A stretch of DNA of 42,070 nt from the IMG/VR virus record IMGVR_UViG_3300046512_000370, positions 1 through 42,070 of that record; one strand, written 5' to 3'. This stretch comes from a virus. The position numbers were made by a program, and so were the translations under genes. The notes below the pieces were generated by a model. The model was not told the origin of the DNA, ran no database searches, and saw only the letters and a program-made list of their open reading frames with translations. Within the stretch, counting starts at the first letter, position 1. Every line of letters starts with the position of its first letter. Shown piece by piece: positions 1-42,070 of this stretch.

Positions 1-699
1 ATGCTCATGGCACTGCTCCAGCGTCTTGATCCCGCCGTTGAGCACAATCTCCAACTCCGGGAAGTCCTGCTTCAACTGCGCCGCCACGTCATAGCGCAAC
101 GGTGGAATGTCGCGGTTTTCCTTCGGTGACAAGCCCTCGAGAATCGCAATCCGCGCATGCACCGTAAAACTGGTGCACCCCGCATCCTTCACCGTCCCGA
201 CGAAATCACACAGCTCGGCATAACTGTCCCGACCGTTGATGCCGATACGGTGCTTCACCGTCACCGGAATCGACACCGCATCGCGCATCGCCTTCACACA
301 ATCAGCCACCAGGGCAGGGTGAGCCATCAGGATCGCGCCGATCATGTTGTTCTGGACGCGGTCGCTTGGGCAGCCGACGTTCAAGTTCACTTCGTCGTAA
401 CCTGCGGCTTCGGCCATGCGTGCACAGGCAGCCAAATCAGCCGGGACACTGCCGCCCAGCTGGAGGGCCAGCGGGTGCTCGGCTTCGTTATGGCGCAGGA
501 AACGGTCGTGATCGCCGTGGAGGATCGCGCCGGTGGTGACCATTTCGGTGTAGAGCAGGGAGTGCTTGGAGAGCAGGCGCAGGAAGTACCGGCAGTGGCG
601 GTCGGTCCAATCCATCATCGGCGCGACGCTGAAGCGGCGCGACGGCTCTGAGCGCGAAGGGCTTGAGTTTACTGGGGATGAGGCTTTTTCGGAATTCAT
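1..699 (-). CDS. dusA: tRNA-dihydrouridine(20/20a) synthase DusA, 5' part (cut by window edge)
   Basis: DusA is an FMN-dependent enzyme that reduces uridine to dihydrouridine in the tRNA D-loop. The 233 codons present read from an ATG at 699 to the window edge with no stop; the rest lies left of base 1. Near residue 25 the family N-terminal motif [13 protein letters not shown] is visible, followed by [32 protein letters not shown] and later VKHRIGI and VLNGGI. The catalytic cysteine is in GCPSDRVQ. Start region: no good ribosome site precedes 699, and residues 1-24 are Ser/Pro-rich and not conserved in the family, as expected if this 5' tip is supplied by the prophage. The gene is a known integration target, and the integrase starts 103 bp away on the other strand. 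Confidence 0.96.
590..640. other. Probable attachment site (prophage-host junction) inside dusA
   Basis: Established knowledge: a family of tyrosine integrases inserts at the 5' end of dusA, in the stretch encoding the conserved APMMDWTD motif. Here that motif is encoded at about 600-630, and the integrase gene lies beside it. Inference: the crossover core is within this stretch, host DNA lies to the left, and the few codons 5' of it are phage-borne and restore the reading frame. The exact core cannot be set because the partner site is outside the window. Confidence 0.6.
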
Positions 700-704
700 T
701 AATA

Positions 705-720
705 CTGATCTTTTATACAG
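705..720. promoter_or_regulatory. Weak LexA-box-like sequence between dusA and int
   Basis: CTGATCTTTTATACAG keeps the CTG-N10-CAG frame of a LexA box and an ATACAG right half like that at 41242-41257. The left half is imperfect (CTGA instead of CTGT). It sits between the divergent dusA and integrase genes. Function is inferred only. Confidence 0.3.
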
Positions 721-756
721 CGGTTTTTACCCGTTTTCCCTTGTTTTCTGAAGTCG

Positions 757-796
757 GTTGCTACATTGTAGCGATCGAATTCGGCAATGTAGCAAC
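757..796. promoter_or_regulatory. Perfect 12-bp inverted repeat upstream of the integrase start
   Basis: GTTGCTACATTG (757-768) and CAATGTAGCAAC (785-796) are exact reverse complements separated by 16 bp. The right arm ends 5 bp before the integrase ATG. The left arm also starts a smaller palindrome, GCTACA-T-TGTAGC (760-772). As RNA it could fold over the integrase start; as DNA it could be paired binding sites for integrase arms, excisionase or a regulator. Confidence 0.6.
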
Positions 797-801
797 TGGA
801 A

Positions 802-1893
802 ATGGGCACGATCACAGCACGTAAGCGCAAGGACAACTCGACAGCCTACACGGCGCAGATACGGATCAATCGGGATGGCAAGACAGTTTATCAGGAAAGC
901 CAAACCTTCGACCGTAAGCAGGTCGCCCAGGCCTGGATCAAGCGACGGGAGACCGAGCTGGCCCAGCCAGGTGCTATTGAGCGGGCGAATCGGAAAGGGG
1001 TGACGATCAAGAAGATGATCGAACAGTACCTGGATGAGTACGAGAAGATCCGACCGTTGGGGAAGACCAAGAGTGCGACGTTGAGCGCGATCAAGGAAAC
1101 CTGGTTAGGTGAGTTGGATGATGCAGCGCTGAACAGCCAGAAGCTGGTGGAGTACGCGCAGTGGCGGATGAGCGAGGAAGGCGGCGGTGTGCAGGCGCAG
1201 ACGGTTGGTAATGATCTGTCGCACCTGGGGGCTGTGTTGTCTGTGGCACGGCCAGCATGGGGCTATGAGGTCGATCCTCATGCAATGCCTGACGCTCGCA
1301 AGGTCCTACGCAAGCTTGGCATGGTCAGCAAGAGCAAGGAGCGTAATCGCCGGCCAACGCTCGTGGAACTGGATAAGCTCATGGGGCATTTTTTCGAGAT
1401 GCAGAAGCGCCGGCCGGACTCTATTCACATGCCGAAGATGATTGCCTTTGCGCTTTTCTCGACGCGTCGGCAGGAGGAGATTACGCGGATTCGCTGGGAG
1501 GATCTCGACTGCGCTCGGCAGGCTGTGTTGGTGCGGGACATGAAAAACCCTGGGCAGAAGATTGGTAATGATGTGTGGTGTCATCTGCCTGATGAGGCTT
1601 GGGCGATTCTTTGCACCATGCCAAAGGTTGAGCGAGAGATCTTTCCTTACAACGCCAAGTCCGTTTCAGCTTCCTTTACGCGGGCATGTCCGTTGCTTGG
1701 GATTGATGATTTGCATTTCCACGATCTGCGTCATGAAGGCGTAAGTCGACTTTTCGAGATGGATTGGGATATACCGAGGGTTGCCAGCGTCTCTGGTCAT
1801 CGAGACTGGAATTCACTAAGGCGTTATACGCATTTGAAAGGGCGTGGTAATAATTATGAGAACTGGCATTGGCTGGCAATGTTCAAGTACTAA
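802..1893 (+). CDS. int: Tyrosine recombinase/integrase, dusA-targeting type
   Basis: This 363-residue site-specific recombinase should integrate and excise the prophage. Residues about 1-60 form the arm-binding N-terminal region (basic, ITARKRKDNSTAYTAQIRI). Residues about 65-170 form the core-binding domain. The catalytic domain follows. The expected catalytic set is visible: Arg near 222 (STRRQEEI, followed by TRIRW), Lys about 248 in the beta-hairpin, HxxR at 307-310 (HDLRH), His 333 (SGHRDW) and the Tyr nucleophile at 342 (RRYTHL). The usual TGxR context is here STRR. The gene reads away from dusA, next to the presumed attachment site. The ATG at 802 has only a weak GGAA ribosome site and lies directly behind a 12-bp inverted repeat. 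Confidence 0.95.
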   Translation: MGTITARKRKDNSTAYTAQIRINRDGKTVYQESQTFDRKQVAQAWIKRRETELAQPGAIERANRKGVTIKKMIEQYLDEYEKIRPLGKTKSATLSAIKETWLGELDDAALNSQKLVEYAQWRMSEEGGGVQAQTVGNDLSHLGAVLSVARPAWGYEVDPHAMPDARKVLRKLGMVSKSKERNRRPTLVELDKLMGHFFEMQKRRPDSIHMPKMIAFALFSTRRQEEITRIRWEDLDCARQAVLVRDMKNPGQKIGNDVWCHLPDEAWAILCTMPKVEREIFPYNAKSVSASFTRACPLLGIDDLHFHDLRHEGVSRLFEMDWDIPRVASVSGHRDWNSLRRYTHLKGRGNNYENWHWLAMFKY

Positions 1894-1929
1894 TTTGAGG
1901 CGCTGGGCGTAGGGTATGCTGGGGGTAGC

Positions 1930-3264
1930 ATGGAGCTAAATAATCGTGAGGTCGCGATATTGATATGGGCTGCTATTGCCCTTGTCGCGATGTGCGTTAA
2001 AGCAGATATTAGGAGCAGTGTTTTTGAGCTGGCAAAAGCTTTTTTTAATCGCCATTTTATGGTCTTTTTTTTATTTGCGTTCTTATGGATGGCTGTCTGT
2101 GTTTACGCACTATATCGAGTTGAACTTTGGGAGTATACAAACCTCAAAACCACCGTCGTATGGGGCGTGACGTTCGCTTTCAGTTCAATGGTTGGGTTAG
2201 AGAAAATCAGGTCTGAAAAGAATTTTTTTGAAGGCTTGGTCAGTGGGGCAGTTAAGCTGACAGCTATTGTTATATTTATCACCAATCTTTATTCGTTTTC
2301 TTTATGGGTTGAGTTGATTCTAATTCCACTGGTTGTATTTCTAAGCTTACTTGGTGTGGTTTCCGCACGTGAAGAAAAAAACGCGCTCCTTACCAAAATG
2401 TTGGAATATTTGGTTGCTTTAATAGGTGTCATGTATTTTCTGAACGCAATGTACGAGGTGTTCAGTAATTTCAAGGGTTTTGCAAGTGCTACAAATTTTA
2501 AGGACTTTGTTGGTCCGATAGTTTTGACATTTATGTTTTTTCCGTTTCTCTATGTCTTCGGGTTGTATGGGGCATATAATCGCGCTTTTGCTCAGGTTGG
2601 ATTGCGGTTTGAAGATAAAAAAATTGCATCATATTCAAAGTGGACAGCATTTAGACTTTTTAGAACCGACGTCGAATTAATGCAGCAGTGGGTTCAGGAG
2701 GTGTATGTTTGGTCCGCATCAAACCCTGCAGAAATAAAAGCCTCAATAATTTCCATGAAATGTCGAAGATTTAGAGAAAAAAATCCTCTGCCCGTAGCGA
2801 GTAGTGACGGATGGCCGCCCCTGGATGCACGAAGGTTTTTATATGGTTTTGGATTGGCGGTTGAATCCTATAAGCCTGCATATGGGTACGAGATCTGGTC
2901 AGGAAGTTCAAAGTATGTAAAAGTCAATGCGAAGTATCATTCTACTAATGTCGCTTATTACATCAGGGGTGAGGATGGTGTGGTGAGGCACCTCAAGGTT
3001 GTGCTGAATGTAAATTCTGTAGAGGAGGCTGTTGTTGGTGAAGACTACTTTAAAGAGGTTGCTGAGAGTTTGCTTAGAGTGATATTTGGCGGTGTTCCCG
3101 ATAGTTTGGTTTTTCCATTGTTGAATGCGCTTGATAATGATCTCGTCGTGGAAGGGCGCGGTGTGCGCTTTAGTAAAGAGTTATATATTCATAGCATCTC
3201 TGGAGGTTACTCAAGGTCTATGAGTGTTTATAATGATGAGACCTATTTTAATGAGGTTGGTTGA
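1930..3264 (+). CDS. Multi-pass membrane protein of unknown function (AT-rich cargo gene)
   Basis: I do not recognise this family. The 444-residue product has about seven hydrophobic segments in its first half (roughly residues 8-24, 42-62, 73-90, 105-125, 128-146, 158-178 and 195-215). A soluble C-terminal half of about 220 residues follows, rich in Lys, Glu and aromatic residues, with no catalytic motif I can name. Base composition is clearly more AT-rich than the phage core, with codons such as AAA, TTT and ATA common. It lies between the integrase and the end of the convergent early operon, a usual place for lysogeny-expressed cargo. A role in exclusion or defence is possible but not shown by the sequence. 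Confidence 0.8.
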   Translation: MELNNREVAILIWAAIALVAMCVKADIRSSVFELAKAFFNRHFMVFFLFAFLWMAVCVYALYRVELWEYTNLKTTVVWGVTFAFSSMVGLEKIRSEKNFFEGLVSGAVKLTAIVIFITNLYSFSLWVELILIPLVVFLSLLGVVSAREEKNALLTKMLEYLVALIGVMYFLNAMYEVFSNFKGFASATNFKDFVGPIVLTFMFFPFLYVFGLYGAYNRAFAQVGLRFEDKKIASYSKWTAFRLFRTDVELMQQWVQEVYVWSASNPAEIKASIISMKCRRFREKNPLPVASSDGWPPLDARRFLYGFGLAVESYKPAYGYEIWSGSSKYVKVNAKYHSTNVAYYIRGEDGVVRHLKVVLNVNSVEEAVVGEDYFKEVAESLLRVIFGGVPDSLVFPLLNALDNDLVVEGRGVRFSKELYIHSISGGYSRSMSVYNDETYFNEVG

Positions 3265-3286
3265 GTCCGACCAGAAAAGGTCGGAC
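3265..3286. terminator. Hairpin between convergent genes
   Basis: GTCCGACC (3265-3272), loop AGAAAA, GGTCGGAC (3279-3286) form a perfect 8-bp stem just after the stop of the membrane protein and before the end of the convergent prtN-like gene. No long T-run follows on either strand, so bidirectional termination is an inference. Confidence 0.5.
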
Positions 3287-3294
3287 CGTCTCGA

Positions 3295-3564
3295 CTAAGC
3301 TACTTTCCCCATAAGTTTCCTTTGCTCGATTGTGGACTTTTCACGCTGCCTGTCGATGTAATTCGCAAGGTCTCTCAGGTGTATCCCTAATGCGGCTTTC
3401 TGGCTCTCAGCCCCGAGGCGAACGATAGGGATATCAATTTCTCCGTCTAAACATTTTCGTTTGAATTTTTCGACGGTCAAGTTCATATAGTCAGCGCAGA
3501 CTATATCGAGAGGGATCACTGCGCGGCCTTCATATTGAGCCATTAATAGAAACAGAGTGTTCAT
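3295..3564 (-). CDS. PrtN-family (pyocin activator-like) regulator, distal copy
   Basis: This 89-residue protein resembles PrtN, the transcriptional activator of pyocin genes in Pseudomonas aeruginosa. Family signature seen: LFLLMAQYEGRAVIPLDIVC at the N-terminus, then LTVEKFKRKCLDGEI, IPIVRLGAESQKAALGIHL and DLANYID. It is the last gene of the leftward early operon, and its ATG overlaps the stop of the methyltransferase (ATGA). With a PrtR-like S24 repressor in the same prophage, the PrtR/PrtN pairing of pyocin loci is reproduced. The target promoters here are unknown. A second family member lies at 7181-7507. Confidence 0.85.
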   Translation of the reverse strand: MNTLFLLMAQYEGRAVIPLDIVCADYMNLTVEKFKRKCLDGEIDIPIVRLGAESQKAALGIHLRDLANYIDRQREKSTIEQRKLMGKVA

Positions 3565-5306
3565 GCTGCCTCTCCCATAAGCTCGGTGTGTTCTGTGTCT
3601 CTATTGGCGCTGATAAGTGCCATCATCGGCCACGGTGACACTGAGTTACCCACCATCAGCACCTGGGTCTTGTTGCTGAACTTCCGTCCGTCGTGCCCAC
3701 GGTCGATCACGTAGTTGTCGGGGAAGCCCTGCGCACGGTAAAGCTCGCGAGGGGTGAGCATGCGCATGCCGATGTCCACGATCACATACGGCGTGCCCTT
3801 GATCGCCACCGTGACAAGTGCAAGGCGGTCCCGAGTGGTGATGGTCGCGGCTGGGTTGCGCAGGTCGTAGGTGTTGTCGCTGCCGTAATAGCCCATCAGG
3901 AAGGCGGCGACACGCATAGCGCCGGCCTCGACCTCTGGAGCGAGCTTGTACTCAACCAGCGCGTGATGTTCGGCGCCGGCCGTAATGGTCGGCACCAGTT
4001 CGTCCATGCCCCTGCCTACGCAGTTCCTGCGAAGTGTCGATAGGTGCGCGGTGACGACTTGCTGCTGACTGCCTGTGGTTGTAATGGCTGTCAGGGGTTT
4101 TACAGGGTGATGCCCTGGCGTCTCGTTGTACCCGCCGTTGTGCTGTGCAACATAGGCTACGGCCGGCGCGAAGTGACCGCCTTTAACACCGCTGCAGATG
4201 GTGCGTAGGGGATCATCCCCCGGCATGTTGCGTTGGCTGCTGCCATTGGAATGTTCGGTGATGAAGGGCGCGAACTGGGGAGTTACCAGTGCAAAGCCCT
4301 GAGCGCCAGTGATGGTCTTTGCTGGGTCGTCCACAGATTGGCAGCGTGCCAGGTCGTTGCCTGTGTGGTTCACGCTGACGATGAACGGGTTCTTGTGCTC
4401 GATGACGTAGCGCTTGGCGCCTTTGCGCAGGCGCTCCATCGTGTTGGTCACCAGTGGTCGCTTGACGCCTGCAGCACGGCCTTCTTTCTTGGTAAGGAAA
4501 ATGCTCGGGCACGGGATCGACCAGTCGATGCAACTGGCGGCGGTTCGGTACGCAGATTGTCCCTTGCCTGGGTTCTTGAAGTGCGTCGGTTCCGGCCAGC
4601 GCAGCGGCTGTCCGTCACGACGTGCGATCAGGAACAAGCGCTCGCGGGTGGTCGCGGCGCCGAAGTCACAAGCCTTGAGTTTGCCGTATATCAGGTCGTA
4701 ACCCATGGACCGCAGGATGCTTTCGAAACGACGCCAGGTCTGTCCCTTGCGCTTTGGATCGGGCACCAGGTACTGATCCTGCACCGGGACACGCTCGCCG
4801 GCAGCGGCAATGGTCATATCCCGGCGAATCACTCGTCCAGTCTTGGTGCAGCGCTTTGCGATCAGTGGACCCCATTGAAGGATCTGCACGACGTTTTCCA
4901 TGGTGATCATGCGAGGGCTGGCTTGGCCTCCCCATTTAAGGATGACCCACGATTGGGAGCGGCTGGTGGTGCTGCGCGCCTGACCGCCGGCAGCAAGGCT
5001 GTGGTGGGTGCATTCAGGGCTGGCGTGCAGGTGGGCAACTGGGCGGCCGCGAGTTGCCACACGCGGGCACACGTCGTAAACATCGGTGATGTAGTGCTCG
5101 GCGCTTGGGTGGTTGCGCTTGTGCATGCTGATGGCGTCGGGGTTGTGGTTGATGGCGATGTCGACCGGCATGCCAGTGCCCATCTCCTGGCCCATGGTTG
5201 CGCCGCCGCCACCGGCGAAGAGGTCAACCCGGATCTCGCCGGCGAAGTCGAGGCCGAACTGGGTTTTGACGGCGGATGTGATTGGGGTTGGATTGAAGGC
5301 AGTCAT
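3561..5306 (-). CDS. Solitary C5-cytosine DNA methyltransferase
   Basis: The predicted reaction is transfer of a methyl group from SAM to cytosine C5 in DNA. From the ATG at 5306 the protein is 581 residues. Motif I is VDLFAGGGG (27-35). The catalytic cysteine is in ASPECTHHS (Cys 99), an SPEC form common in phage enzymes rather than the classic PCQ. MENV is motif VI, TTRERLFLIARR motif VIII, LTPRELYRAQGFP motif IX and LMVGNSVSP motif X. A long region between VIII and IX should hold the target-recognition domain. Start choice: the frame stays open upstream to 5501, but 5306 has a GGGAGCAAC ribosome site and overlaps the previous stop (ATGA). No restriction endonuclease lies beside it, so protection of phage DNA from host restriction is the likely use. 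Confidence 0.93.
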   Translation of the reverse strand: MTAFNPTPITSAVKTQFGLDFAGEIRVDLFAGGGGATMGQEMGTGMPVDIAINHNPDAISMHKRNHPSAEHYITDVYDVCPRVATRGRPVAHLHASPECTHHSLAAGGQARSTTSRSQSWVILKWGGQASPRMITMENVVQILQWGPLIAKRCTKTGRVIRRDMTIAAAGERVPVQDQYLVPDPKRKGQTWRRFESILRSMGYDLIYGKLKACDFGAATTRERLFLIARRDGQPLRWPEPTHFKNPGKGQSAYRTAASCIDWSIPCPSIFLTKKEGRAAGVKRPLVTNTMERLRKGAKRYVIEHKNPFIVSVNHTGNDLARCQSVDDPAKTITGAQGFALVTPQFAPFITEHSNGSSQRNMPGDDPLRTICSGVKGGHFAPAVAYVAQHNGGYNETPGHHPVKPLTAITTTGSQQQVVTAHLSTLRRNCVGRGMDELVPTITAGAEHHALVEYKLAPEVEAGAMRVAAFLMGYYGSDNTYDLRNPAATITTRDRLALVTVAIKGTPYVIVDIGMRMLTPRELYRAQGFPDNYVIDRGHDGRKFSNKTQVLMVGNSVSPWPMMALISANRDTEHTELMGEAA

Positions 5307-5980
5307 ACCCGTTGCTCCCTGACATACAGCGGATCCGCGCCAATGAACACTTCTTCCGGTGCCTCCGGCCACTCCTCGCGGATAGTGTCGAACTCTCCCT
5401 CGTTCCAGATTCGTAGGAAAGTCATGCCCTCTTCTGCAGAAAGAGCGAACTGGATTGCTGCTATCGATGACTCGTTGTCTGAATGACTGGCTGTACCACA
5501 AGGCGAGCGTGTGTAGAGCGGGACTTTGTATTTTGATACTGCTCCAGCGCGGACAACGGCGTGTCGATCTGTACCGCCTTGTATGTACTCAAGATCCTTC
5601 AGACCGATATGGCATATTGGCTTTGCATCGACCTGAGTCTCGTTGTGGGCTCCACTTGAATCGGTCAGACGGAACCCAGCTGCATGGATTCGCCCAGCGG
5701 TCCTACGGCCCACTCCCTGGATGCTCATCAACTCTTCGAGTTCGGCTTTATACCCCACGGCAGGCTGCGCGAGCGGGCGATCCTGAGCGTTTAGCGTTGC
5801 ATCAGCGAGCGCTGCCCCGCGCAGCTTTTCGTGGGGTATAAGTCCCTCGGCAGTGGCGCGGGAAGGAGCAATAATGCCTGCTGCTTTGCAGCAGAGACTG
5901 TTTGTTTCCAGCGTGTCGACGCCATCGGCGGTACGGAGCAAAGCGGACAGGGTTCCGGTGTTGTTCTGGATGTTCTTCAT
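5303..5980 (-). CDS. Conserved early phage protein, function unknown
   Basis: The product has 225 residues from the ATG at 5980, which has GGAGG nine to ten bases upstream and overlaps the stop of the HD-domain gene (ATGA). A farther upstream start would extend well into that gene and lacks support. A short stretch, IQGVGRRTAGRIHAAG (middle of the protein), looks like a helix-hairpin-helix DNA-binding turn. The C-terminal part, LSAEEGMTFLRIWNEGEFD to GADPLYVREQ, resembles a tail region I associate with small Pseudomonas phage proteins. No catalytic motif is evident. Its stop overlaps the methyltransferase start, so the two are probably translated together. Confidence 0.75.
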   Translation of the reverse strand: MKNIQNNTGTLSALLRTADGVDTLETNSLCCKAAGIIAPSRATAEGLIPHEKLRGAALADATLNAQDRPLAQPAVGYKAELEELMSIQGVGRRTAGRIHAAGFRLTDSSGAHNETQVDAKPICHIGLKDLEYIQGGTDRHAVVRAGAVSKYKVPLYTRSPCGTASHSDNESSIAAIQFALSAEEGMTFLRIWNEGEFDTIREEWPEAPEEVFIGADPLYVREQRV

Positions 5981-6519
5981 GCCGCTTTCCTCCGGTGTTC
6001 GATAGCGAGTTGGTCCATCAGGCGCTGGTGGTAGGTGTTGCGGGCTTCTATGGCAGGCCATGGGCGGATGGTTTCAGTCATGGGTTCGATGCCGACCAAA
6101 CAATCCCAGATAGCCGGATCGGTTGGCATGAGGTCGCGGCGTTCGGTCGCCAGCGCAATCATGTCGGCCTGGTGGATGCAGTCCGGGAGGTCGAGGGCCA
6201 GGTCGAAGCGTTCGCAAACGCGCTCCCAGATGACATCCTCGAAGTGCCGGTAGGCAGAAAGCCACTGCTTTAGCGGTCGGGTCATGTCGCCCAGGTATGC
6301 CTCGGGGGCGTCGTGGAGCAAGGCTGCGAGCTTGTGTTCTTCCGGCACCAACTCGGCGACGATGCAGCTGTGTTGGGCCACGCTGTAGAACTCGCGTGTA
6401 TGGCCGTTGAATCGACACAGGTGGGCCAGCGAGTGCGAGATGTCCCGTGGGTCGATCATGTCAGCGTCGGGCTCGAACAGGTCGAAGCGCTTGCCGGTGG
6501 AGGTGAGGATCCAGTTCAT
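5977..6519 (-). CDS. HD-domain phosphohydrolase (YfbR-like)
   Basis: The family contains metal-dependent nucleotidases, including 5'-deoxynucleotidase YfbR. The product is 180 residues from the ATG at 6519, which has GTGAGGAAAG upstream and overlaps the preceding stop. Metal ligands fit the HD pattern: His 50 in SVAQHS, His69-Asp70 in ALLHDAPEA, and a later Asp in HQADMIALATE. DMTRPLK after the HD motif is also typical. Inference: it adjusts the nucleotide pool during phage replication. It is annotated only by family; substrate specificity cannot be read from the sequence. Confidence 0.9.
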   Translation of the reverse strand: MNWILTSTGKRFDLFEPDADMIDPRDISHSLAHLCRFNGHTREFYSVAQHSCIVAELVPEEHKLAALLHDAPEAYLGDMTRPLKQWLSAYRHFEDVIWERVCERFDLALDLPDCIHQADMIALATERRDLMPTDPAIWDCLVGIEPMTETIRPWPAIEARNTYHQRLMDQLAIEHRRKAA

Positions 6520-6737
6520 GCGGCTTTCCTCACCAGATCGGCCAGCAGCAGGGCGTTGGCGGTGGCTTTGTGCAGCTGACACAGGGCGTCGTGGCCGATC
6601 AGCGCTTTCAACTGGCGGTCGAGTTCCTTGTTGTAGCGGGTCAGTGCGCGCAGCTCCTGGGTCGCCTTGGTGTGCTGCTGTTGCAGGCTGCCGGCGGCTT
6701 GGGGTGTCAGGCGAAGCGTTTGGATGGCCTGGCTCAT
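6516..6737 (-). CDS. Small helical early protein, function unknown
   Basis: A 73-residue protein predicted to be mostly helix, rich in Gln, Leu and Lys (AAGSLQQQHTKATQELRAL, then a short basic segment). It has an AGGAGG ribosome site and overlaps the genes on both sides by ATGA junctions, which supports it as real despite its size. I do not recognise a function. Confidence 0.72.
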   Translation of the reverse strand: MSQAIQTLRLTPQAAGSLQQQHTKATQELRALTRYNKELDRQLKALIGHDALCQLHKATANALLLADLVRKAA

Positions 6738-7132
6738 GCAGCGTCCTCCTGAAAGAAGGAGTCCAGCCCTTCAGCCATGTTCAAGGCTTTGTCACGCAAG
6801 GCAAGGGCCTGTGATGCCTGGCTTTCTGCTTTAATCGCTCGGAAGGTATCAGCGGCTAGCTTGAGCTTTTCTGCTATGGCGAGAAGGTCGAGGCGGTCTT
6901 GTGGTTCCCGGTGCAATATTTGTTCAAGGCGCTGGCAACGCGTCGACACCTTTTCGATAGAGGTAGCGTACGCGGCTGAGGCATCGTCCTGCCCCATGGT
7001 GAAACCATCAGAATGGCCGTCTTCGTAACCGTCATTTTTACCGTCAGTGAGACCGCCTCGGTAGCCGGCCCAATAGAGAATAGCGGCGGCGGTAATGAGG
7101 CTGATCAGTGCGCAAATTTGAATTGCAGTCAT
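6734..7132 (-). CDS. Small membrane-anchored coiled-coil protein, function unknown
   Basis: The 132-residue product starts with a hydrophobic segment (residues about 5-24, ICALISLITAAAILYWAGY). A Gly/Asp-rich stretch with a repeated DGx(x)DG pattern (about 28-50) follows, then a long charged helix. It looks like a single-pass inner-membrane protein with a cytoplasmic or periplasmic coiled coil. An AGGAG ribosome site lies eight bases before the ATG. It belongs to the early leftward operon. Function not recognised. Confidence 0.72.
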   Translation of the reverse strand: MTAIQICALISLITAAAILYWAGYRGGLTDGKNDGYEDGHSDGFTMGQDDASAAYATSIEKVSTRCQRLEQILHREPQDRLDLLAIAEKLKLAADTFRAIKAESQASQALALRDKALNMAEGLDSFFQEDAA

Positions 7133-7180
7133 GTGGTGTGCTCCTGGTAGTTTCGTGGCTGGTGGTGGCAGCCGTCTGGG

Positions 7181-7507
7181 TTACTGGTCTTGCTCGGTTG
7201 AGTCGTTTTGTGGCCGAGGCATGTCTTCGTCCGCTCGGTAAGCGCGGATGTCGATCAGTGCTGCGACGTGTTTGATGTGGGCATACCGGATCGCCTTGAC
7301 GCTGTGGTCCAGGGTGGTCACCGGCAACTGAATACGCCCGTTGGCGATTGCCTCGGTGAAGGTCTTTTCGTTGAGGTTCTTGAAGTAATGCACGCGCAGC
7401 TTTTCCAGGGGGATAAGCACGTCGCCGAAGAGTTGGTGCAGCATCTCGACGGTGGCACTATCCGGGGCGGGTAGCAGTCGTAGCGGTGTCTGGCTGTTGT
7501 TGCTCAT
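7181..7507 (-). CDS. PrtN-family regulator, proximal copy
   Basis: A 108-residue second member of the PrtN (pyocin activator) family. The core runs MLHQLFGDVLIPLEKL, YFKNLNEKTFTEAI, GRIQLPVTTLDHSVKA and IKHVAALIDIRA, matching the PrtN arrangement of a conserved I/VPLD-E segment, an EKF/EKTF helix and a sequence ending in a KA-rich helix. Start: the ATG at 7507 has GGAGG nine bases upstream; the open frame to 7555 lacks one. It overlaps the preceding 72-residue gene by about 50 bp. It differs clearly from the copy at 3295-3564, so this is an old duplication or two separate acquisitions. Confidence 0.78.
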   Translation of the reverse strand: MSNNSQTPLRLLPAPDSATVEMLHQLFGDVLIPLEKLRVHYFKNLNEKTFTEAIANGRIQLPVTTLDHSVKAIRYAHIKHVAALIDIRAYRADEDMPRPQNDSTEQDQ

Positions 7508-7676
7508 GGGCTGCGGCCTCCTTGCGTTTGAGTCGTGAAGGGTGGTTCCAAGCATTCAGGCAATGGCGTTTGGTCAGCTCCCGCAGATGCTCCGGCACTT
7601 CGAGGAGCGCAGCGTTGCGCTCCTCGCGTGTGCTCATGGCGACGATCTGGCGGGCGTACTCTCTAGGCCACGTCAC
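7458..7676 (-). CDS. Small conserved phage protein, function unknown
   Basis: A 72-residue basic protein starting with GTG (7676). Its core WPREYARQIVAM and REERNAALLEVPEHLRELTKRHC is a pattern I associate with small proteins in Pseudomonas prophage early operons. It overlaps the upstream gene end by 14 bp and the downstream start by about 50 bp, in keeping with the packed operon. The predicted helices suggest a nucleic-acid or protein-binding role, but no motif allows a function. Confidence 0.65.
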   Translation of the reverse strand: MTWPREYARQIVAMSTREERNAALLEVPEHLRELTKRHCLNAWNHPSRLKRKEAAAHEQQQPDTATTATRPG

Positions 7677-7947
7677 GATTGTCTGCCGGGATTGCTGGCA
7701 GTTCGAGCCCCAGTTGATCGGCGAGCCAGCGGATGCCTGCTTGCCGAACCTTGGTCGACTGGCTGTACTGCATGCCGGCGGTCTCGTGGAACCAGTTGCT
7801 GTCCTTGACTCGTAGATACTCGCGATCCCGCACCGGGAAGGCCGGCAGGTTGCGGTCGTTGAGCATGCCCTTTTGACGCATGAGCAGGATCAGCTTGGGG
7901 CGGGTGAGGCCGAAGTACTTGGCGGCTTTTTCGAGGCTACGTTCCAT
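7663..7947 (-). CDS. KilA-C-like small antirepressor-type protein
   Basis: This 94-residue protein matches the C-terminal DNA-binding module of phage antirepressors (KilA-C): EKAAKYFGLTRPKLILLMRQKG, LPAFPVRDREYLRVKDSNW and GMQYSQSTKVRQAGIRWLADQLGL. The helix-turn-helix lies in about residues 5-28. No N-terminal BRO or Ant domain is present, so it is a stand-alone module. An AGGAGG ribosome site precedes the ATG. A regulatory role in early gene control is likely; the DNA target is unknown. Confidence 0.75.
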   Translation of the reverse strand: MERSLEKAAKYFGLTRPKLILLMRQKGMLNDRNLPAFPVRDREYLRVKDSNWFHETAGMQYSQSTKVRQAGIRWLADQLGLELPAIPADNRDVA

Positions 7948-7956
7948 CGCGACCTC

Positions 7957-8538
7957 CTATGCTGCATGCGCGGCGGGCGTCGCCACGGCCGCCAGGTGGG
8001 TGATGGATTCGGCGACCATGGAATAGATCTCCACGTCGCTGCCGTACACCGTGAAGCATTTGGAGCGCGGCTTTCTGACGCCGATGCTCATGATGGTGGT
8101 GATGCCGGCGCGGGATTTGTTGCGATGGATCGCCAGGTTGATCGGTTGCTCAAAACCCATGTCGAGACTGAGCGCGCCGCCGGTGCGTACCAGATCGAAC
8201 ACCTGTTGCTTATGTTCGGTTTCAAACACGCCGTAGCGTCGATCTACATGCGGCGTGGCAGGTGTCTCTGCAGGGTTGGAAGGCCCGTTGACGATCTCTT
8301 CGATGAAGTCCGCAAGCTTGAGGTGCATCTTCTTGCTGTTGGTCAGGGTCAGCGTGTGGCGTTCGCTGCCCAGCTCAACGGTGAAGTGCGTATCTGCAAT
8401 GCGGCGCTCGACTTTCAGGCGAAAAGACAGGGCCTGGCGCTGTGTATCGGTGCGCAGGAGGTGGTTGAAGGTTTCGGTCAGGCTGACCTGGGCCTTGAGC
8501 AGGGCCAGGGTGCGGTTGTCGAGTTTGTACGTGTTCAT
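7957..8538 (-). CDS. Conserved early phage protein, function unknown
   Basis: The 193-residue product is predicted soluble. It begins with a helical region (LDNRTLALLKAQVSLTETF), then beta-rich segments, and ends in an Ala-rich tail (AAVATPAAHAA). No catalytic motif is evident. A strong GGAGGG precedes the ATG and the start overlaps the preceding stop (ATGA), which supports the call. It is the second gene of the leftward operon. Function not recognised. Confidence 0.72.
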   Translation of the reverse strand: MNTYKLDNRTLALLKAQVSLTETFNHLLRTDTQRQALSFRLKVERRIADTHFTVELGSERHTLTLTNSKKMHLKLADFIEEIVNGPSNPAETPATPHVDRRYGVFETEHKQQVFDLVRTGGALSLDMGFEQPINLAIHRNKSRAGITTIMSIGVRKPRSKCFTVYGSDVEIYSMVAESITHLAAVATPAAHAA

Positions 8539-8711
8539 GCCGCTTGCCCTCCGCCGTTCGGATCGAACGGAGCAGGGGCGGTGTGCTGTTTCAGCTTGGG
8601 TTTGGCCGCGATGAAGGCGCAGCCGCAGTCTTGTGCCAGACGGCGGATTTCGAAGATGCGGGAGGGGTTAGCAGCGGCCGGGTGGGCGTGCAGGGTGGCT
8701 GTGGTGTGCAT
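8535..8711 (-). CDS. Small early protein, first gene of the leftward operon
   Basis: A 59-residue product from the ATG at 8711, which has GAGG eight bases upstream. An earlier in-frame ATG at 8747 lies next to the operator at 8750-8766 and leaves no room for a leader. The middle segment IFEIRRLAQDCGCAFIAAKP is the most structured part. Function unknown. The stop overlaps the next start, so translation of the operon appears coupled from here on. Confidence 0.6.
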   Translation of the reverse strand: MHTTATLHAHPAAANPSRIFEIRRLAQDCGCAFIAAKPKLKQHTAPAPFDPNGGGQAA

Positions 8712-8749
8712 GGTGTTGCCTCGCTCTGTGGTGGGAGAGTGAGGCAAAT

Positions 8750-8766
8750 ATCAACCACTGGTTGAT
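8750..8766. promoter_or_regulatory. Repressor operator upstream of early operon (left operator)
   Basis: ATCAACCACTGGTTGAT is a perfect 17-bp palindrome (8-bp arms, one central base). Its half-site ATCAACC/GTTGAT is the same as in the cI/cro intergenic region at 11731-11803. It is placed where the leftward operon promoter must lie. By analogy with lambda OL it should bind the S24 repressor, the Cro-like protein, or both. Confidence 0.75.
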
Positions 8767-8773
8767 TTTAGTC

Positions 8774-8790
8774 AGCGGCCATTGGTTGAT
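8774..8790. promoter_or_regulatory. Second, imperfect operator half-site
   Basis: TGGTTGAT at 8783-8790 repeats one arm of the palindrome at 8750-8766, 24 bp away. The opposite arm is degenerate. It is probably a weaker second site at the same promoter. The rest of the 8791-8930 gap holds a small GGAAC/GTTCC hairpin and the ribosome site of the ATPase gene. Confidence 0.5.
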
Positions 8791-8930
8791 TTTTTGAAGC
8801 GTCATGAGTTTATCTGCGCGGAACCTTCGAGTTCCTAGGGGAGGATGGCGCAGAGATGGTGCATTGCAGGTAGTGGCATTATGATGGGAAACCTTTAAAT
8901 TTATAAGATTGCCGCAAGAAAAGGATATTC

Positions 8931-10283
8931 ATGATTAATAGTTGCAAGTTTCGAGGCGAAGAACTGAAATTTCATTTGGGTGATGTTTGTAATTACGAAA
9001 ATATATTTACTATTGTGGTGGGTCGGAATGGGGCTGGCAAAAGCCTTTTGTTACGCCAGTTGATAAGGTCATTTGTTTCTGTACCTGAGCCCTCACAAGA
9101 TAGGCCTTTACTTAGACGCGAATGGTCGGAGGATGCGGGATCAGTCCGTTTTAATCTGCAGCCGACGAAAATTATTGCATCGTCTACTAGCCCTTTTGAC
9201 AAGTTTCCAATTGATAGAAGGGGGGAGTTTGCCAGCCAGTATGAATACGTTGGGCTGAAAGGGCTCTCTGGTCAGAACCTAAGTCTAGGGTACATGGCGA
9301 GGATTATAAGTAAGTTGTTGCGGTCGATTAATAAGGACGTTGGTCGTCTAAAAGCTATCATGAATGTGTTTTCTTACATGGGTTATCACGGGTTTATGCA
9401 GGTTAGGCTAGCTATGGATCCGTCGCCTACGGTAATGCATGAGATTTTACAGTCTGAGGACCCTAAGGGAGCGCTATTTAGTTTTTTAAATGCTCGCTAC
9501 AGAAAGGGAGCACCCTTCAATCAAAAATTTAATTACGAAGGGATTGCTGATCGAGCGGACGAAATTCTTGATGCGTTCTATTATTTTTCATTGATTAGTT
9601 TAAAACCGCGATTGGACGTCGTGATTGATGAGACTGGTGTGTTTGAAATAAATTTGGGAAACTCGGTCGATGACCGATTTTTATGTCTACTTGAATTAGG
9701 GTTTATTAGGCTTCGTGATATTACATTGCAGAAAATAGGCGTGCAGAGTCCAATTAGGATAACTGACGCAAGCTCGGGTGAGCAATGCGTTTTATTGGCT
9801 CTTTTAGGGATAGCAAGTCATATTGAGGATGGTGCATTAATATGCATAGATGAGCCGGAGGTTTGCCTTCATCCTGAGTGGCAAGAAAGATTTATCGGAT
9901 TATTGATAGATTCATTTCGTGATTTTAAATGCTGTCATTTTATTGTTGCCACGCATTCGCCTCAAGTGGTTTCAAATTTGAGTAATGACAATTGTTATGT
10001 GCTTGATATTCAGAGGGGACTTACTGTAGATGCTCGTGCATTAAATAATAGGTCTGCGGACTTTCAGTTGGCGAGCGTTTTTGGTGCTCCTGGATATAAA
10101 AATGAATATCTCACACGTGAGCTTATAAGTGCGCTAGGTACGCTAAGTGGTGGATTTGATCTGAGTAAGGAACGTATGGATGTGCTGGCTAGAATCATTA
10201 GTTTGAGAGGTTATTTGAGGCCGCACGATCCCGTTGTTAAATTGATAGATCTTCTGAGTGACGCTCTTAGCGAGGTTCAGTAA
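8931..10283 (+). CDS. ptuA: AAA/SMC-like ATPase, PtuA-like subunit of a Septu-type defence system
   Basis: A 450-residue ATPase. Walker A is GRNGAGKS (31-38). The ABC-type signature is SSGEQ (about 281). Walker B is ICIDEPEVCLHPEW (about 305-318), followed by VATHSPQ (about 340). This is the OLD/RecF-like AAA arrangement. It is coupled by a TAATG overlap to an HNH nuclease gene. This two-gene layout is that of Septu (PtuA/PtuB), an anti-phage system also found with some retrons. The gene is clearly more AT-rich than the phage core, as in acquired cargo. An AAGGA ribosome site lies six bases before the ATG. Caution: other AAA+HNH pairs exist, so the Septu name is by architecture. Confidence 0.82.
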   Translation: MINSCKFRGEELKFHLGDVCNYENIFTIVVGRNGAGKSLLLRQLIRSFVSVPEPSQDRPLLRREWSEDAGSVRFNLQPTKIIASSTSPFDKFPIDRRGEFASQYEYVGLKGLSGQNLSLGYMARIISKLLRSINKDVGRLKAIMNVFSYMGYHGFMQVRLAMDPSPTVMHEILQSEDPKGALFSFLNARYRKGAPFNQKFNYEGIADRADEILDAFYYFSLISLKPRLDVVIDETGVFEINLGNSVDDRFLCLLELGFIRLRDITLQKIGVQSPIRITDASSGEQCVLLALLGIASHIEDGALICIDEPEVCLHPEWQERFIGLLIDSFRDFKCCHFIVATHSPQVVSNLSNDNCYVLDIQRGLTVDARALNNRSADFQLASVFGAPGYKNEYLTRELISALGTLSGGFDLSKERMDVLARIISLRGYLRPHDPVVKLIDLLSDALSEVQ

Positions 10284-10999
10284 TGAGCTTGGAGCAGTCG
10301 CAGTTTAAAATAAATAGGCCATATGCGTACTCTATTAAGCATGTTTCTTTGGTTGAGGACTTTAAGAGGATGCAGCGTCAGGAACAGGTGGGCTTCTGGG
10401 ATAATACTAATAAAGGAGTGTGGAAGATAATAAAGAAAAGTCTGAAGGATCACTATATTGTTGCTCAAGATTATCAGTGTGCTTTTTGTTTGCAGAGGAA
10501 TGTGGTTGAGCATAATGGGGTTTGGGATGCTGAACACATAATACCAAAGGCTACACACCCCCACTTCATGTTTGAAAGTCAAAATCTCTGTGTGAGTTGT
10601 AAGGATTGTAATGGCGCTAAATTAGATAAGCCTGTGACTAAGGCAAAAGTGAAGGATGAGTTTTCGACCGAGTCCGATGACTACTTGATTTGCCATCCTC
10701 ACTTTGATGAGTATTCTGCACACATAAATGTCATCAGTGTGGCGGGTGTGTATTTGCCAAAAACGGATAAGGGTAGGCGTCTCATAGAGACTTGTGGGTT
10801 GCTACGGTTTTTGTATAAGTACTCCAATCATGAATGTGCCAGTGAAGAGATAAAGGCGCGAACAGTTCAGCTAAATAATCAACTTCTTGAGGCGGCGAGT
10901 GAGCTTGAGCTGATGTATATCTATGATTGTCTCGAGGATCTGGCAAAGGAGGGAAAGAGATTATTAAGGCAGAAGCGAATGGCTGCGTTAAAGGCATAG
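10283..10999 (+). CDS. ptuB: HNH endonuclease, PtuB-like subunit of a Septu-type defence system
   Basis: A 238-residue HNH nuclease. Zinc and catalytic positions are visible: CAFC (66-69), then WDAEHIIPKA (81-90) with the Glu-His pair, and NLCVSCKDCNGAKLDKP (101-117) with Cys and Asn ligands. This matches the HNH family found as PtuB. The ATG overlaps the stop of the ATPase gene (TAATG), so the proteins are likely made in fixed ratio and form a complex. Inference: the ATPase senses infection and licenses nuclease attack on DNA. The gene is AT-rich and ends 15 bp from the convergent repressor gene, with no obvious terminator between. Confidence 0.85.
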   Translation: MSLEQSQFKINRPYAYSIKHVSLVEDFKRMQRQEQVGFWDNTNKGVWKIIKKSLKDHYIVAQDYQCAFCLQRNVVEHNGVWDAEHIIPKATHPHFMFESQNLCVSCKDCNGAKLDKPVTKAKVKDEFSTESDDYLICHPHFDEYSAHINVISVAGVYLPKTDKGRRLIETCGLLRFLYKYSNHECASEEIKARTVQLNNQLLEAASELELMYIYDCLEDLAKEGKRLLRQKRMAALKA

Positions 11000-11013
11000 T
11001 TTTAGACATTAAA

Positions 11014-11739
11014 TTACTCTGGAATAAATGAACCGACTACTTTTCCACATATGTGTGTTTCTTCCGTAATATCAATGATTGGGTATTGCGGATTGATCGG
11101 CCTTAAAAATTGTCTGCCTGCGTCCGCCACCAAAATCTTAAATGTAGCTTCATTGGTCCGGGGAACCCTCGCGATCACTCGATCACCTGTCTTCGTTTCA
11201 GCCTCAGGATCCACAAAAATAATGCACCCCGTAGGATAGCTGCGACCTGGCCCTGGATTCGTCATAGAGTCACCAAGTACCTTCAGCGCATAACCGCTCT
11301 CGCTGATAGGCACAGGGCACGACAGCCATGATTCGCCGTCATGCTGCTCAAAATTCGACTCGCACCATGCGCCTGCCTGTACCCACGAAATCAGTGGGAC
11401 TTTTCCAAAGCGTCGAGTGATCTCTCGGACATTACTTTCGCCTGCTTTATCGAACTGGTGGACATTACTGTCCCCGGTCTGCTCTTTAGGTAGCACACCA
11501 TATTCCAGCCACTCCCTACGCACCTTCAACCATGAACACAGCACAACCATGCTGTCCGCCTCAGGTATGGATTCGCCATTCAGCCACTTGCTGATGGCCT
11601 GAGTACTTTTTTTACCCCCAACCTTCACAAGATGGGCGTGAATATCCACCCCACGTCCCCGGGTGCGTACACCGGCATCGTCGAGTGCTTCGTGAAGGCG
11701 CGCCGTGAAAGCTGCCCGTAGCTCGTTCTTATCAACCAT
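11014..11739 (-). CDS. cI: LexA/CI-like (PrtR-type) prophage repressor with S24 peptidase domain
   Basis: This 241-residue repressor maintains lysogeny. The N-terminal DNA-binding domain includes STQAISKWLNGESIPEADS (about 45-63), a helix-turn-helix of the XRE type. The C-terminal S24 domain has the self-cleavage site Ala122-Gly123 (WVQAGAW), catalytic Ser158 in LGDSMTNP and Lys201 in EATFKIL. RecA-stimulated autocleavage after DNA damage is therefore expected. With the PrtN-like genes, the closest functional analogue is PrtR. Its start codon lies inside an operator (11731-11747), which suggests autoregulation. Confidence 0.94.
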   Translation of the reverse strand: MVDKNELRAAFTARLHEALDDAGVRTRGRGVDIHAHLVKVGGKKSTQAISKWLNGESIPEADSMVVLCSWLKVRREWLEYGVLPKEQTGDSNVHQFDKAGESNVREITRRFGKVPLISWVQAGAWCESNFEQHDGESWLSCPVPISESGYALKVLGDSMTNPGPGRSYPTGCIIFVDPEAETKTGDRVIARVPRTNEATFKILVADAGRQFLRPINPQYPIIDITEETHICGKVVGSFIPE

Positions 11740-11747
11740 GAGTTGAT
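11731..11747. promoter_or_regulatory. Operator overlapping the repressor start codon
   Basis: ATCAACCATGAGTTGAT, 17 bp, near-palindromic (ATCAACC / GTTGAT arms). It contains the reverse complement of the repressor start codon (CAT at 11737-11739). Binding here could block repressor transcription. Confidence 0.72.
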
Positions 11748-11773
11748 ACTCTCACAGGGGTTGCGCAATAGTC

Positions 11774-11803
11774 AGTTGATGTTAATATCAACCGCGAGTT
11801 GAT
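11774..11803. promoter_or_regulatory. Operator cluster in the cI/cro divergent region
   Basis: A half-site AGTTGAT (11774-11780) is followed by the full site ATCAACCGCGAGTTGAT (11787-11803). The full site ends 15 bp before the cro-like ATG, just ahead of its ribosome site. GTTGAT (11775-11780) and ATCAAC (11787-11792) also face each other as an inverted repeat. Together with 11731-11747 this gives two full sites and one half-site across the divergent promoters. Confidence 0.75.
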
Positions 11804-11817
11804 AAATGGAGGTTGCC

Positions 11818-12078
11818 ATGTTGGACCCCGCAGATTTTCCGAACGCCATCGCGTTCGCATTTGAAGCAGTAGGCGGCATCGGAGCCGCCGCCAAGGTGTG
11901 TGAAAGGAGCTATCAGGCGCTCAATAAATGGCGCTTGGCTGCCAGCCTTCCTCGCACCGATTACACAGGTGAAACGCACTACGCAAAACTGTTAGCGAAC
12001 GCAGCAGAGCAAAAGGGCAATGCGTTTGATGCTGCCTGGTTGCTCAACGCATCGGCTCCTCAGAAAGCTGCAGCATAG
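11818..12078 (+). CDS. cro: Cro-like regulator (YdaS-type helix-turn-helix)
   Basis: An 86-residue regulator divergent from the repressor, the position of cro. FEAVGGIGAAAKVCERSYQALNKWRLAASLPRTDY holds a YdaS/Cro-type helix-turn-helix (segment about residues 15-48). Start: the ATG at 11818 has GGAGG five bases upstream; the ATG at 11806 overlaps that ribosome site and is unlikely. The predicted role is early repression of cI and control of lytic transcription through the ATCAACC operators. It is followed by a long gap before the CII-like gene. Confidence 0.82.
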   Translation: MLDPADFPNAIAFAFEAVGGIGAAAKVCERSYQALNKWRLAASLPRTDYTGETHYAKLLANAAEQKGNAFDAAWLLNASAPQKAAA

Positions 12079-12407
12079 TTAGAAAAAAGGCGACCCAAGG
12101 GCCGCCCAGTTCCTCCCGGCACACACCACCACAGTGCTGTCGGGTCGCGACGAAGGTAGGAGGGCACACCACATGCAAACCACCTCCCTTTATCGCGCTG
12201 CCAAGGCACGGATGCCTTGGGTTGCTGCCTTCTCCACCACAGATTAGGCAGCTGTTGCGCCAGAGGTGAGCAACGGATTGTTCGCCTCGGCACGGTGCCG
12301 GTTTCGATCCCTAAGATCTGGCCGGCGTTTGGGCCCTTTCAAGCCACGCGGCAAATGTAACACCACTGCATGTCGCGGGGCACTGGCAACTTAGTAGGAT
12401 TAATGCC
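12079..12407 (+). other. Structured leader/gap between cro and the CII-like gene
   Basis: No long gene is present. The stretch has several inverted repeats: GCGACCC (12090-12096) with GGGTCGC (12142-12148), and a perfect 8-bp hairpin CCAAGGCA-CGGA-TGCCTTGG near 12204-12223. It also carries a 25-codon reading frame with a good ribosome site (12173-12247). It may be a regulatory leader RNA or antitermination region, but I recognise no known class. Confidence 0.45.
12173..12247 (+). CDS. Possible leader peptide / micro-ORF
   Basis: ATG with AGGAGGG eight bases upstream opens 24 codons ending in TAG. The product is small, basic and without a membrane segment. The internal hairpin CCAAGGCA/TGCCTTGG lies inside the frame, as in some attenuator leaders. 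No homologue comes to mind; it could be a chance frame with a good ribosome site. Confidence 0.35.
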   Translation: MQTTSLYRAAKARMPWVAAFSTTD

Positions 12408-12926
12408 ATGAGCCGAGTAGCTTTAAGCTGTGTTGATCGAGCGCAAAGGGAAGTCCTGACGCTCGAATTAGCCCTGTACCACGCCGCACGGGACTATCCC
12501 GGCGGTGCCGCTGCAATCGCCGCCACCACCGGCCGTAATGCCACCACGTTGCAGCACAAGTTGTCTCCCACCCATCCCTCGCACACGGTCAACATTCAAG
12601 AGTTCGGCGAGATCCTCGAATTGACCAAGGACCGCCGCATCCTCGATGCGGTGCATGCATTGGTCGGCGACACAACTTGGCAAGAGCTGGCTGAAACCTA
12701 TACCAGCGACATGCCTGAAACCCTGACTACCGGTATTGCCTCGTACTTCAGGCAGGTGGCTGATCTGGCCGACACCTGGGCCAAGAGCATTGGCGATGGC
12801 GTTGTGAGTGATCAGGAACTGGCCGAAATTCGCCTGCAGGTATTTCGCGGAATCCAGGGGCTGTTGGGGATGCTCAATCGCGCCCAATACGTCAACCAGA
12901 CAACTCGGGGGGCGGACCGTGGCTGA
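12408..12926 (+). CDS. Phage regulatory protein, CII family (CP76-like)
   Basis: A 172-residue regulator in the cII position downstream of cro. Family features: ALYHAARDYPGGAAAIAATTG (helix-turn-helix start), NATTLQHKLSPTHPSHTVN (recognition region), then EFGEILELTKDRRILDAVHAL. The remainder is a helical oligomerisation part with a Leu-rich end. The family includes activators and repressors of early and lysogeny promoters in P2-like and lambda-like phages. TAGGA lies upstream of the ATG. The target site was not identified. Confidence 0.86.
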   Translation: MSRVALSCVDRAQREVLTLELALYHAARDYPGGAAAIAATTGRNATTLQHKLSPTHPSHTVNIQEFGEILELTKDRRILDAVHALVGDTTWQELAETYTSDMPETLTTGIASYFRQVADLADTWAKSIGDGVVSDQELAEIRLQVFRGIQGLLGMLNRAQYVNQTTRGADRG

Positions 12927-13146
12927 CGACATCGACTTTGCAAATGACCTGGTGCAGGAGCGTATGGACCGTGCGCTTGCCGCACGAAACGCGAAAAAAA
13001 CCACCACGTCCGCGCATTCCTTCATGTTCTGTGAAGAGTGCGACACGCCGATCCCAACAGCGCGCCGCGTTGCGATCCCCGGCTGCACGCATTGCGTGAC
13101 CTGCCAATCCATCGACGAAGCCAGGAATGCCCGCCATGCTCGATGA
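12919..13146 (+). CDS. TraR/DksA-type C4 zinc-finger protein
   Basis: A 75-residue protein from a GTG at 12919, which has a GGGGGCGG stretch upstream and overlaps the CII-like stop. It has the C4 finger CEECDTPIP...CTHCVTCQ (CxxC-x17-CxxC), diagnostic for the TraR/DksA family. These proteins enter the RNA polymerase secondary channel and can change promoter use. The end overlaps the primase start by 20 bp. A longer frame from 12808 would overlap the CII gene and is not supported. Confidence 0.87.
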   Translation: MADDIDFANDLVQERMDRALAARNAKKTTTSAHSFMFCEECDTPIPTARRVAIPGCTHCVTCQSIDEARNARHAR

Positions 13147-15352
13147 GGTATTGAATCAGTTCGCGGACTACGGCCTTGAACCCGCTCAGCCCCTGGCCTT
13201 CGGCAAACTCACCCGCTGCAAAACCACCCAGGACAAAGGCAAGGAAAAAAACGGCTGGTACGTCATCCACGAACACCGTACCGAAAAAAACGAAACGCTG
13301 ATCTTCGGCAGCTTCGGTGACTGGCGCTCCGGTGACACCCAAAAGATCAAGGTCAAGGCCGGGCGCATGAGCCCCGAAGAGCGTGAGGTCATGCGCGCTC
13401 GGCAGGAAGACGCCAAGCGTAAGGCTGCCGAGGTTGCGGCCAACGCGTCGCGCCGAGCGGCCAGCCGTGCTGCCGGCCTGTTCAAGCGCATGCCGGAGAA
13501 GGGCAAGAGCGCCTATCTGGATCGAAAGCAGATTGTCGGCTTCAAGGTTCGCTATGCGCCACGTACTGGCGCATTTTTGGTGCCTATGTGCAATGTGCGC
13601 GACCAGATCGTCGGCCTGCAGGTGGTTTTCCCCTCGAAGCAAGAGGACACCGGCCGCGACAAGGCGTACTGGCCCTACGGGATGTCGAAGGAAGGCGCCT
13701 TCCACCTGATCGGCCCGCACCCTGAGCCCGGCGAACCGGTGCTGGTGTGTGAGGGCTACGCCACGGGCGCCAGCCTGCACATGGCGACGTCGCTTACTGT
13801 TGCCATCGCCTTCGACGCGGGCAACCTGCTGCCGGTCTCCAAGGCCATGCGCGAGCGTTTCCCCGGTTGCCCGCTGATCATCTGCCGCGATGATGACTGG
13901 AAGACCAAGCGCCCCAACGGCGACCCTTGGAACCCAGGCGAAGAGAAGGCCAATAATGCCGCGCTGGTTGTTGGCGGTCAGGTAGTCGCCACGGTGTTCT
14001 CCGGCGAGCGTGAGGTCAAGTGGACCGACTTCAACGACCTGCACGTCGCCGAGGGATTGGAGGCCGTTCGCCGCCAGGTGCTGGCGGTGGTCAAACCTCC
14101 TGCAGCGGGTGGCTGGAAAGACCAGTTGGCCCGTACCGAAAACGGCTCTCTGATCGCGCACATGCAAAACGTCGAGCTGATCCTGGGCAACGACGAACGC
14201 TGGGCCGGTGTCATCGGCTACAGCGTTTTCAGCTCCAAGATCGTCAAGTTGCGGTCTGCGCCCTTCGGCGGTGGCGCCGGCGATTGGGCCGACATTGACG
14301 ACATGCGCGTGATGAAGTGGCTCGCGCAGCAGTACAACCTGCGCGTGAAGGCTTCACATGTGATCGAGGCGGTCAGCGTGGTCGCCCACGACCATGCCTT
14401 CCACCCGGTGCGCGAGTACCTGGAGAAGCTGGAGTGGGACCGCGTGCCCCGCATTGAAACCTGGCTGACCGATGTGCTGGGCGTCCAGGCCAGCGAGTAC
14501 TCGACCAAGGTCGGCAAGCGCTGGCTGATCTCTGCGGTCGCACGGGTAATGCGCCCAGGCTGCAAGGCTGACTCGGTGATGATCCTCGAAGGCGGGCAGG
14601 GCGCCGGTAAGTCCACGGCTATGGGCGTTCTCGGCGGAGAGTGGTTCATGGATACGCCCTTTGCCCTTGGCGACAAGGACAGCTTCCAGGCGATTCGCGG
14701 CAAGTGGATCGTCGAGCTGGGCGAGCTGGACAGCTTTAACAAGGCCGAAAGCACCAAGGCCAAACAGTTCTTCTCCGCGTCCACCGACACCTACCGCGAG
14801 AGCTACGGCCGCAGAACGAACGACGTGCCACGCCAGTGTGTTTTCGTGGGCACCACCAACCAAGAGGAATACCTCAAGGACGCCACGGGCAACCGCCGCT
14901 ACTGGCCGGTGTTCTGCAACAAGGTCGATCTGGAGCAACTGCGCGAGATCCGCGATCAGCTATGGGCCGAGTCGCTGTTCTGCTTCGAGGCAGGCGATAT
15001 CTGGTGGGTGACTAAGGACGAGTCTTGGATGTTCGCCGAGGCCCAGGACGAACGCTTCGTGGTGGACGAATGGGAAGGGCCGATCCTGGCCTGGATGGAA
15101 GAGTCGCAGATCGGCGAAACCGCCACCGGCAACGAGATCCTGACCCAGGCGCTGAAGCTCGACTTCGGTCATTGGGGCAAGCCCGAGCAGATGCGGGTAG
15201 GGGCAATCATGCACCGACTGGGTTGGCGCAAGCGGCGAATGCCGGCATTGCCGAAAAGCGGGGTACGGCCTTGGGCCTATGAGAAGCCTGCGGGCTGGGG
15301 CCGTGCGTCTGTGTTGCAGCAGTCGGTGATCGAGGAGCCTTGCTTTGATTAA
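13127..15352 (+). CDS. TOPRIM primase fused to VapE/VirE-type helicase
   Basis: A 741-residue replication protein. The N-terminal part holds a zinc-less primase-like region, then a TOPRIM fold: VLVCEGYATGASLH (about 204-217) with the catalytic Glu, and PLIICRDDD (about 249-257) with acidic metal ligands. The C-terminal half is a VapE family P-loop NTPase: ILEGGQGAGKST Walker A (about 485-497), KWIVELGELDSF Walker B, and VFVGTTNQEEYLKDATGNRRYW with sensor residues. It is expected to prime and unwind phage DNA. Start: ATG 13127 is used; ATG 13136 is also possible. No separate helicase, SSB or polymerase is seen, so host enzymes must supply the rest. Confidence 0.92.
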   Translation: MPAMLDEVLNQFADYGLEPAQPLAFGKLTRCKTTQDKGKEKNGWYVIHEHRTEKNETLIFGSFGDWRSGDTQKIKVKAGRMSPEEREVMRARQEDAKRKAAEVAANASRRAASRAAGLFKRMPEKGKSAYLDRKQIVGFKVRYAPRTGAFLVPMCNVRDQIVGLQVVFPSKQEDTGRDKAYWPYGMSKEGAFHLIGPHPEPGEPVLVCEGYATGASLHMATSLTVAIAFDAGNLLPVSKAMRERFPGCPLIICRDDDWKTKRPNGDPWNPGEEKANNAALVVGGQVVATVFSGEREVKWTDFNDLHVAEGLEAVRRQVLAVVKPPAAGGWKDQLARTENGSLIAHMQNVELILGNDERWAGVIGYSVFSSKIVKLRSAPFGGGAGDWADIDDMRVMKWLAQQYNLRVKASHVIEAVSVVAHDHAFHPVREYLEKLEWDRVPRIETWLTDVLGVQASEYSTKVGKRWLISAVARVMRPGCKADSVMILEGGQGAGKSTAMGVLGGEWFMDTPFALGDKDSFQAIRGKWIVELGELDSFNKAESTKAKQFFSASTDTYRESYGRRTNDVPRQCVFVGTTNQEEYLKDATGNRRYWPVFCNKVDLEQLREIRDQLWAESLFCFEAGDIWWVTKDESWMFAEAQDERFVVDEWEGPILAWMEESQIGETATGNEILTQALKLDFGHWGKPEQMRVGAIMHRLGWRKRRMPALPKSGVRPWAYEKPAGWGRASVLQQSVIEEPCFD

Positions 15353-15710
15353 GCGAATCGACGAGATGCTCAAGCTATGGGCGCAGGATCTGCATTCGCC
15401 TGTACCAGAAAACGTTGGCGGGCCGAGTGGCGGCAACATGATCGCCATGCTGATGGAATGCAAAGGGGGGCTGATACGCGGCACGCGGGGTAGTCGGGTG
15501 CTGCTGGATGAATCAGTGGATATTGAGCTGATCGTCAAGAAGCACCTGCCGCCCCGCCTTGCACTGGTCGTGTGGGAGCACTACTGCAACCACGAAAGCT
15601 TCCTTTCACAGAAGCTATTGCACTGTGCATGCAGCTCGCGGACGTACTACATGCGGCTGCATGACGCCCATGTGTTCATCCAGGGGATGCTGATGGGGAA
15701 GGCTGCATGA
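15345..15710 (+). CDS. Candidate late-gene regulator (antiterminator or RinA/ArpU-like position)
   Basis: A 121-residue protein starting with TTG (15345), with GAGGAG six bases upstream; the start overlaps the end of the primase gene. It is predicted helical, with RLHDAHVFIQGML near the end and LLDESVDIELIVKKHLP in the middle. The position (after replication genes, before the late genes and the repeat-rich intergenic region) is that of lambda Q or RinA/ArpU-type activators. I see no sure motif, so the role rests on location. It ends just before the TGTCCNAC repeat region. Confidence 0.6.
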   Translation: MIKRIDEMLKLWAQDLHSPVPENVGGPSGGNMIAMLMECKGGLIRGTRGSRVLLDESVDIELIVKKHLPPRLALVVWEHYCNHESFLSQKLLHCACSSRTYYMRLHDAHVFIQGMLMGKAA

Positions 15711-15735
15711 CCCTCTGCGTCACTCCGCGTCCCTC

Positions 15736-16003
15736 TGTCCTACCGTCCTGCCTTGTCCGACTCGCATTTAGTGCGGTTGGACAGGCGCAGGCCGCGCCAT
15801 TGTTGGCCTGTCCTACCGTCCAACCTTCACCCGCTCCACGCACACATGAGCATAGCGGGCACGTAGTCGCGCCCATGGCGCGCACGCGTGCTTTTAGCTT
15901 TCTCTCTATACACAAGAGAAAAGGAATAAAGGTAGGACAGTAGGGCAGAGCCCCGTATTCAGGTGCCTGTAGCTGTCCTACTTCGATCAAGAATAGTGGG
16001 ACA
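15736..16003. repeat. Dispersed TGTCCNAC repeats (seven copies, both orientations)
   Basis: Copies: 15736 (+, TGTCCTAC), 15754 (+, TGTCCGAC), 15776 (-, GTTGGACA), 15809 (+, TGTCCTAC), 15932 (-, GTAGGACA), 15974 (+, TGTCCTAC), 15996 (-, GTGGGACA). CTGTCCTACC near 15808 and GGTAGGACAG near 15931 are exact 10-bp reverse complements. An AT-rich segment with TTTCTCT/AGAGAAA arms lies between (15899-15921). They may be iterons of a replication origin or sites for a late regulator. No gene is supported here. Confidence 0.65.
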
Positions 16004-16037
16004 GGTAAGACAAGGCATCAGAAGCGATGGCCGATTG

Positions 16038-16092
16038 AATGCGTTGTCCCTGCGTTGCACCTGCGTCATACCTGTATTGCACCCGTATTGCG
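16038..16092 (+). repeat. Tandem 11-bp repeat array (five phased units)
   Basis: Consecutive units: AATGCGTTGTC, CCTGCGTTGCA, CCTGCGTCATA, CCTGTATTGCA, CCCGTATTGCG. The middle four share CCYGYRTYRYR. The 11-bp period is about one helical turn, so a protein could bind all units on one DNA face. It lies about 100 bp upstream of the terminator and holin gene. Confidence 0.65.
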
Positions 16093-16192
16093 CCATGGCA
16101 TTAAAACCCGCTTGCTGCCAGTAAAATCCACCTGTAAAAAGTACCCATCTTCGATAGGTGCGACCGCAAGCAGCGGGACTCACCACCACACT

Positions 16193-16218
16193 AAACCCGG
16201 CCATTGCGCCGGGTTTTT
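16193..16218 (+). terminator. Intrinsic terminator upstream of the holin gene
   Basis: AAACCCGGC (16193-16201), loop CATTGC, GCCGGGTTT (16208-16216), then T-run to 16218. This is a perfect 9-bp stem and a textbook rho-independent terminator. It stands between the replication module and the late genes, so late transcription must start after it or read through it. Confidence 0.85.
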
Positions 16219-16237
16219 GCGTTTATGGGGTAGGGCG

Positions 16238-16582
16238 ATGACGAACGAGCAGCAAGCGCTTATTGATATGCCGATCTGGATGGTGATCGTGCTCTCCCTG
16301 GTCGGCGGGATATCGGGCGAGGCATGGCGAGCAGACAAAGCTGGGGTAAGCGGCTGGTCACTGGTTCGCCGCTTGCTGCTTCGGTCCGGGGCCTGCGTGG
16401 TCTGCGGGCTCTCCACCATGATGTTGTTGCACGCCTCGGGCATGTCGGTACTGGCGGCGGGGAGCATCGGATGCCTCACCGCGATGGCCGGCGCCGATGT
16501 CGCCATCGGCCTGTACGAACGCTGGGCCGCCAAGCGTTTGGGCGTGTGCGATGTGCCGCCTTCGGGTGGTGGTCAGGTGTGA
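16238..16582 (+). CDS. Phage holin (three predicted membrane segments)
   Basis: A 114-residue membrane protein from the ATG at 16238; a purine-rich GGGGTAGGG lies upstream. Hydrophobic segments: about residues 12-30 (IWMVIVLSLVGGISG), 45-66 (LLLRSGACVVCGLSTMML) and 70-92 (VLAAGSIGCLTAMAGADVA). Size and topology fit a class of phage holins that form lesions in the inner membrane to release endolysin. It sits before the terminase genes, 24 kb from the endolysin and spanins, as in some Pseudomonas prophages. The exact family is uncertain. Confidence 0.78.
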   Translation: MTNEQQALIDMPIWMVIVLSLVGGISGEAWRADKAGVSGWSLVRRLLLRSGACVVCGLSTMMLLHASGMSVLAAGSIGCLTAMAGADVAIGLYERWAAKRLGVCDVPPSGGGQV

Positions 16583-16707
16583 TGGTCTGGAGGCTAAGGA
16601 ATACGTGGCCTGTAGGGCGTCGCATCAAAATGGAGCGCCGAAAAGTCGCCGGGGACCCTGGCGGCATTCGAGGGACACGGGGCATGAAACCCGCGGGAAA
16701 GCGTTAG
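16582..16707 (+). CDS. Possible small basic protein between holin and terminase
   Basis: A 41-codon frame whose ATG overlaps the holin stop (TGATG). The product is very basic (VWRLRNTWPVGRRIK, then RGTRGMKPAGKR). Stop-start overlap suggests coupled translation. It could equally be chance coding within a cos-type region. No function recognised. Confidence 0.35.
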   Translation: MVWRLRNTWPVGRRIKMERRKVAGDPGGIRGTRGMKPAGKR

Positions 16708-16788
16708 CGAATGGGCTGCCAGCTTACTGAAATTCAATCCATTGAAATTGAAAGGCTTCCATTGAAAAGCCGTTGAAAAGGAGGGCTT
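16708..16788. repeat. TTGAAA-repeat region, possible terminase binding (cos-like) site
   Basis: TTGAAA occurs at 16742, 16748, 16762 and 16773. TTCAAT-CC-ATTGAA is an inverted repeat around 16734-16747, and GGCTT/AAGCC brackets a small hairpin at 16754-16771. It lies immediately before the terminase small-subunit gene, where lambda-like phages carry cosB. The role is inferred from position only. Confidence 0.4.
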
Positions 16789-17385
16789 ATGACGGATTCA
16801 CTGTTCCTGTCTAAAAGCGCTTTCGCGGTTCGCATCGGCAGGACGCCGAGTTACATCACTTGGCTAAAAGACAACAATCGCCTGGTGCTGTCGCCGGACG
16901 GCAAGAAGGTCGACGTGCTGGCAACCGAAGCCCTGATCCTCGAAACCGCCGACCCCAGCAAGGCCGCCGTCGCTGCTCGACACCAGCAGGACCGGATTCA
17001 GCGTGACGTTTACAGCCAACTGTCCCCCCTGGTCGAGCCGACTAACACGGCTGCGCCGCAGCAGCCTCTTACCGCCAAGGGCCACGACTTCCAAAAGGCT
17101 CGCGCCATGCGCGAACACAACCTGGCGCAACTGGCCGAGATCGAACTACACAAGGCGCAGGGCTCGCTGGTTGCCAGGGATGCCGTTGAGCTTGGGGCCT
17201 ACAACGCCGGGCGCCATCTGCGTGACCAGTTGTTCGGCCTGCTGCCCCAGCTGTCCCACAAGCTGGCCGCGATGACCGACCCTTGGGACATCGAAAAACA
17301 CCTGACGGCGACACTCCGTAAATCACTGGAAGAGGCTGAGCGCATGTCCTCCTCCGACCTTGAACGAGCGATGACGACGAGCTGA
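16789..17385 (+). CDS. terS: Terminase small subunit
   Basis: A 198-residue protein directly before the GpA-type large subunit. The N-terminal segment SKSAFAVRIGRTPSYITWLKDNNRL is a DNA-binding (Nu1-like) helix-turn-helix, followed by DGKKVDVLATEALI. The middle is a charged helical region (FQKARAMREHNLAQLAEIELHKAQGSLV), and the C-terminal part should bind the large subunit. A perfect AAAAGGAGGG lies just upstream. It is expected to recognise the cos or pac site, possibly the repeat region immediately 5' of it. Confidence 0.88.
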   Translation: MTDSLFLSKSAFAVRIGRTPSYITWLKDNNRLVLSPDGKKVDVLATEALILETADPSKAAVAARHQQDRIQRDVYSQLSPLVEPTNTAAPQQPLTAKGHDFQKARAMREHNLAQLAEIELHKAQGSLVARDAVELGAYNAGRHLRDQLFGLLPQLSHKLAAMTDPWDIEKHLTATLRKSLEEAERMSSSDLERAMTTS

Positions 17386-17388
17386 CCT

Positions 17389-19413
17389 ATGACCACGGAA
17401 ATTCCTGACGGTGACCGTGCGTACCGTGAGGCGTATTTCCGTGGGCTGCGTCCTGATCCAGACCTCTGGATCGACGAGTGGGCCGATGAGTACATGCGCA
17501 TCCCGCGAGACACTGGCGCGCCGGAACCGGGCCAGTACCGCACCGAGCGGACGCCATATGCCCGCGAGCCGATGCGCTGCCTGTCACCGGCTCACCCGTG
17601 TCGGCGCGTGGTCACCATGGTGGCTTCGCAGCTGATGAAAACTCAGATCGCCTTGAACTGGATGGGCGGCCTGATCCACATGGCGCCGTCCAACATCTTG
17701 GCGCTGTTGCCCAGCCTGAGCCTGTCCAAGCGGGTCTCCGGGCGGATCAGCAAGACGATAAAGGCCACCCCGGAACTGGCGAAGCGTGTAGCGGCCAGCC
17801 GCTCACGGGATGCCCGCAACACCATGGATACCAAGGAGTTCGAGGGTGGCGCCCTCTACGTCACCACGGCGGGCTCTGCGGCCAACTTGTCGGAGCTGTC
17901 GGCGCGCTACATATACGGCGATGAGGTCGACCGTTGGGAAAACGATGTCGGCCAGGAAGGTGACCCCATCGTGCTGGCGGAAACGCGGGCGACCAACTTC
18001 GGCCGCAACGCCAAGATTTACTTCTCCAGCTCGCCGACGATCAAGGGCGCCTCGCGAATCGCGGACCTGTTCGAGTCCAGCGACCAACGTTACTACTACG
18101 TGCCGTGCCCTTCATGCGGGCACATGCAGGTGCTGGAATGGGAGGGGCTGCTCTACAGCAAGGACTACAAAACGGTTCACTACCAGTGCGCCGCGCCTGA
18201 TTGTGACGTCCTGATCGAGGAGCACCACAAGACCGACATGCTCGCCCGTGGTGAGTGGCGTGCCCATGGCAGCGGCGATGGCAAGACGGTGGGCTTCCAT
18301 CTCAACGCGCTGTACTCGCCGATTGGCTGGAAGGACTGGCCCTCGCTGGCCGAGGAGTACGAAGACGCCAAGACGGCCCAGGCCAAGGGCGACATGGGCC
18401 TGATGCAGGTGTTCTACAACACCCGTCTCGCCAAGGTCTGGGACAGCGCTCAAGAGCAGACCAAGGCCAAAGTGCTGGTCGATAGGGCACGGTTGGAGAC
18501 CTACACCCTCGGCAGCATGCCGGTGGGCGTGCTGATGCTGACCGGGGCCGTCGATGTCCAGGCCAACCGCCTGGAGCTGATGGTGATGGGCTTCGGTGTC
18601 GGCATGGAACGCTGGGTGGTCGACCACCAGGTGATCTGGGGCGATCCCGCAGACGAGCGCACCTGGGCGGTGTTGGACGAGAAGCTCAAGGCTCGCTACC
18701 GGCATCCTTGCGGAGTCGGCTTGGCGATCCTAGCGACGGGGGTCGGCTCCGGCGGTCATCACACCGATGAGGTTTATCAGTTCTGCCGGGTACGGCGCTG
18801 GCGCAACATCTTCGCCATCAAGGGCGCGAGCAAGCCTGGCAAGCCAGTGATTGCTCAGCGGCCCTCCATGGTCGACGTGACCTGGAAGGGCCAGACCGAA
18901 CGCGGCGGCGCCGAGCTGTGGTTTGTCGGTACCGACACCGCGAAGGACTGGATCTACAACCGCTACGCCTTCGAGGACGGCCCTGGCTCGCTGCACTTTG
19001 CCAACGACCTGCCGGACGAGTTCTTCGACCAGTGCGTGGCCGAGCGCAAGGTCGCTCGGTACGTCAAAGGCTACAAGCGTATCGAGTGGGTCAAGGGCAA
19101 GGCCGAGCGCAACGAAGCACTCGACCTGCTGGTGTACTGCCTGGCGATGGCGCATTACCTCGGCATCAACCGCTACCAGGAACACGACTGGGAGCGGGTG
19201 CGACAGGCCCTCGCGCAGTCCGGTTTGTTCGACGATGTGTTGGGCGTAAAGCCCGTGCAAGGCGAGCGCGTTGACGCTGAAGAAACACCGGCCCCTGTTG
19301 CAGCACGTCAGGCGCTACCCGCACCGCCACCAGTTGCACCTGTCGCCCAACCGCGACCCGCTGCACCCCCTCAACGCCGCAGCTCCACCAGCGGTTACCT
19401 GAAGAGACGCTGA
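17389..19413 (+). CDS. terL: Terminase large subunit, GpA family
   Basis: A 674-residue packaging motor and nuclease of the lambda gpA family. N-terminal WIDEWADEYMRIP and GQYRTERTPYAREPM are typical. VASQLMKTQIALNWMGG (about 80-97) is the degenerate Walker A, and YIYGDEVDRW is Walker B with the catalytic acidic residue. A zinc-binding segment CPSCG...CAAPDC follows, then the C-terminal nuclease domain starting at GVLMLTGAVDVQANRLE. The last 60 residues are Ala/Pro-rich. Full length for the family. Confidence 0.95.
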   Translation: MTTEIPDGDRAYREAYFRGLRPDPDLWIDEWADEYMRIPRDTGAPEPGQYRTERTPYAREPMRCLSPAHPCRRVVTMVASQLMKTQIALNWMGGLIHMAPSNILALLPSLSLSKRVSGRISKTIKATPELAKRVAASRSRDARNTMDTKEFEGGALYVTTAGSAANLSELSARYIYGDEVDRWENDVGQEGDPIVLAETRATNFGRNAKIYFSSSPTIKGASRIADLFESSDQRYYYVPCPSCGHMQVLEWEGLLYSKDYKTVHYQCAAPDCDVLIEEHHKTDMLARGEWRAHGSGDGKTVGFHLNALYSPIGWKDWPSLAEEYEDAKTAQAKGDMGLMQVFYNTRLAKVWDSAQEQTKAKVLVDRARLETYTLGSMPVGVLMLTGAVDVQANRLELMVMGFGVGMERWVVDHQVIWGDPADERTWAVLDEKLKARYRHPCGVGLAILATGVGSGGHHTDEVYQFCRVRRWRNIFAIKGASKPGKPVIAQRPSMVDVTWKGQTERGGAELWFVGTDTAKDWIYNRYAFEDGPGSLHFANDLPDEFFDQCVAERKVARYVKGYKRIEWVKGKAERNEALDLLVYCLAMAHYLGINRYQEHDWERVRQALAQSGLFDDVLGVKPVQGERVDAEETPAPVAARQALPAPPPVAPVAQPRPAAPPQRRSSTSGYLKRR

Positions 19414-19414
19414 T

Positions 19415-19621
19415 ATGTCGTTTACCCCGAAGCACCTCGAAGTCATCGAGCGCGCCATTGCACGCGGTGAAAAGACCGTGCGCTACAGCGACCGCACGGT
19501 GGAGTACCGCTCTATCGACGAACTGCTCAAGGCCCGTGACGAGATCCGCACGTCGCTGAGCCAAGCCGCCGGCCCGCGCTCTCGCGTGATCCGGCTTACC
19601 CACGGAGGCAAGGGCATCTAA
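19415..19621 (+). CDS. W: Head-tail joining protein, lambda gpW family
   Basis: A 68-residue protein of the gpW family, which completes the head so tails can attach. It shows LEVIERAIARGEKTVRYSDRTVEYRSIDELLKAR, with the family helix, beta-hairpin and helix. The order large terminase-W-portal is that of lambda. The stop overlaps the portal start (TAATG). Confidence 0.92.
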   Translation: MSFTPKHLEVIERAIARGEKTVRYSDRTVEYRSIDELLKARDEIRTSLSQAAGPRSRVIRLTHGGKGI

Positions 19622-21102
19622 TGGCTCGACATTATCCGACGCTCACCCGTAATGGATTCTTGCTGCCGTCGAACATCAAGGCCAGTTACGAAGGCGCCGG
19701 TGAGGGCCGACGTTCGGCCAGTTGGGAGGCTAGCGACAACGGCATCAACAGCATCAACACCCCGGCGCTGCGCAACCTGCGGGCGCGCTCGCGGGCGGCG
19801 GTGCGCAATGACCCGTATGCGTTCAACGTCATCGACAAGCGCGTCAGCAACCTGATCGGCACGGGCATTACGCCCAGGCCGACGACGGAAGATGCCGATC
19901 TGCGCAAACTCCAGCAGCAGCTGTGGGATGACTGGGTGGATGAAGCGGACGCCGATGAGCTGACCGACTTCTATGGCATGCAGGCCCTGGTGGCGCGCAC
20001 CGTGGAAACGGCCGGAGAGTGCTTTGTGCGGTTGCGGCCGCGTAGCCCCAGTGAAGGTTTGGCGGTGCCGCTGCAGTTGCAGGCGCTGGCCCCTGAGTTT
20101 GTCCCTCACGACAAATTCGAAACGGCCAAAAACGGTAACGTGATCCGCGCCGGGATCGAGTTCAACCCGGCCGGCAAGCGTGTGGCGTACTGGATGTACT
20201 TGTCGCACCCACGCGATTCGTCGTCGTTGAACGCCGGTTACAACCAGTTGGTGCGAGTGCCGGCGGCGCAGGTGCTGCACATCTTTGAGCCGATGGAGCC
20301 GGGGCAGTTGCGCGGTGTTCCGCGTCTGGCCCCGGTGCTGAAGCGCCTGCGCAGCCTGGACAACTACGACGACGCGGTGCTGTTCCGCCAGGAGGTGGCG
20401 AACCTGTTCGCCGGCTTCATCAAGCGGCCAGCCCCGGACAGTGGTCAGCAACCACGCGATCCTGTCACGGGGCAGTTGCTGACCACCGACCGCGACGGCT
20501 TCACGCCGATGGTCGCCCTGGAACCCGGCACCATGCAGGAGCTGGGGCCAGGTGAAGAGGTGGAGTTTTCCAAACCACCAGACGCGGGCAACAACTACCC
20601 GGACTTCATGCGTCAGCAACTGATGGCTGCGGCGGCAGGTTCGGGCACGCCTTACGAGATCCTCACCGGCGACATGCGGGAGGTCAACGACCGGGCGTTG
20701 CGCGTGGTGCTCAACGAGTTCCGGCGCCGTTTGGAGCAACTGCAATTCGGCGTGTACGTGCATCAGCTGTGTCGCCCTGTGCGCGCCGCGTGGATGGACA
20801 TGGCGGTGTTGTCCGGCGCGCTGGTGCTGGCGGATTACGCGCAACGGCGCCGCGAATACCTGCGCACGCGCTGGGTGCCGCAAGGCTGGGCCTACATCCA
20901 GCCGGTGCAGGACGTGCAGGCGCGGCGCATGGAAGTGCAGGCGGGCTTCGCCTCGCGTAGCGAGATGGTGTTGCGTACCGGTTACGACGCGGAAACGGTC
21001 GACACGGAAAACGCGGCCGATCTCGTCCGAGCCACGAATCTAGGCCTCAACTACACGACTCTTGAAGCCATCGAGCTGAACGATGAAAAGGAACAACCAT
21101 GA
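19621..21102 (+). CDS. B: Portal protein, lambda gpB family
   Basis: The 493-residue portal forms the dodecameric DNA channel at the capsid vertex. Family features: RARSRAAVRNDPYAFNVIDKRVSNLIGTGI near the start (the second half after DPYA is most typical), ETAGECFVRLRP, VLHIFEPMEPGQLRGVPRLAPV, GTMQELGPGEEVEF, and GSGTPYEILTGDMREVNDRALRV. A GGAGG lies 12 bases before the ATG. The stop overlaps the protease start. Full family length. Confidence 0.95.
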   Translation: MARHYPTLTRNGFLLPSNIKASYEGAGEGRRSASWEASDNGINSINTPALRNLRARSRAAVRNDPYAFNVIDKRVSNLIGTGITPRPTTEDADLRKLQQQLWDDWVDEADADELTDFYGMQALVARTVETAGECFVRLRPRSPSEGLAVPLQLQALAPEFVPHDKFETAKNGNVIRAGIEFNPAGKRVAYWMYLSHPRDSSSLNAGYNQLVRVPAAQVLHIFEPMEPGQLRGVPRLAPVLKRLRSLDNYDDAVLFRQEVANLFAGFIKRPAPDSGQQPRDPVTGQLLTTDRDGFTPMVALEPGTMQELGPGEEVEFSKPPDAGNNYPDFMRQQLMAAAAGSGTPYEILTGDMREVNDRALRVVLNEFRRRLEQLQFGVYVHQLCRPVRAAWMDMAVLSGALVLADYAQRRREYLRTRWVPQGWAYIQPVQDVQARRMEVQAGFASRSEMVLRTGYDAETVDTENAADLVRATNLGLNYTTLEAIELNDEKEQP

Positions 21103-22229
21103 GCCAAAAAACCAAGCCCCGCGTTTATGACAAGGCGGGCAAGCAGGTCAAGGTCGCCGACAAGAGTTGGTACACCTTGCAGGCCAGCGGCGAAGCCGAG
21201 CAGCGCAACATCGAGATCTTCGTGTACGGCGAGATCGGCGCCTGGGGCGTCACCGCCAATCAATTTGTGCAGGATCTGCGTGCCATGGATGACGGCACGT
21301 CACCGGTGATCGTCGCGTTCAACAGCATTGGCGGTGATCTGTTCGACGGTCTGGCGATCCACAACGCGCTGTCACGGCTGGGCGAGCGCTGTACGGGGCG
21401 CATTGACGCCCTAGCGGCGAGCGCGGCCAGTGTTGCGGTGTGCGGCGCTCACCGGGTGGTGATCGCGGCAAACGCCATGCTGATGATCCACAACCCCTAC
21501 ACCTTCACCAGTGGTGATGCTGAAGACTTCCGCCGTGTGGCCGACGTGCTGGACCAGACTCTGGAAGCGATTATTGCGGCCTACAAAGCCAAGGCACCGG
21601 ACATTGACAACGCCGAGCTGCGGCGCATGGTCAACGCTGAAACCTGGCTCACGGCCAATGAAGCGGTGGCGCTGGGCCTGGCCGATGAAGTGGGCGACGG
21701 CCTCAAGGTCAGCGCCTGTCTCGGCCAGGGCAGCGTGCTGCAGCGTTTCCAGCATGCCCCGCCTGAGCTGCTCGCTCAATTGGACGAAGAGCCGGAAGTA
21801 GAACCGCCTGAGCCTGATCCGGCCCCAGTGCTGGACGCGGCCAAGCTGGCGCTGATGGTCACACAAGGATGTGCAGCGGCGGGTATCAGCAACCTGGTGG
21901 ATCCGATACTCGCCGCGACCAAGCTTGAAAGCGAAACGGTGATCCAGGCCGCGCTGATCAAGGCCAAAGCTCTGCACGGGCTTTGTGTCGCTGCTCGTTT
22001 GCCGGAACTGACCGGTGAGTTCATCAGTGCCGGCCTGGATGAAGCGGCAGTCCGTGCGCGTCTTTTTGACAAGCTGGTAAGCAGCGGTGGTGGCTTTGAA
22101 ATCAACAACGCCTTGCCGCTGGATAACGACCCGGCACTCACGGTCAAGGCCAAGCAGGTCGACAGCCAATCAATCTGGGCCACCCGTCAGGCGGCACAAA
22201 ACGGTAACTCGAAAGGAGCAAGAGCATGA
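21099..22229 (+). CDS. C: Head maturation protease, ClpP-type, with C-terminal scaffold-like extension
   Basis: A 376-residue protein. Residues about 35-210 form a ClpP/SppA-type serine protease: IVAFNSIGGDLFDGLAIHNAL, Ser108 in DALAASAASVA, and His131 in MLMIHNP. Residues about 220-376 are acidic and Pro-rich at first (EEPEVEPPEPDPAP), then helical, as in the scaffolding part encoded by lambda C/Nu3. It is expected to process the capsid during assembly. ATGA overlaps on both sides (portal and decoration protein). Confidence 0.92.
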   Translation: MSQKTKPRVYDKAGKQVKVADKSWYTLQASGEAEQRNIEIFVYGEIGAWGVTANQFVQDLRAMDDGTSPVIVAFNSIGGDLFDGLAIHNALSRLGERCTGRIDALAASAASVAVCGAHRVVIAANAMLMIHNPYTFTSGDAEDFRRVADVLDQTLEAIIAAYKAKAPDIDNAELRRMVNAETWLTANEAVALGLADEVGDGLKVSACLGQGSVLQRFQHAPPELLAQLDEEPEVEPPEPDPAPVLDAAKLALMVTQGCAAAGISNLVDPILAATKLESETVIQAALIKAKALHGLCVAARLPELTGEFISAGLDEAAVRARLFDKLVSSGGGFEINNALPLDNDPALTVKAKQVDSQSIWATRQAAQNGNSKGARA

Positions 22230-22564
22230 AAACTGAATCGATGCACGCAGGTGAGTTCCTGCTGTCCGAGGGCGCTGGCAATATTTCCCGTGAAGCGATC
22301 AACGTCGCTGCCGGTGCCGCGCTGGAACCGGGCCAGATCCTGGGCCTGGTCACGCTCACCGGTGAGTTCGCGCCGTATCAGCCAACCGCTGAAGACGGCA
22401 CCGAAAACGCCATCGCGATCCTCTACGGGCCGCTGGGCGAGTCGGATGTGCCGCGTCGCGGTCGTGCCATCGTGCGCTTGGCTGAGGTCAGCGAAGCGCA
22501 TTTGACCGGCCTCGACCCCGCCGCCGAGAAGGCCCTGGCGACCCATTTCGTGATCGTCCGCTAA
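22226..22564 (+). CDS. D: Head decoration protein, lambda gpD family
   Basis: A 112-residue capsid-stabilising protein. Recognised by FLLSEGAGNISREAINVAAG, GQILGLVTLTGEF, and the ending HFVIVR. The length is that of gpD. GGAG lies upstream and the start overlaps the protease stop. A terminator-like hairpin follows (22585-22603), so it may be expressed at a different level from the capsid protein. Confidence 0.92.
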   Translation: MKTESMHAGEFLLSEGAGNISREAINVAAGAALEPGQILGLVTLTGEFAPYQPTAEDGTENAIAILYGPLGESDVPRRGRAIVRLAEVSEAHLTGLDPAAEKALATHFVIVR

Positions 22565-22584
22565 GACGCTCACCCTGTTAATCC

Positions 22585-22607
22585 ATCCCGCCGAGTGCGG
22601 GATTTTT
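22585..22607 (+). terminator. Intercistronic hairpin with T-run (after decoration gene)
   Basis: ATCCCGC (22585-22591), CGAGT loop, GCGGGAT (22597-22603) then TTTT. A complete terminator shape inside the head operon, 20 bp after the decoration stop and before the capsid gene. Partial termination or mRNA-end protection is possible. Confidence 0.7.
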
Positions 22608-22626
22608 CGTTTCTGGAGAGTACCCC

Positions 22627-23622
22627 ATGGCCGAGATCGCCATTTTTGAAGATGACGCGTTCAGCGTCTCCTCGTTGACCGCTGCAATCAATGACCAGGA
22701 ATACCTGCCGGGCCGCATCAGCAGCCTTGGCCTGTTCCGCGAAGAGGGGATCAGCACCCTCACCGTACAGATCGAGAAGGACGGCGACACCCTGGCCCTG
22801 GTGCCGGCGGGTGAGCGTGGCACTTCGGGCTTGGTGGTCGGTGCGACCAAGCGTCAGTTGATCCCGTTCAACACCGTGCACCTGCCGGAACGCTTCACCA
22901 TCAAGGCCGACGAGATCCAGGGCATTCGCGCCTTCGGCACGCGCACCGAATTGCAGGCCGTGCAGGACGTGGTCAACAAGCGCCTGGCGAAAGCGCGCCG
23001 CCAGTTGGATGCCACCCACGAGTTCCAGCGCATGGGTGCGTTGAACGGCCAGGTACTGGACGCCGATGGCAAGACGGTCCTGTTGGACATTTATAAATCC
23101 TTCGGCGTGAATCGCCAGAAGCTTCAGATGGGCTTGAACAGTCCAGACACCGAGCTGCGGGTCAAATGCGGCGAAGCCTTGGACATGCAAGAGGAAGCCC
23201 TGGGCAGCGTCACCAGCAGCGGCTCCCGCGCAATGTGCGGCAAGAACTTCTGGAACAAGCTCATCGTGCACAAGTCGGTCAAGGAGACCTACCTCAACAC
23301 CATGCAGGCCGCATCTCTGCGTGGCGATGCCCGTGAAAGCTTCGAGTTCGGCGGGATCGTCTGGGAGCGCTATCGCGGCAAAGTGGCGGGTGTTGCGTTC
23401 GTCCACGACGACAAGGCCCTGCTGATCCCCGAGGGTGTGCCGGATCTGTACATCTCGTCCTTCGCGCCGGCCGACTACATGGAGACGGTAAATACCCAAG
23501 GCATCCCGTACTACAGCAAGATCGAGCCAATGCAGTTCGGCAAGGGCGTGGCCGGTGAAGCCCAGTCCAACCCGCTGCACCTGTGCACACGACCTCGGGC
23601 GCAGATCCTGCTGGAACTCTGA
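22627..23622 (+). CDS. E: Major capsid protein, lambda gpE family
   Basis: A 331-residue HK97-fold capsid protein of the lambda E type. Signature segments: FSVSSLTAAINDQEYLPGRI, GLFREEGISTLTVQIEKDGD, PERFTIKADEIQGIRAFG and VPDLYISSFAPADYMETVNT. GGAGA precedes the ATG. The length matches the family. It follows the decoration gene as in lambda. Confidence 0.95.
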   Translation: MAEIAIFEDDAFSVSSLTAAINDQEYLPGRISSLGLFREEGISTLTVQIEKDGDTLALVPAGERGTSGLVVGATKRQLIPFNTVHLPERFTIKADEIQGIRAFGTRTELQAVQDVVNKRLAKARRQLDATHEFQRMGALNGQVLDADGKTVLLDIYKSFGVNRQKLQMGLNSPDTELRVKCGEALDMQEEALGSVTSSGSRAMCGKNFWNKLIVHKSVKETYLNTMQAASLRGDARESFEFGGIVWERYRGKVAGVAFVHDDKALLIPEGVPDLYISSFAPADYMETVNTQGIPYYSKIEPMQFGKGVAGEAQSNPLHLCTRPRAQILLEL

Positions 23623-23624
23623 CA

Positions 23625-23945
23625 GTGGCCTTTCGCGATCTGATCGACGACATCGACGATGTGGTGTTCGAAACCCTGGGCGACAGTGCCCAGATCGAAG
23701 GCCGCGCCGAACCGGTGCTTGGCATGTTCGCGGCACCCTGGAAAGCGCCGCAGTTCGGCAAGGTCCACACCGGATTGCGCGAGCCTCGTTTTGAGGTTCG
23801 CGTGAAAGACTCGGACGGTCTGAGCAAGGGTCTGCGGGTCACCATTGATCTGCCCACGCTTGACGGCGGGGGTGACTACGACCTGCTGCAGCTGGAGCCC
23901 GGTGGCGATGGCTTGGTTGCCCTGATTTTGAGGAAGCGTCCATGA
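23625..23945 (+). CDS. Head-tail joining / head completion protein
   Basis: A 106-residue product from GTG 23625, placed two bases after the capsid stop. FRDLIDDIDDVVFETLGD and FGKVHTGLREPRFEVRVKD followed by a beta-rich end resemble head-tail connector proteins of the lambda FII/ATP-binding-sugar type position. The frame stays open upstream into the capsid gene but an earlier start is not supported. It overlaps the next gene by ATGA. Confidence 0.75.
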   Translation: MAFRDLIDDIDDVVFETLGDSAQIEGRAEPVLGMFAAPWKAPQFGKVHTGLREPRFEVRVKDSDGLSKGLRVTIDLPTLDGGGDYDLLQLEPGGDGLVALILRKRP

Positions 23946-24598
23946 GTGTCGGCAGCTACGTCCATCAGACTCGCGACAGCGGGATGCTCAACATTCAGCC
24001 GTCAGCAGTACATTCCCAGGCATTACGCGAGTTCGGCCAGTTGGTGCCCAAGGCTGCTGCAGCGGCACAGCGTCGTGCGATCAACAAGACGCTGGGCTGG
24101 CTGCGTACCCACATCGCCCGCGCCGTGGGCAAGCAGGAACGCATCGCTATCGGCGCCGTCCGGCAACGCCTGCGGGCATACCCGGTCAGCGGTGGGGCGA
24201 TGCGCGGCAAGTTGTGGTTCGGGGTCAACGCCATCGAGGCCAGCCGGGTAGGCAAGGCTCGGCAAACCCGCTCTGGCGTCTCGGTGGCGGGGCGGCGTTA
24301 CCAGGGCGCGTTCTTCAAGCAAGTGTATGGCAGCAGTCCTGACATCTGGATCCGCACGTCGAGCAAGCACTTCAACGCCTCGGACTATCCCGACAGCACT
24401 CAGGGCCGGCGCAGCTCGGGCTTTATCGCGGAGAGCGACAACCGCTTCCCGCTGGCGAAAGCCAAGGTCTCGCTGGACCAGGTGCGGCCGCACTTCGACA
24501 ACTGGGTGAAACAGGCCGATGAGCGCTTGCTGGAAATCCTCAAGCAAGAACTCAACTTTGAACTACAGAAGTACCTCAAGGGGACCGCCCGTGTCTGA
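23942..24598 (+). CDS. Z: Minor tail protein, lambda gpZ family
   Basis: A 218-residue protein recognised as the gpZ family: AAAAAQRRAINKTLGWLRTHIARAV near the start, then RQRLRAYP, KLWFGVNAIEASRVGKARQT, and GRRYQGAFFKQV. GpZ acts at the tail-head junction. GAGGAAG lies upstream and the start overlaps the preceding stop (ATGA). This lambda-type gene is followed directly by P2-type baseplate genes, so the module switch lies near its end. Confidence 0.85.
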   Translation: MSVGSYVHQTRDSGMLNIQPSAVHSQALREFGQLVPKAAAAAQRRAINKTLGWLRTHIARAVGKQERIAIGAVRQRLRAYPVSGGAMRGKLWFGVNAIEASRVGKARQTRSGVSVAGRRYQGAFFKQVYGSSPDIWIRTSSKHFNASDYPDSTQGRRSSGFIAESDNRFPLAKAKVSLDQVRPHFDNWVKQADERLLEILKQELNFELQKYLKGTARV

Positions 24599-25106
24599 TC
24601 AACCTTTCAGCCTTGACCGTTTGTATGAGGCCATCGAGCAGCACCTGCAGGATCAGTTGCCGGGCCTTCAGGGCGTTTCGTTCTGGCCGGACTTGTCGGC
24701 AGACACCAGCCTCCCCACACCCGTGGTGCTGCTGGAGATGGCCGAGATGGAGCCCGCGCAGGATCTCGGCACGGGTGAAACCGCGCTCACCTGCAAGTTC
24801 GAGGCGCGGATCATCGTCGATTCGATCAGTGCGGATCCTCAACGGCAGGCGGTGCAATTAGCCTCTCAACTGGCGGTGCTTCTAAGGGGGCAGAGCTGGG
24901 GGTTGGAAGTCGACTGCGCCGAGTTCGTGCGCTCCACCCAGGACTGGACCAAGCCCGAGCTGGACGGCTATTTCGTTTGGCTGGTGGAGTGGGACCAGAC
25001 GGTTTACCTGGGCGCCGAGGAATGGCCGTGGCCGGATGAGCCGCCGGGCACCTTGGTCATCGACCTTGGGCCGGGCGTTGGGCAGATCAAACCGGAGGAT
25101 CTGTGA
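24591..25106 (+). CDS. Probable tail completion protein (structural, family uncertain)
   Basis: A 171-residue product starting with GTG at 24591, overlapping the gpZ stop. The core LYEAIEQHLQDQLPGLQGVSFWPD and FEARIIVDSISADPQRQAVQLASQLAVLL resembles tail terminator-like proteins that cap tails at the head side. It lies between gpZ and the baseplate spike gene, fitting a connector role. No catalytic motif. An open frame to 24519 exists but is inside gpZ. Confidence 0.65.
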   Translation: MSDQPFSLDRLYEAIEQHLQDQLPGLQGVSFWPDLSADTSLPTPVVLLEMAEMEPAQDLGTGETALTCKFEARIIVDSISADPQRQAVQLASQLAVLLRGQSWGLEVDCAEFVRSTQDWTKPELDGYFVWLVEWDQTVYLGAEEWPWPDEPPGTLVIDLGPGVGQIKPEDL

Positions 25107-25681
25107 TGAGTTATGCCACGGCCCAGCATGACCGGATGATCGCGTCCACGGTGATGCCCTGCGTTGTCGTAGCGGTGGACCTGCCGGCCGGTATGGTACG
25201 TGTGCAGTCAGGCGACTGGATCAGCGCTTGGGTGCGTTGGCACAGCCAGGCGGCAGGTAAGGCGCGCCACTGGCGGGTGCCTAGCCTGAAAGAGCAGGGC
25301 GTGTTGTTGAGTCCAAGCGGCGAGCCGGCGATGGGTACGTTTATCCCTGGCTTGTACGGCAATGCCGGCGCCCAGCCGGACAACCGCGACCACGTCGAGG
25401 TGTGGCGTTTCGACGATGGGGGCTCCCTGGTCTACGACTGGGAGGCCAACAGCTACACCATCGAGCTGCCGGTCGGCACCGTCACCATCAAGGTCGGTGA
25501 CTCGGTGCTGGAGATGACACCCGACAGTGCACGGTTGGTATCTGGCGCGATCAACCTGGTAGGGCTGGTCACCATCGACGGCGCTACCCAGATCAACGGC
25601 ACGCTGAGCACGACCGGCGACATCAATAGCGACGGCCAGGTCATCGACGTTGGCGGCAACACGCCGAACCACAAACACTGA
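25106..25681 (+). CDS. V: Baseplate spike protein, P2 gpV family
   Basis: A 191-residue central spike. The N-terminal OB-fold part reads VMPCVVVAVDLPAGMVRVQSGDW and VPSLKEQGVLLSPSGEPAMGTFIPGLYGN. The C-terminal part is a repeat-rich beta-helix (TVTIKVGDSVLEM, INLVGLVTIDGATQINGT) ending in a metal-binding-type HKH tip. ATG 25106 has GGAGG eight bases upstream; GTG 25103 is a less likely start. It begins the P2-like baseplate cluster. Confidence 0.93.
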   Translation: MSYATAQHDRMIASTVMPCVVVAVDLPAGMVRVQSGDWISAWVRWHSQAAGKARHWRVPSLKEQGVLLSPSGEPAMGTFIPGLYGNAGAQPDNRDHVEVWRFDDGGSLVYDWEANSYTIELPVGTVTIKVGDSVLEMTPDSARLVSGAINLVGLVTIDGATQINGTLSTTGDINSDGQVIDVGGNTPNHKH

Positions 25682-25685
25682 TTTC

Positions 25686-25707
25686 AACCCGCCCTGTGCG
25701 GGTTTTT
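25686..25707 (+). terminator. Intercistronic hairpin with T-run (after spike gene)
   Basis: AACCCGC (25686-25692), CCTGT loop, GCGGGTT (25698-25704) and TTT. Same design as the hairpins at 22585 and 30224, again just after a structural gene. Confidence 0.7.
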
Positions 25708-25727
25708 CGTTTTAGGAGCATGCACTG

Positions 25728-25925
25728 ATGAGCAAGAACAAACCCGACAGCCAGGACGATGCACGGCCTGGCCGAGTTTTCCGCGACACGCTCTATACCT
25801 CGCGCACCTTGGTCTTCGCCGATGGCAGTACGGCAGCGGTTGCCAAGGGGCGTGTGACAGCCAGCAGCGATGAGCAATTCGCCCAGCTGCAGGCGGACCC
25901 GGATATGGAACTGCTGCAGGAGTAA
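25728..25925 (+). CDS. Small conserved tail-module protein, function unknown
   Basis: A 65-residue protein with RVFRDTLYTSRTLVFADGSTAAVAKGRVTASSDEQF in its middle, looking like a small beta-rich fold; the end is acidic. An AGGAGC lies upstream. It stands between gpV and the gpW-like baseplate gene, a place where I recall small unnamed proteins in Pseudomonas P2-type tails. Function unknown. Confidence 0.7.
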   Translation: MSKNKPDSQDDARPGRVFRDTLYTSRTLVFADGSTAAVAKGRVTASSDEQFAQLQADPDMELLQE

Positions 25926-25930
25926 TCCCG

Positions 25931-26257
25931 ATGATCGGAATGGATCGCCACACCGGCAAACCGCTGTCCGGTCTCGACCATCTCCGGCAGTCCATTGGGG
26001 ACATTCTTGGGACGCCCGTGGGCAGTCGACGGATGCGACCTGAGTACGGCAGCCAGATCCGGCACTTTGTCGACCTGCCGGTTAACGCCGGTTGGAAGAG
26101 TGCGGTGCAGGCCGAAGTGGCTCGCTCGCTGGGACGCTGGGAGCCGCGGCTCAAGCTGGAACAGGTGCAGGTCGTTGCCGTCGTCAGCGGCCGCATCGAC
26201 TTCAAGTTAACGGGCGAGTACTTGGGCGAAAGCCTACTGTTGGAGGTGTCGGCATGA
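25931..26257 (+). CDS. W: Baseplate assembly protein, P2 gpW (gp25-like)
   Basis: A 108-residue wedge protein. MDRHTGKPLSGLDHLRQSIGDIL, TPVGSRRMRPEYGS and VDLPVNAG are typical of the gpW/gp25 fold, related to T4 gp25. An AGGAG precedes the ATG; the stop overlaps the gpJ start (ATGA). It should nucleate sheath polymerisation at the baseplate. It is not related to the lambda gpW at 19415. Confidence 0.93.
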   Translation: MIGMDRHTGKPLSGLDHLRQSIGDILGTPVGSRRMRPEYGSQIRHFVDLPVNAGWKSAVQAEVARSLGRWEPRLKLEQVQVVAVVSGRIDFKLTGEYLGESLLLEVSA

Positions 26258-27141
26258 GCACGGTGGATTTATCGGCGTTGCCGGCACCGCAGGTGCTGGA
26301 GTCGCTGGACTACGAGGCGTTGTACGAAGAGGGCCTCGCTGCTTTTCGCGAGTATATGGGCGATAACTGGTCCGCCGCGCTGGAAAGCGACCCTGTGGTC
26401 AAGCTCGTCGAGTTGGGCGCCTACGGCAAGATGCAAAATCGCGCACGGGTCAACGACGCGGCCAAGGCGCTGATGCTGGCGTACGCCGAAAAGGAAGATC
26501 TGGATCAGCTCGCGGCCAACGTGAAACTTCAACGGCTGGTGATACAGCCGGCCAACCTGTTGGCGGTGCCGCCGGTCGAAGAAGTTAAAGAGTCTGACGA
26601 CGCCCTGCGCGAGCGTATCCAACTGGTCTACGAAGGGCTGACTACAGCAGGCCCCCGTAACAGCTACATCTTCCATGCACGCAACGCTTCGGCGCTCGTC
26701 GCCGATGCCACGGCAGAAAGCCCATCACCTGCTGTCGTGGTAGTGACCGTGCTAAGCCTGACCGGTAGCGGTATGGCTGATCAGCCATTGCTTGACGCGG
26801 TGTATACCAAGCTCAGCGACGATGACGTCCGGCCGGTGGGTGACCGCCTTATTGTGCAGAGCGCCGAGATCCTGAATTACCGCGTGGATGCCGTGCTGCA
26901 CATGCAGGGCGCTGGACCGGAAAACGACGCCATCCTGGCCGAGGCGACCCGGCGGCTTGCTGCCTGGATCAACCCGCGCAAACGCCTGGCATTGGAAGTT
27001 GCTCAATCTGGCGTCAACGCCCAGTTGCACATCAGCGGCGTTGGCCGGGTAGAGCTGAAGAACTGGAAAGACCTCAAGCCCAGCAAATCCCAGGCGGCGT
27101 ATTGCACAGGCTACAGCGTCGTTCTTGGTGGCACATCATGA
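26254..27141 (+). CDS. J: Baseplate assembly protein, P2 gpJ
   Basis: A 295-residue baseplate wedge protein. Recognised by LPAPQVLESLDYEALYEE, DPVVKLVELGAYGKMQNRARVNDAAKALMLAYA, LRERIQLVYEGLTTAGP and RRLAAWINPRKRLAL. ATG 26254 has GGAGG seven bases upstream and overlaps the gpW stop. A longer frame from 26092 is inside gpW and not used. Confidence 0.95.
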   Translation: MSTVDLSALPAPQVLESLDYEALYEEGLAAFREYMGDNWSAALESDPVVKLVELGAYGKMQNRARVNDAAKALMLAYAEKEDLDQLAANVKLQRLVIQPANLLAVPPVEEVKESDDALRERIQLVYEGLTTAGPRNSYIFHARNASALVADATAESPSPAVVVVTVLSLTGSGMADQPLLDAVYTKLSDDDVRPVGDRLIVQSAEILNYRVDAVLHMQGAGPENDAILAEATRRLAAWINPRKRLALEVAQSGVNAQLHISGVGRVELKNWKDLKPSKSQAAYCTGYSVVLGGTS

Positions 27142-27743
27142 CCAGTTTGCTGCCGCTGAACAGTACGCAGCTGGAGCGCGCTATCGAGGCCGCTTTGGTC
27201 GAGAAAACCGCCATCCCACTGCGCACCCTGTACAACCCGGACACCTGCCCGGCGCCTCTGCTGCCGTGGCTGGCCTGGACCTGGTCGGTCGACCGCTGGG
27301 ACAACAAATGGTCCGAAGCCGTCAAGCGTTCAGCCATCCGCTCCGCGTTTTACGTGCATGCACACAAGGGCACCGTCGGCGCCCTGCGGCGGGTGGTCGA
27401 GCCGCTGGGTTACCTGATCGAGGTGCAGCAGTGGTGGCAGACGACGCCTATGGGCATCCCCGGTACGTTCGCGTTGAAGGTCGGTGTGCTGGATACAGGC
27501 ATCACCGAAGAGATGTACCTGGAGCTAGAGCGCCTGATCGACGACGCCAAGCCCGTCAGCCGCCCCTTGACCGGACTGGCGATCAGCCTCGAAACCCAAG
27601 GCGCCATACACATCGGTGTCGCCCTCTACGAAGGCGACGTAATCGACGTCTACCCACCCGTGCAGCGTGACATTGACGTCACCGGGTACATCGGTGTGGT
27701 CGGGCGCGAACACAGCATAGACACTCTGGACGTTTACCCATGA
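27138..27743 (+). CDS. I: Tail protein I (P2 gpI), baseplate/tail fibre connector
   Basis: A 201-residue protein of the P2 gpI family. TSLLPLNSTQLERAIEAAL, LRTLYNPDTCPAPLLPWLAW, SVDRWDNKWSEAVKRSAI and HAHKGTVGALRRVVEPLGY are family hallmarks. GpI links baseplate wedges to the tail fibres. The start overlaps the gpJ stop and the end overlaps the fibre start (ATGA), as in P2. Confidence 0.95.
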   Translation: MTSLLPLNSTQLERAIEAALVEKTAIPLRTLYNPDTCPAPLLPWLAWTWSVDRWDNKWSEAVKRSAIRSAFYVHAHKGTVGALRRVVEPLGYLIEVQQWWQTTPMGIPGTFALKVGVLDTGITEEMYLELERLIDDAKPVSRPLTGLAISLETQGAIHIGVALYEGDVIDVYPPVQRDIDVTGYIGVVGREHSIDTLDVYP

Positions 27744-29698
27744 TTGATCGCAACTCGCAATTTATGGCGATCCTCACCAACGTGGGGGCCGCGAAGTTGG
27801 CAAATGCCAATGCCTTGGGGATTCCCTGGAACTTGACCGATCTGGGTGTAGGGGATGCCAACGGCGCTGATCCTATGCCCAGCGCAACGCAGACCAAGCT
27901 GATCAACGAGCAGAGACGTGCTCCACTGAATCAACTGCGTGTTGATCCGGTTAACGCGGCCGTGATCATTGCTGAGCAGGTAATCCCGGCGGACGTGGGA
28001 GGTTGGTGGGTTCGGGAGATCGGCTTGTATGACTCTGATGGCGACTTGGTTGCTGTAGCCAACTGCGCACCCAGTTATAAGTCAGTTTTGGATCAGGGTT
28101 CAGGCCGTACACAAATTGTGCGGATGAACTTCATTGTCTCTAGCATCAGCAACATTGTGCTGAAGATTGATCCTGCGGTAGTGCTGGCAACTCGTGAATA
28201 TGTTGATCTGGCAATTACCGAAGCGATGAACAAGCAGGACTTCAAGCACTCGGTGCTGGTTGCCACCACGGCGAATATCGTGCTGAGTGGCATCCAAACC
28301 GTCGACGAAGAGTTGTTAGCCGCCGGCGCCCGAATACTGGTAAAGAATAACAATCAGGCCAAGGAAAACGGCATCTACGTTGTATCTGCGGGAGCATGGA
28401 AGCGCGCCGTCGACGCAGATAGTAGCGTCGAGGTAACGCCAGGGCTTTTTGTCAGCGTGGAGAAGGGCACAGTCAATGGCGATAGCGTCTGGCAGTTAGT
28501 CACTGATGCGCCGATTGTGCTCGGGACCACCGCGCTGTCCTTCGAAATGGTCGCGGGTCGAACCGGTATCAGTGCGGGCGCCTATTCAGTTTTGACAGTC
28601 GACAAGTACGGGCGAGTGATTGCGGGCACTAACCCCTCCACGCTTGCCGGGCACGGCATTACTGATGGTTTACGAGTGGGTGTTGTCAGCAGGCAACGAC
28701 CAATCCTGGCTGGCAGTGTGCCTGCGAAAGAAGATAACAACGCTGACGGTGCGGGTGGCGCGGTTTCGATCAGGGAGGTTAACGAAGTTGGCGCTGATCA
28801 GACGGCTTTGGAATACGCCCCTGCCATTCACTTCCACTGGAAAAATCTGTTTGCGCGCTATCTGAAGATGTCGAACCTCGGCGACTTGATCTGGGGCGCC
28901 TGGAAGCTCTGGCACGAGGGAAACTTCGATCCGGCAGCCAAGGCTAACTTGGCCAGCCCGACCTTCACGGGCATTCCGAAAGGCCCTACGGCCGCAGCTG
29001 GAACTAATACAACGCAGTTTTCCACCACCGCTTTTGTGTGGTCAGCAGTAAACGCTTACGCAACGACTGTCACGGCATCGTTGAATCTGAAAGCGGATCT
29101 AGCAACGTCTCTACGGATTGGCTCGGTGAGCCGCCAGCGGCCGGTTCTTTCGAGCCCAATCGCGGCCGGAGCAGACAATGGTGCGGATGGTGCGGGTGGC
29201 GCTGCCGAGATCAGGGAAGCTCAAGAAGTTGGCAATACGCAGACTGATTTGAAATACGCGCCTGCGCTGCTTTTCAATTGGTCGAGCAAGATTGCGCGTT
29301 ACCTGAAGATGTCGTCTGTAGGCGATCTCGTATGGGGTGATAAGAAGGTATTTACCGAGGGCAATATCGCGGACGTACTTGCGACCGTCGCGTTGCAGCC
29401 TAATGGTCGCGTCCTAATTCCAACCAAGGATGGCACACCCCTTTACCTTCAATGGTACGAGGGGCCAATCGCCGGTGCTGAAGCCGTCGCCTATCCGGCA
29501 ATTAGTCACCCGGTGCCATTCCCTAATCAATGCCTTTTTGCCGGCGTATTTACTAAGTCAACCACTGACAACACTCAGTCTGACCAGATGTTTCAGATGG
29601 TCACTTGGGACCGCCTCGGCGTTAAAGTTTTCCCGCAATGGTTTGGGACGGGCACTCAATCGCTTGTTAAACCGCTGATCGTAGCTATCGGAAATTAA
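27740..29698 (+). CDS. H: Tail fibre protein (P2 gpH-like) with internal duplication
   Basis: The 652-residue fibre determines host binding. Residues 1-150 are the conserved collar-attachment domain (FMAILTNVGAAKLANANALG, GGWWVREIGLYDSDGDLVAVAN). A central region contains about 85 residues present twice: roughly 312-395 and 459-541, both with VSRQRP, NADGAGGA/NGADGAGGA, ARYLKMS and a W-G box. The C-terminal 100 residues (QPNGRVLIPTKDGTPLYLQWYEG, FPNQCLFAGVFT) are a receptor-binding head of the gp53-like type. The gene is less GC-rich and has less biased codons than its neighbours, consistent with exchange. Confidence 0.92.
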   Translation: MIDRNSQFMAILTNVGAAKLANANALGIPWNLTDLGVGDANGADPMPSATQTKLINEQRRAPLNQLRVDPVNAAVIIAEQVIPADVGGWWVREIGLYDSDGDLVAVANCAPSYKSVLDQGSGRTQIVRMNFIVSSISNIVLKIDPAVVLATREYVDLAITEAMNKQDFKHSVLVATTANIVLSGIQTVDEELLAAGARILVKNNNQAKENGIYVVSAGAWKRAVDADSSVEVTPGLFVSVEKGTVNGDSVWQLVTDAPIVLGTTALSFEMVAGRTGISAGAYSVLTVDKYGRVIAGTNPSTLAGHGITDGLRVGVVSRQRPILAGSVPAKEDNNADGAGGAVSIREVNEVGADQTALEYAPAIHFHWKNLFARYLKMSNLGDLIWGAWKLWHEGNFDPAAKANLASPTFTGIPKGPTAAAGTNTTQFSTTAFVWSAVNAYATTVTASLNLKADLATSLRIGSVSRQRPVLSSPIAAGADNGADGAGGAAEIREAQEVGNTQTDLKYAPALLFNWSSKIARYLKMSSVGDLVWGDKKVFTEGNIADVLATVALQPNGRVLIPTKDGTPLYLQWYEGPIAGAEAVAYPAISHPVPFPNQCLFAGVFTKSTTDNTQSDQMFQMVTWDRLGVKVFPQWFGTGTQSLVKPLIVAIGN

Positions 29699-29700
29699 AC

Positions 29701-30225
29701 ATGAACGAGCAAGCAGAATCGCCAGTGACCAAATCGCTTGAGGTGATTTATGAGGTCCCGGAACTCCCAGCATCTGAGGTGATTTACTACAGCGCCCGCG
29801 ATTGCGGTTTTCTGTTTTCGTCTGAGCGCCGTGCCTATGACGCGGCAGGCACCTGGCCGGAAGATGCCGTGGAAGTCACGGACGATGACTGGCAGGCATT
29901 CGGCCAGACTGCACCACCAGCCGGTATGCGCCGTGGTAGCGATGACGAGGGCCGTCCGGCCTGGATTACGCCCGAGGTGACGCCTGAGGACGCGCAGCAG
30001 CAGGAACGCGCCTGGCGCGACCGTCAGCTATCGGTCACTGATAGCCTGGTCACGCGCCATCGCGATGAACTGGAGGCGGATCGGCCTACAACCTTGAGCG
30101 CCGAGCAGTATCAGCAGTTGCAGATCTATCGCCTCGACCTGCGCGAGTGGCCGGAAACGGAGGCGTTCCCGGACGTAGGCAATCGCCCCAAGGCCCCGGA
30201 CTGGCTTCAGGCGAATATCGAATAA
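29701..30225 (+). CDS. G: Tail fibre assembly chaperone
   Basis: A 174-residue protein after the fibre gene, the usual place of tail fibre assembly chaperones (P2 gpG/Tfa). YYSARDCGFLFSSERRAYD, WPEDAVEVTDDDWQAF and ITPEVTPEDAQQQERAWRDRQ are typical, as is the C-terminal TTLSAEQYQQLQIYRLDLREWPE followed by FPDVG..PKAPDW. It should help the fibre at 27740-29698 to fold and trimerise. Terminated by a strong hairpin. Confidence 0.9.
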   Translation: MNEQAESPVTKSLEVIYEVPELPASEVIYYSARDCGFLFSSERRAYDAAGTWPEDAVEVTDDDWQAFGQTAPPAGMRRGSDDEGRPAWITPEVTPEDAQQQERAWRDRQLSVTDSLVTRHRDELEADRPTTLSAEQYQQLQIYRLDLREWPETEAFPDVGNRPKAPDWLQANIE

Positions 30226-30250
30226 CGCCCCGCATTGTCGGGGCGTTTTT
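30224..30250 (+). terminator. Intrinsic terminator after the fibre chaperone
   Basis: AACGCCCCG (30224-30232), CATTGT loop, CGGGGCGTT (30239-30247) and T-run to 30250. A perfect 9-bp GC-rich stem; the strongest terminator in the tail operon. It may separate fibre from sheath expression. Confidence 0.85.
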
Positions 30251-30270
30251 GTATCCCCGATCAACCCTAA

Positions 30271-30290
30271 AGCCCCGCCAGTGCGGGGCT
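30271..30290 (+). terminator. Second hairpin upstream of the sheath gene
   Basis: AGCCCCGC (30271-30278), CAGT, GCGGGGCT (30283-30290), followed by TCGTCATTT. A perfect 8-bp stem but without a clean T-run. It stands 24 bp before the sheath ATG and could act as an RNA-processing or 5' stabilising element. Confidence 0.55.
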
Positions 30291-30313
30291 TCGTCATTTC
30301 TGGAGACCGCACA

Positions 30314-31486
30314 ATGAGTGCAAGTGGATTTTTTCACGGCGTCACCGTGACCAACGTCGATACTGGCACGCGACCTATCGCCGTGCCGTCGTCGTCGATC
30401 ATTGGCCTTTGCGACACCTTCACCCCTGGCCCTGATGCCAGTGCGTTGCCCAATCAACTGATGCTGATCACCCGCGAAAGCGAAGCCATCGCCGCCTGGG
30501 GTGCAGACGCTGCAATCACCAAGGCGGTGCAGGCTATTTACGTTCGTTCCAAGGCGGTGATTGTCGCCTGTGGTGTGGAGAAACTGGCAGACGCGGCCGC
30601 GCAGACCTCGGCCATCATCGGCGGCGTCCTGGCGAACGGTACTCGCACCGGCATGAAGGCGCTGCTGGATGGCAAGAGCCGCTTCAATGCACAGCCGCGT
30701 TTGCTGGCCGCACCCAAACACACCGCGACCTTGCCCGTCGCCACGGCGCTGGTGGCACTGAGCGAAAAGCTGCGCGCCATGGCAATCATCGACGGTCCCA
30801 ATACCACCGACGAAGCCGTCATTGAGTACCGCGAAAACTTCGGCAGCAAGCGTGTGTTCCTGGTCGACCCCGGCGTGCAGTACTGGGATACCGCACTCAG
30901 TGCCACCGTCGATGCACCAGGTTCTGCCTGGGTCGCTGGGCTCTTTGCCTGGACCGATTCGGAGTACGGCTTCTGGGCCTCGCCTTCGAACAAAGAGTTT
31001 GTCGGCGTCACTGGTACCGGCCGGCCTATCGAATTCCTCGACGGCGACGAAACTTGCCGGGCCAACCTGCTCAACAACGCGCAGATCACCACGATCATCC
31101 GCGATGACGGGTATCGCCTGTGGGGCAACCGCACTTGTTCCAGCGATCCGAAGTGGGCGTTCGTCACCCGTGTGCGGACCATGGACATCGTCATGGACGC
31201 GATTCTCTACGGGCACAAATGGGCGGTTGACCGCTCGATCACCAAGACCTACGTCAGCGACGTGACGAACGGCCTGCAGGCCTTTATGCGCGACCTGAAA
31301 AATCAGGGCGCAGTGATCAACTTCGAGGTGTTCGCGGACCCGGAGCTGAACACAGCCAGCCAGCTGGAGCAGGGCAAGGTGTATTGGAACATCCGCTTCA
31401 CCGACGTGCCGCCGGCAGAAAACCCCAACTTCCGGGTCGAGGTCACCAACCAGTGGCTGACCGAAGTCCTCGACACCAACGCATAA
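30314..31486 (+). CDS. FI: Contractile tail sheath protein, P2 gpFI
   Basis: The 390-residue sheath subunit shows the phage is a myovirus. FFHGVTVTNVDTGTRPIAVPSSSIIGLCDTF at the start (residues about 5-35) is typical. MVIDG-type AMAIIDGP, and C-terminal YVSDVTNGLQAFMRDLKNQGAVI and VYWNIRFTDVPPAENPNFRVEV are also typical. GGAG lies before ATG 30314; an upstream frame to 30281 overlaps the hairpin and is not used. Confidence 0.96.
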   Translation: MSASGFFHGVTVTNVDTGTRPIAVPSSSIIGLCDTFTPGPDASALPNQLMLITRESEAIAAWGADAAITKAVQAIYVRSKAVIVACGVEKLADAAAQTSAIIGGVLANGTRTGMKALLDGKSRFNAQPRLLAAPKHTATLPVATALVALSEKLRAMAIIDGPNTTDEAVIEYRENFGSKRVFLVDPGVQYWDTALSATVDAPGSAWVAGLFAWTDSEYGFWASPSNKEFVGVTGTGRPIEFLDGDETCRANLLNNAQITTIIRDDGYRLWGNRTCSSDPKWAFVTRVRTMDIVMDAILYGHKWAVDRSITKTYVSDVTNGLQAFMRDLKNQGAVINFEVFADPELNTASQLEQGKVYWNIRFTDVPPAENPNFRVEVTNQWLTEVLDTNA

Positions 31487-31498
31487 GGAGAGCCCCAG

Positions 31499-32002
31499 AT
31501 GGTTCCGCAAACGCTCTACAACATGAACGCCCATATCGATGGCCTCAGCTTCAACGGGGAGATCACCAGTCTGACGCTCCCCAAGCTCACCTTGAAAACC
31601 GAGGAGCATCGAGCTGGTGGTATGGATGCCCCGGTGGAGATGGATCAGGGTATGGAAAAACTGGAGTCCAGTTTTGCTGGCAAAGGTGCGCGCCCCGAGA
31701 TCATGAAGTTTTACGGCCTGGCCGATCAGACTGCGTTCAACGCGGTGTTCCGGGGTTCCTTCAAGGGCCAGAAAGGCGCGACCACGGCAGTGGTCGCCAC
31801 CCTGCGCGGCATGCTCGAAGAGATTGATCCGGGCGACTGGAAAGCAGGTGAGGCCGGGGAGTTCAAGTACTCCGTGGCTGTCAGCTATTACAAGCTCGAA
31901 GTCGCTGGCCGCCTGATGTACGAAATCGACCCGATCAACTGCGTGCGGGTTATCAACGGTGTGGATCAACTCGCCAGCGTCCGCCGCGACCTGGGCATGT
32001 AA
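31499..32002 (+). CDS. FII: Major tail tube protein, P2 gpFII
   Basis: A 167-residue tube subunit. PQTLYNMNAHIDGLSFNGEI, LPKLTLKTEEHRAGGMDAPVEMDQGMEKLE and RGMLEEIDPGDWKAG, KYYKLEVAGRLMYEIDPINC (approx.) are family marks. An AGGAG lies upstream. It follows the sheath gene as in P2 and lines the tube. Confidence 0.96.
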   Translation: MVPQTLYNMNAHIDGLSFNGEITSLTLPKLTLKTEEHRAGGMDAPVEMDQGMEKLESSFAGKGARPEIMKFYGLADQTAFNAVFRGSFKGQKGATTAVVATLRGMLEEIDPGDWKAGEAGEFKYSVAVSYYKLEVAGRLMYEIDPINCVRVINGVDQLASVRRDLGM

Positions 32003-32007
32003 CGGAA

Positions 32008-32622
32008 ATGTCTCTCATGAAAAGAAAACTCAAAGAGCTGCCTTCCTGGCTCGCCATTGCCACTGACTGCGCGACGATCAACCTGACTCGTCCGAGTTCT
32101 GTCAACGGCGTCACGGTCGACCGGTTGACCTTGCGCGCTCCGACGTTGCGCGAGGTGCGTGCCTCTGACGCAATCGGTGGCGCTGACGCTGTGTTGCGTG
32201 AGGTGACCTTGTTCGCCTCGCTTACCGACGTCGGTACCAAGGACATCGATGGGCTCAAAATGACGGACTACGCACGGGTGCAGACGGCATATTCGCAATT
32301 GCTGCTGGATGCCGGGATGCCCGAGAAAAACGACCAGATCCCGACTTGGTTGGTCGTGGGCCCCGACGGCGCCATCGTCACGCTGTCCAGACCCTATGAC
32401 ATCAAAGACATCAAGCACGACCGACTGATGTTGCGCGCACCCACTGTACGTGACGTGCGTGCCGCGACCTCGGCGTCCAATGGTGACGACGATCAGCGCG
32501 AGACACTCCTCCTGGCCAACCTGTCTGAGTCCGACACCAAGGATCTGGAGGGGCTCAAGCTGACGGACTACCAGCGGCTGCAAGCCGCCTACTTTCGCCT
32601 GGTGCAGGACGACGGGGTTTAA
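32008..32622 (+). CDS. Tail assembly chaperone, P2 gpE-like, tandem duplicated
   Basis: A 204-residue protein made of two gpE domains. Residues 11-103 and 111-201 repeat each other: LPSWLAI/IPTWLVV, INLTRPS/VTLSRPY, LTLRAPTLREVRA/LMLRAPTVRDVRA, GTKDIDGLKMTDY/DTKDLEGLKLTDY and VQTAYSQLL/LQAAYFRLV. A single P2 gpE is about 91 residues, so this is twice the usual length. GpE and its frameshift product bind the tape measure. The end overlaps a GGGGTTTAA slip site that leads into the E' extension. Confidence 0.9.
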   Translation: MSLMKRKLKELPSWLAIATDCATINLTRPSSVNGVTVDRLTLRAPTLREVRASDAIGGADAVLREVTLFASLTDVGTKDIDGLKMTDYARVQTAYSQLLLDAGMPEKNDQIPTWLVVGPDGAIVTLSRPYDIKDIKHDRLMLRAPTVRDVRAATSASNGDDDQRETLLLANLSESDTKDLEGLKLTDYQRLQAAYFRLVQDDGV

Positions 32623-32734
32623 CGCCGAACTGCAGAAGCAGGTCGCGAAGCGCTTGGCGACACAGTATTCCTTTGCCGCCAATGAAATCGAGACCATGCC
32701 CTTTTCCACGATGATCTGGTGGCTCATGGACTGA
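32008..32734 (+). CDS. Tail chaperone frameshift product E' (probable +1 shift)
   Basis: Near the end of the gpE-like gene the codons are GAC-GGG-GTT-TAA (stop at 32620-32622). A +1 shift on GGGG gives GGG-TTT-AAC and a further 38 codons to a TGA at 32732-32734. That extension (FNAELQKQVAKRLATQYS, then MPFSTMIWWLMD) has typical Pseudomonas codons and the conserved M..W...D ending of E' proteins. A normal frame-shift gene pair E/E' is the rule in P2-like tails, usually -1. The +1 direction is what this sequence shows. Coordinates give the outer limits of the joined product. Confidence 0.72.
32616..32623 (+). promoter_or_regulatory. Probable programmed ribosomal frameshift site
   Basis: GGGGTTTAA at 32614-32622: a P-site glycyl-tRNA on GGG can move +1 to GGG with full pairing, or a P-site valyl-tRNA on GTT waits at the in-frame TAA. 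Either places TTT/AAC of the +1 frame in use. Confidence 0.65.
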
Positions 32735-32762
32735 GCCCCGCATCTCTGCCTGGAGTGTTCTC

Positions 32763-35294
32763 ATGGCAAATAACCTGGCGCTCGGCCTGGTCATCGGCGG
32801 CGTCGTCAGCTCCACGGTCGGCGCCGCCTTCAAGGACGTTGAGGGCCGTATCAAGAAACTCGGCGAAACCGGCACTAAGGCCCGTGTGCTGCAGAGCACC
32901 ATCGGCGACACCATCCGCCTGCGGGATGAATGGAAGAAGGCTCATGACACCGGTGCTGCGTCGGCTGACGGTCTGTTGCGAAAACTGGAAGGCAACCTCA
33001 AAACCCTGAAAGAGCAGGGCATTGAGGTCAGCAAGTTGCGCAAGGAATACCAGGCCCTCGGCCAGGTAGCGCGTGGCGCCGAACTCAAGGCGCTGGGCCA
33101 CACGCAGATTCAGCAGGGCAAAGAAGGAATGAAAAACTCCCTCGGCCAGGCGGCGGTGCTCACCGGCGCGTTGGCGATCCCGACGAAGATCTCCGGTGAT
33201 TACCAGGCGCAGGTCCGCCAAATGTCGTTGTGGGCTCACACGGCCGGCACCGGCGATGAGGCGGAGCTGGCAGCCAGCATCAGCAAGGTCGCGGCTGAGA
33301 AGGGTATGAGCCAGCAACTGTTGGCACAGTCGGTGGGTGCCTTGATTGAAAAAGGCGTTGATTGGGATGTGGCCACCTCCTATGCCGGGCAGATCGCGGA
33401 CCTGATCGACGGTCAGGGCATGGAGCCCGAAACCATCGCGACCCTGATCAACTCCTTTAAGGAAGCCGGCGTAAAGCAGGGTGACATGGCGGCCATGCTT
33501 GGGCAGGTGGCAGCAGCGGGTGACATCGGTGCGTTTGGTCCGAAGGAAATGGCGAAGTACCTGCCGGCGATGCTTGGCAATATCAAGCGCCTGGGCATGG
33601 AAGGCCCCGAGGCGGTGCGCTTCCTCGGTGCCAGCCTGCAGTCGCAGTTCTCGCAAACCCAGGACTCGGCGGCAGCAGCCACCAACATGAACAACCTGCT
33701 CAACGCGGTGATCAGCAGCACCAGCCAGGAGCGGTTTGCCAAGGAAGGCTACGACCTAACCGGCTCGATCCTCGCCGCGACTAAAAGCGGCAAGGCGGCG
33801 AACCCGGTCGACGCGTTCATCATGCTCAGCGAGCAGTTGATCAAGAGGCAGGATCCGGCCAAGGCCAAGAAGATCGAGGCGCTGAAGGCCAAGATCAAGG
33901 GCTCGGTCGATGGTAGCGCGGAGGAAGCACAGGCCATGGTCGCGCTGACTGAGGCGGCGGGGTTGGCGACGATTGTCAGCGATCAGAGTGCTAGTGCGGG
34001 TTTGCTTGCGCAGATCAAATATGGCGACAAGATTAAGGCTGACATGTCGGTGATCAACGGCACGGATGGCAAGGCCAAGATTGAAGCGGATGCGGCGAAG
34101 GCGCGGGAGGCTTCGAACCGCAGATGGCAGGCAGCTACCAACGCGATGGAAGCTTCGATGATCAGTATCGGTGACGCAATCCGTCCACTGACCGACATGG
34201 CCGCTGATGGCCTCGGGAAGCTTGGTTATGCGTTGGCAGATTTGGGAGAGAAGTACAAACCGGTTGTTGCCGGCGCAGCGCTTTTAGCGACAGGACTCGT
34301 CACCTTAGGGGGCGTGATGAGTGCGTACAAGATGGGCAAGGGAATGCTCAATGTTGCCCGTGGGTCGATGATGGGAAACCCCAACATTCCTCAAAAAGTG
34401 ATCGTGACCAACATGCCTGTCGGTGGGCTCGACGGTGGCGGACTGGATGGGCAGGGTAAAAAAGGTCGTCGAGGTAAAGGCCGTAAAGGGAGGGGCGGTC
34501 GTGTACCCGTTCCAAGTGCTGCCCCGACTGCGCCGGTTGCAGCCGCTACCAACCGATTCGCGCCTAAGACCATGATGGGCAAGGGGCTTGGATTCACCAA
34601 GGTCGGCGCGCCCATGGCTCTGATCGAGGCCGGGTTGATTGCAGCTGACACTTATCAAAACGCCGAGACCCGCGACGAAAAAGCCGAGGGTTACGGTAAT
34701 GCCGCTGGCACGTTGGCCGGGACATTGGCTGGTGCTGCAGCTGGGGCCGCGATTGGTTCCGTTGTCCCAGTGATCGGCACCGTGGTCGGTGGATTGATCG
34801 GCGGTTTCCTTGGCAGCTGGGGCGGCGGTGAGCTGGGCAGTGTAGTTGGCAAGGCAGCTTTCGGTGGGCCTGATGCACCGGCCGAGCGATTGGTATTGCC
34901 GGCTCAGCCTTCGCCATTGCGATTGCCGCCACCTGCTGCATCGCCTATGCCGCGCTTGGCGCAGATGGCGCCGCCGTTAGCGGCAGGTCCACTGATGCTC
35001 AGGGCGCCCGCTGCACCAGGGCCAGCCTTGGGCGACGTGTCGCGCTCGTTGGCGTCTGCTTCACCAGCGGTACTCGCTCCTGCCTTGCTCAGCGCAGGGC
35101 ATGCCGCGAAGCCGGAGCCGGCGCGTGTTGATCAGCAGTGGACCTTCGCCCCGACCATGCCGGTGACGGTACAGGGCGATGTAAAAGATCCACGACAGTT
35201 GGCGCAGGAAATGATGCCGTACTTGCGCCAGATGTTCGAGGAATTCAGCAGGGAGCAGGCGCGGCGCAATCTGTTCGATGCGCCGCATGTCTGA
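32763..35294 (+). CDS. T: Tail tape measure protein, P2 gpT-like
   Basis: The 843-residue protein sets tail length and may aid DNA entry. N-terminal 150 residues are coiled coil (FKDVEGRIKKLGETG and onward). KISGDYQAQVRQMSLWAHTAG and a long region of helices follow. Membrane-active Gly/Ala-rich segments are seen near about 485-500 (VVAGAALLATGLVTLGG) and 650-690 (GTLAGAAAGAAIGSVVP, GLIGGFLGSWGGG). The C-terminal 150 residues are Pro/Ala-rich with a final helix. GAG precedes the ATG. It is downstream of the E/E' chaperones, the invariant order. Confidence 0.95.
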   Translation: MANNLALGLVIGGVVSSTVGAAFKDVEGRIKKLGETGTKARVLQSTIGDTIRLRDEWKKAHDTGAASADGLLRKLEGNLKTLKEQGIEVSKLRKEYQALGQVARGAELKALGHTQIQQGKEGMKNSLGQAAVLTGALAIPTKISGDYQAQVRQMSLWAHTAGTGDEAELAASISKVAAEKGMSQQLLAQSVGALIEKGVDWDVATSYAGQIADLIDGQGMEPETIATLINSFKEAGVKQGDMAAMLGQVAAAGDIGAFGPKEMAKYLPAMLGNIKRLGMEGPEAVRFLGASLQSQFSQTQDSAAAATNMNNLLNAVISSTSQERFAKEGYDLTGSILAATKSGKAANPVDAFIMLSEQLIKRQDPAKAKKIEALKAKIKGSVDGSAEEAQAMVALTEAAGLATIVSDQSASAGLLAQIKYGDKIKADMSVINGTDGKAKIEADAAKAREASNRRWQAATNAMEASMISIGDAIRPLTDMAADGLGKLGYALADLGEKYKPVVAGAALLATGLVTLGGVMSAYKMGKGMLNVARGSMMGNPNIPQKVIVTNMPVGGLDGGGLDGQGKKGRRGKGRKGRGGRVPVPSAAPTAPVAAATNRFAPKTMMGKGLGFTKVGAPMALIEAGLIAADTYQNAETRDEKAEGYGNAAGTLAGTLAGAAAGAAIGSVVPVIGTVVGGLIGGFLGSWGGGELGSVVGKAAFGGPDAPAERLVLPAQPSPLRLPPPAASPMPRLAQMAPPLAAGPLMLRAPAAPGPALGDVSRSLASASPAVLAPALLSAGHAAKPEPARVDQQWTFAPTMPVTVQGDVKDPRQLAQEMMPYLRQMFEEFSREQARRNLFDAPHV

Positions 35295-35303
35295 GGGGAT
35301 TAT

Positions 35304-35777
35304 CTACTCAGCGGCGTCCGTTGGTGGGAAAGGCGTGCCATAGCGTAGATGGTCGATCACTGCACCTTGTGTAGTTTCAAGGTCTCGTTCGAACTCTACG
35401 CCGTTCTTCAATTCATTCAGGCGGTAAAGACTCACAAGGGCATATCCGTCCTTACCTTTGGAGGCCCGCGCGATCTTGACCGCTTTCAAGTCAGTGCCGA
35501 GCGCTCCCATCCACCAGGTGCTTGCAAGTGGTGTATTGAAGAACAACGAGCCGGACGACAGCAGGTACTTTTTCTCATCCATCAGATAGTTGTAGCCAGC
35601 GACTCCATTTTTCTCATGGGGAAGCAGGCTAATACCGAGTGAATCGACATGCACGCGATTGACTGCGTAGTGCCATCCACGCAGGAACTCACCGTCGAAC
35701 ATTTCTTCGTGCGACACCCAAACCCGTGCGGCTTTTTTTGGCTTGATAGCACCGATCTCTACTTCATGTACTGACAT
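35304..35777 (-). CDS. Protein of unknown function in the regulatory insert
   Basis: A 157-residue soluble protein, first seen 10 bp after the tape measure stop on the opposite strand. ATG 35777 has AAGGAG five bases upstream; a GTG at 35783 lies within that ribosome site. Trp/Tyr-rich stretches (ARVWVSHEEMFDGEFLRGWHYA, ASTWWMGALGTDLKAVKIA) suggest a compact alpha/beta fold. No motif recognised. It is transcribed with the Arc-like gene (35801), so it is probably expressed in the lysogen or under Arc control. Confidence 0.72.
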   Translation of the reverse strand: MSVHEVEIGAIKPKKAARVWVSHEEMFDGEFLRGWHYAVNRVHVDSLGISLLPHEKNGVAGYNYLMDEKKYLLSSGSLFFNTPLASTWWMGALGTDLKAVKIARASKGKDGYALVSLYRLNELKNGVEFERDLETTQGAVIDHLRYGTPFPPTDAAE

Positions 35778-35800
35778 CACCACTCCTTGGTAAAGCGAAG

Positions 35801-36151
35801 CTATTTTTCAGAGGCAGGCTTCACTAGCTGGCTTTGAAGGCGCTCGAAGGCTGTGTTGATGGTGCGCTCGATCCGATCTTCCAGGGCAGACAACCCCATG
35901 GGGTTTCCCAGGTCGAGTGCATCCATAGTGTTTTCTTTATCTTCCAGATACTTCAGGTAGCGCAGTACATGGGCGTTGTTTTCATCGCCCATTGTTCGTG
36001 CGCCCATGTGTTCATCCAGGGCAATGGTCGTTTCGAGTCGTGCAACAAGTTCAGCGTTTACCGAACGACGGTTTCGGTCTGCTGCGGCCTTGAGCTGCTC
36101 GTAAAGGGGGTAGGGGAACCGGAATTGAGACCGGTAAGTATCTTCGTTCAT
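35801..36151 (-). CDS. Arc-family ribbon-helix-helix repressor (long form)
   Basis: A 116-residue regulator. Residues about 6-42 hold an Arc/Mnt-type ribbon-helix-helix: YRSQFRFPYPLYEQLKAAADRNRRSVNAELVARLE, with QFRF as the DNA-contacting strand (segment described in pieces: QFRFPYPLYEQLK, then RSVNAELVARLE). The C-terminal part is a helical oligomerisation tail. Its start codon sits beside TGTCACTA half-sites (36151-36169), so self-repression is likely. It is divergent from a second, short Arc-like gene, recalling mnt and arc of phage P22. Confidence 0.87.
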   Translation of the reverse strand: MNEDTYRSQFRFPYPLYEQLKAAADRNRRSVNAELVARLETTIALDEHMGARTMGDENNAHVLRYLKYLEDKENTMDALDLGNPMGLSALEDRIERTINTAFERLQSQLVKPASEK

Positions 36152-36204
36152 GTCACTAGATTGACACTAAGATAAAGCATTCGTATAGTGACACTGTGTC
36201 ACTA
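36151..36204. promoter_or_regulatory. Arc-type operator region between the divergent repressor genes
   Basis: TAGTGACACTGTGTCACTA (36186-36204) is a perfect 19-bp palindrome. TGTCACTA (36151-36158) and TGACACTA (36162-36169) are related half-sites at the other promoter. The spacing leaves room for promoters in both directions. Confidence 0.75.
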
Positions 36205-36217
36205 AAGAGGATTAAGC

Positions 36218-36358
36218 ATGGCAGCTGTCGCACGGACACAGGTGAGGATCCCAGTGGATCTGATGGACTGGCTGAAGCAGAGGGCAAGAGAGGAAAACCG
36301 CTCTATGAACGCCCAGTTGATTGAGCTGCTCAAGCAGGCACGGAAGCAATCGGAATGA
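36218..36358 (+). CDS. Short Arc-family repressor
   Basis: A 46-residue ribbon-helix-helix protein: RTQVRIPVDLMDWLKQRA is the strand and first helix, ENRSMNAQLIELLKQA the second helix. Length is that of P22 Arc (53). AGAGG precedes the ATG at 36218, which lies 14 bp after the 19-bp palindrome. It is followed by a terminator-like hairpin and then the BRO-N gene, the arc-then-ant order of P22. Confidence 0.85.
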   Translation: MAAVARTQVRIPVDLMDWLKQRAREENRSMNAQLIELLKQARKQSE

Positions 36359-36375
36359 TTGTGCTCTGAAAAAGA

Positions 36376-36407
36376 AAAAGCCCCGACGCGGCAACGTCAG
36401 GGCTTTT
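36376..36407 (+). terminator. Terminator/attenuator between Arc-like and BRO-N genes
   Basis: AAAAGCCC (36376-36383), C, GACG, loop, CGTC (36395-36398), A, GGGCTTTT (36400-36407). A long stem ending in TTTT, 35 bp before the BRO-N start. It would lower read-through into the antirepressor-like gene. Confidence 0.75.
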
Positions 36408-36442
36408 GGGAACAACGTCGTCATTTTGAGGAAGAAAACGTC

Positions 36443-37414
36443 ATGGGCAATGCTACCGCAATTCCTACAGAAAACAATGTTCAGCCTCGGGCCTGCCAGG
36501 TCATACCGTTTCGTTTTGAAGAGAGCGAAGTGCGGACCTTGGTGGTGGATGATAAACCGTGGTTCTGTGCATCGGATGTTTGCTCGGTGCTGGGTTATCA
36601 AAATTCAGCTGATGCGATCAAAAAGCACTGTTTGGCATCTGGTATAGCGAAACGCGAGATGAGGTCTGGAGGGCAGTTCAGAACTTATTCGATTATCAAT
36701 GAGGGCAACCTGTACCGCTTGATCTGCAAAAGTCGTAAGCCCGAGGCTATGCGTTTCGAGCAGATGCTAATGGACGAGATTCTACCGACTATACGTAAAA
36801 CGGGTCGCTATGAAGCGCCGGGCTCTATCAGCGCTAATACCCTTCAACGTGTCTTCCAGGGCAGGCAGGTGTTCTTCGTCCTCCGTGACGGAAAGGTATG
36901 GGTTAGTGCTGCGAACGTGTGTTCGGCTTTGGGGATCGGTTCTTCCATAAAGCTGATTCGAAACCTGCCAGAGCATCAGCAATGTCGTTTCTTCAGAGGG
37001 ACGATGAACCTGGTGATGATTGACGTGGCCGGTGCGCTTCAGGCGGTTGATTTTTGCCAAGCGGAGTTGGCAGATGAATATCGTCGCTGGATGAATGGAG
37101 TTCAAGCCGAGATGCTTAGCACCGACACGAGCGTTTCCAGCATCGCCCAGGCGCATGACCTCTACTTGCCACAGCCGGAGATCACTGAAAAGGAGCGAGC
37201 CGCTCGACAAAGCCTGTCGATGACACGGTTCCTATGTCACCACGACTGTGACGGAAAGATCGTTATGCGCGAAATTCCAAACAACGCAGTAATCATCGGT
37301 ATGGATCGACTTGCGGGGTTTGTTGCCGATCCACATGGTGTGCCATTGGACATCGCGTGGGACATCTTTGAAGCCGCCGGCAGACGAATCAAGTCTGCTC
37401 AGTTAACCCGTTGA
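36443..37414 (+). CDS. BRO-N domain antirepressor-like protein
   Basis: A 323-residue protein. Residues about 15-125 form a BRO-N domain: VIPFRFEESEVRTLVVDDKPWF, ASDVCSVLGYQNSADAIKKHC, and LICKSRKPEAMRFEQMLMDEILPTIRKTGRY. Residues about 133-225 look like a second, divergent copy (VFFVLRDGKVWVSAANVCSALGI, then QAELADEYRRWM). BRO-N is the family of phage antirepressors such as those replacing P22 Ant. ATG 36443 has GAGGAAG upstream; a longer frame to 36359 lies within the terminator. With two flanking Arc-type repressors it fits an immI-like switch. Confidence 0.85.
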   Translation: MGNATAIPTENNVQPRACQVIPFRFEESEVRTLVVDDKPWFCASDVCSVLGYQNSADAIKKHCLASGIAKREMRSGGQFRTYSIINEGNLYRLICKSRKPEAMRFEQMLMDEILPTIRKTGRYEAPGSISANTLQRVFQGRQVFFVLRDGKVWVSAANVCSALGIGSSIKLIRNLPEHQQCRFFRGTMNLVMIDVAGALQAVDFCQAELADEYRRWMNGVQAEMLSTDTSVSSIAQAHDLYLPQPEITEKERAARQSLSMTRFLCHHDCDGKIVMREIPNNAVIIGMDRLAGFVADPHGVPLDIAWDIFEAAGRRIKSAQLTR

Positions 37415-37424
37415 AGGGCTTCCC

Positions 37425-38270
37425 ATGACATATATGGAGCAATTGCAGGCCGGCTTCAAATCCCTGGTCAAGGCCGGGGAGGCTGGCCGGCACAGCATTG
37501 ACGACATGATCGGCCCGGTGAACGGTGCGATCAGCGAGATCACCGGGGCGGCTGAGGAGATCGCGAGCTTGCCGGGCGTGCCACCCGAGGTTGGCGCAAA
37601 GCTGCAGCGTGTCATGCGCGGGATCGGTGCAGCTCAATCCAAAGTCGGGACGGTGCTGGCAACCTACAACAAAGCGACCCGAACGATGTCAGGCATTGAT
37701 GAGCGAATGGGCACGCTCAAGGAACAAGCATACCGCGCCGGGACGGCAATCAACCAAGTTGCCGGGAAGGTCGATCCCCGGCTGGCGAACATCTTGCCCA
37801 CCAGTGCCCTCGCGCCCAGTGCCACGCCGATGGCGGAAGCGGTCAAACCGTTTCCGCATCTGCTGATCTTGCAGCCGCTGCAAACTAATGCGCAGCCGTT
37901 CTACTTCAACCTGGACACGGCAGCGTTCGACGAACTTCGGCGGCAGACCGAGTTTCGCTGGGCCTCGCAAGAGCGCCTCAGCCGTCGGCCGGCGCAGCAG
38001 GCCGTGGGGATGGGAGAGGAAAAACTCATTCTCAAGGGCGCTATTTTTCCGGCGTTCAAGGGTGGGCTCAAACAATTGGATACCTTGCGCTCCATCGGCG
38101 CCCAGTTGCTGCCGTTGAACCTGACCACCGGCTACGGTTTTGTACTGGGCACCTGGTGCTTACGTAGCCTGGAGGAAGAGCAGGGCGCGCTGCTGGCGGG
38201 CGGGATCCCTCGCAAACAAACCTTTAGCCTGGAGTTCACGCGCTATGGCGATGATATGCAGAACGTCTGA
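37425..38270 (+). CDS. U: Tail protein U (P2 gpU), with N-terminal extension
   Basis: A 281-residue protein. The last 140 residues (PHLLILQPLQTNAQPFYFNLDTAAFDELRRQ and EEKLILKGAIFPAFKG, then TFSLEFTRYGDD) match P2 gpU, a tail-terminator or completion protein. The first 140 residues form a helical extension (IDDMIGPVNGAISEITGAAEE and onward) also found in gpU of many Pseudomonas prophages. GAAGGG precedes the ATG. The BRO-N gene stops 10 bp earlier, so the insert is tightly fitted. Confidence 0.9.
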   Translation: MTYMEQLQAGFKSLVKAGEAGRHSIDDMIGPVNGAISEITGAAEEIASLPGVPPEVGAKLQRVMRGIGAAQSKVGTVLATYNKATRTMSGIDERMGTLKEQAYRAGTAINQVAGKVDPRLANILPTSALAPSATPMAEAVKPFPHLLILQPLQTNAQPFYFNLDTAAFDELRRQTEFRWASQERLSRRPAQQAVGMGEEKLILKGAIFPAFKGGLKQLDTLRSIGAQLLPLNLTTGYGFVLGTWCLRSLEEEQGALLAGGIPRKQTFSLEFTRYGDDMQNV

Positions 38271-38451
38271 CGGCGACCTGCTCGACACCCTGTGTTATCA
38301 GCATTACGGCCACCTCAATGGCACGGTCGAGGCGGTGCTAGCGGCCAACCGCTTGCTGGCGGATGAGCCGCAACCGTTGCGCACAGGGCTGTTGATCACC
38401 TTCCCCGACATTGAGCAGTCGGTGGTCGAACAAGTGCAGCTCTGGGATTGA
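38245..38451 (+). CDS. X: Tail protein X (P2 gpX), LysM-like
   Basis: A 68-residue protein in the gpX position. It begins within the last codons of gpU (ATG 38245, with GGAG about ten bases upstream) and shows RTSDGDLLDTLCYQHYGHLNGTVEAVLAANRLLAD, then a short LITFPDI strand, the LysM-like pattern of gpX. A frame open from 38140 is a shadow of gpU. Confidence 0.9.
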   Translation: MAMICRTSDGDLLDTLCYQHYGHLNGTVEAVLAANRLLADEPQPLRTGLLITFPDIEQSVVEQVQLWD

Positions 38452-38452
38452 T

Positions 38453-38824
38453 TCAGCCCTGTGTTTGCAAGGCTTTGGACTGTGCAATCAGGGCTTGCCC
38501 CAGGTCGTTTAACAGCTCAGGAAGCTTGTCTTTATGGAAGAACATGTCTGTTTCGTTGCTTTTGTAGCCTGGTAGGTTTTCTCCGTACTTACCGCCGGCT
38601 TCCGACAGGATTGCGAAGGTGCGCACTGCATCACTGGCAGATGATTTTCGGGTGCCGTCAGTGATGTAGCCAAAAGCACGCATCAGATCAAAAAGCGTGG
38701 CCGATTTGAACGAGCACCCAACGGCGCTCAGCACATCTTTCGCGGGTAGCAACCCGCCTGCGTTCTCGACTTGAAGTTGCTTCCACGTTTTGCGAACCGG
38801 TTTTGCTGGCTGTTCAGTCGTCAT
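38453..38824 (-). CDS. Small protein inserted between gpX and gpD, function unknown
   Basis: A 123-residue soluble protein on the opposite strand, starting at ATG 38824 with AGGAG nine bases upstream; farther starts to 38896 overlap palindromic DNA. LLPAKDVLSAVGCSFKSATLFDLMRAFGYI looks like a winged-helix or helix-turn-helix core, so it may bind DNA. The end is helical. It ends one base after the gpX stop. Function not recognised; a lysogeny-expressed cargo gene is plausible. Confidence 0.68.
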   Translation of the reverse strand: MTTEQPAKPVRKTWKQLQVENAGGLLPAKDVLSAVGCSFKSATLFDLMRAFGYITDGTRKSSASDAVRTFAILSEAGGKYGENLPGYKSNETDMFFHKDKLPELLNDLGQALIAQSKALQTQG

Positions 38825-38844
38825 ATCCCTTGCTCCTGTCATTG

Positions 38845-38869
38845 ATCCATTTGATGGATTCTTATCCAT
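38845..38869. promoter_or_regulatory. ATCCAT/ATGGAT palindrome before the inserted gene
   Basis: ATCCATTTGATGGAT (38845-38859) is a 15-bp palindrome, followed by another ATCCAT at 38864-38869. It lies at the promoter position of the leftward gene at 38453-38824 and may be its operator. Confidence 0.5.
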
Positions 38870-38931
38870 TGCTATAGCCAATCGCAAGTTCTGCACGCGA
38901 GGCCCGTGTGCGGGGGCTTACAGGATTTTTT

Positions 38932-39975
38932 ATGAAACCAATTTTTCGAATTGTTGCTGACGGCTCTGACATTACAGCGCTGATCAACGACCGCCTGCTG
39001 TTGCTGCGCACCCTCGACAAACCCGGCATGGAGTCGGACGAATTCGAGCTACGCATCGATGATCGTGATGGTGCCGTCGCGCTCCCCAAAAAGGGCGCCG
39101 GGATCGAGGTATACCTCGGTTACGACAGCAAAGCACTGACCCGCGTGGGCCGTTACACCGTCGACGACATCGAGGTCTCCGGCCCGCCCGACACCCTGGT
39201 TATTCGCGGCAAGGCCAGCGACATGCGCGGCAGCGGCAAGACCACCCGCAGCGGTAGCTGGGAAAACGTACCGCTGTCCAAGATCGTCAGCGACATTGCT
39301 GCACGTAATGGTTGGAAACCCGAATGCACGGTCGCCACGGTCGTACCTCGGGCTGACCAGTTGAACGAATCGGACTACAACTTCATCACCCGGCTCGCCA
39401 AAGGCTACGACTGCACAGCCAAGGTCGCCGACAGCAAGCTGCTGGTGCTGCCTCGCCAAAGCGGGCAGACCGCCAGCGGCAAGAGCCAGCCGGCGATCAC
39501 CCTCCGGCGCAGCGACGTCAGCCGTTGGCAATTCCGCTTCCCCGACCGCACCACCCAGAAGGCCGTCAAGGCCAAGTACCAGGACAAGAAAACCGGCGAA
39601 CTTGTCAACCTGACCCTGGACAACGACGACGCGCCGGCAGGTTTACCGCCGGTTCATACCGACCGTCACATCCACCCGAACAAATCCGCCGCCGAACAGG
39701 CCGTGAAGGCCCGGCTCGCCGCGTTCAACCGCTCGACCGCCGAGGTGCGGCTGGAGATGGTGGGGCGCACGGACCTGTTTGCAGAGCGGCAGATCAACGC
39801 GCAGGGCTTCAAGGACGGATTGGACGGGGAGTTCCTGGTCGACTCCGTGGAGCAGGTGTTCACCCAGTCCGGCTGGAGCACCACGGTCGAGTGCAACGCA
39901 GGGAAGAAGGGCAAGGCCAAGGCGGCCGGCAAGAAAAAGAAGAAGTCCAAGGAGGTCAAAGTCCTGGAGCTGTAA
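38932..39975 (+). CDS. D: Tail protein D (P2 gpD, late control/tail hub)
   Basis: A 347-residue protein. FRIVADGSDITALINDRLLLLRTLDKPG and EFELRIDDRDGAVALP, then PRADQLNESDYNFITRLAKGYDCTAKVADSKL are typical of gpD, the baseplate hub of P2-type tails. The C-terminus is strongly basic (KKGKAKAAGKKKKKSKE). ATG 38932 is preceded by AGGATTTTTT; an open frame to 38908 lacks a ribosome site. Full family length. Confidence 0.94.
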   Translation: MKPIFRIVADGSDITALINDRLLLLRTLDKPGMESDEFELRIDDRDGAVALPKKGAGIEVYLGYDSKALTRVGRYTVDDIEVSGPPDTLVIRGKASDMRGSGKTTRSGSWENVPLSKIVSDIAARNGWKPECTVATVVPRADQLNESDYNFITRLAKGYDCTAKVADSKLLVLPRQSGQTASGKSQPAITLRRSDVSRWQFRFPDRTTQKAVKAKYQDKKTGELVNLTLDNDDAPAGLPPVHTDRHIHPNKSAAEQAVKARLAAFNRSTAEVRLEMVGRTDLFAERQINAQGFKDGLDGEFLVDSVEQVFTQSGWSTTVECNAGKKGKAKAAGKKKKKSKEVKVLEL

Positions 39976-40038
39976 CAGGCCGTACCTGCTTCACCACCCG
40001 CCGCCATCGAGCGTTATTTTTTTGCCTGGGAAAAAGCG

Positions 40039-40602
40039 ATGTCCATTACCGAGCAACAACTTCAACGCATCATGCCCAACGCCCGCCGCCAAGCGGGCGT
40101 TTTTGTATCCGCGCTCAACGCCGCCATGACCAACCGCAAGATCGATACGCCGAAGCGGCAGGCCGCGTTCCTCGCGCAGATCGGCCACGAGTCCGGCCAG
40201 CTGCAATACGTGCGTGAACTGGGGGGCGATCAGTACCTCAGCAAGTACGACACCGGCCCGCTGGCCGCCAAGCTGGGAAACACGCCGGCAGCCGATGGTG
40301 ACGGCCAACGCTATCGCGGTCGCGGGCTGATCCAGATCACCGGCCACGACAACTACCTGCGCTGCAGCCTGGCGCTGTTCGGCGATGAGCGATTACTGCG
40401 CACGCCCGAACTGCTCGAACTGCCGCAATGGGCTGCTGAGTCGGCCGCATGGTTCTGGTCGATAAACGGATTGAACGTGCTCGCGGATCAAGAGCAATTC
40501 AACACCATCACCCGGCGGATCAACGGCGGCCTCAACGGCCTGGAGGATCGGCTGCAACTGTGGGCCAGGGCGAGGACGGTGTTATGCGTCTCTTCGACCT
40601 AA
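40039..40602 (+). CDS. lys: GH19-type endolysin (chitinase-like lysozyme)
   Basis: A 187-residue peptidoglycan hydrolase of the GH19 family. QAAFLAQIGHESGQLQYVRE has the catalytic Glu (GHES), YRGRGLIQITGHDNY the second conserved box, and SAAWFWSINGLNVLAD the third. It cleaves cell-wall glycan in concert with the holin at 16238. Its end overlaps the Rz start by 19 bp. No signal peptide is visible. Confidence 0.93.
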   Translation: MSITEQQLQRIMPNARRQAGVFVSALNAAMTNRKIDTPKRQAAFLAQIGHESGQLQYVRELGGDQYLSKYDTGPLAAKLGNTPAADGDGQRYRGRGLIQITGHDNYLRCSLALFGDERLLRTPELLELPQWAAESAAWFWSINGLNVLADQEQFNTITRRINGGLNGLEDRLQLWARARTVLCVSST

Positions 40603-41126
40603 TCCCCACGCAATACCGAATTGCGGCGGTCGGCCTACTGCTGGTGATGTTGGCCGCCGGATCTGCTGCCCTGGCCTGGACCGCTCAAGACTGGCGCTAC
40701 GGCAAGCAGCTGGAGCGTCAGGCCCGGCTCCATGCCGACACCCTCGGCGAGTTATCCCAAGCCGCTGCCGCCCTGCAACGCAAAGAGCAGGACAAGCGCT
40801 TCGCCCTGGAGCAGCGCCTGCACAACAACGATGAAACCCACTACAAGGAGTTGACCGATGAGCAAACGAAGCAGGCTCGTCTGCGTGATCGCCTGGCTAC
40901 TGCTGATCTGCGGCTGTCAGTCGTTCTCGCCGCCACCGAAGCCACCAGCAGCTGTGCAGTGCCAACCACCACCGCCGCCGGCCGCGTGGTTCATGGCCCC
41001 GCAAGAGCCCAACTTGACCCAGCGCATGCTCAACGAATTATCGGCATCACCGATGCCGGTGACCAAGGACTGATCGCCTTGCGGGCCTGTCAGGCCTACG
41101 CGAAAGAAGTTTCTACACCGAAGTAA
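40584..41126 (+). CDS. Rz: Rz-like inner-membrane spanin
   Basis: A 180-residue protein starting within the last codons of the endolysin. One N-terminal membrane segment (about 10-30, YRIAAVGLLLVMLAAGSAAL) is followed by a long periplasmic helix (EQDKRFALEQRLHNNDETHYKEL). This is the classic i-spanin topology. It works with the Rz1-like lipoprotein encoded inside it to fuse inner and outer membranes at lysis. Confidence 0.9.
   Translation: MRLFDLIPTQYRIAAVGLLLVMLAAGSAALAWTAQDWRYGKQLERQARLHADTLGELSQAAAALQRKEQDKRFALEQRLHNNDETHYKELTDEQTKQARLRDRLATADLRLSVVLAATEATSSCAVPTTTAAGRVVHGPARAQLDPAHAQRIIGITDAGDQGLIALRACQAYAKEVSTPK
40858..41073 (+). CDS. Rz1: Rz1-like outer-membrane spanin, nested in Rz
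   Basis: A 71-residue lipoprotein read in a different frame entirely within the Rz gene. The signal VCVIAWLLLICGCQ has a lipobox ending in Cys20, and the mature part is Pro-rich (PPPKPPAAVQCQPPPPPAAW). Both features are diagnostic for o-spanins. The nested arrangement is that of lambda Rz/Rz1. Confidence 0.9.
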   Translation: MSKRSRLVCVIAWLLLICGCQSFSPPPKPPAAVQCQPPPPPAAWFMAPQEPNLTQRMLNELSASPMPVTKD

Positions 41127-41241
41127 AAGGAGCGGCCGGGCAGGATGCGTCAACATCCAACCCGGCCACCTTCCCCGCAGAACGTCCCTGCAAGTCCAGC
41201 CAAGGCTCCTGCTTCGTGCACAAAGCGGAGCGAGCCTAGCA

Positions 41242-41257
41242 CTGTTTATCCATACAG
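41242..41257. promoter_or_regulatory. LexA (SOS) box-like sequence upstream of the Dam gene
   Basis: CTGTTTATCCATACAG keeps the CTGT-N8-ACAG frame of LexA boxes and an AT-rich middle. It ends 18 bp before the ATG of the methyltransferase gene. No other gene starts nearby, so SOS control of that gene is the natural reading. The rest of the 41127-41275 gap holds only the end of the spanin operon. Confidence 0.7.
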
Positions 41258-41275
41258 CAAAGGTCTTGCTTTTAT

Positions 41276-42070
41276 ATGTCCACACCCATCATCCCTTGGA
41301 TGGGCGGCAAACGCCGCCTGGCCGACCGCCTTATCCCTCTCTTCCCACCCCACGAATGCTACGTTGAAGTCTTTGCCGGCGGCGCCGCGCTCTACTTCAT
41401 GCGTCCCCAGGCCGCGCCCGTTGAGGTCCTCAACGACATCAACGGCGACCTGGTGACGCTGTACCGCGTTGTGCAGAATCACCTGGAAGAGTTCGTGCGC
41501 CAGTTCAAATGGGCGCTCAGTTCTCGGCAGGTGTTCGAGTGGCAGAAGATGACCCGTCCTGAAACCCTCACCGACATCCAGCGCGCCGCCCGGTTCTTTT
41601 ATCTGCAGCACCACGCGTTTGCCGGAAAGGTGACGGGGCAGACATTTGGTACCGCAACCACTGGCCCCGCCATCAACCTGCTACGGATCGAGGAAAACCT
41701 GTCTGCAGCGTGGCAGCGGTTGTCCGGCACCTACGTTGAAAACCTACCCTGGCTTGCTTGTGCTGAGCGCTACGACCGTGCCCACACCTTCCACTACATG
41801 GATCCACCCTACTGGCAGACTGCCGGGTATGGCGTTGATTTTCCCTTTGAGAATTACGAGCGCATGGCGGACTTTATGCGTCGCTGCAAAGGCAAGGTCA
41901 TGGTCAGCATCAATGATCACCCGGACATTCGGCAGGTTTTTGAAGGGTTCCATTTTGAGATCGTCGAAATTCGTTACGGTATAAACAAACAGAGGCAGTG
42001 TAAGGTCGAGCCCAGCAGGGAGTTGGTGATTATGAACTGGCAAAAAAATGCTTTCGATAGCTTGTTCTAG
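41276..42070 (+). CDS. dam: Dam-type DNA N6-adenine methyltransferase
   Basis: A 264-residue enzyme of the D12 class, which methylates adenine N6 (often in GATC) using SAM. The SAM-binding motif is IIPWMGGKRRLADRLIP at the N-terminus and EVFAGGAALYF (about 31-41). The catalytic DPPY motif is in YMDPPYWQT. VSINDHPDIRQVF near the end is also typical. The start ATG has only a weak AAAGG some 12 bases upstream. The gene follows a LexA-box-like sequence and ends at the last base of the window. No restriction partner is seen. Confidence 0.93.
   Translation: MSTPIIPWMGGKRRLADRLIPLFPPHECYVEVFAGGAALYFMRPQAAPVEVLNDINGDLVTLYRVVQNHLEEFVRQFKWALSSRQVFEWQKMTRPETLTDIQRAARFFYLQHHAFAGKVTGQTFGTATTGPAINLLRIEENLSAAWQRLSGTYVENLPWLACAERYDRAHTFHYMDPPYWQTAGYGVDFPFENYERMADFMRRCKGKVMVSINDHPDIRQVFEGFHFEIVEIRYGINKQRQCKVEPSRELVIMNWQKNAFDSLF

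Follow-up and report, generated by a model that had tools for sequence, protein, structure and literature searches.

A Septu-type gene pair in an exchangeable defence slot between the cI repressor gene and the left operator of a Pseudomonas-type temperate phage

The stretch of viral DNA analysed here (the window, a 42,070-base IMG/VR virus record) belongs to a Pseudomonas-type temperate phage, in whose immunity region two Septu-type genes, ptuA and ptuB, occupy the slot between the repressor gene cI and the left operator (OL). In about 100 related phages the same slot holds many interchangeable defence systems, all in one orientation, and we consider it probable that ptuAB is a standalone Septu cassette that protects the lysogen from this defence-exchange slot. 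Related phages combine the same flanks with unrelated defence cargos, as prophage defence hotspots do, and we regard the slot as a variant form of the cI-N/rex hotspot described earlier. Prophage-borne Septu systems are already known, as are defence hotspots that adjoin a repressor gene (PMC9122126, PMC8585504); in the open-licence literature we found no description of this slot, of its fixed convergent orientation or of the palindrome that its cargos share.

ptuAB encodes a predicted Septu ATPase and HNH nuclease

The two genes are arranged as follows.

8931..10283, plus strand: ptuA, Septu ATPase of the ABC/AAA15 type, 450 aa (PADLOC, Pfam AAA_21/AAA_15, motifs)
10283..10999, plus strand: ptuB, HNH nuclease, 238 aa (PADLOC, conserved C/H/N residues)

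The original prediction, made from the letters of the window, was of a Septu-like ATPase-HNH pair at 8931-10999 bearing Walker A, SSGEQ, DEPE and Cys/HNH motifs. The open reading frames lie exactly within these limits, with the stop codon of ptuA and the start codon of ptuB overlapping as TAATG, and the profile search that had been proposed as a check returned full-length PADLOC matches for both proteins: in hmmscan, PtuA matched PDLC00283 over residues 17-447 of 450 (E 7.5e-129, 428.7 bits) and PtuB matched PDLC00345 over residues 10-230 of 238 (E 3e-72, 240.8 bits). PtuA contains a Walker A motif, GRNGAGKS (31-38), the signature SSGEQ (281-285), a Walker B motif, ICIDEPE (304-310), and ATHSP (340-344); all four are conserved among PtuA relatives, and the first three are unchanged across 13 aligned PtuA sequences. 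Residues C66/C69, H85, N101, C106/C109, N110 and H138 of PtuB are conserved in aligned relatives, with H85, N101 and the CxxC pairs invariant across 12 aligned sequences. The 16-residue spacing of H85 and N101 is the same as that of H75 and N91 in Septu EcB88, where substitution of H75 and N91 abolished immunity (PMC13096335). By sequence, ptuAB belongs to the Septu family as a full-length ATPase/HNH pair.

The foreign codon use that had been noted is borne out by a GC content of 0.42 and GC3 values of 0.38 and 0.46 for the two genes, compared with GC of 0.62-0.64 and GC3 of about 0.80 in the primase, terminase and portal genes. It had also been proposed that the ATPase, at 450 residues and with no extra C-terminal domain, could represent a distinct subtype. 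This argument fails because the solved E. coli PtuA chains have 465 residues and the PADLOC PtuA models about 450, so that the length is normal for PtuA.

ptuAB lies between the operators of the immunity region

The immunity region comprises cI on the minus strand and cro-like and cII-like genes on the plus strand, with the following features.

8750..8766: left operator (OL), palindrome ATCAACCACTGGTTGAT, an exact ATCAACN5GTTGAT
8774..8790: degenerate second OL half-site AGCGGCCATTGGTTGAT, 24 nt from the first OL site
8747..8775, minus strand: candidate leftward early promoter PL, overlapping OL (-35 CTGACT, 17 nt, -10 GATATT)
11014..11739, minus strand: cI-like repressor with S24 autoprotease domain (Pfam Peptidase_S24, 78.5 bits; PHROG transcriptional repressor)
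11731..11747: right operator (OR) palindrome at the cI start, an exact ATCAACN5GTTGAT
11787..11803: second OR palindrome, before the cro-like gene and 56 nt from the other, an exact ATCAACN5GTTGAT
11806..12078, plus strand: cro-like gene, 90 aa (PHROG 35 transcriptional repressor, E 4.2e-5)
12408..12926, plus strand: cII-like gene (Phage_CP76; Pfam, 75.4 bits)

The exact palindromes at 8750, 11731 and 11787 place the plus-strand ptuAB genes between two operators, as predicted, and between OL and cI, with which they lie tail to tail. A rex-like position had been claimed for the pair, which is right for its place, from cI to OL, and wrong for its orientation, since ptuAB is convergent to cI. The second OL site is scored as a two-mismatch operator in the near-identical locus L023. 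PL was read by eye as a candidate promoter and is weak in the window (4/6 and 4/6 consensus positions).

Two further features of the early region were observed. A perfect short palindrome, CGGCACGGTGCCG, is located at about 12300 of the window (plus strand), between the cro-like and cII-like genes, and is found in many relatives too. The leftward early operon includes a gene for a cytosine-C5 DNA methyltransferase (3561-5501, minus strand), possibly serving restriction evasion, and the same enzyme is annotated in the related P. aeruginosa phages U5 and Haddon.

The slot between cI and OL holds interchangeable cargo in one orientation

A query with the window cI gave 171 relatives in IMG/VR, and 80 of them were retained; the first set comprised 73 loci including the window, and two further scans with divergent cI queries added 24 loci with an OL, giving 97 in total. 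The slot was defined as the interval from the cI stop codon to the first ATCAACN5GTTGAT palindrome, the left operator. In nearly all of the retained relatives the two OR palindromes are spaced by 56-57 nt, and past cI, at a distance that differs between loci, come one or two OL palindromes with a spacing of 21-25 nt; in the 97 loci one or two sites of the ATCAACN5GTTGAT type follow cI. The cI-to-OL interval ranges from 31 nt (empty) up to 3.6 kb in the first 73 loci, and across all 97 the slot is either empty (31-43 nt) or contains one to three genes. Every slot gene of at least 100 aa in the first 73 loci is convergent to cI (92/92, none co-directional, in 39 protein clusters), as are those in the added loci (23/23, with five empty slots of 31-36 nt), so that 115 of 115 such genes, from at least 39 unrelated families, have the same orientation in the 97 loci. 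The phage-conserved sequence stops at the cargo-proximal edge of OL. The empty slots with the cI stop 31-43 nt from OL (L088, L092, L097, L099, L100, L194, L195, L197, L202 and L203) possibly represent the ancestral state.

One ptuAB-bearing relative is located in a chromosome contig of Pseudomonas sp. KBW05. Among named phages, only MT837188, an unannotated 7.5 kb fragment, has a close cI, and its slot carries a homologue of the cluster-5 cargo. A cI search of 369 gammaproteobacterial genomes, run without a positive control, gave no match.

Many of the cargos resemble established or candidate defence systems: representatives of the clusters match PADLOC/Pfam models for AbiC, two PtuA lineages, KAP systems, PDC-S21, PD-T4-10 B, a CBASS cyclase with Cap15, DRT5, PDC-S28, SIR2, NACHT with SNaCT13, PARIS-like AriA/AriB, NsnB and Lamassu LmuABC. 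In the first set, 43 of the 67 occupied slots have a PADLOC-matching cluster representative, a raw share, uncorrected for background, that includes a few weak matches. The cargo distribution does not track cI descent: a cI tree of 72 tips requires 51 or more changes of cargo, where the minimum is 29 and shuffling gives a mean of 59.7, and unrelated cargo is present in a pair of loci with 93.6% identical cI DNA.

About one-third of the occupied slots contain proteins without a defence-model match (for example clusters 5, 7, 10, 12, 19 and 24/25), which makes these genes good candidates for new antiphage systems. The cargo lacks a PADLOC match in the slots of L051, L036, L090, L027, L095, L032 and L083, and the unmatched types include DUF2806, DUF4062, ORC-CDC6-like AAA, C92 peptidase-like and no-domain proteins. 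In L044, the cluster-5 cargo (~7000-8800) is split into three open reading frames, as in a decaying or frameshifted cassette. The simple rule that defines the slot, cI stop codon to nearest following ATCAACN5GTTGAT palindrome, reads out defence genes in a lineage with almost no close named members.

Unrelated cargos share an upstream palindrome

Between OL and the first cargo codon lies a degenerate 21-nt palindrome that is common to unrelated cargos. In the window it is found at the following position.

8870..8890: palindrome GTAGTGGCATTATGATGGGAA, upstream of ptuA, between OL and ptuA; consensus approximately TGATRGCAnnnTGCYATCA

This is the best-scoring site in the 42 kb record, the window itself being part of the training set. 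When the model was cross-validated five-fold on 30 groups of mutually unrelated cargo, 16 of the 30 held-out groups reached p<0.05 against dinucleotide shuffles, where 1.5 were expected, and the palindrome is weak in about half of the groups. When the fixed model was applied to new loci, around two-thirds of the occupied slots reached p<0.05, most of them carrying relatives of trained cargos and a few being near-duplicates of one another. Sites of at least 11 bits number 61 in 1.05 Mb, 40 of which lie within 170 nt of OL (partly training data). None of the four bacterial loci (L012-L015) has a site of at least 9 bits upstream of ptuA. A sigma-54 site was rejected on inspection, the GG/GC spacing being unfit; use of the palindrome near cro/cII was rejected on weak scores there (mostly 7-9 bits), and a 20-nt symmetric motif model was rejected as little above shuffles.

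The pattern suggests that the palindrome may be a functional operator. As a tentative reading, to which we give somewhat less than even weight, this Pseudomonas phage lineage would carry an operator-bounded docking site in its switch, where unrelated cI-facing defence cassettes come under a common regulator through the shared palindromic operator, with the consequence that defence genes of any origin would join the prophage's own regulatory circuit. The palindrome could instead be residual phage sequence, or reflect composition, with no regulatory function: all copies used for its discovery lie in a short region beside OL, whose flanks could ride on recombination, and about half of the cargo groups have a weak site. 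We regard this as rather unlikely, given the cross-validated signal in 16 of 30 held-out groups and a distance to OL that ranges between about 9 and 105 nt in otherwise unrelated surroundings. Phages of the same group (L122, L127) also have strong sites in front of a distal ptuA locus that is not part of the slot. Should the palindrome prove functional, it would illustrate how defence cassettes of unrelated origin can be brought under a single regulatory scheme by a prophage, and the way in which prophages express defence and still induce unharmed would become directly testable.

The distal genes form a second ptuA lineage, approximately 29-33% identical to the window ptuA (L122, L123, L127, L120 at ~1100-2600 and L132 at ~6380-7700); in four of these five loci it lies roughly 1.2 kb from the end of the locus. 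Several of these phages also have a cI-adjoining slot that holds other cargo. The presence of the palindrome upstream of ptuA in all five loci suggests a second defence site.

ptuAB probably protects the lysogen

A protective role of ptuAB appears well supported by context because the slot is full of defence genes. In the proposed mechanism, ptuAB fills a defence-cargo slot that has the left operator on one side and the 3' end of cI on the other, and we infer that it would be expressed in the lysogen, most likely from its own promoter just inside OL; the putative ptuA promoter is weak by consensus. PtuA would serve as an ATPase sensor or scaffold that restrains PtuB until infection, whereupon the HNH nuclease would cut an essential nucleic acid, either host tRNA or phage DNA, with the result that the lysogen and its prophage would be protected from other phages. 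Slot cassettes would be swapped between phages by recombination. Both kinds of target have precedents, since tRNA-Tyr is the cleavage target of Septu EcB88 and retron-Eco7, and nicked DNA is reported for the Septu of E. coli ATCC 25922 (PMC13096335, PMC11555353). Vibrio phage PE002, in which Septu is located beside cI, provides an independent precedent for the position.

Alternatively, the cargo might act in the phage's own lytic/lysogenic decision or in the exclusion of related phages, with defence only a secondary function. The slot is part of the switch region and has the operators as its limit, transcription running towards cI might interfere with it, and lambda RexA is reported to affect the switch (PMC11077077). 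We consider such a role improbable, since the cargos are mutually unrelated (39 clusters) while cI, cro and the operators stay conserved, empty slots occur, and most recognisable cargos are defence systems.

Divergence of the pair and its relation to retrons

In searches of PDB chains, the window PtuA matched AriA, retron PtuA and Septu PtuA, mostly within the ATPase core, and is far removed from every solved Septu/retron PtuA protein. Foldseek with the PtuA model (pLDDT 77) returned only retron and Septu PtuA as top matches (E 1e-8 to 1e-5), at TM-scores that are mostly low (0.31-0.41). Structure prediction gave a poor-quality model for PtuB, and a PtuB profile searched against all PDB chain sequences ranked retron and Septu HNH proteins first (best E 1.9e-4). 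PARIS identity was rejected, AriA reaching only 74.7 bits against 428.7 for PtuA and the partner being an HNH protein, not an AriB TOPRIM/DUF4435.

Since retrons Ec78/Ec83 use PtuAB effectors and a retron PtuA ranked first in the fold search, we considered whether ptuAB could be the effectors of a type I-A retron that has lost its reverse transcriptase and msr/msd or has them at another location. This is very unlikely: there is no RVT_1 anywhere in the 42,070-base record, Rfam gave zero matches at E<=1 within 7000-13500, and PtuA/PtuB fall far below the cut-offs of the NCBIfam retron-Ec78 models NF041760/NF041761 (scores of 52.8 and 26.2 bits, where 500 and 150 bits, respectively, are required). 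Nor does a reverse transcriptase adjoin ptuAB in any of the examined slot loci, DRT5 being a cargo of other phages without ptuAB. Retron I-A identity was rejected on these grounds, and the absence of a retron agrees with what had been seen from the letters. Because PtuA is divergent and the pair is below the retron-Ec78 cut-offs, the nuclease target is not transferable from known systems. It is barely credible that PtuB is a homing or other selfish HNH endonuclease with the ATPase as a chance neighbour: HNH genes are plentiful in phages and the HNH family matches of PtuB in Pfam and PHROG are weak, but ptuB overlaps or abuts the 3' end of ptuA in every examined relative with both genes (IMG/VR, named phages and bacterial contigs), and both proteins match Septu models over their full length. 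Judged by sequence, ptuAB is an ordinary member of the Septu family, yet one on a divergent branch.

Comparison with known systems

The pair shares with standalone Septu (PtuA/PtuB) the ATPase-HNH gene order, the motifs, the full-length PADLOC models and the coupling of the genes, and differs in its divergent branch, for which no close solved or tested relative was identified. The retron I-A effectors (PtuAB of Ec78/Eco7 and Ec83/Eco4) are of the same effector superfamily, but their PtuA has 542-550 residues whereas the window PtuA, at 450, is about 100 shorter and is accompanied by neither a reverse transcriptase nor an Rfam RNA. In P. syringae, Septu is annotated more often than any other system (PMC13182921). 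Burkholderia phage KS9 (L010) has an AAA ATPase and HNH pair between integrase and repressor (1658-3710), a distant Septu-like arrangement that its record does not call Septu.

Among prophage defence sites, the cI-integrase hotspot of K139-like P2 prophages, which includes Septu, RM and PARIS (Rousset et al. 2022, PMC9122126), likewise adjoins cI, but belongs to P2-related Vibrionaceae phages and lies between cI and integrase, whereas the window slot lies between operators. In Pseudomonas, the RexAB-type system of P. putida prophage P1 is also downstream of a CI-like repressor, in the same operon with two genes in between (PMC12894663), unlike the convergent ptuAB. A parallel in location is the cI-N hotspot of lambda rexAB and BTP1 bstA, where defence genes are likewise exchanged at a site flanked by the repressor and the left early promoter; rex and bstA follow the repressor gene and are presumably transcribed from its promoter (Owen et al. 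2021, PMC8585504). The window ptuAB has this location, from cI (11014-11739) to OL (8750), but not the co-direction with cI: rexAB and bstA are co-directional with the repressor, whereas in the present lineage the cargo begins next to OL and all 115 of its genes run towards cI.

Follow-up and report, generated by a model that had tools for sequence, protein, structure and literature searches.

The window, that is, the whole stretch of 42,070 nucleotides analysed here (IMG/VR record IMGVR_UViG_3300046512_000370), is a Pseudomonas-type temperate phage that carries a genetic switch between two of its tail genes, the tape measure gene (stop at 35294) and gpU (start at 37425). This insert (35295-37424) comprises a 159-aa gene (minus strand, 35304-35783), the divergent genes for the ribbon-helix-helix (RHH) repressors Arc1 (minus strand, 35801-36151) and Arc2 (plus strand, 36218-36358), and the antirepressor-like BRO gene ant (plus strand, 36443-37414). 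Of the 194 relatives retrieved by a gpU scan, the 80 best contigs were examined, and the spacing between tape measure stop and gpU start could be determined in all but one. In 78 of these 79 tails the two genes are separated by 8-34 nt, most often 9 or 12, compared with 2130 nt in the window, and 35295-37424 is a clean insertion at the tape measure/gpU junction, as an earlier note on this DNA had claimed. The insert is lower in GC content (0.518) than the remainder of the window (0.585). The sole exception among the measurable tails (L033), with 775 nt at the junction, holds a different insert with a lone AntA-type antirepressor gene (5350-5985) and no Arc genes, so that antirepressor genes have come to occupy this junction at least twice. 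A second insertion hotspot lies between gpU/X and the hub gene D, where many close relatives have a gap of about 200 nt and others one of 640-2548 nt; in the window it measures 664 nt (38271-38934) and contains a gene on the minus strand (38453-38824) for which tblastn gave no match among the fetched loci (L003-L083).

Both Arc-like proteins lie above the Pfam Arc cut-off of 20.4 bits (Arc1, 116 aa, 29.3 bits; Arc2, 46 aa, 32.2 bits), bearing out the divergent Arc-family pair of the earlier note, and they occupy the places of P22 Mnt and P22 Arc, respectively. Their PDB matches are weak, those of the pair being to Arc and Mnt, and those of Arc1 to pArc, AmrZ and Mnt. The RSQFR strand of Arc1 is invariant among nine aligned Arc1 proteins. 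By alignment with P22 Arc, the residues R, Q and R are predicted to contact the bases in Arc1 and in most Arc2 proteins, so that Arc1 and Arc2 may both read one half-site. A different Arc2 strand is nevertheless found with the same operator in L097, L126, L128 and L130, and also in L084 (read from DNA). The 159-aa gene lies 17 nt behind Arc1 on the same strand; it has no match in Pfam, PHROGs, PADLOC, NCBIfam, phages, plasmids or viral contigs, and the AlphaFold model of its product (pLDDT 36.8) gives no lead from structure. In many related cassettes a further gene likewise follows Arc1 on the strand of Arc1; those compared are mostly unrelated to each other, apart from two related pairs, and none is a relative of the 159-aa gene. 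The extra gene that the earlier note placed at 35304 is therefore present, with no family match, but is not peculiar to this locus: it fills a variable cargo slot, which in many other cassettes is taken by unrelated genes.

The ant gene, whose likely start is 36443, encodes a 323-aa protein with a Bro-N match (PF02498) of 96.6 bits (cut-off 25.6). The domain occurs in tandem (aa about 17-125 and 128-225), and PHROGs assigns the protein to anti-repressor families of phages, in agreement with the downstream BRO-N antirepressor-like gene described earlier. Its P22_AR_N match (20.1 bits) falls below the cut-off of 30.7. The structure model is confident for the first Bro-N domain only. A C-terminal domain is common to the window Ant and the lone antirepressor of L033 (34% over aa 137-318); a search with this domain returned only the L033 contig again, and close relatives of the window Ant were not found in viral contigs.

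The region between the Arc genes contains a Pant-like promoter, TTGACA-17-TATAGT (plus strand, 36161-36189; 11/12 match), the only sigma70-like site found in 34300-38960 by a strict scan, and one that is conserved in the 28 cassettes described below. It is overlapped by putative operators, as at P22 Pant: operator A (36152-36169), with half-sites GTCACTA (36152) and GACACTA (36163), and operator B (36186-36204), the palindrome TAGTGACACTGTGTCACTA. The half-site TAGTGAC, exact or with one base changed, occurs four times in one or the other orientation, with starts at 36152, 36163, 36186 and 36198. Two of these overlap the -35 and -10 boxes, and the two outer ones, which are not explained by the promoter hexamers, are conserved in most of the 28 aligned cassettes. 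The 19-bp palindrome, which had also been reported by the earlier note, is exact around one central base. It was rejected as evidence by itself, since the window holds 13 rows of palindromes of the same class, two of them nested in 36186-36204; in shuffles of the 66-nt intergenic region, such a palindrome arises in 44 of 5000. That it is real is indicated by the alignment of the 28 cassettes, in which it is conserved throughout, although a few carry variants. A pattern scan of the plus strand found no terminator-like site after ant up to 38960, and with none between ant and gpU, transcription from Pant might extend into the tail genes.

Related cassettes were sought with an Arc1 profile (31 viral loci), with the operator pattern (eight viral contigs and seven genome contigs, including L092 and L094, which look like chance) and with a second operator pattern (26 viral contigs, 25 of which are, by contig name, Arc cassettes already found). 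In 369 genomes from the class of one Halomonas genome, the operator pattern occurs once, in that same genome, and is thus rare and specific. Loci removed as duplicates or near-duplicates were L086, L089-L091, L101-L105, L112, L115, L116, L118 and L120, and those removed as re-fetched contigs were L132-L138 and L140-L149. L127 (decayed operator, no Arc2 seen) was left out, as were L092, L094, L131 and L139 (the last from the second operator pattern), which were set down to chance, with no Arc gene in the stretches inspected. The resulting set consists of 28 distinct cassettes with a hairpin and an ant start, which have the same layout in otherwise different phages and prophages: the window, Pseudomonas phage PS-1, three named genomes (two Halomonas, one Comamonas) and 23 further viral contigs. 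The ant starts were chosen by eye, and the hairpin positions of L108 and L125 were likewise set by eye. L093 contributes to the RNA counts but not to the effector scan, since the reading frame that follows the ant start selected for it spans only 86 aa. Two Paraburkholderia loci left out of the 28 (L095 and L098) retain Arc1, the operator and a frame resembling Arc2, but in the stretch inspected neither a hairpin nor ant follows this frame; they may be cassettes that have decayed or been repurposed.

Flanking genes were scanned for part of the cassettes (10 of 28 upstream, 8 of 25 downstream). The upstream neighbours are tail, connector or virion proteins in seven of ten cases and of unknown function in three, while the downstream neighbours are the tape measure or baseplate hub in six of eight, with one Rha-like protein and one without a match. 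Together with the site in PS-1, these neighbours show that the cassette occupies several different places in tail operons. The effectors also differ: among 27 ant proteins (E<=0.001), the domains are Bro-N in 13, P22_AR_N in six (including the weak match of the window Ant), KilA-N in four, AntA in three and ORF6N in one. Five effector domain types thus stand behind one control part, which is more conserved than its effector.

The control part also includes a terminator hairpin directly behind arc2 (minus strand, 36376-36407), consisting of a 14-pair stem followed by TCTTTTTC. This hairpin and a candidate antisense promoter inside ant (TTGTTT-16-TAGCAT; minus strand, 36450-36477) belong to a predicted sar-like antisense RNA (minus strand, 36368-36443) that would cover the ant ribosome-binding site. 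Among 4227 Rfam families, sar (RF00262) is the best here, matching over its full length with 27.1 bits (E 0.0043), a score below the gathering score of 43 and compared with 97.8 bits for the P22 control. A model built from the arc-ant region of the 28 aligned cassettes with P22 left out (R1) recovers P22 sar at 46.1 bits (E 1.7e-9), with 21.8 for the runner-up. In the two Halomonas genomes R1 scores the cassettes at 77.5 and 50.3 bits (next 25.9), and in 856 kb of window and tail loci it scores the window at 64.1 bits (best other 29.5), all three being themselves members of R1. In the alignment of the 28 cassettes the terminator stem comprises 12 pairs, of which nine show changes on both sides; 96.1% of the cells are paired, and covariation is 0.631, compared with 0.273 in shuffled alignments and at most 0.209 with partners slid. 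The position of the antisense promoter is conserved in all cassettes, and the predicted start falls at the ant start codon. The promoter of the window is among the weakest of the set (TAGCAT; 7/12 with the -35 box, a weak consensus) and is absent from the strict scan. The predicted window RNA folds at -28.5 kcal/mol (z -4.66), its first hairpin exposing the complement of the ribosome-binding site; across the set this 5' hairpin is a trend (mean z -1.37; p<=0.05 in 8 of 29). The geometry and the finding of P22 sar by R1 suggest that an antisense sar element probably lies between arc and ant, from which we infer an antisense transcript.

The closest known kind of system is the classical immI of phage P22 (mnt, arc, sar and ant), the ‘ant moron’ of P22-like phages. 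Common to both are the divergent RHH repressors, operators overlapping Pant and an arc-ant operon. In the P22 record, sar is a 70-nt antisense RNA with its promoter inside ant and its terminator directly after arc, a geometry that is repeated in the window. The mnt-arc-ant plan proposed by the earlier note is accordingly supported, and is extended by the operators on the ant promoter, the arc-ant operon and the sar-like element. The tail-operon site was likewise confirmed, but not as a departure from P22, whose immI is, according to PMC2629481, itself part of the late operon, with genes 16 and 9 on either side. In both phages the switch stands beside variable extra genes. Several features do differ. 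The window has a tandem Bro-N effector, whereas P22 Ant belongs to the P22_AR_N family; the window operator is made of TAGTGAC half-sites, which are missing from the differing P22 operator sites; both window repressors may read one half-site, unlike those of P22 immI; a terminator is annotated after ant in P22, while none was found in the window; and the window cassette, unlike immI, lies between the tape measure and gpU of a contractile-type tail. In Pseudomonas phage PS-1 (NC_029066), gp66-gp68 show the same operator region, Arc1, Arc2, hairpin and antisense leader, with an AntA-type effector carrying ORF6C in place of the tandem Bro-N protein; this cassette lies just upstream of the tape measure gene, and the record does not call it immI. 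The TF-smORF modules of linear plasmid-like phages, as outlined in PMC10432266, likewise place a regulator beside a repressor-disabling gene and provide a route apart from DNA damage, but consist of a transcription activator and a tiny protein rather than RHH repressors and a 323-aa effector. In the openly licensed literature (titles and abstract openings), no description of the cassette and none of a sar-like RNA outside P22-like phages was found, which is weak evidence of novelty.

Taken together, the insert is quite probably an ‘ant moron’ of the immI type, an antirepressor switch that is complete in itself and lies within the tail operon. In the lysogen, Arc1 would be expressed from the minus strand together with the 159-aa cargo, and its binding to the TAGTGAC half-sites at the -35 and -10 boxes would hold Pant, and with it arc2-ant, silent. 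The ant ribosome-binding site would be masked by a short antisense transcript running from the ant start codon to the intergenic hairpin, and translation of leak transcripts would thereby be blocked. When the phage enters a cell lacking Arc1, or when Arc1 is lost, Pant would fire and Ant would inactivate the CI-like repressor, after which Arc2 would close Pant again, limiting the burst of Ant after infection. The presumed target is the phage's own repressor (minus strand, 11014-11739), which carries an S24/LexA-type peptidase domain. As this repressor is LexA/S24-type, an SOS-based induction route probably exists alongside the switch, which, as the earlier note suggested, may influence superinfection or induction and may itself be independent of SOS. 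Next to the repressor gene lies a Septu-like defence pair (plus strand, 8931-10999), with a PtuA ATPase (PADLOC E 7.5e-129) and a PtuB HNH protein (3e-72). Elsewhere in the window, two genes match the pyocin activator PrtN family (3295-3564 and 7181-7555, both minus strand), and an early-region gene matches a C-5 cytosine DNA methylase (3561-5501, minus strand).

The antisense part of this scheme has a distinctly improbable competitor, in which the arc2-ant hairpin does no more than attenuate or terminate the sense transcript, the AT-richness of the ant leader serves translation, and no antisense RNA is made. Terminator stems can serve both strands, and generic terminators reach the 29.5 bits noted above with R1. 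The hairpin tail, however, contains more T on the antisense than on the sense side in 28 of 29 cases, comprising all 28 cassettes with P22 as the exception (3 vs 4), with a mean T content in 10 positions of 6.83 on the antisense side and a poor 2.76 on the sense side, which argues against a mere sense-strand terminator. A backward-pointing -10-like hexamer lies 4-9 nt inside every ant start. Chance -10 boxes do arise in AT-rich leaders, and by scores devised after the sequences were seen, the relevant -10 level is reached by 11 of 114 other genes of the same loci, compared with all 28 ants (those of the 27 cassettes other than the window, plus P22); the next higher promoter score, by contrast, is reached by 27 of these 28 ants and by none of the 114 genes. 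In the first promoter scoring, 20 of 29 leaders have p<=0.05 against synonymous recoding, and the antisense -10 signature is present in 23 of 23 thinned leaders, where 7.0 would be expected and 2000 synonymous recodings never gave more than 13. The recovery of P22 sar by R1 also speaks for an antisense RNA.

The insert could also be a moron under RHH control, with a Bro-N protein directed at a different resident prophage or at promoters of the host instead of at the phage's own CI. Bro-N is a DNA-binding domain family, and the five effector domain types found under one operator may have different targets. Trans-acting prophage antirepressors have moreover been described for Salmonella, according to PMC3121763. 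This reading is nevertheless judged unlikely: the window effector falls in anti-repressor families of phages, and the circuit matches that of P22, whose Ant acts on the phage's own repressor among others, as stated in PMC11016777. The same source reports that immI deletion in P22 lowers lysogeny. Very improbable indeed is a toxin-antitoxin system or a decayed remnant in place of a working switch. RHH proteins are common as antitoxins, Arc2 stands just at the FitA-like cut-off (27 of 27 bits), and decay does happen, as the Paraburkholderia loci L095 and L098, with no hairpin or ant in the stretch inspected, may illustrate; but all reading frames of the window cassette are open, its effector is of an antirepressor family, its control signals are conserved, and PADLOC returned nothing for the 159-aa gene.

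Across phages that otherwise differ, hardly any change is seen in the operator or in the DNA-binding strand of Arc1, so that Arc1 of one prophage could silence ant of another phage. It is tentatively proposed, with somewhat less than even confidence, that the cassette is a transferable plug-in that accepts any of at least five antirepressor domain types and many tail-operon sites, and whose Arc1 silences the ant genes of incoming phages of the same club. If true, its carriers would share a second immunity regardless of their primary repressor type. The section of PMC2629481 that compares immI variability covers P22-like phages only, and asks why the moron has a single place there. Here a circuit of the immI kind, together with its antisense RNA signature, occurs with other effectors and in several positions within tail operons. 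This opens to testing both the reason for the late-operon location of such switches and the existence of a second immunity group common to phages whose primary repressors differ.
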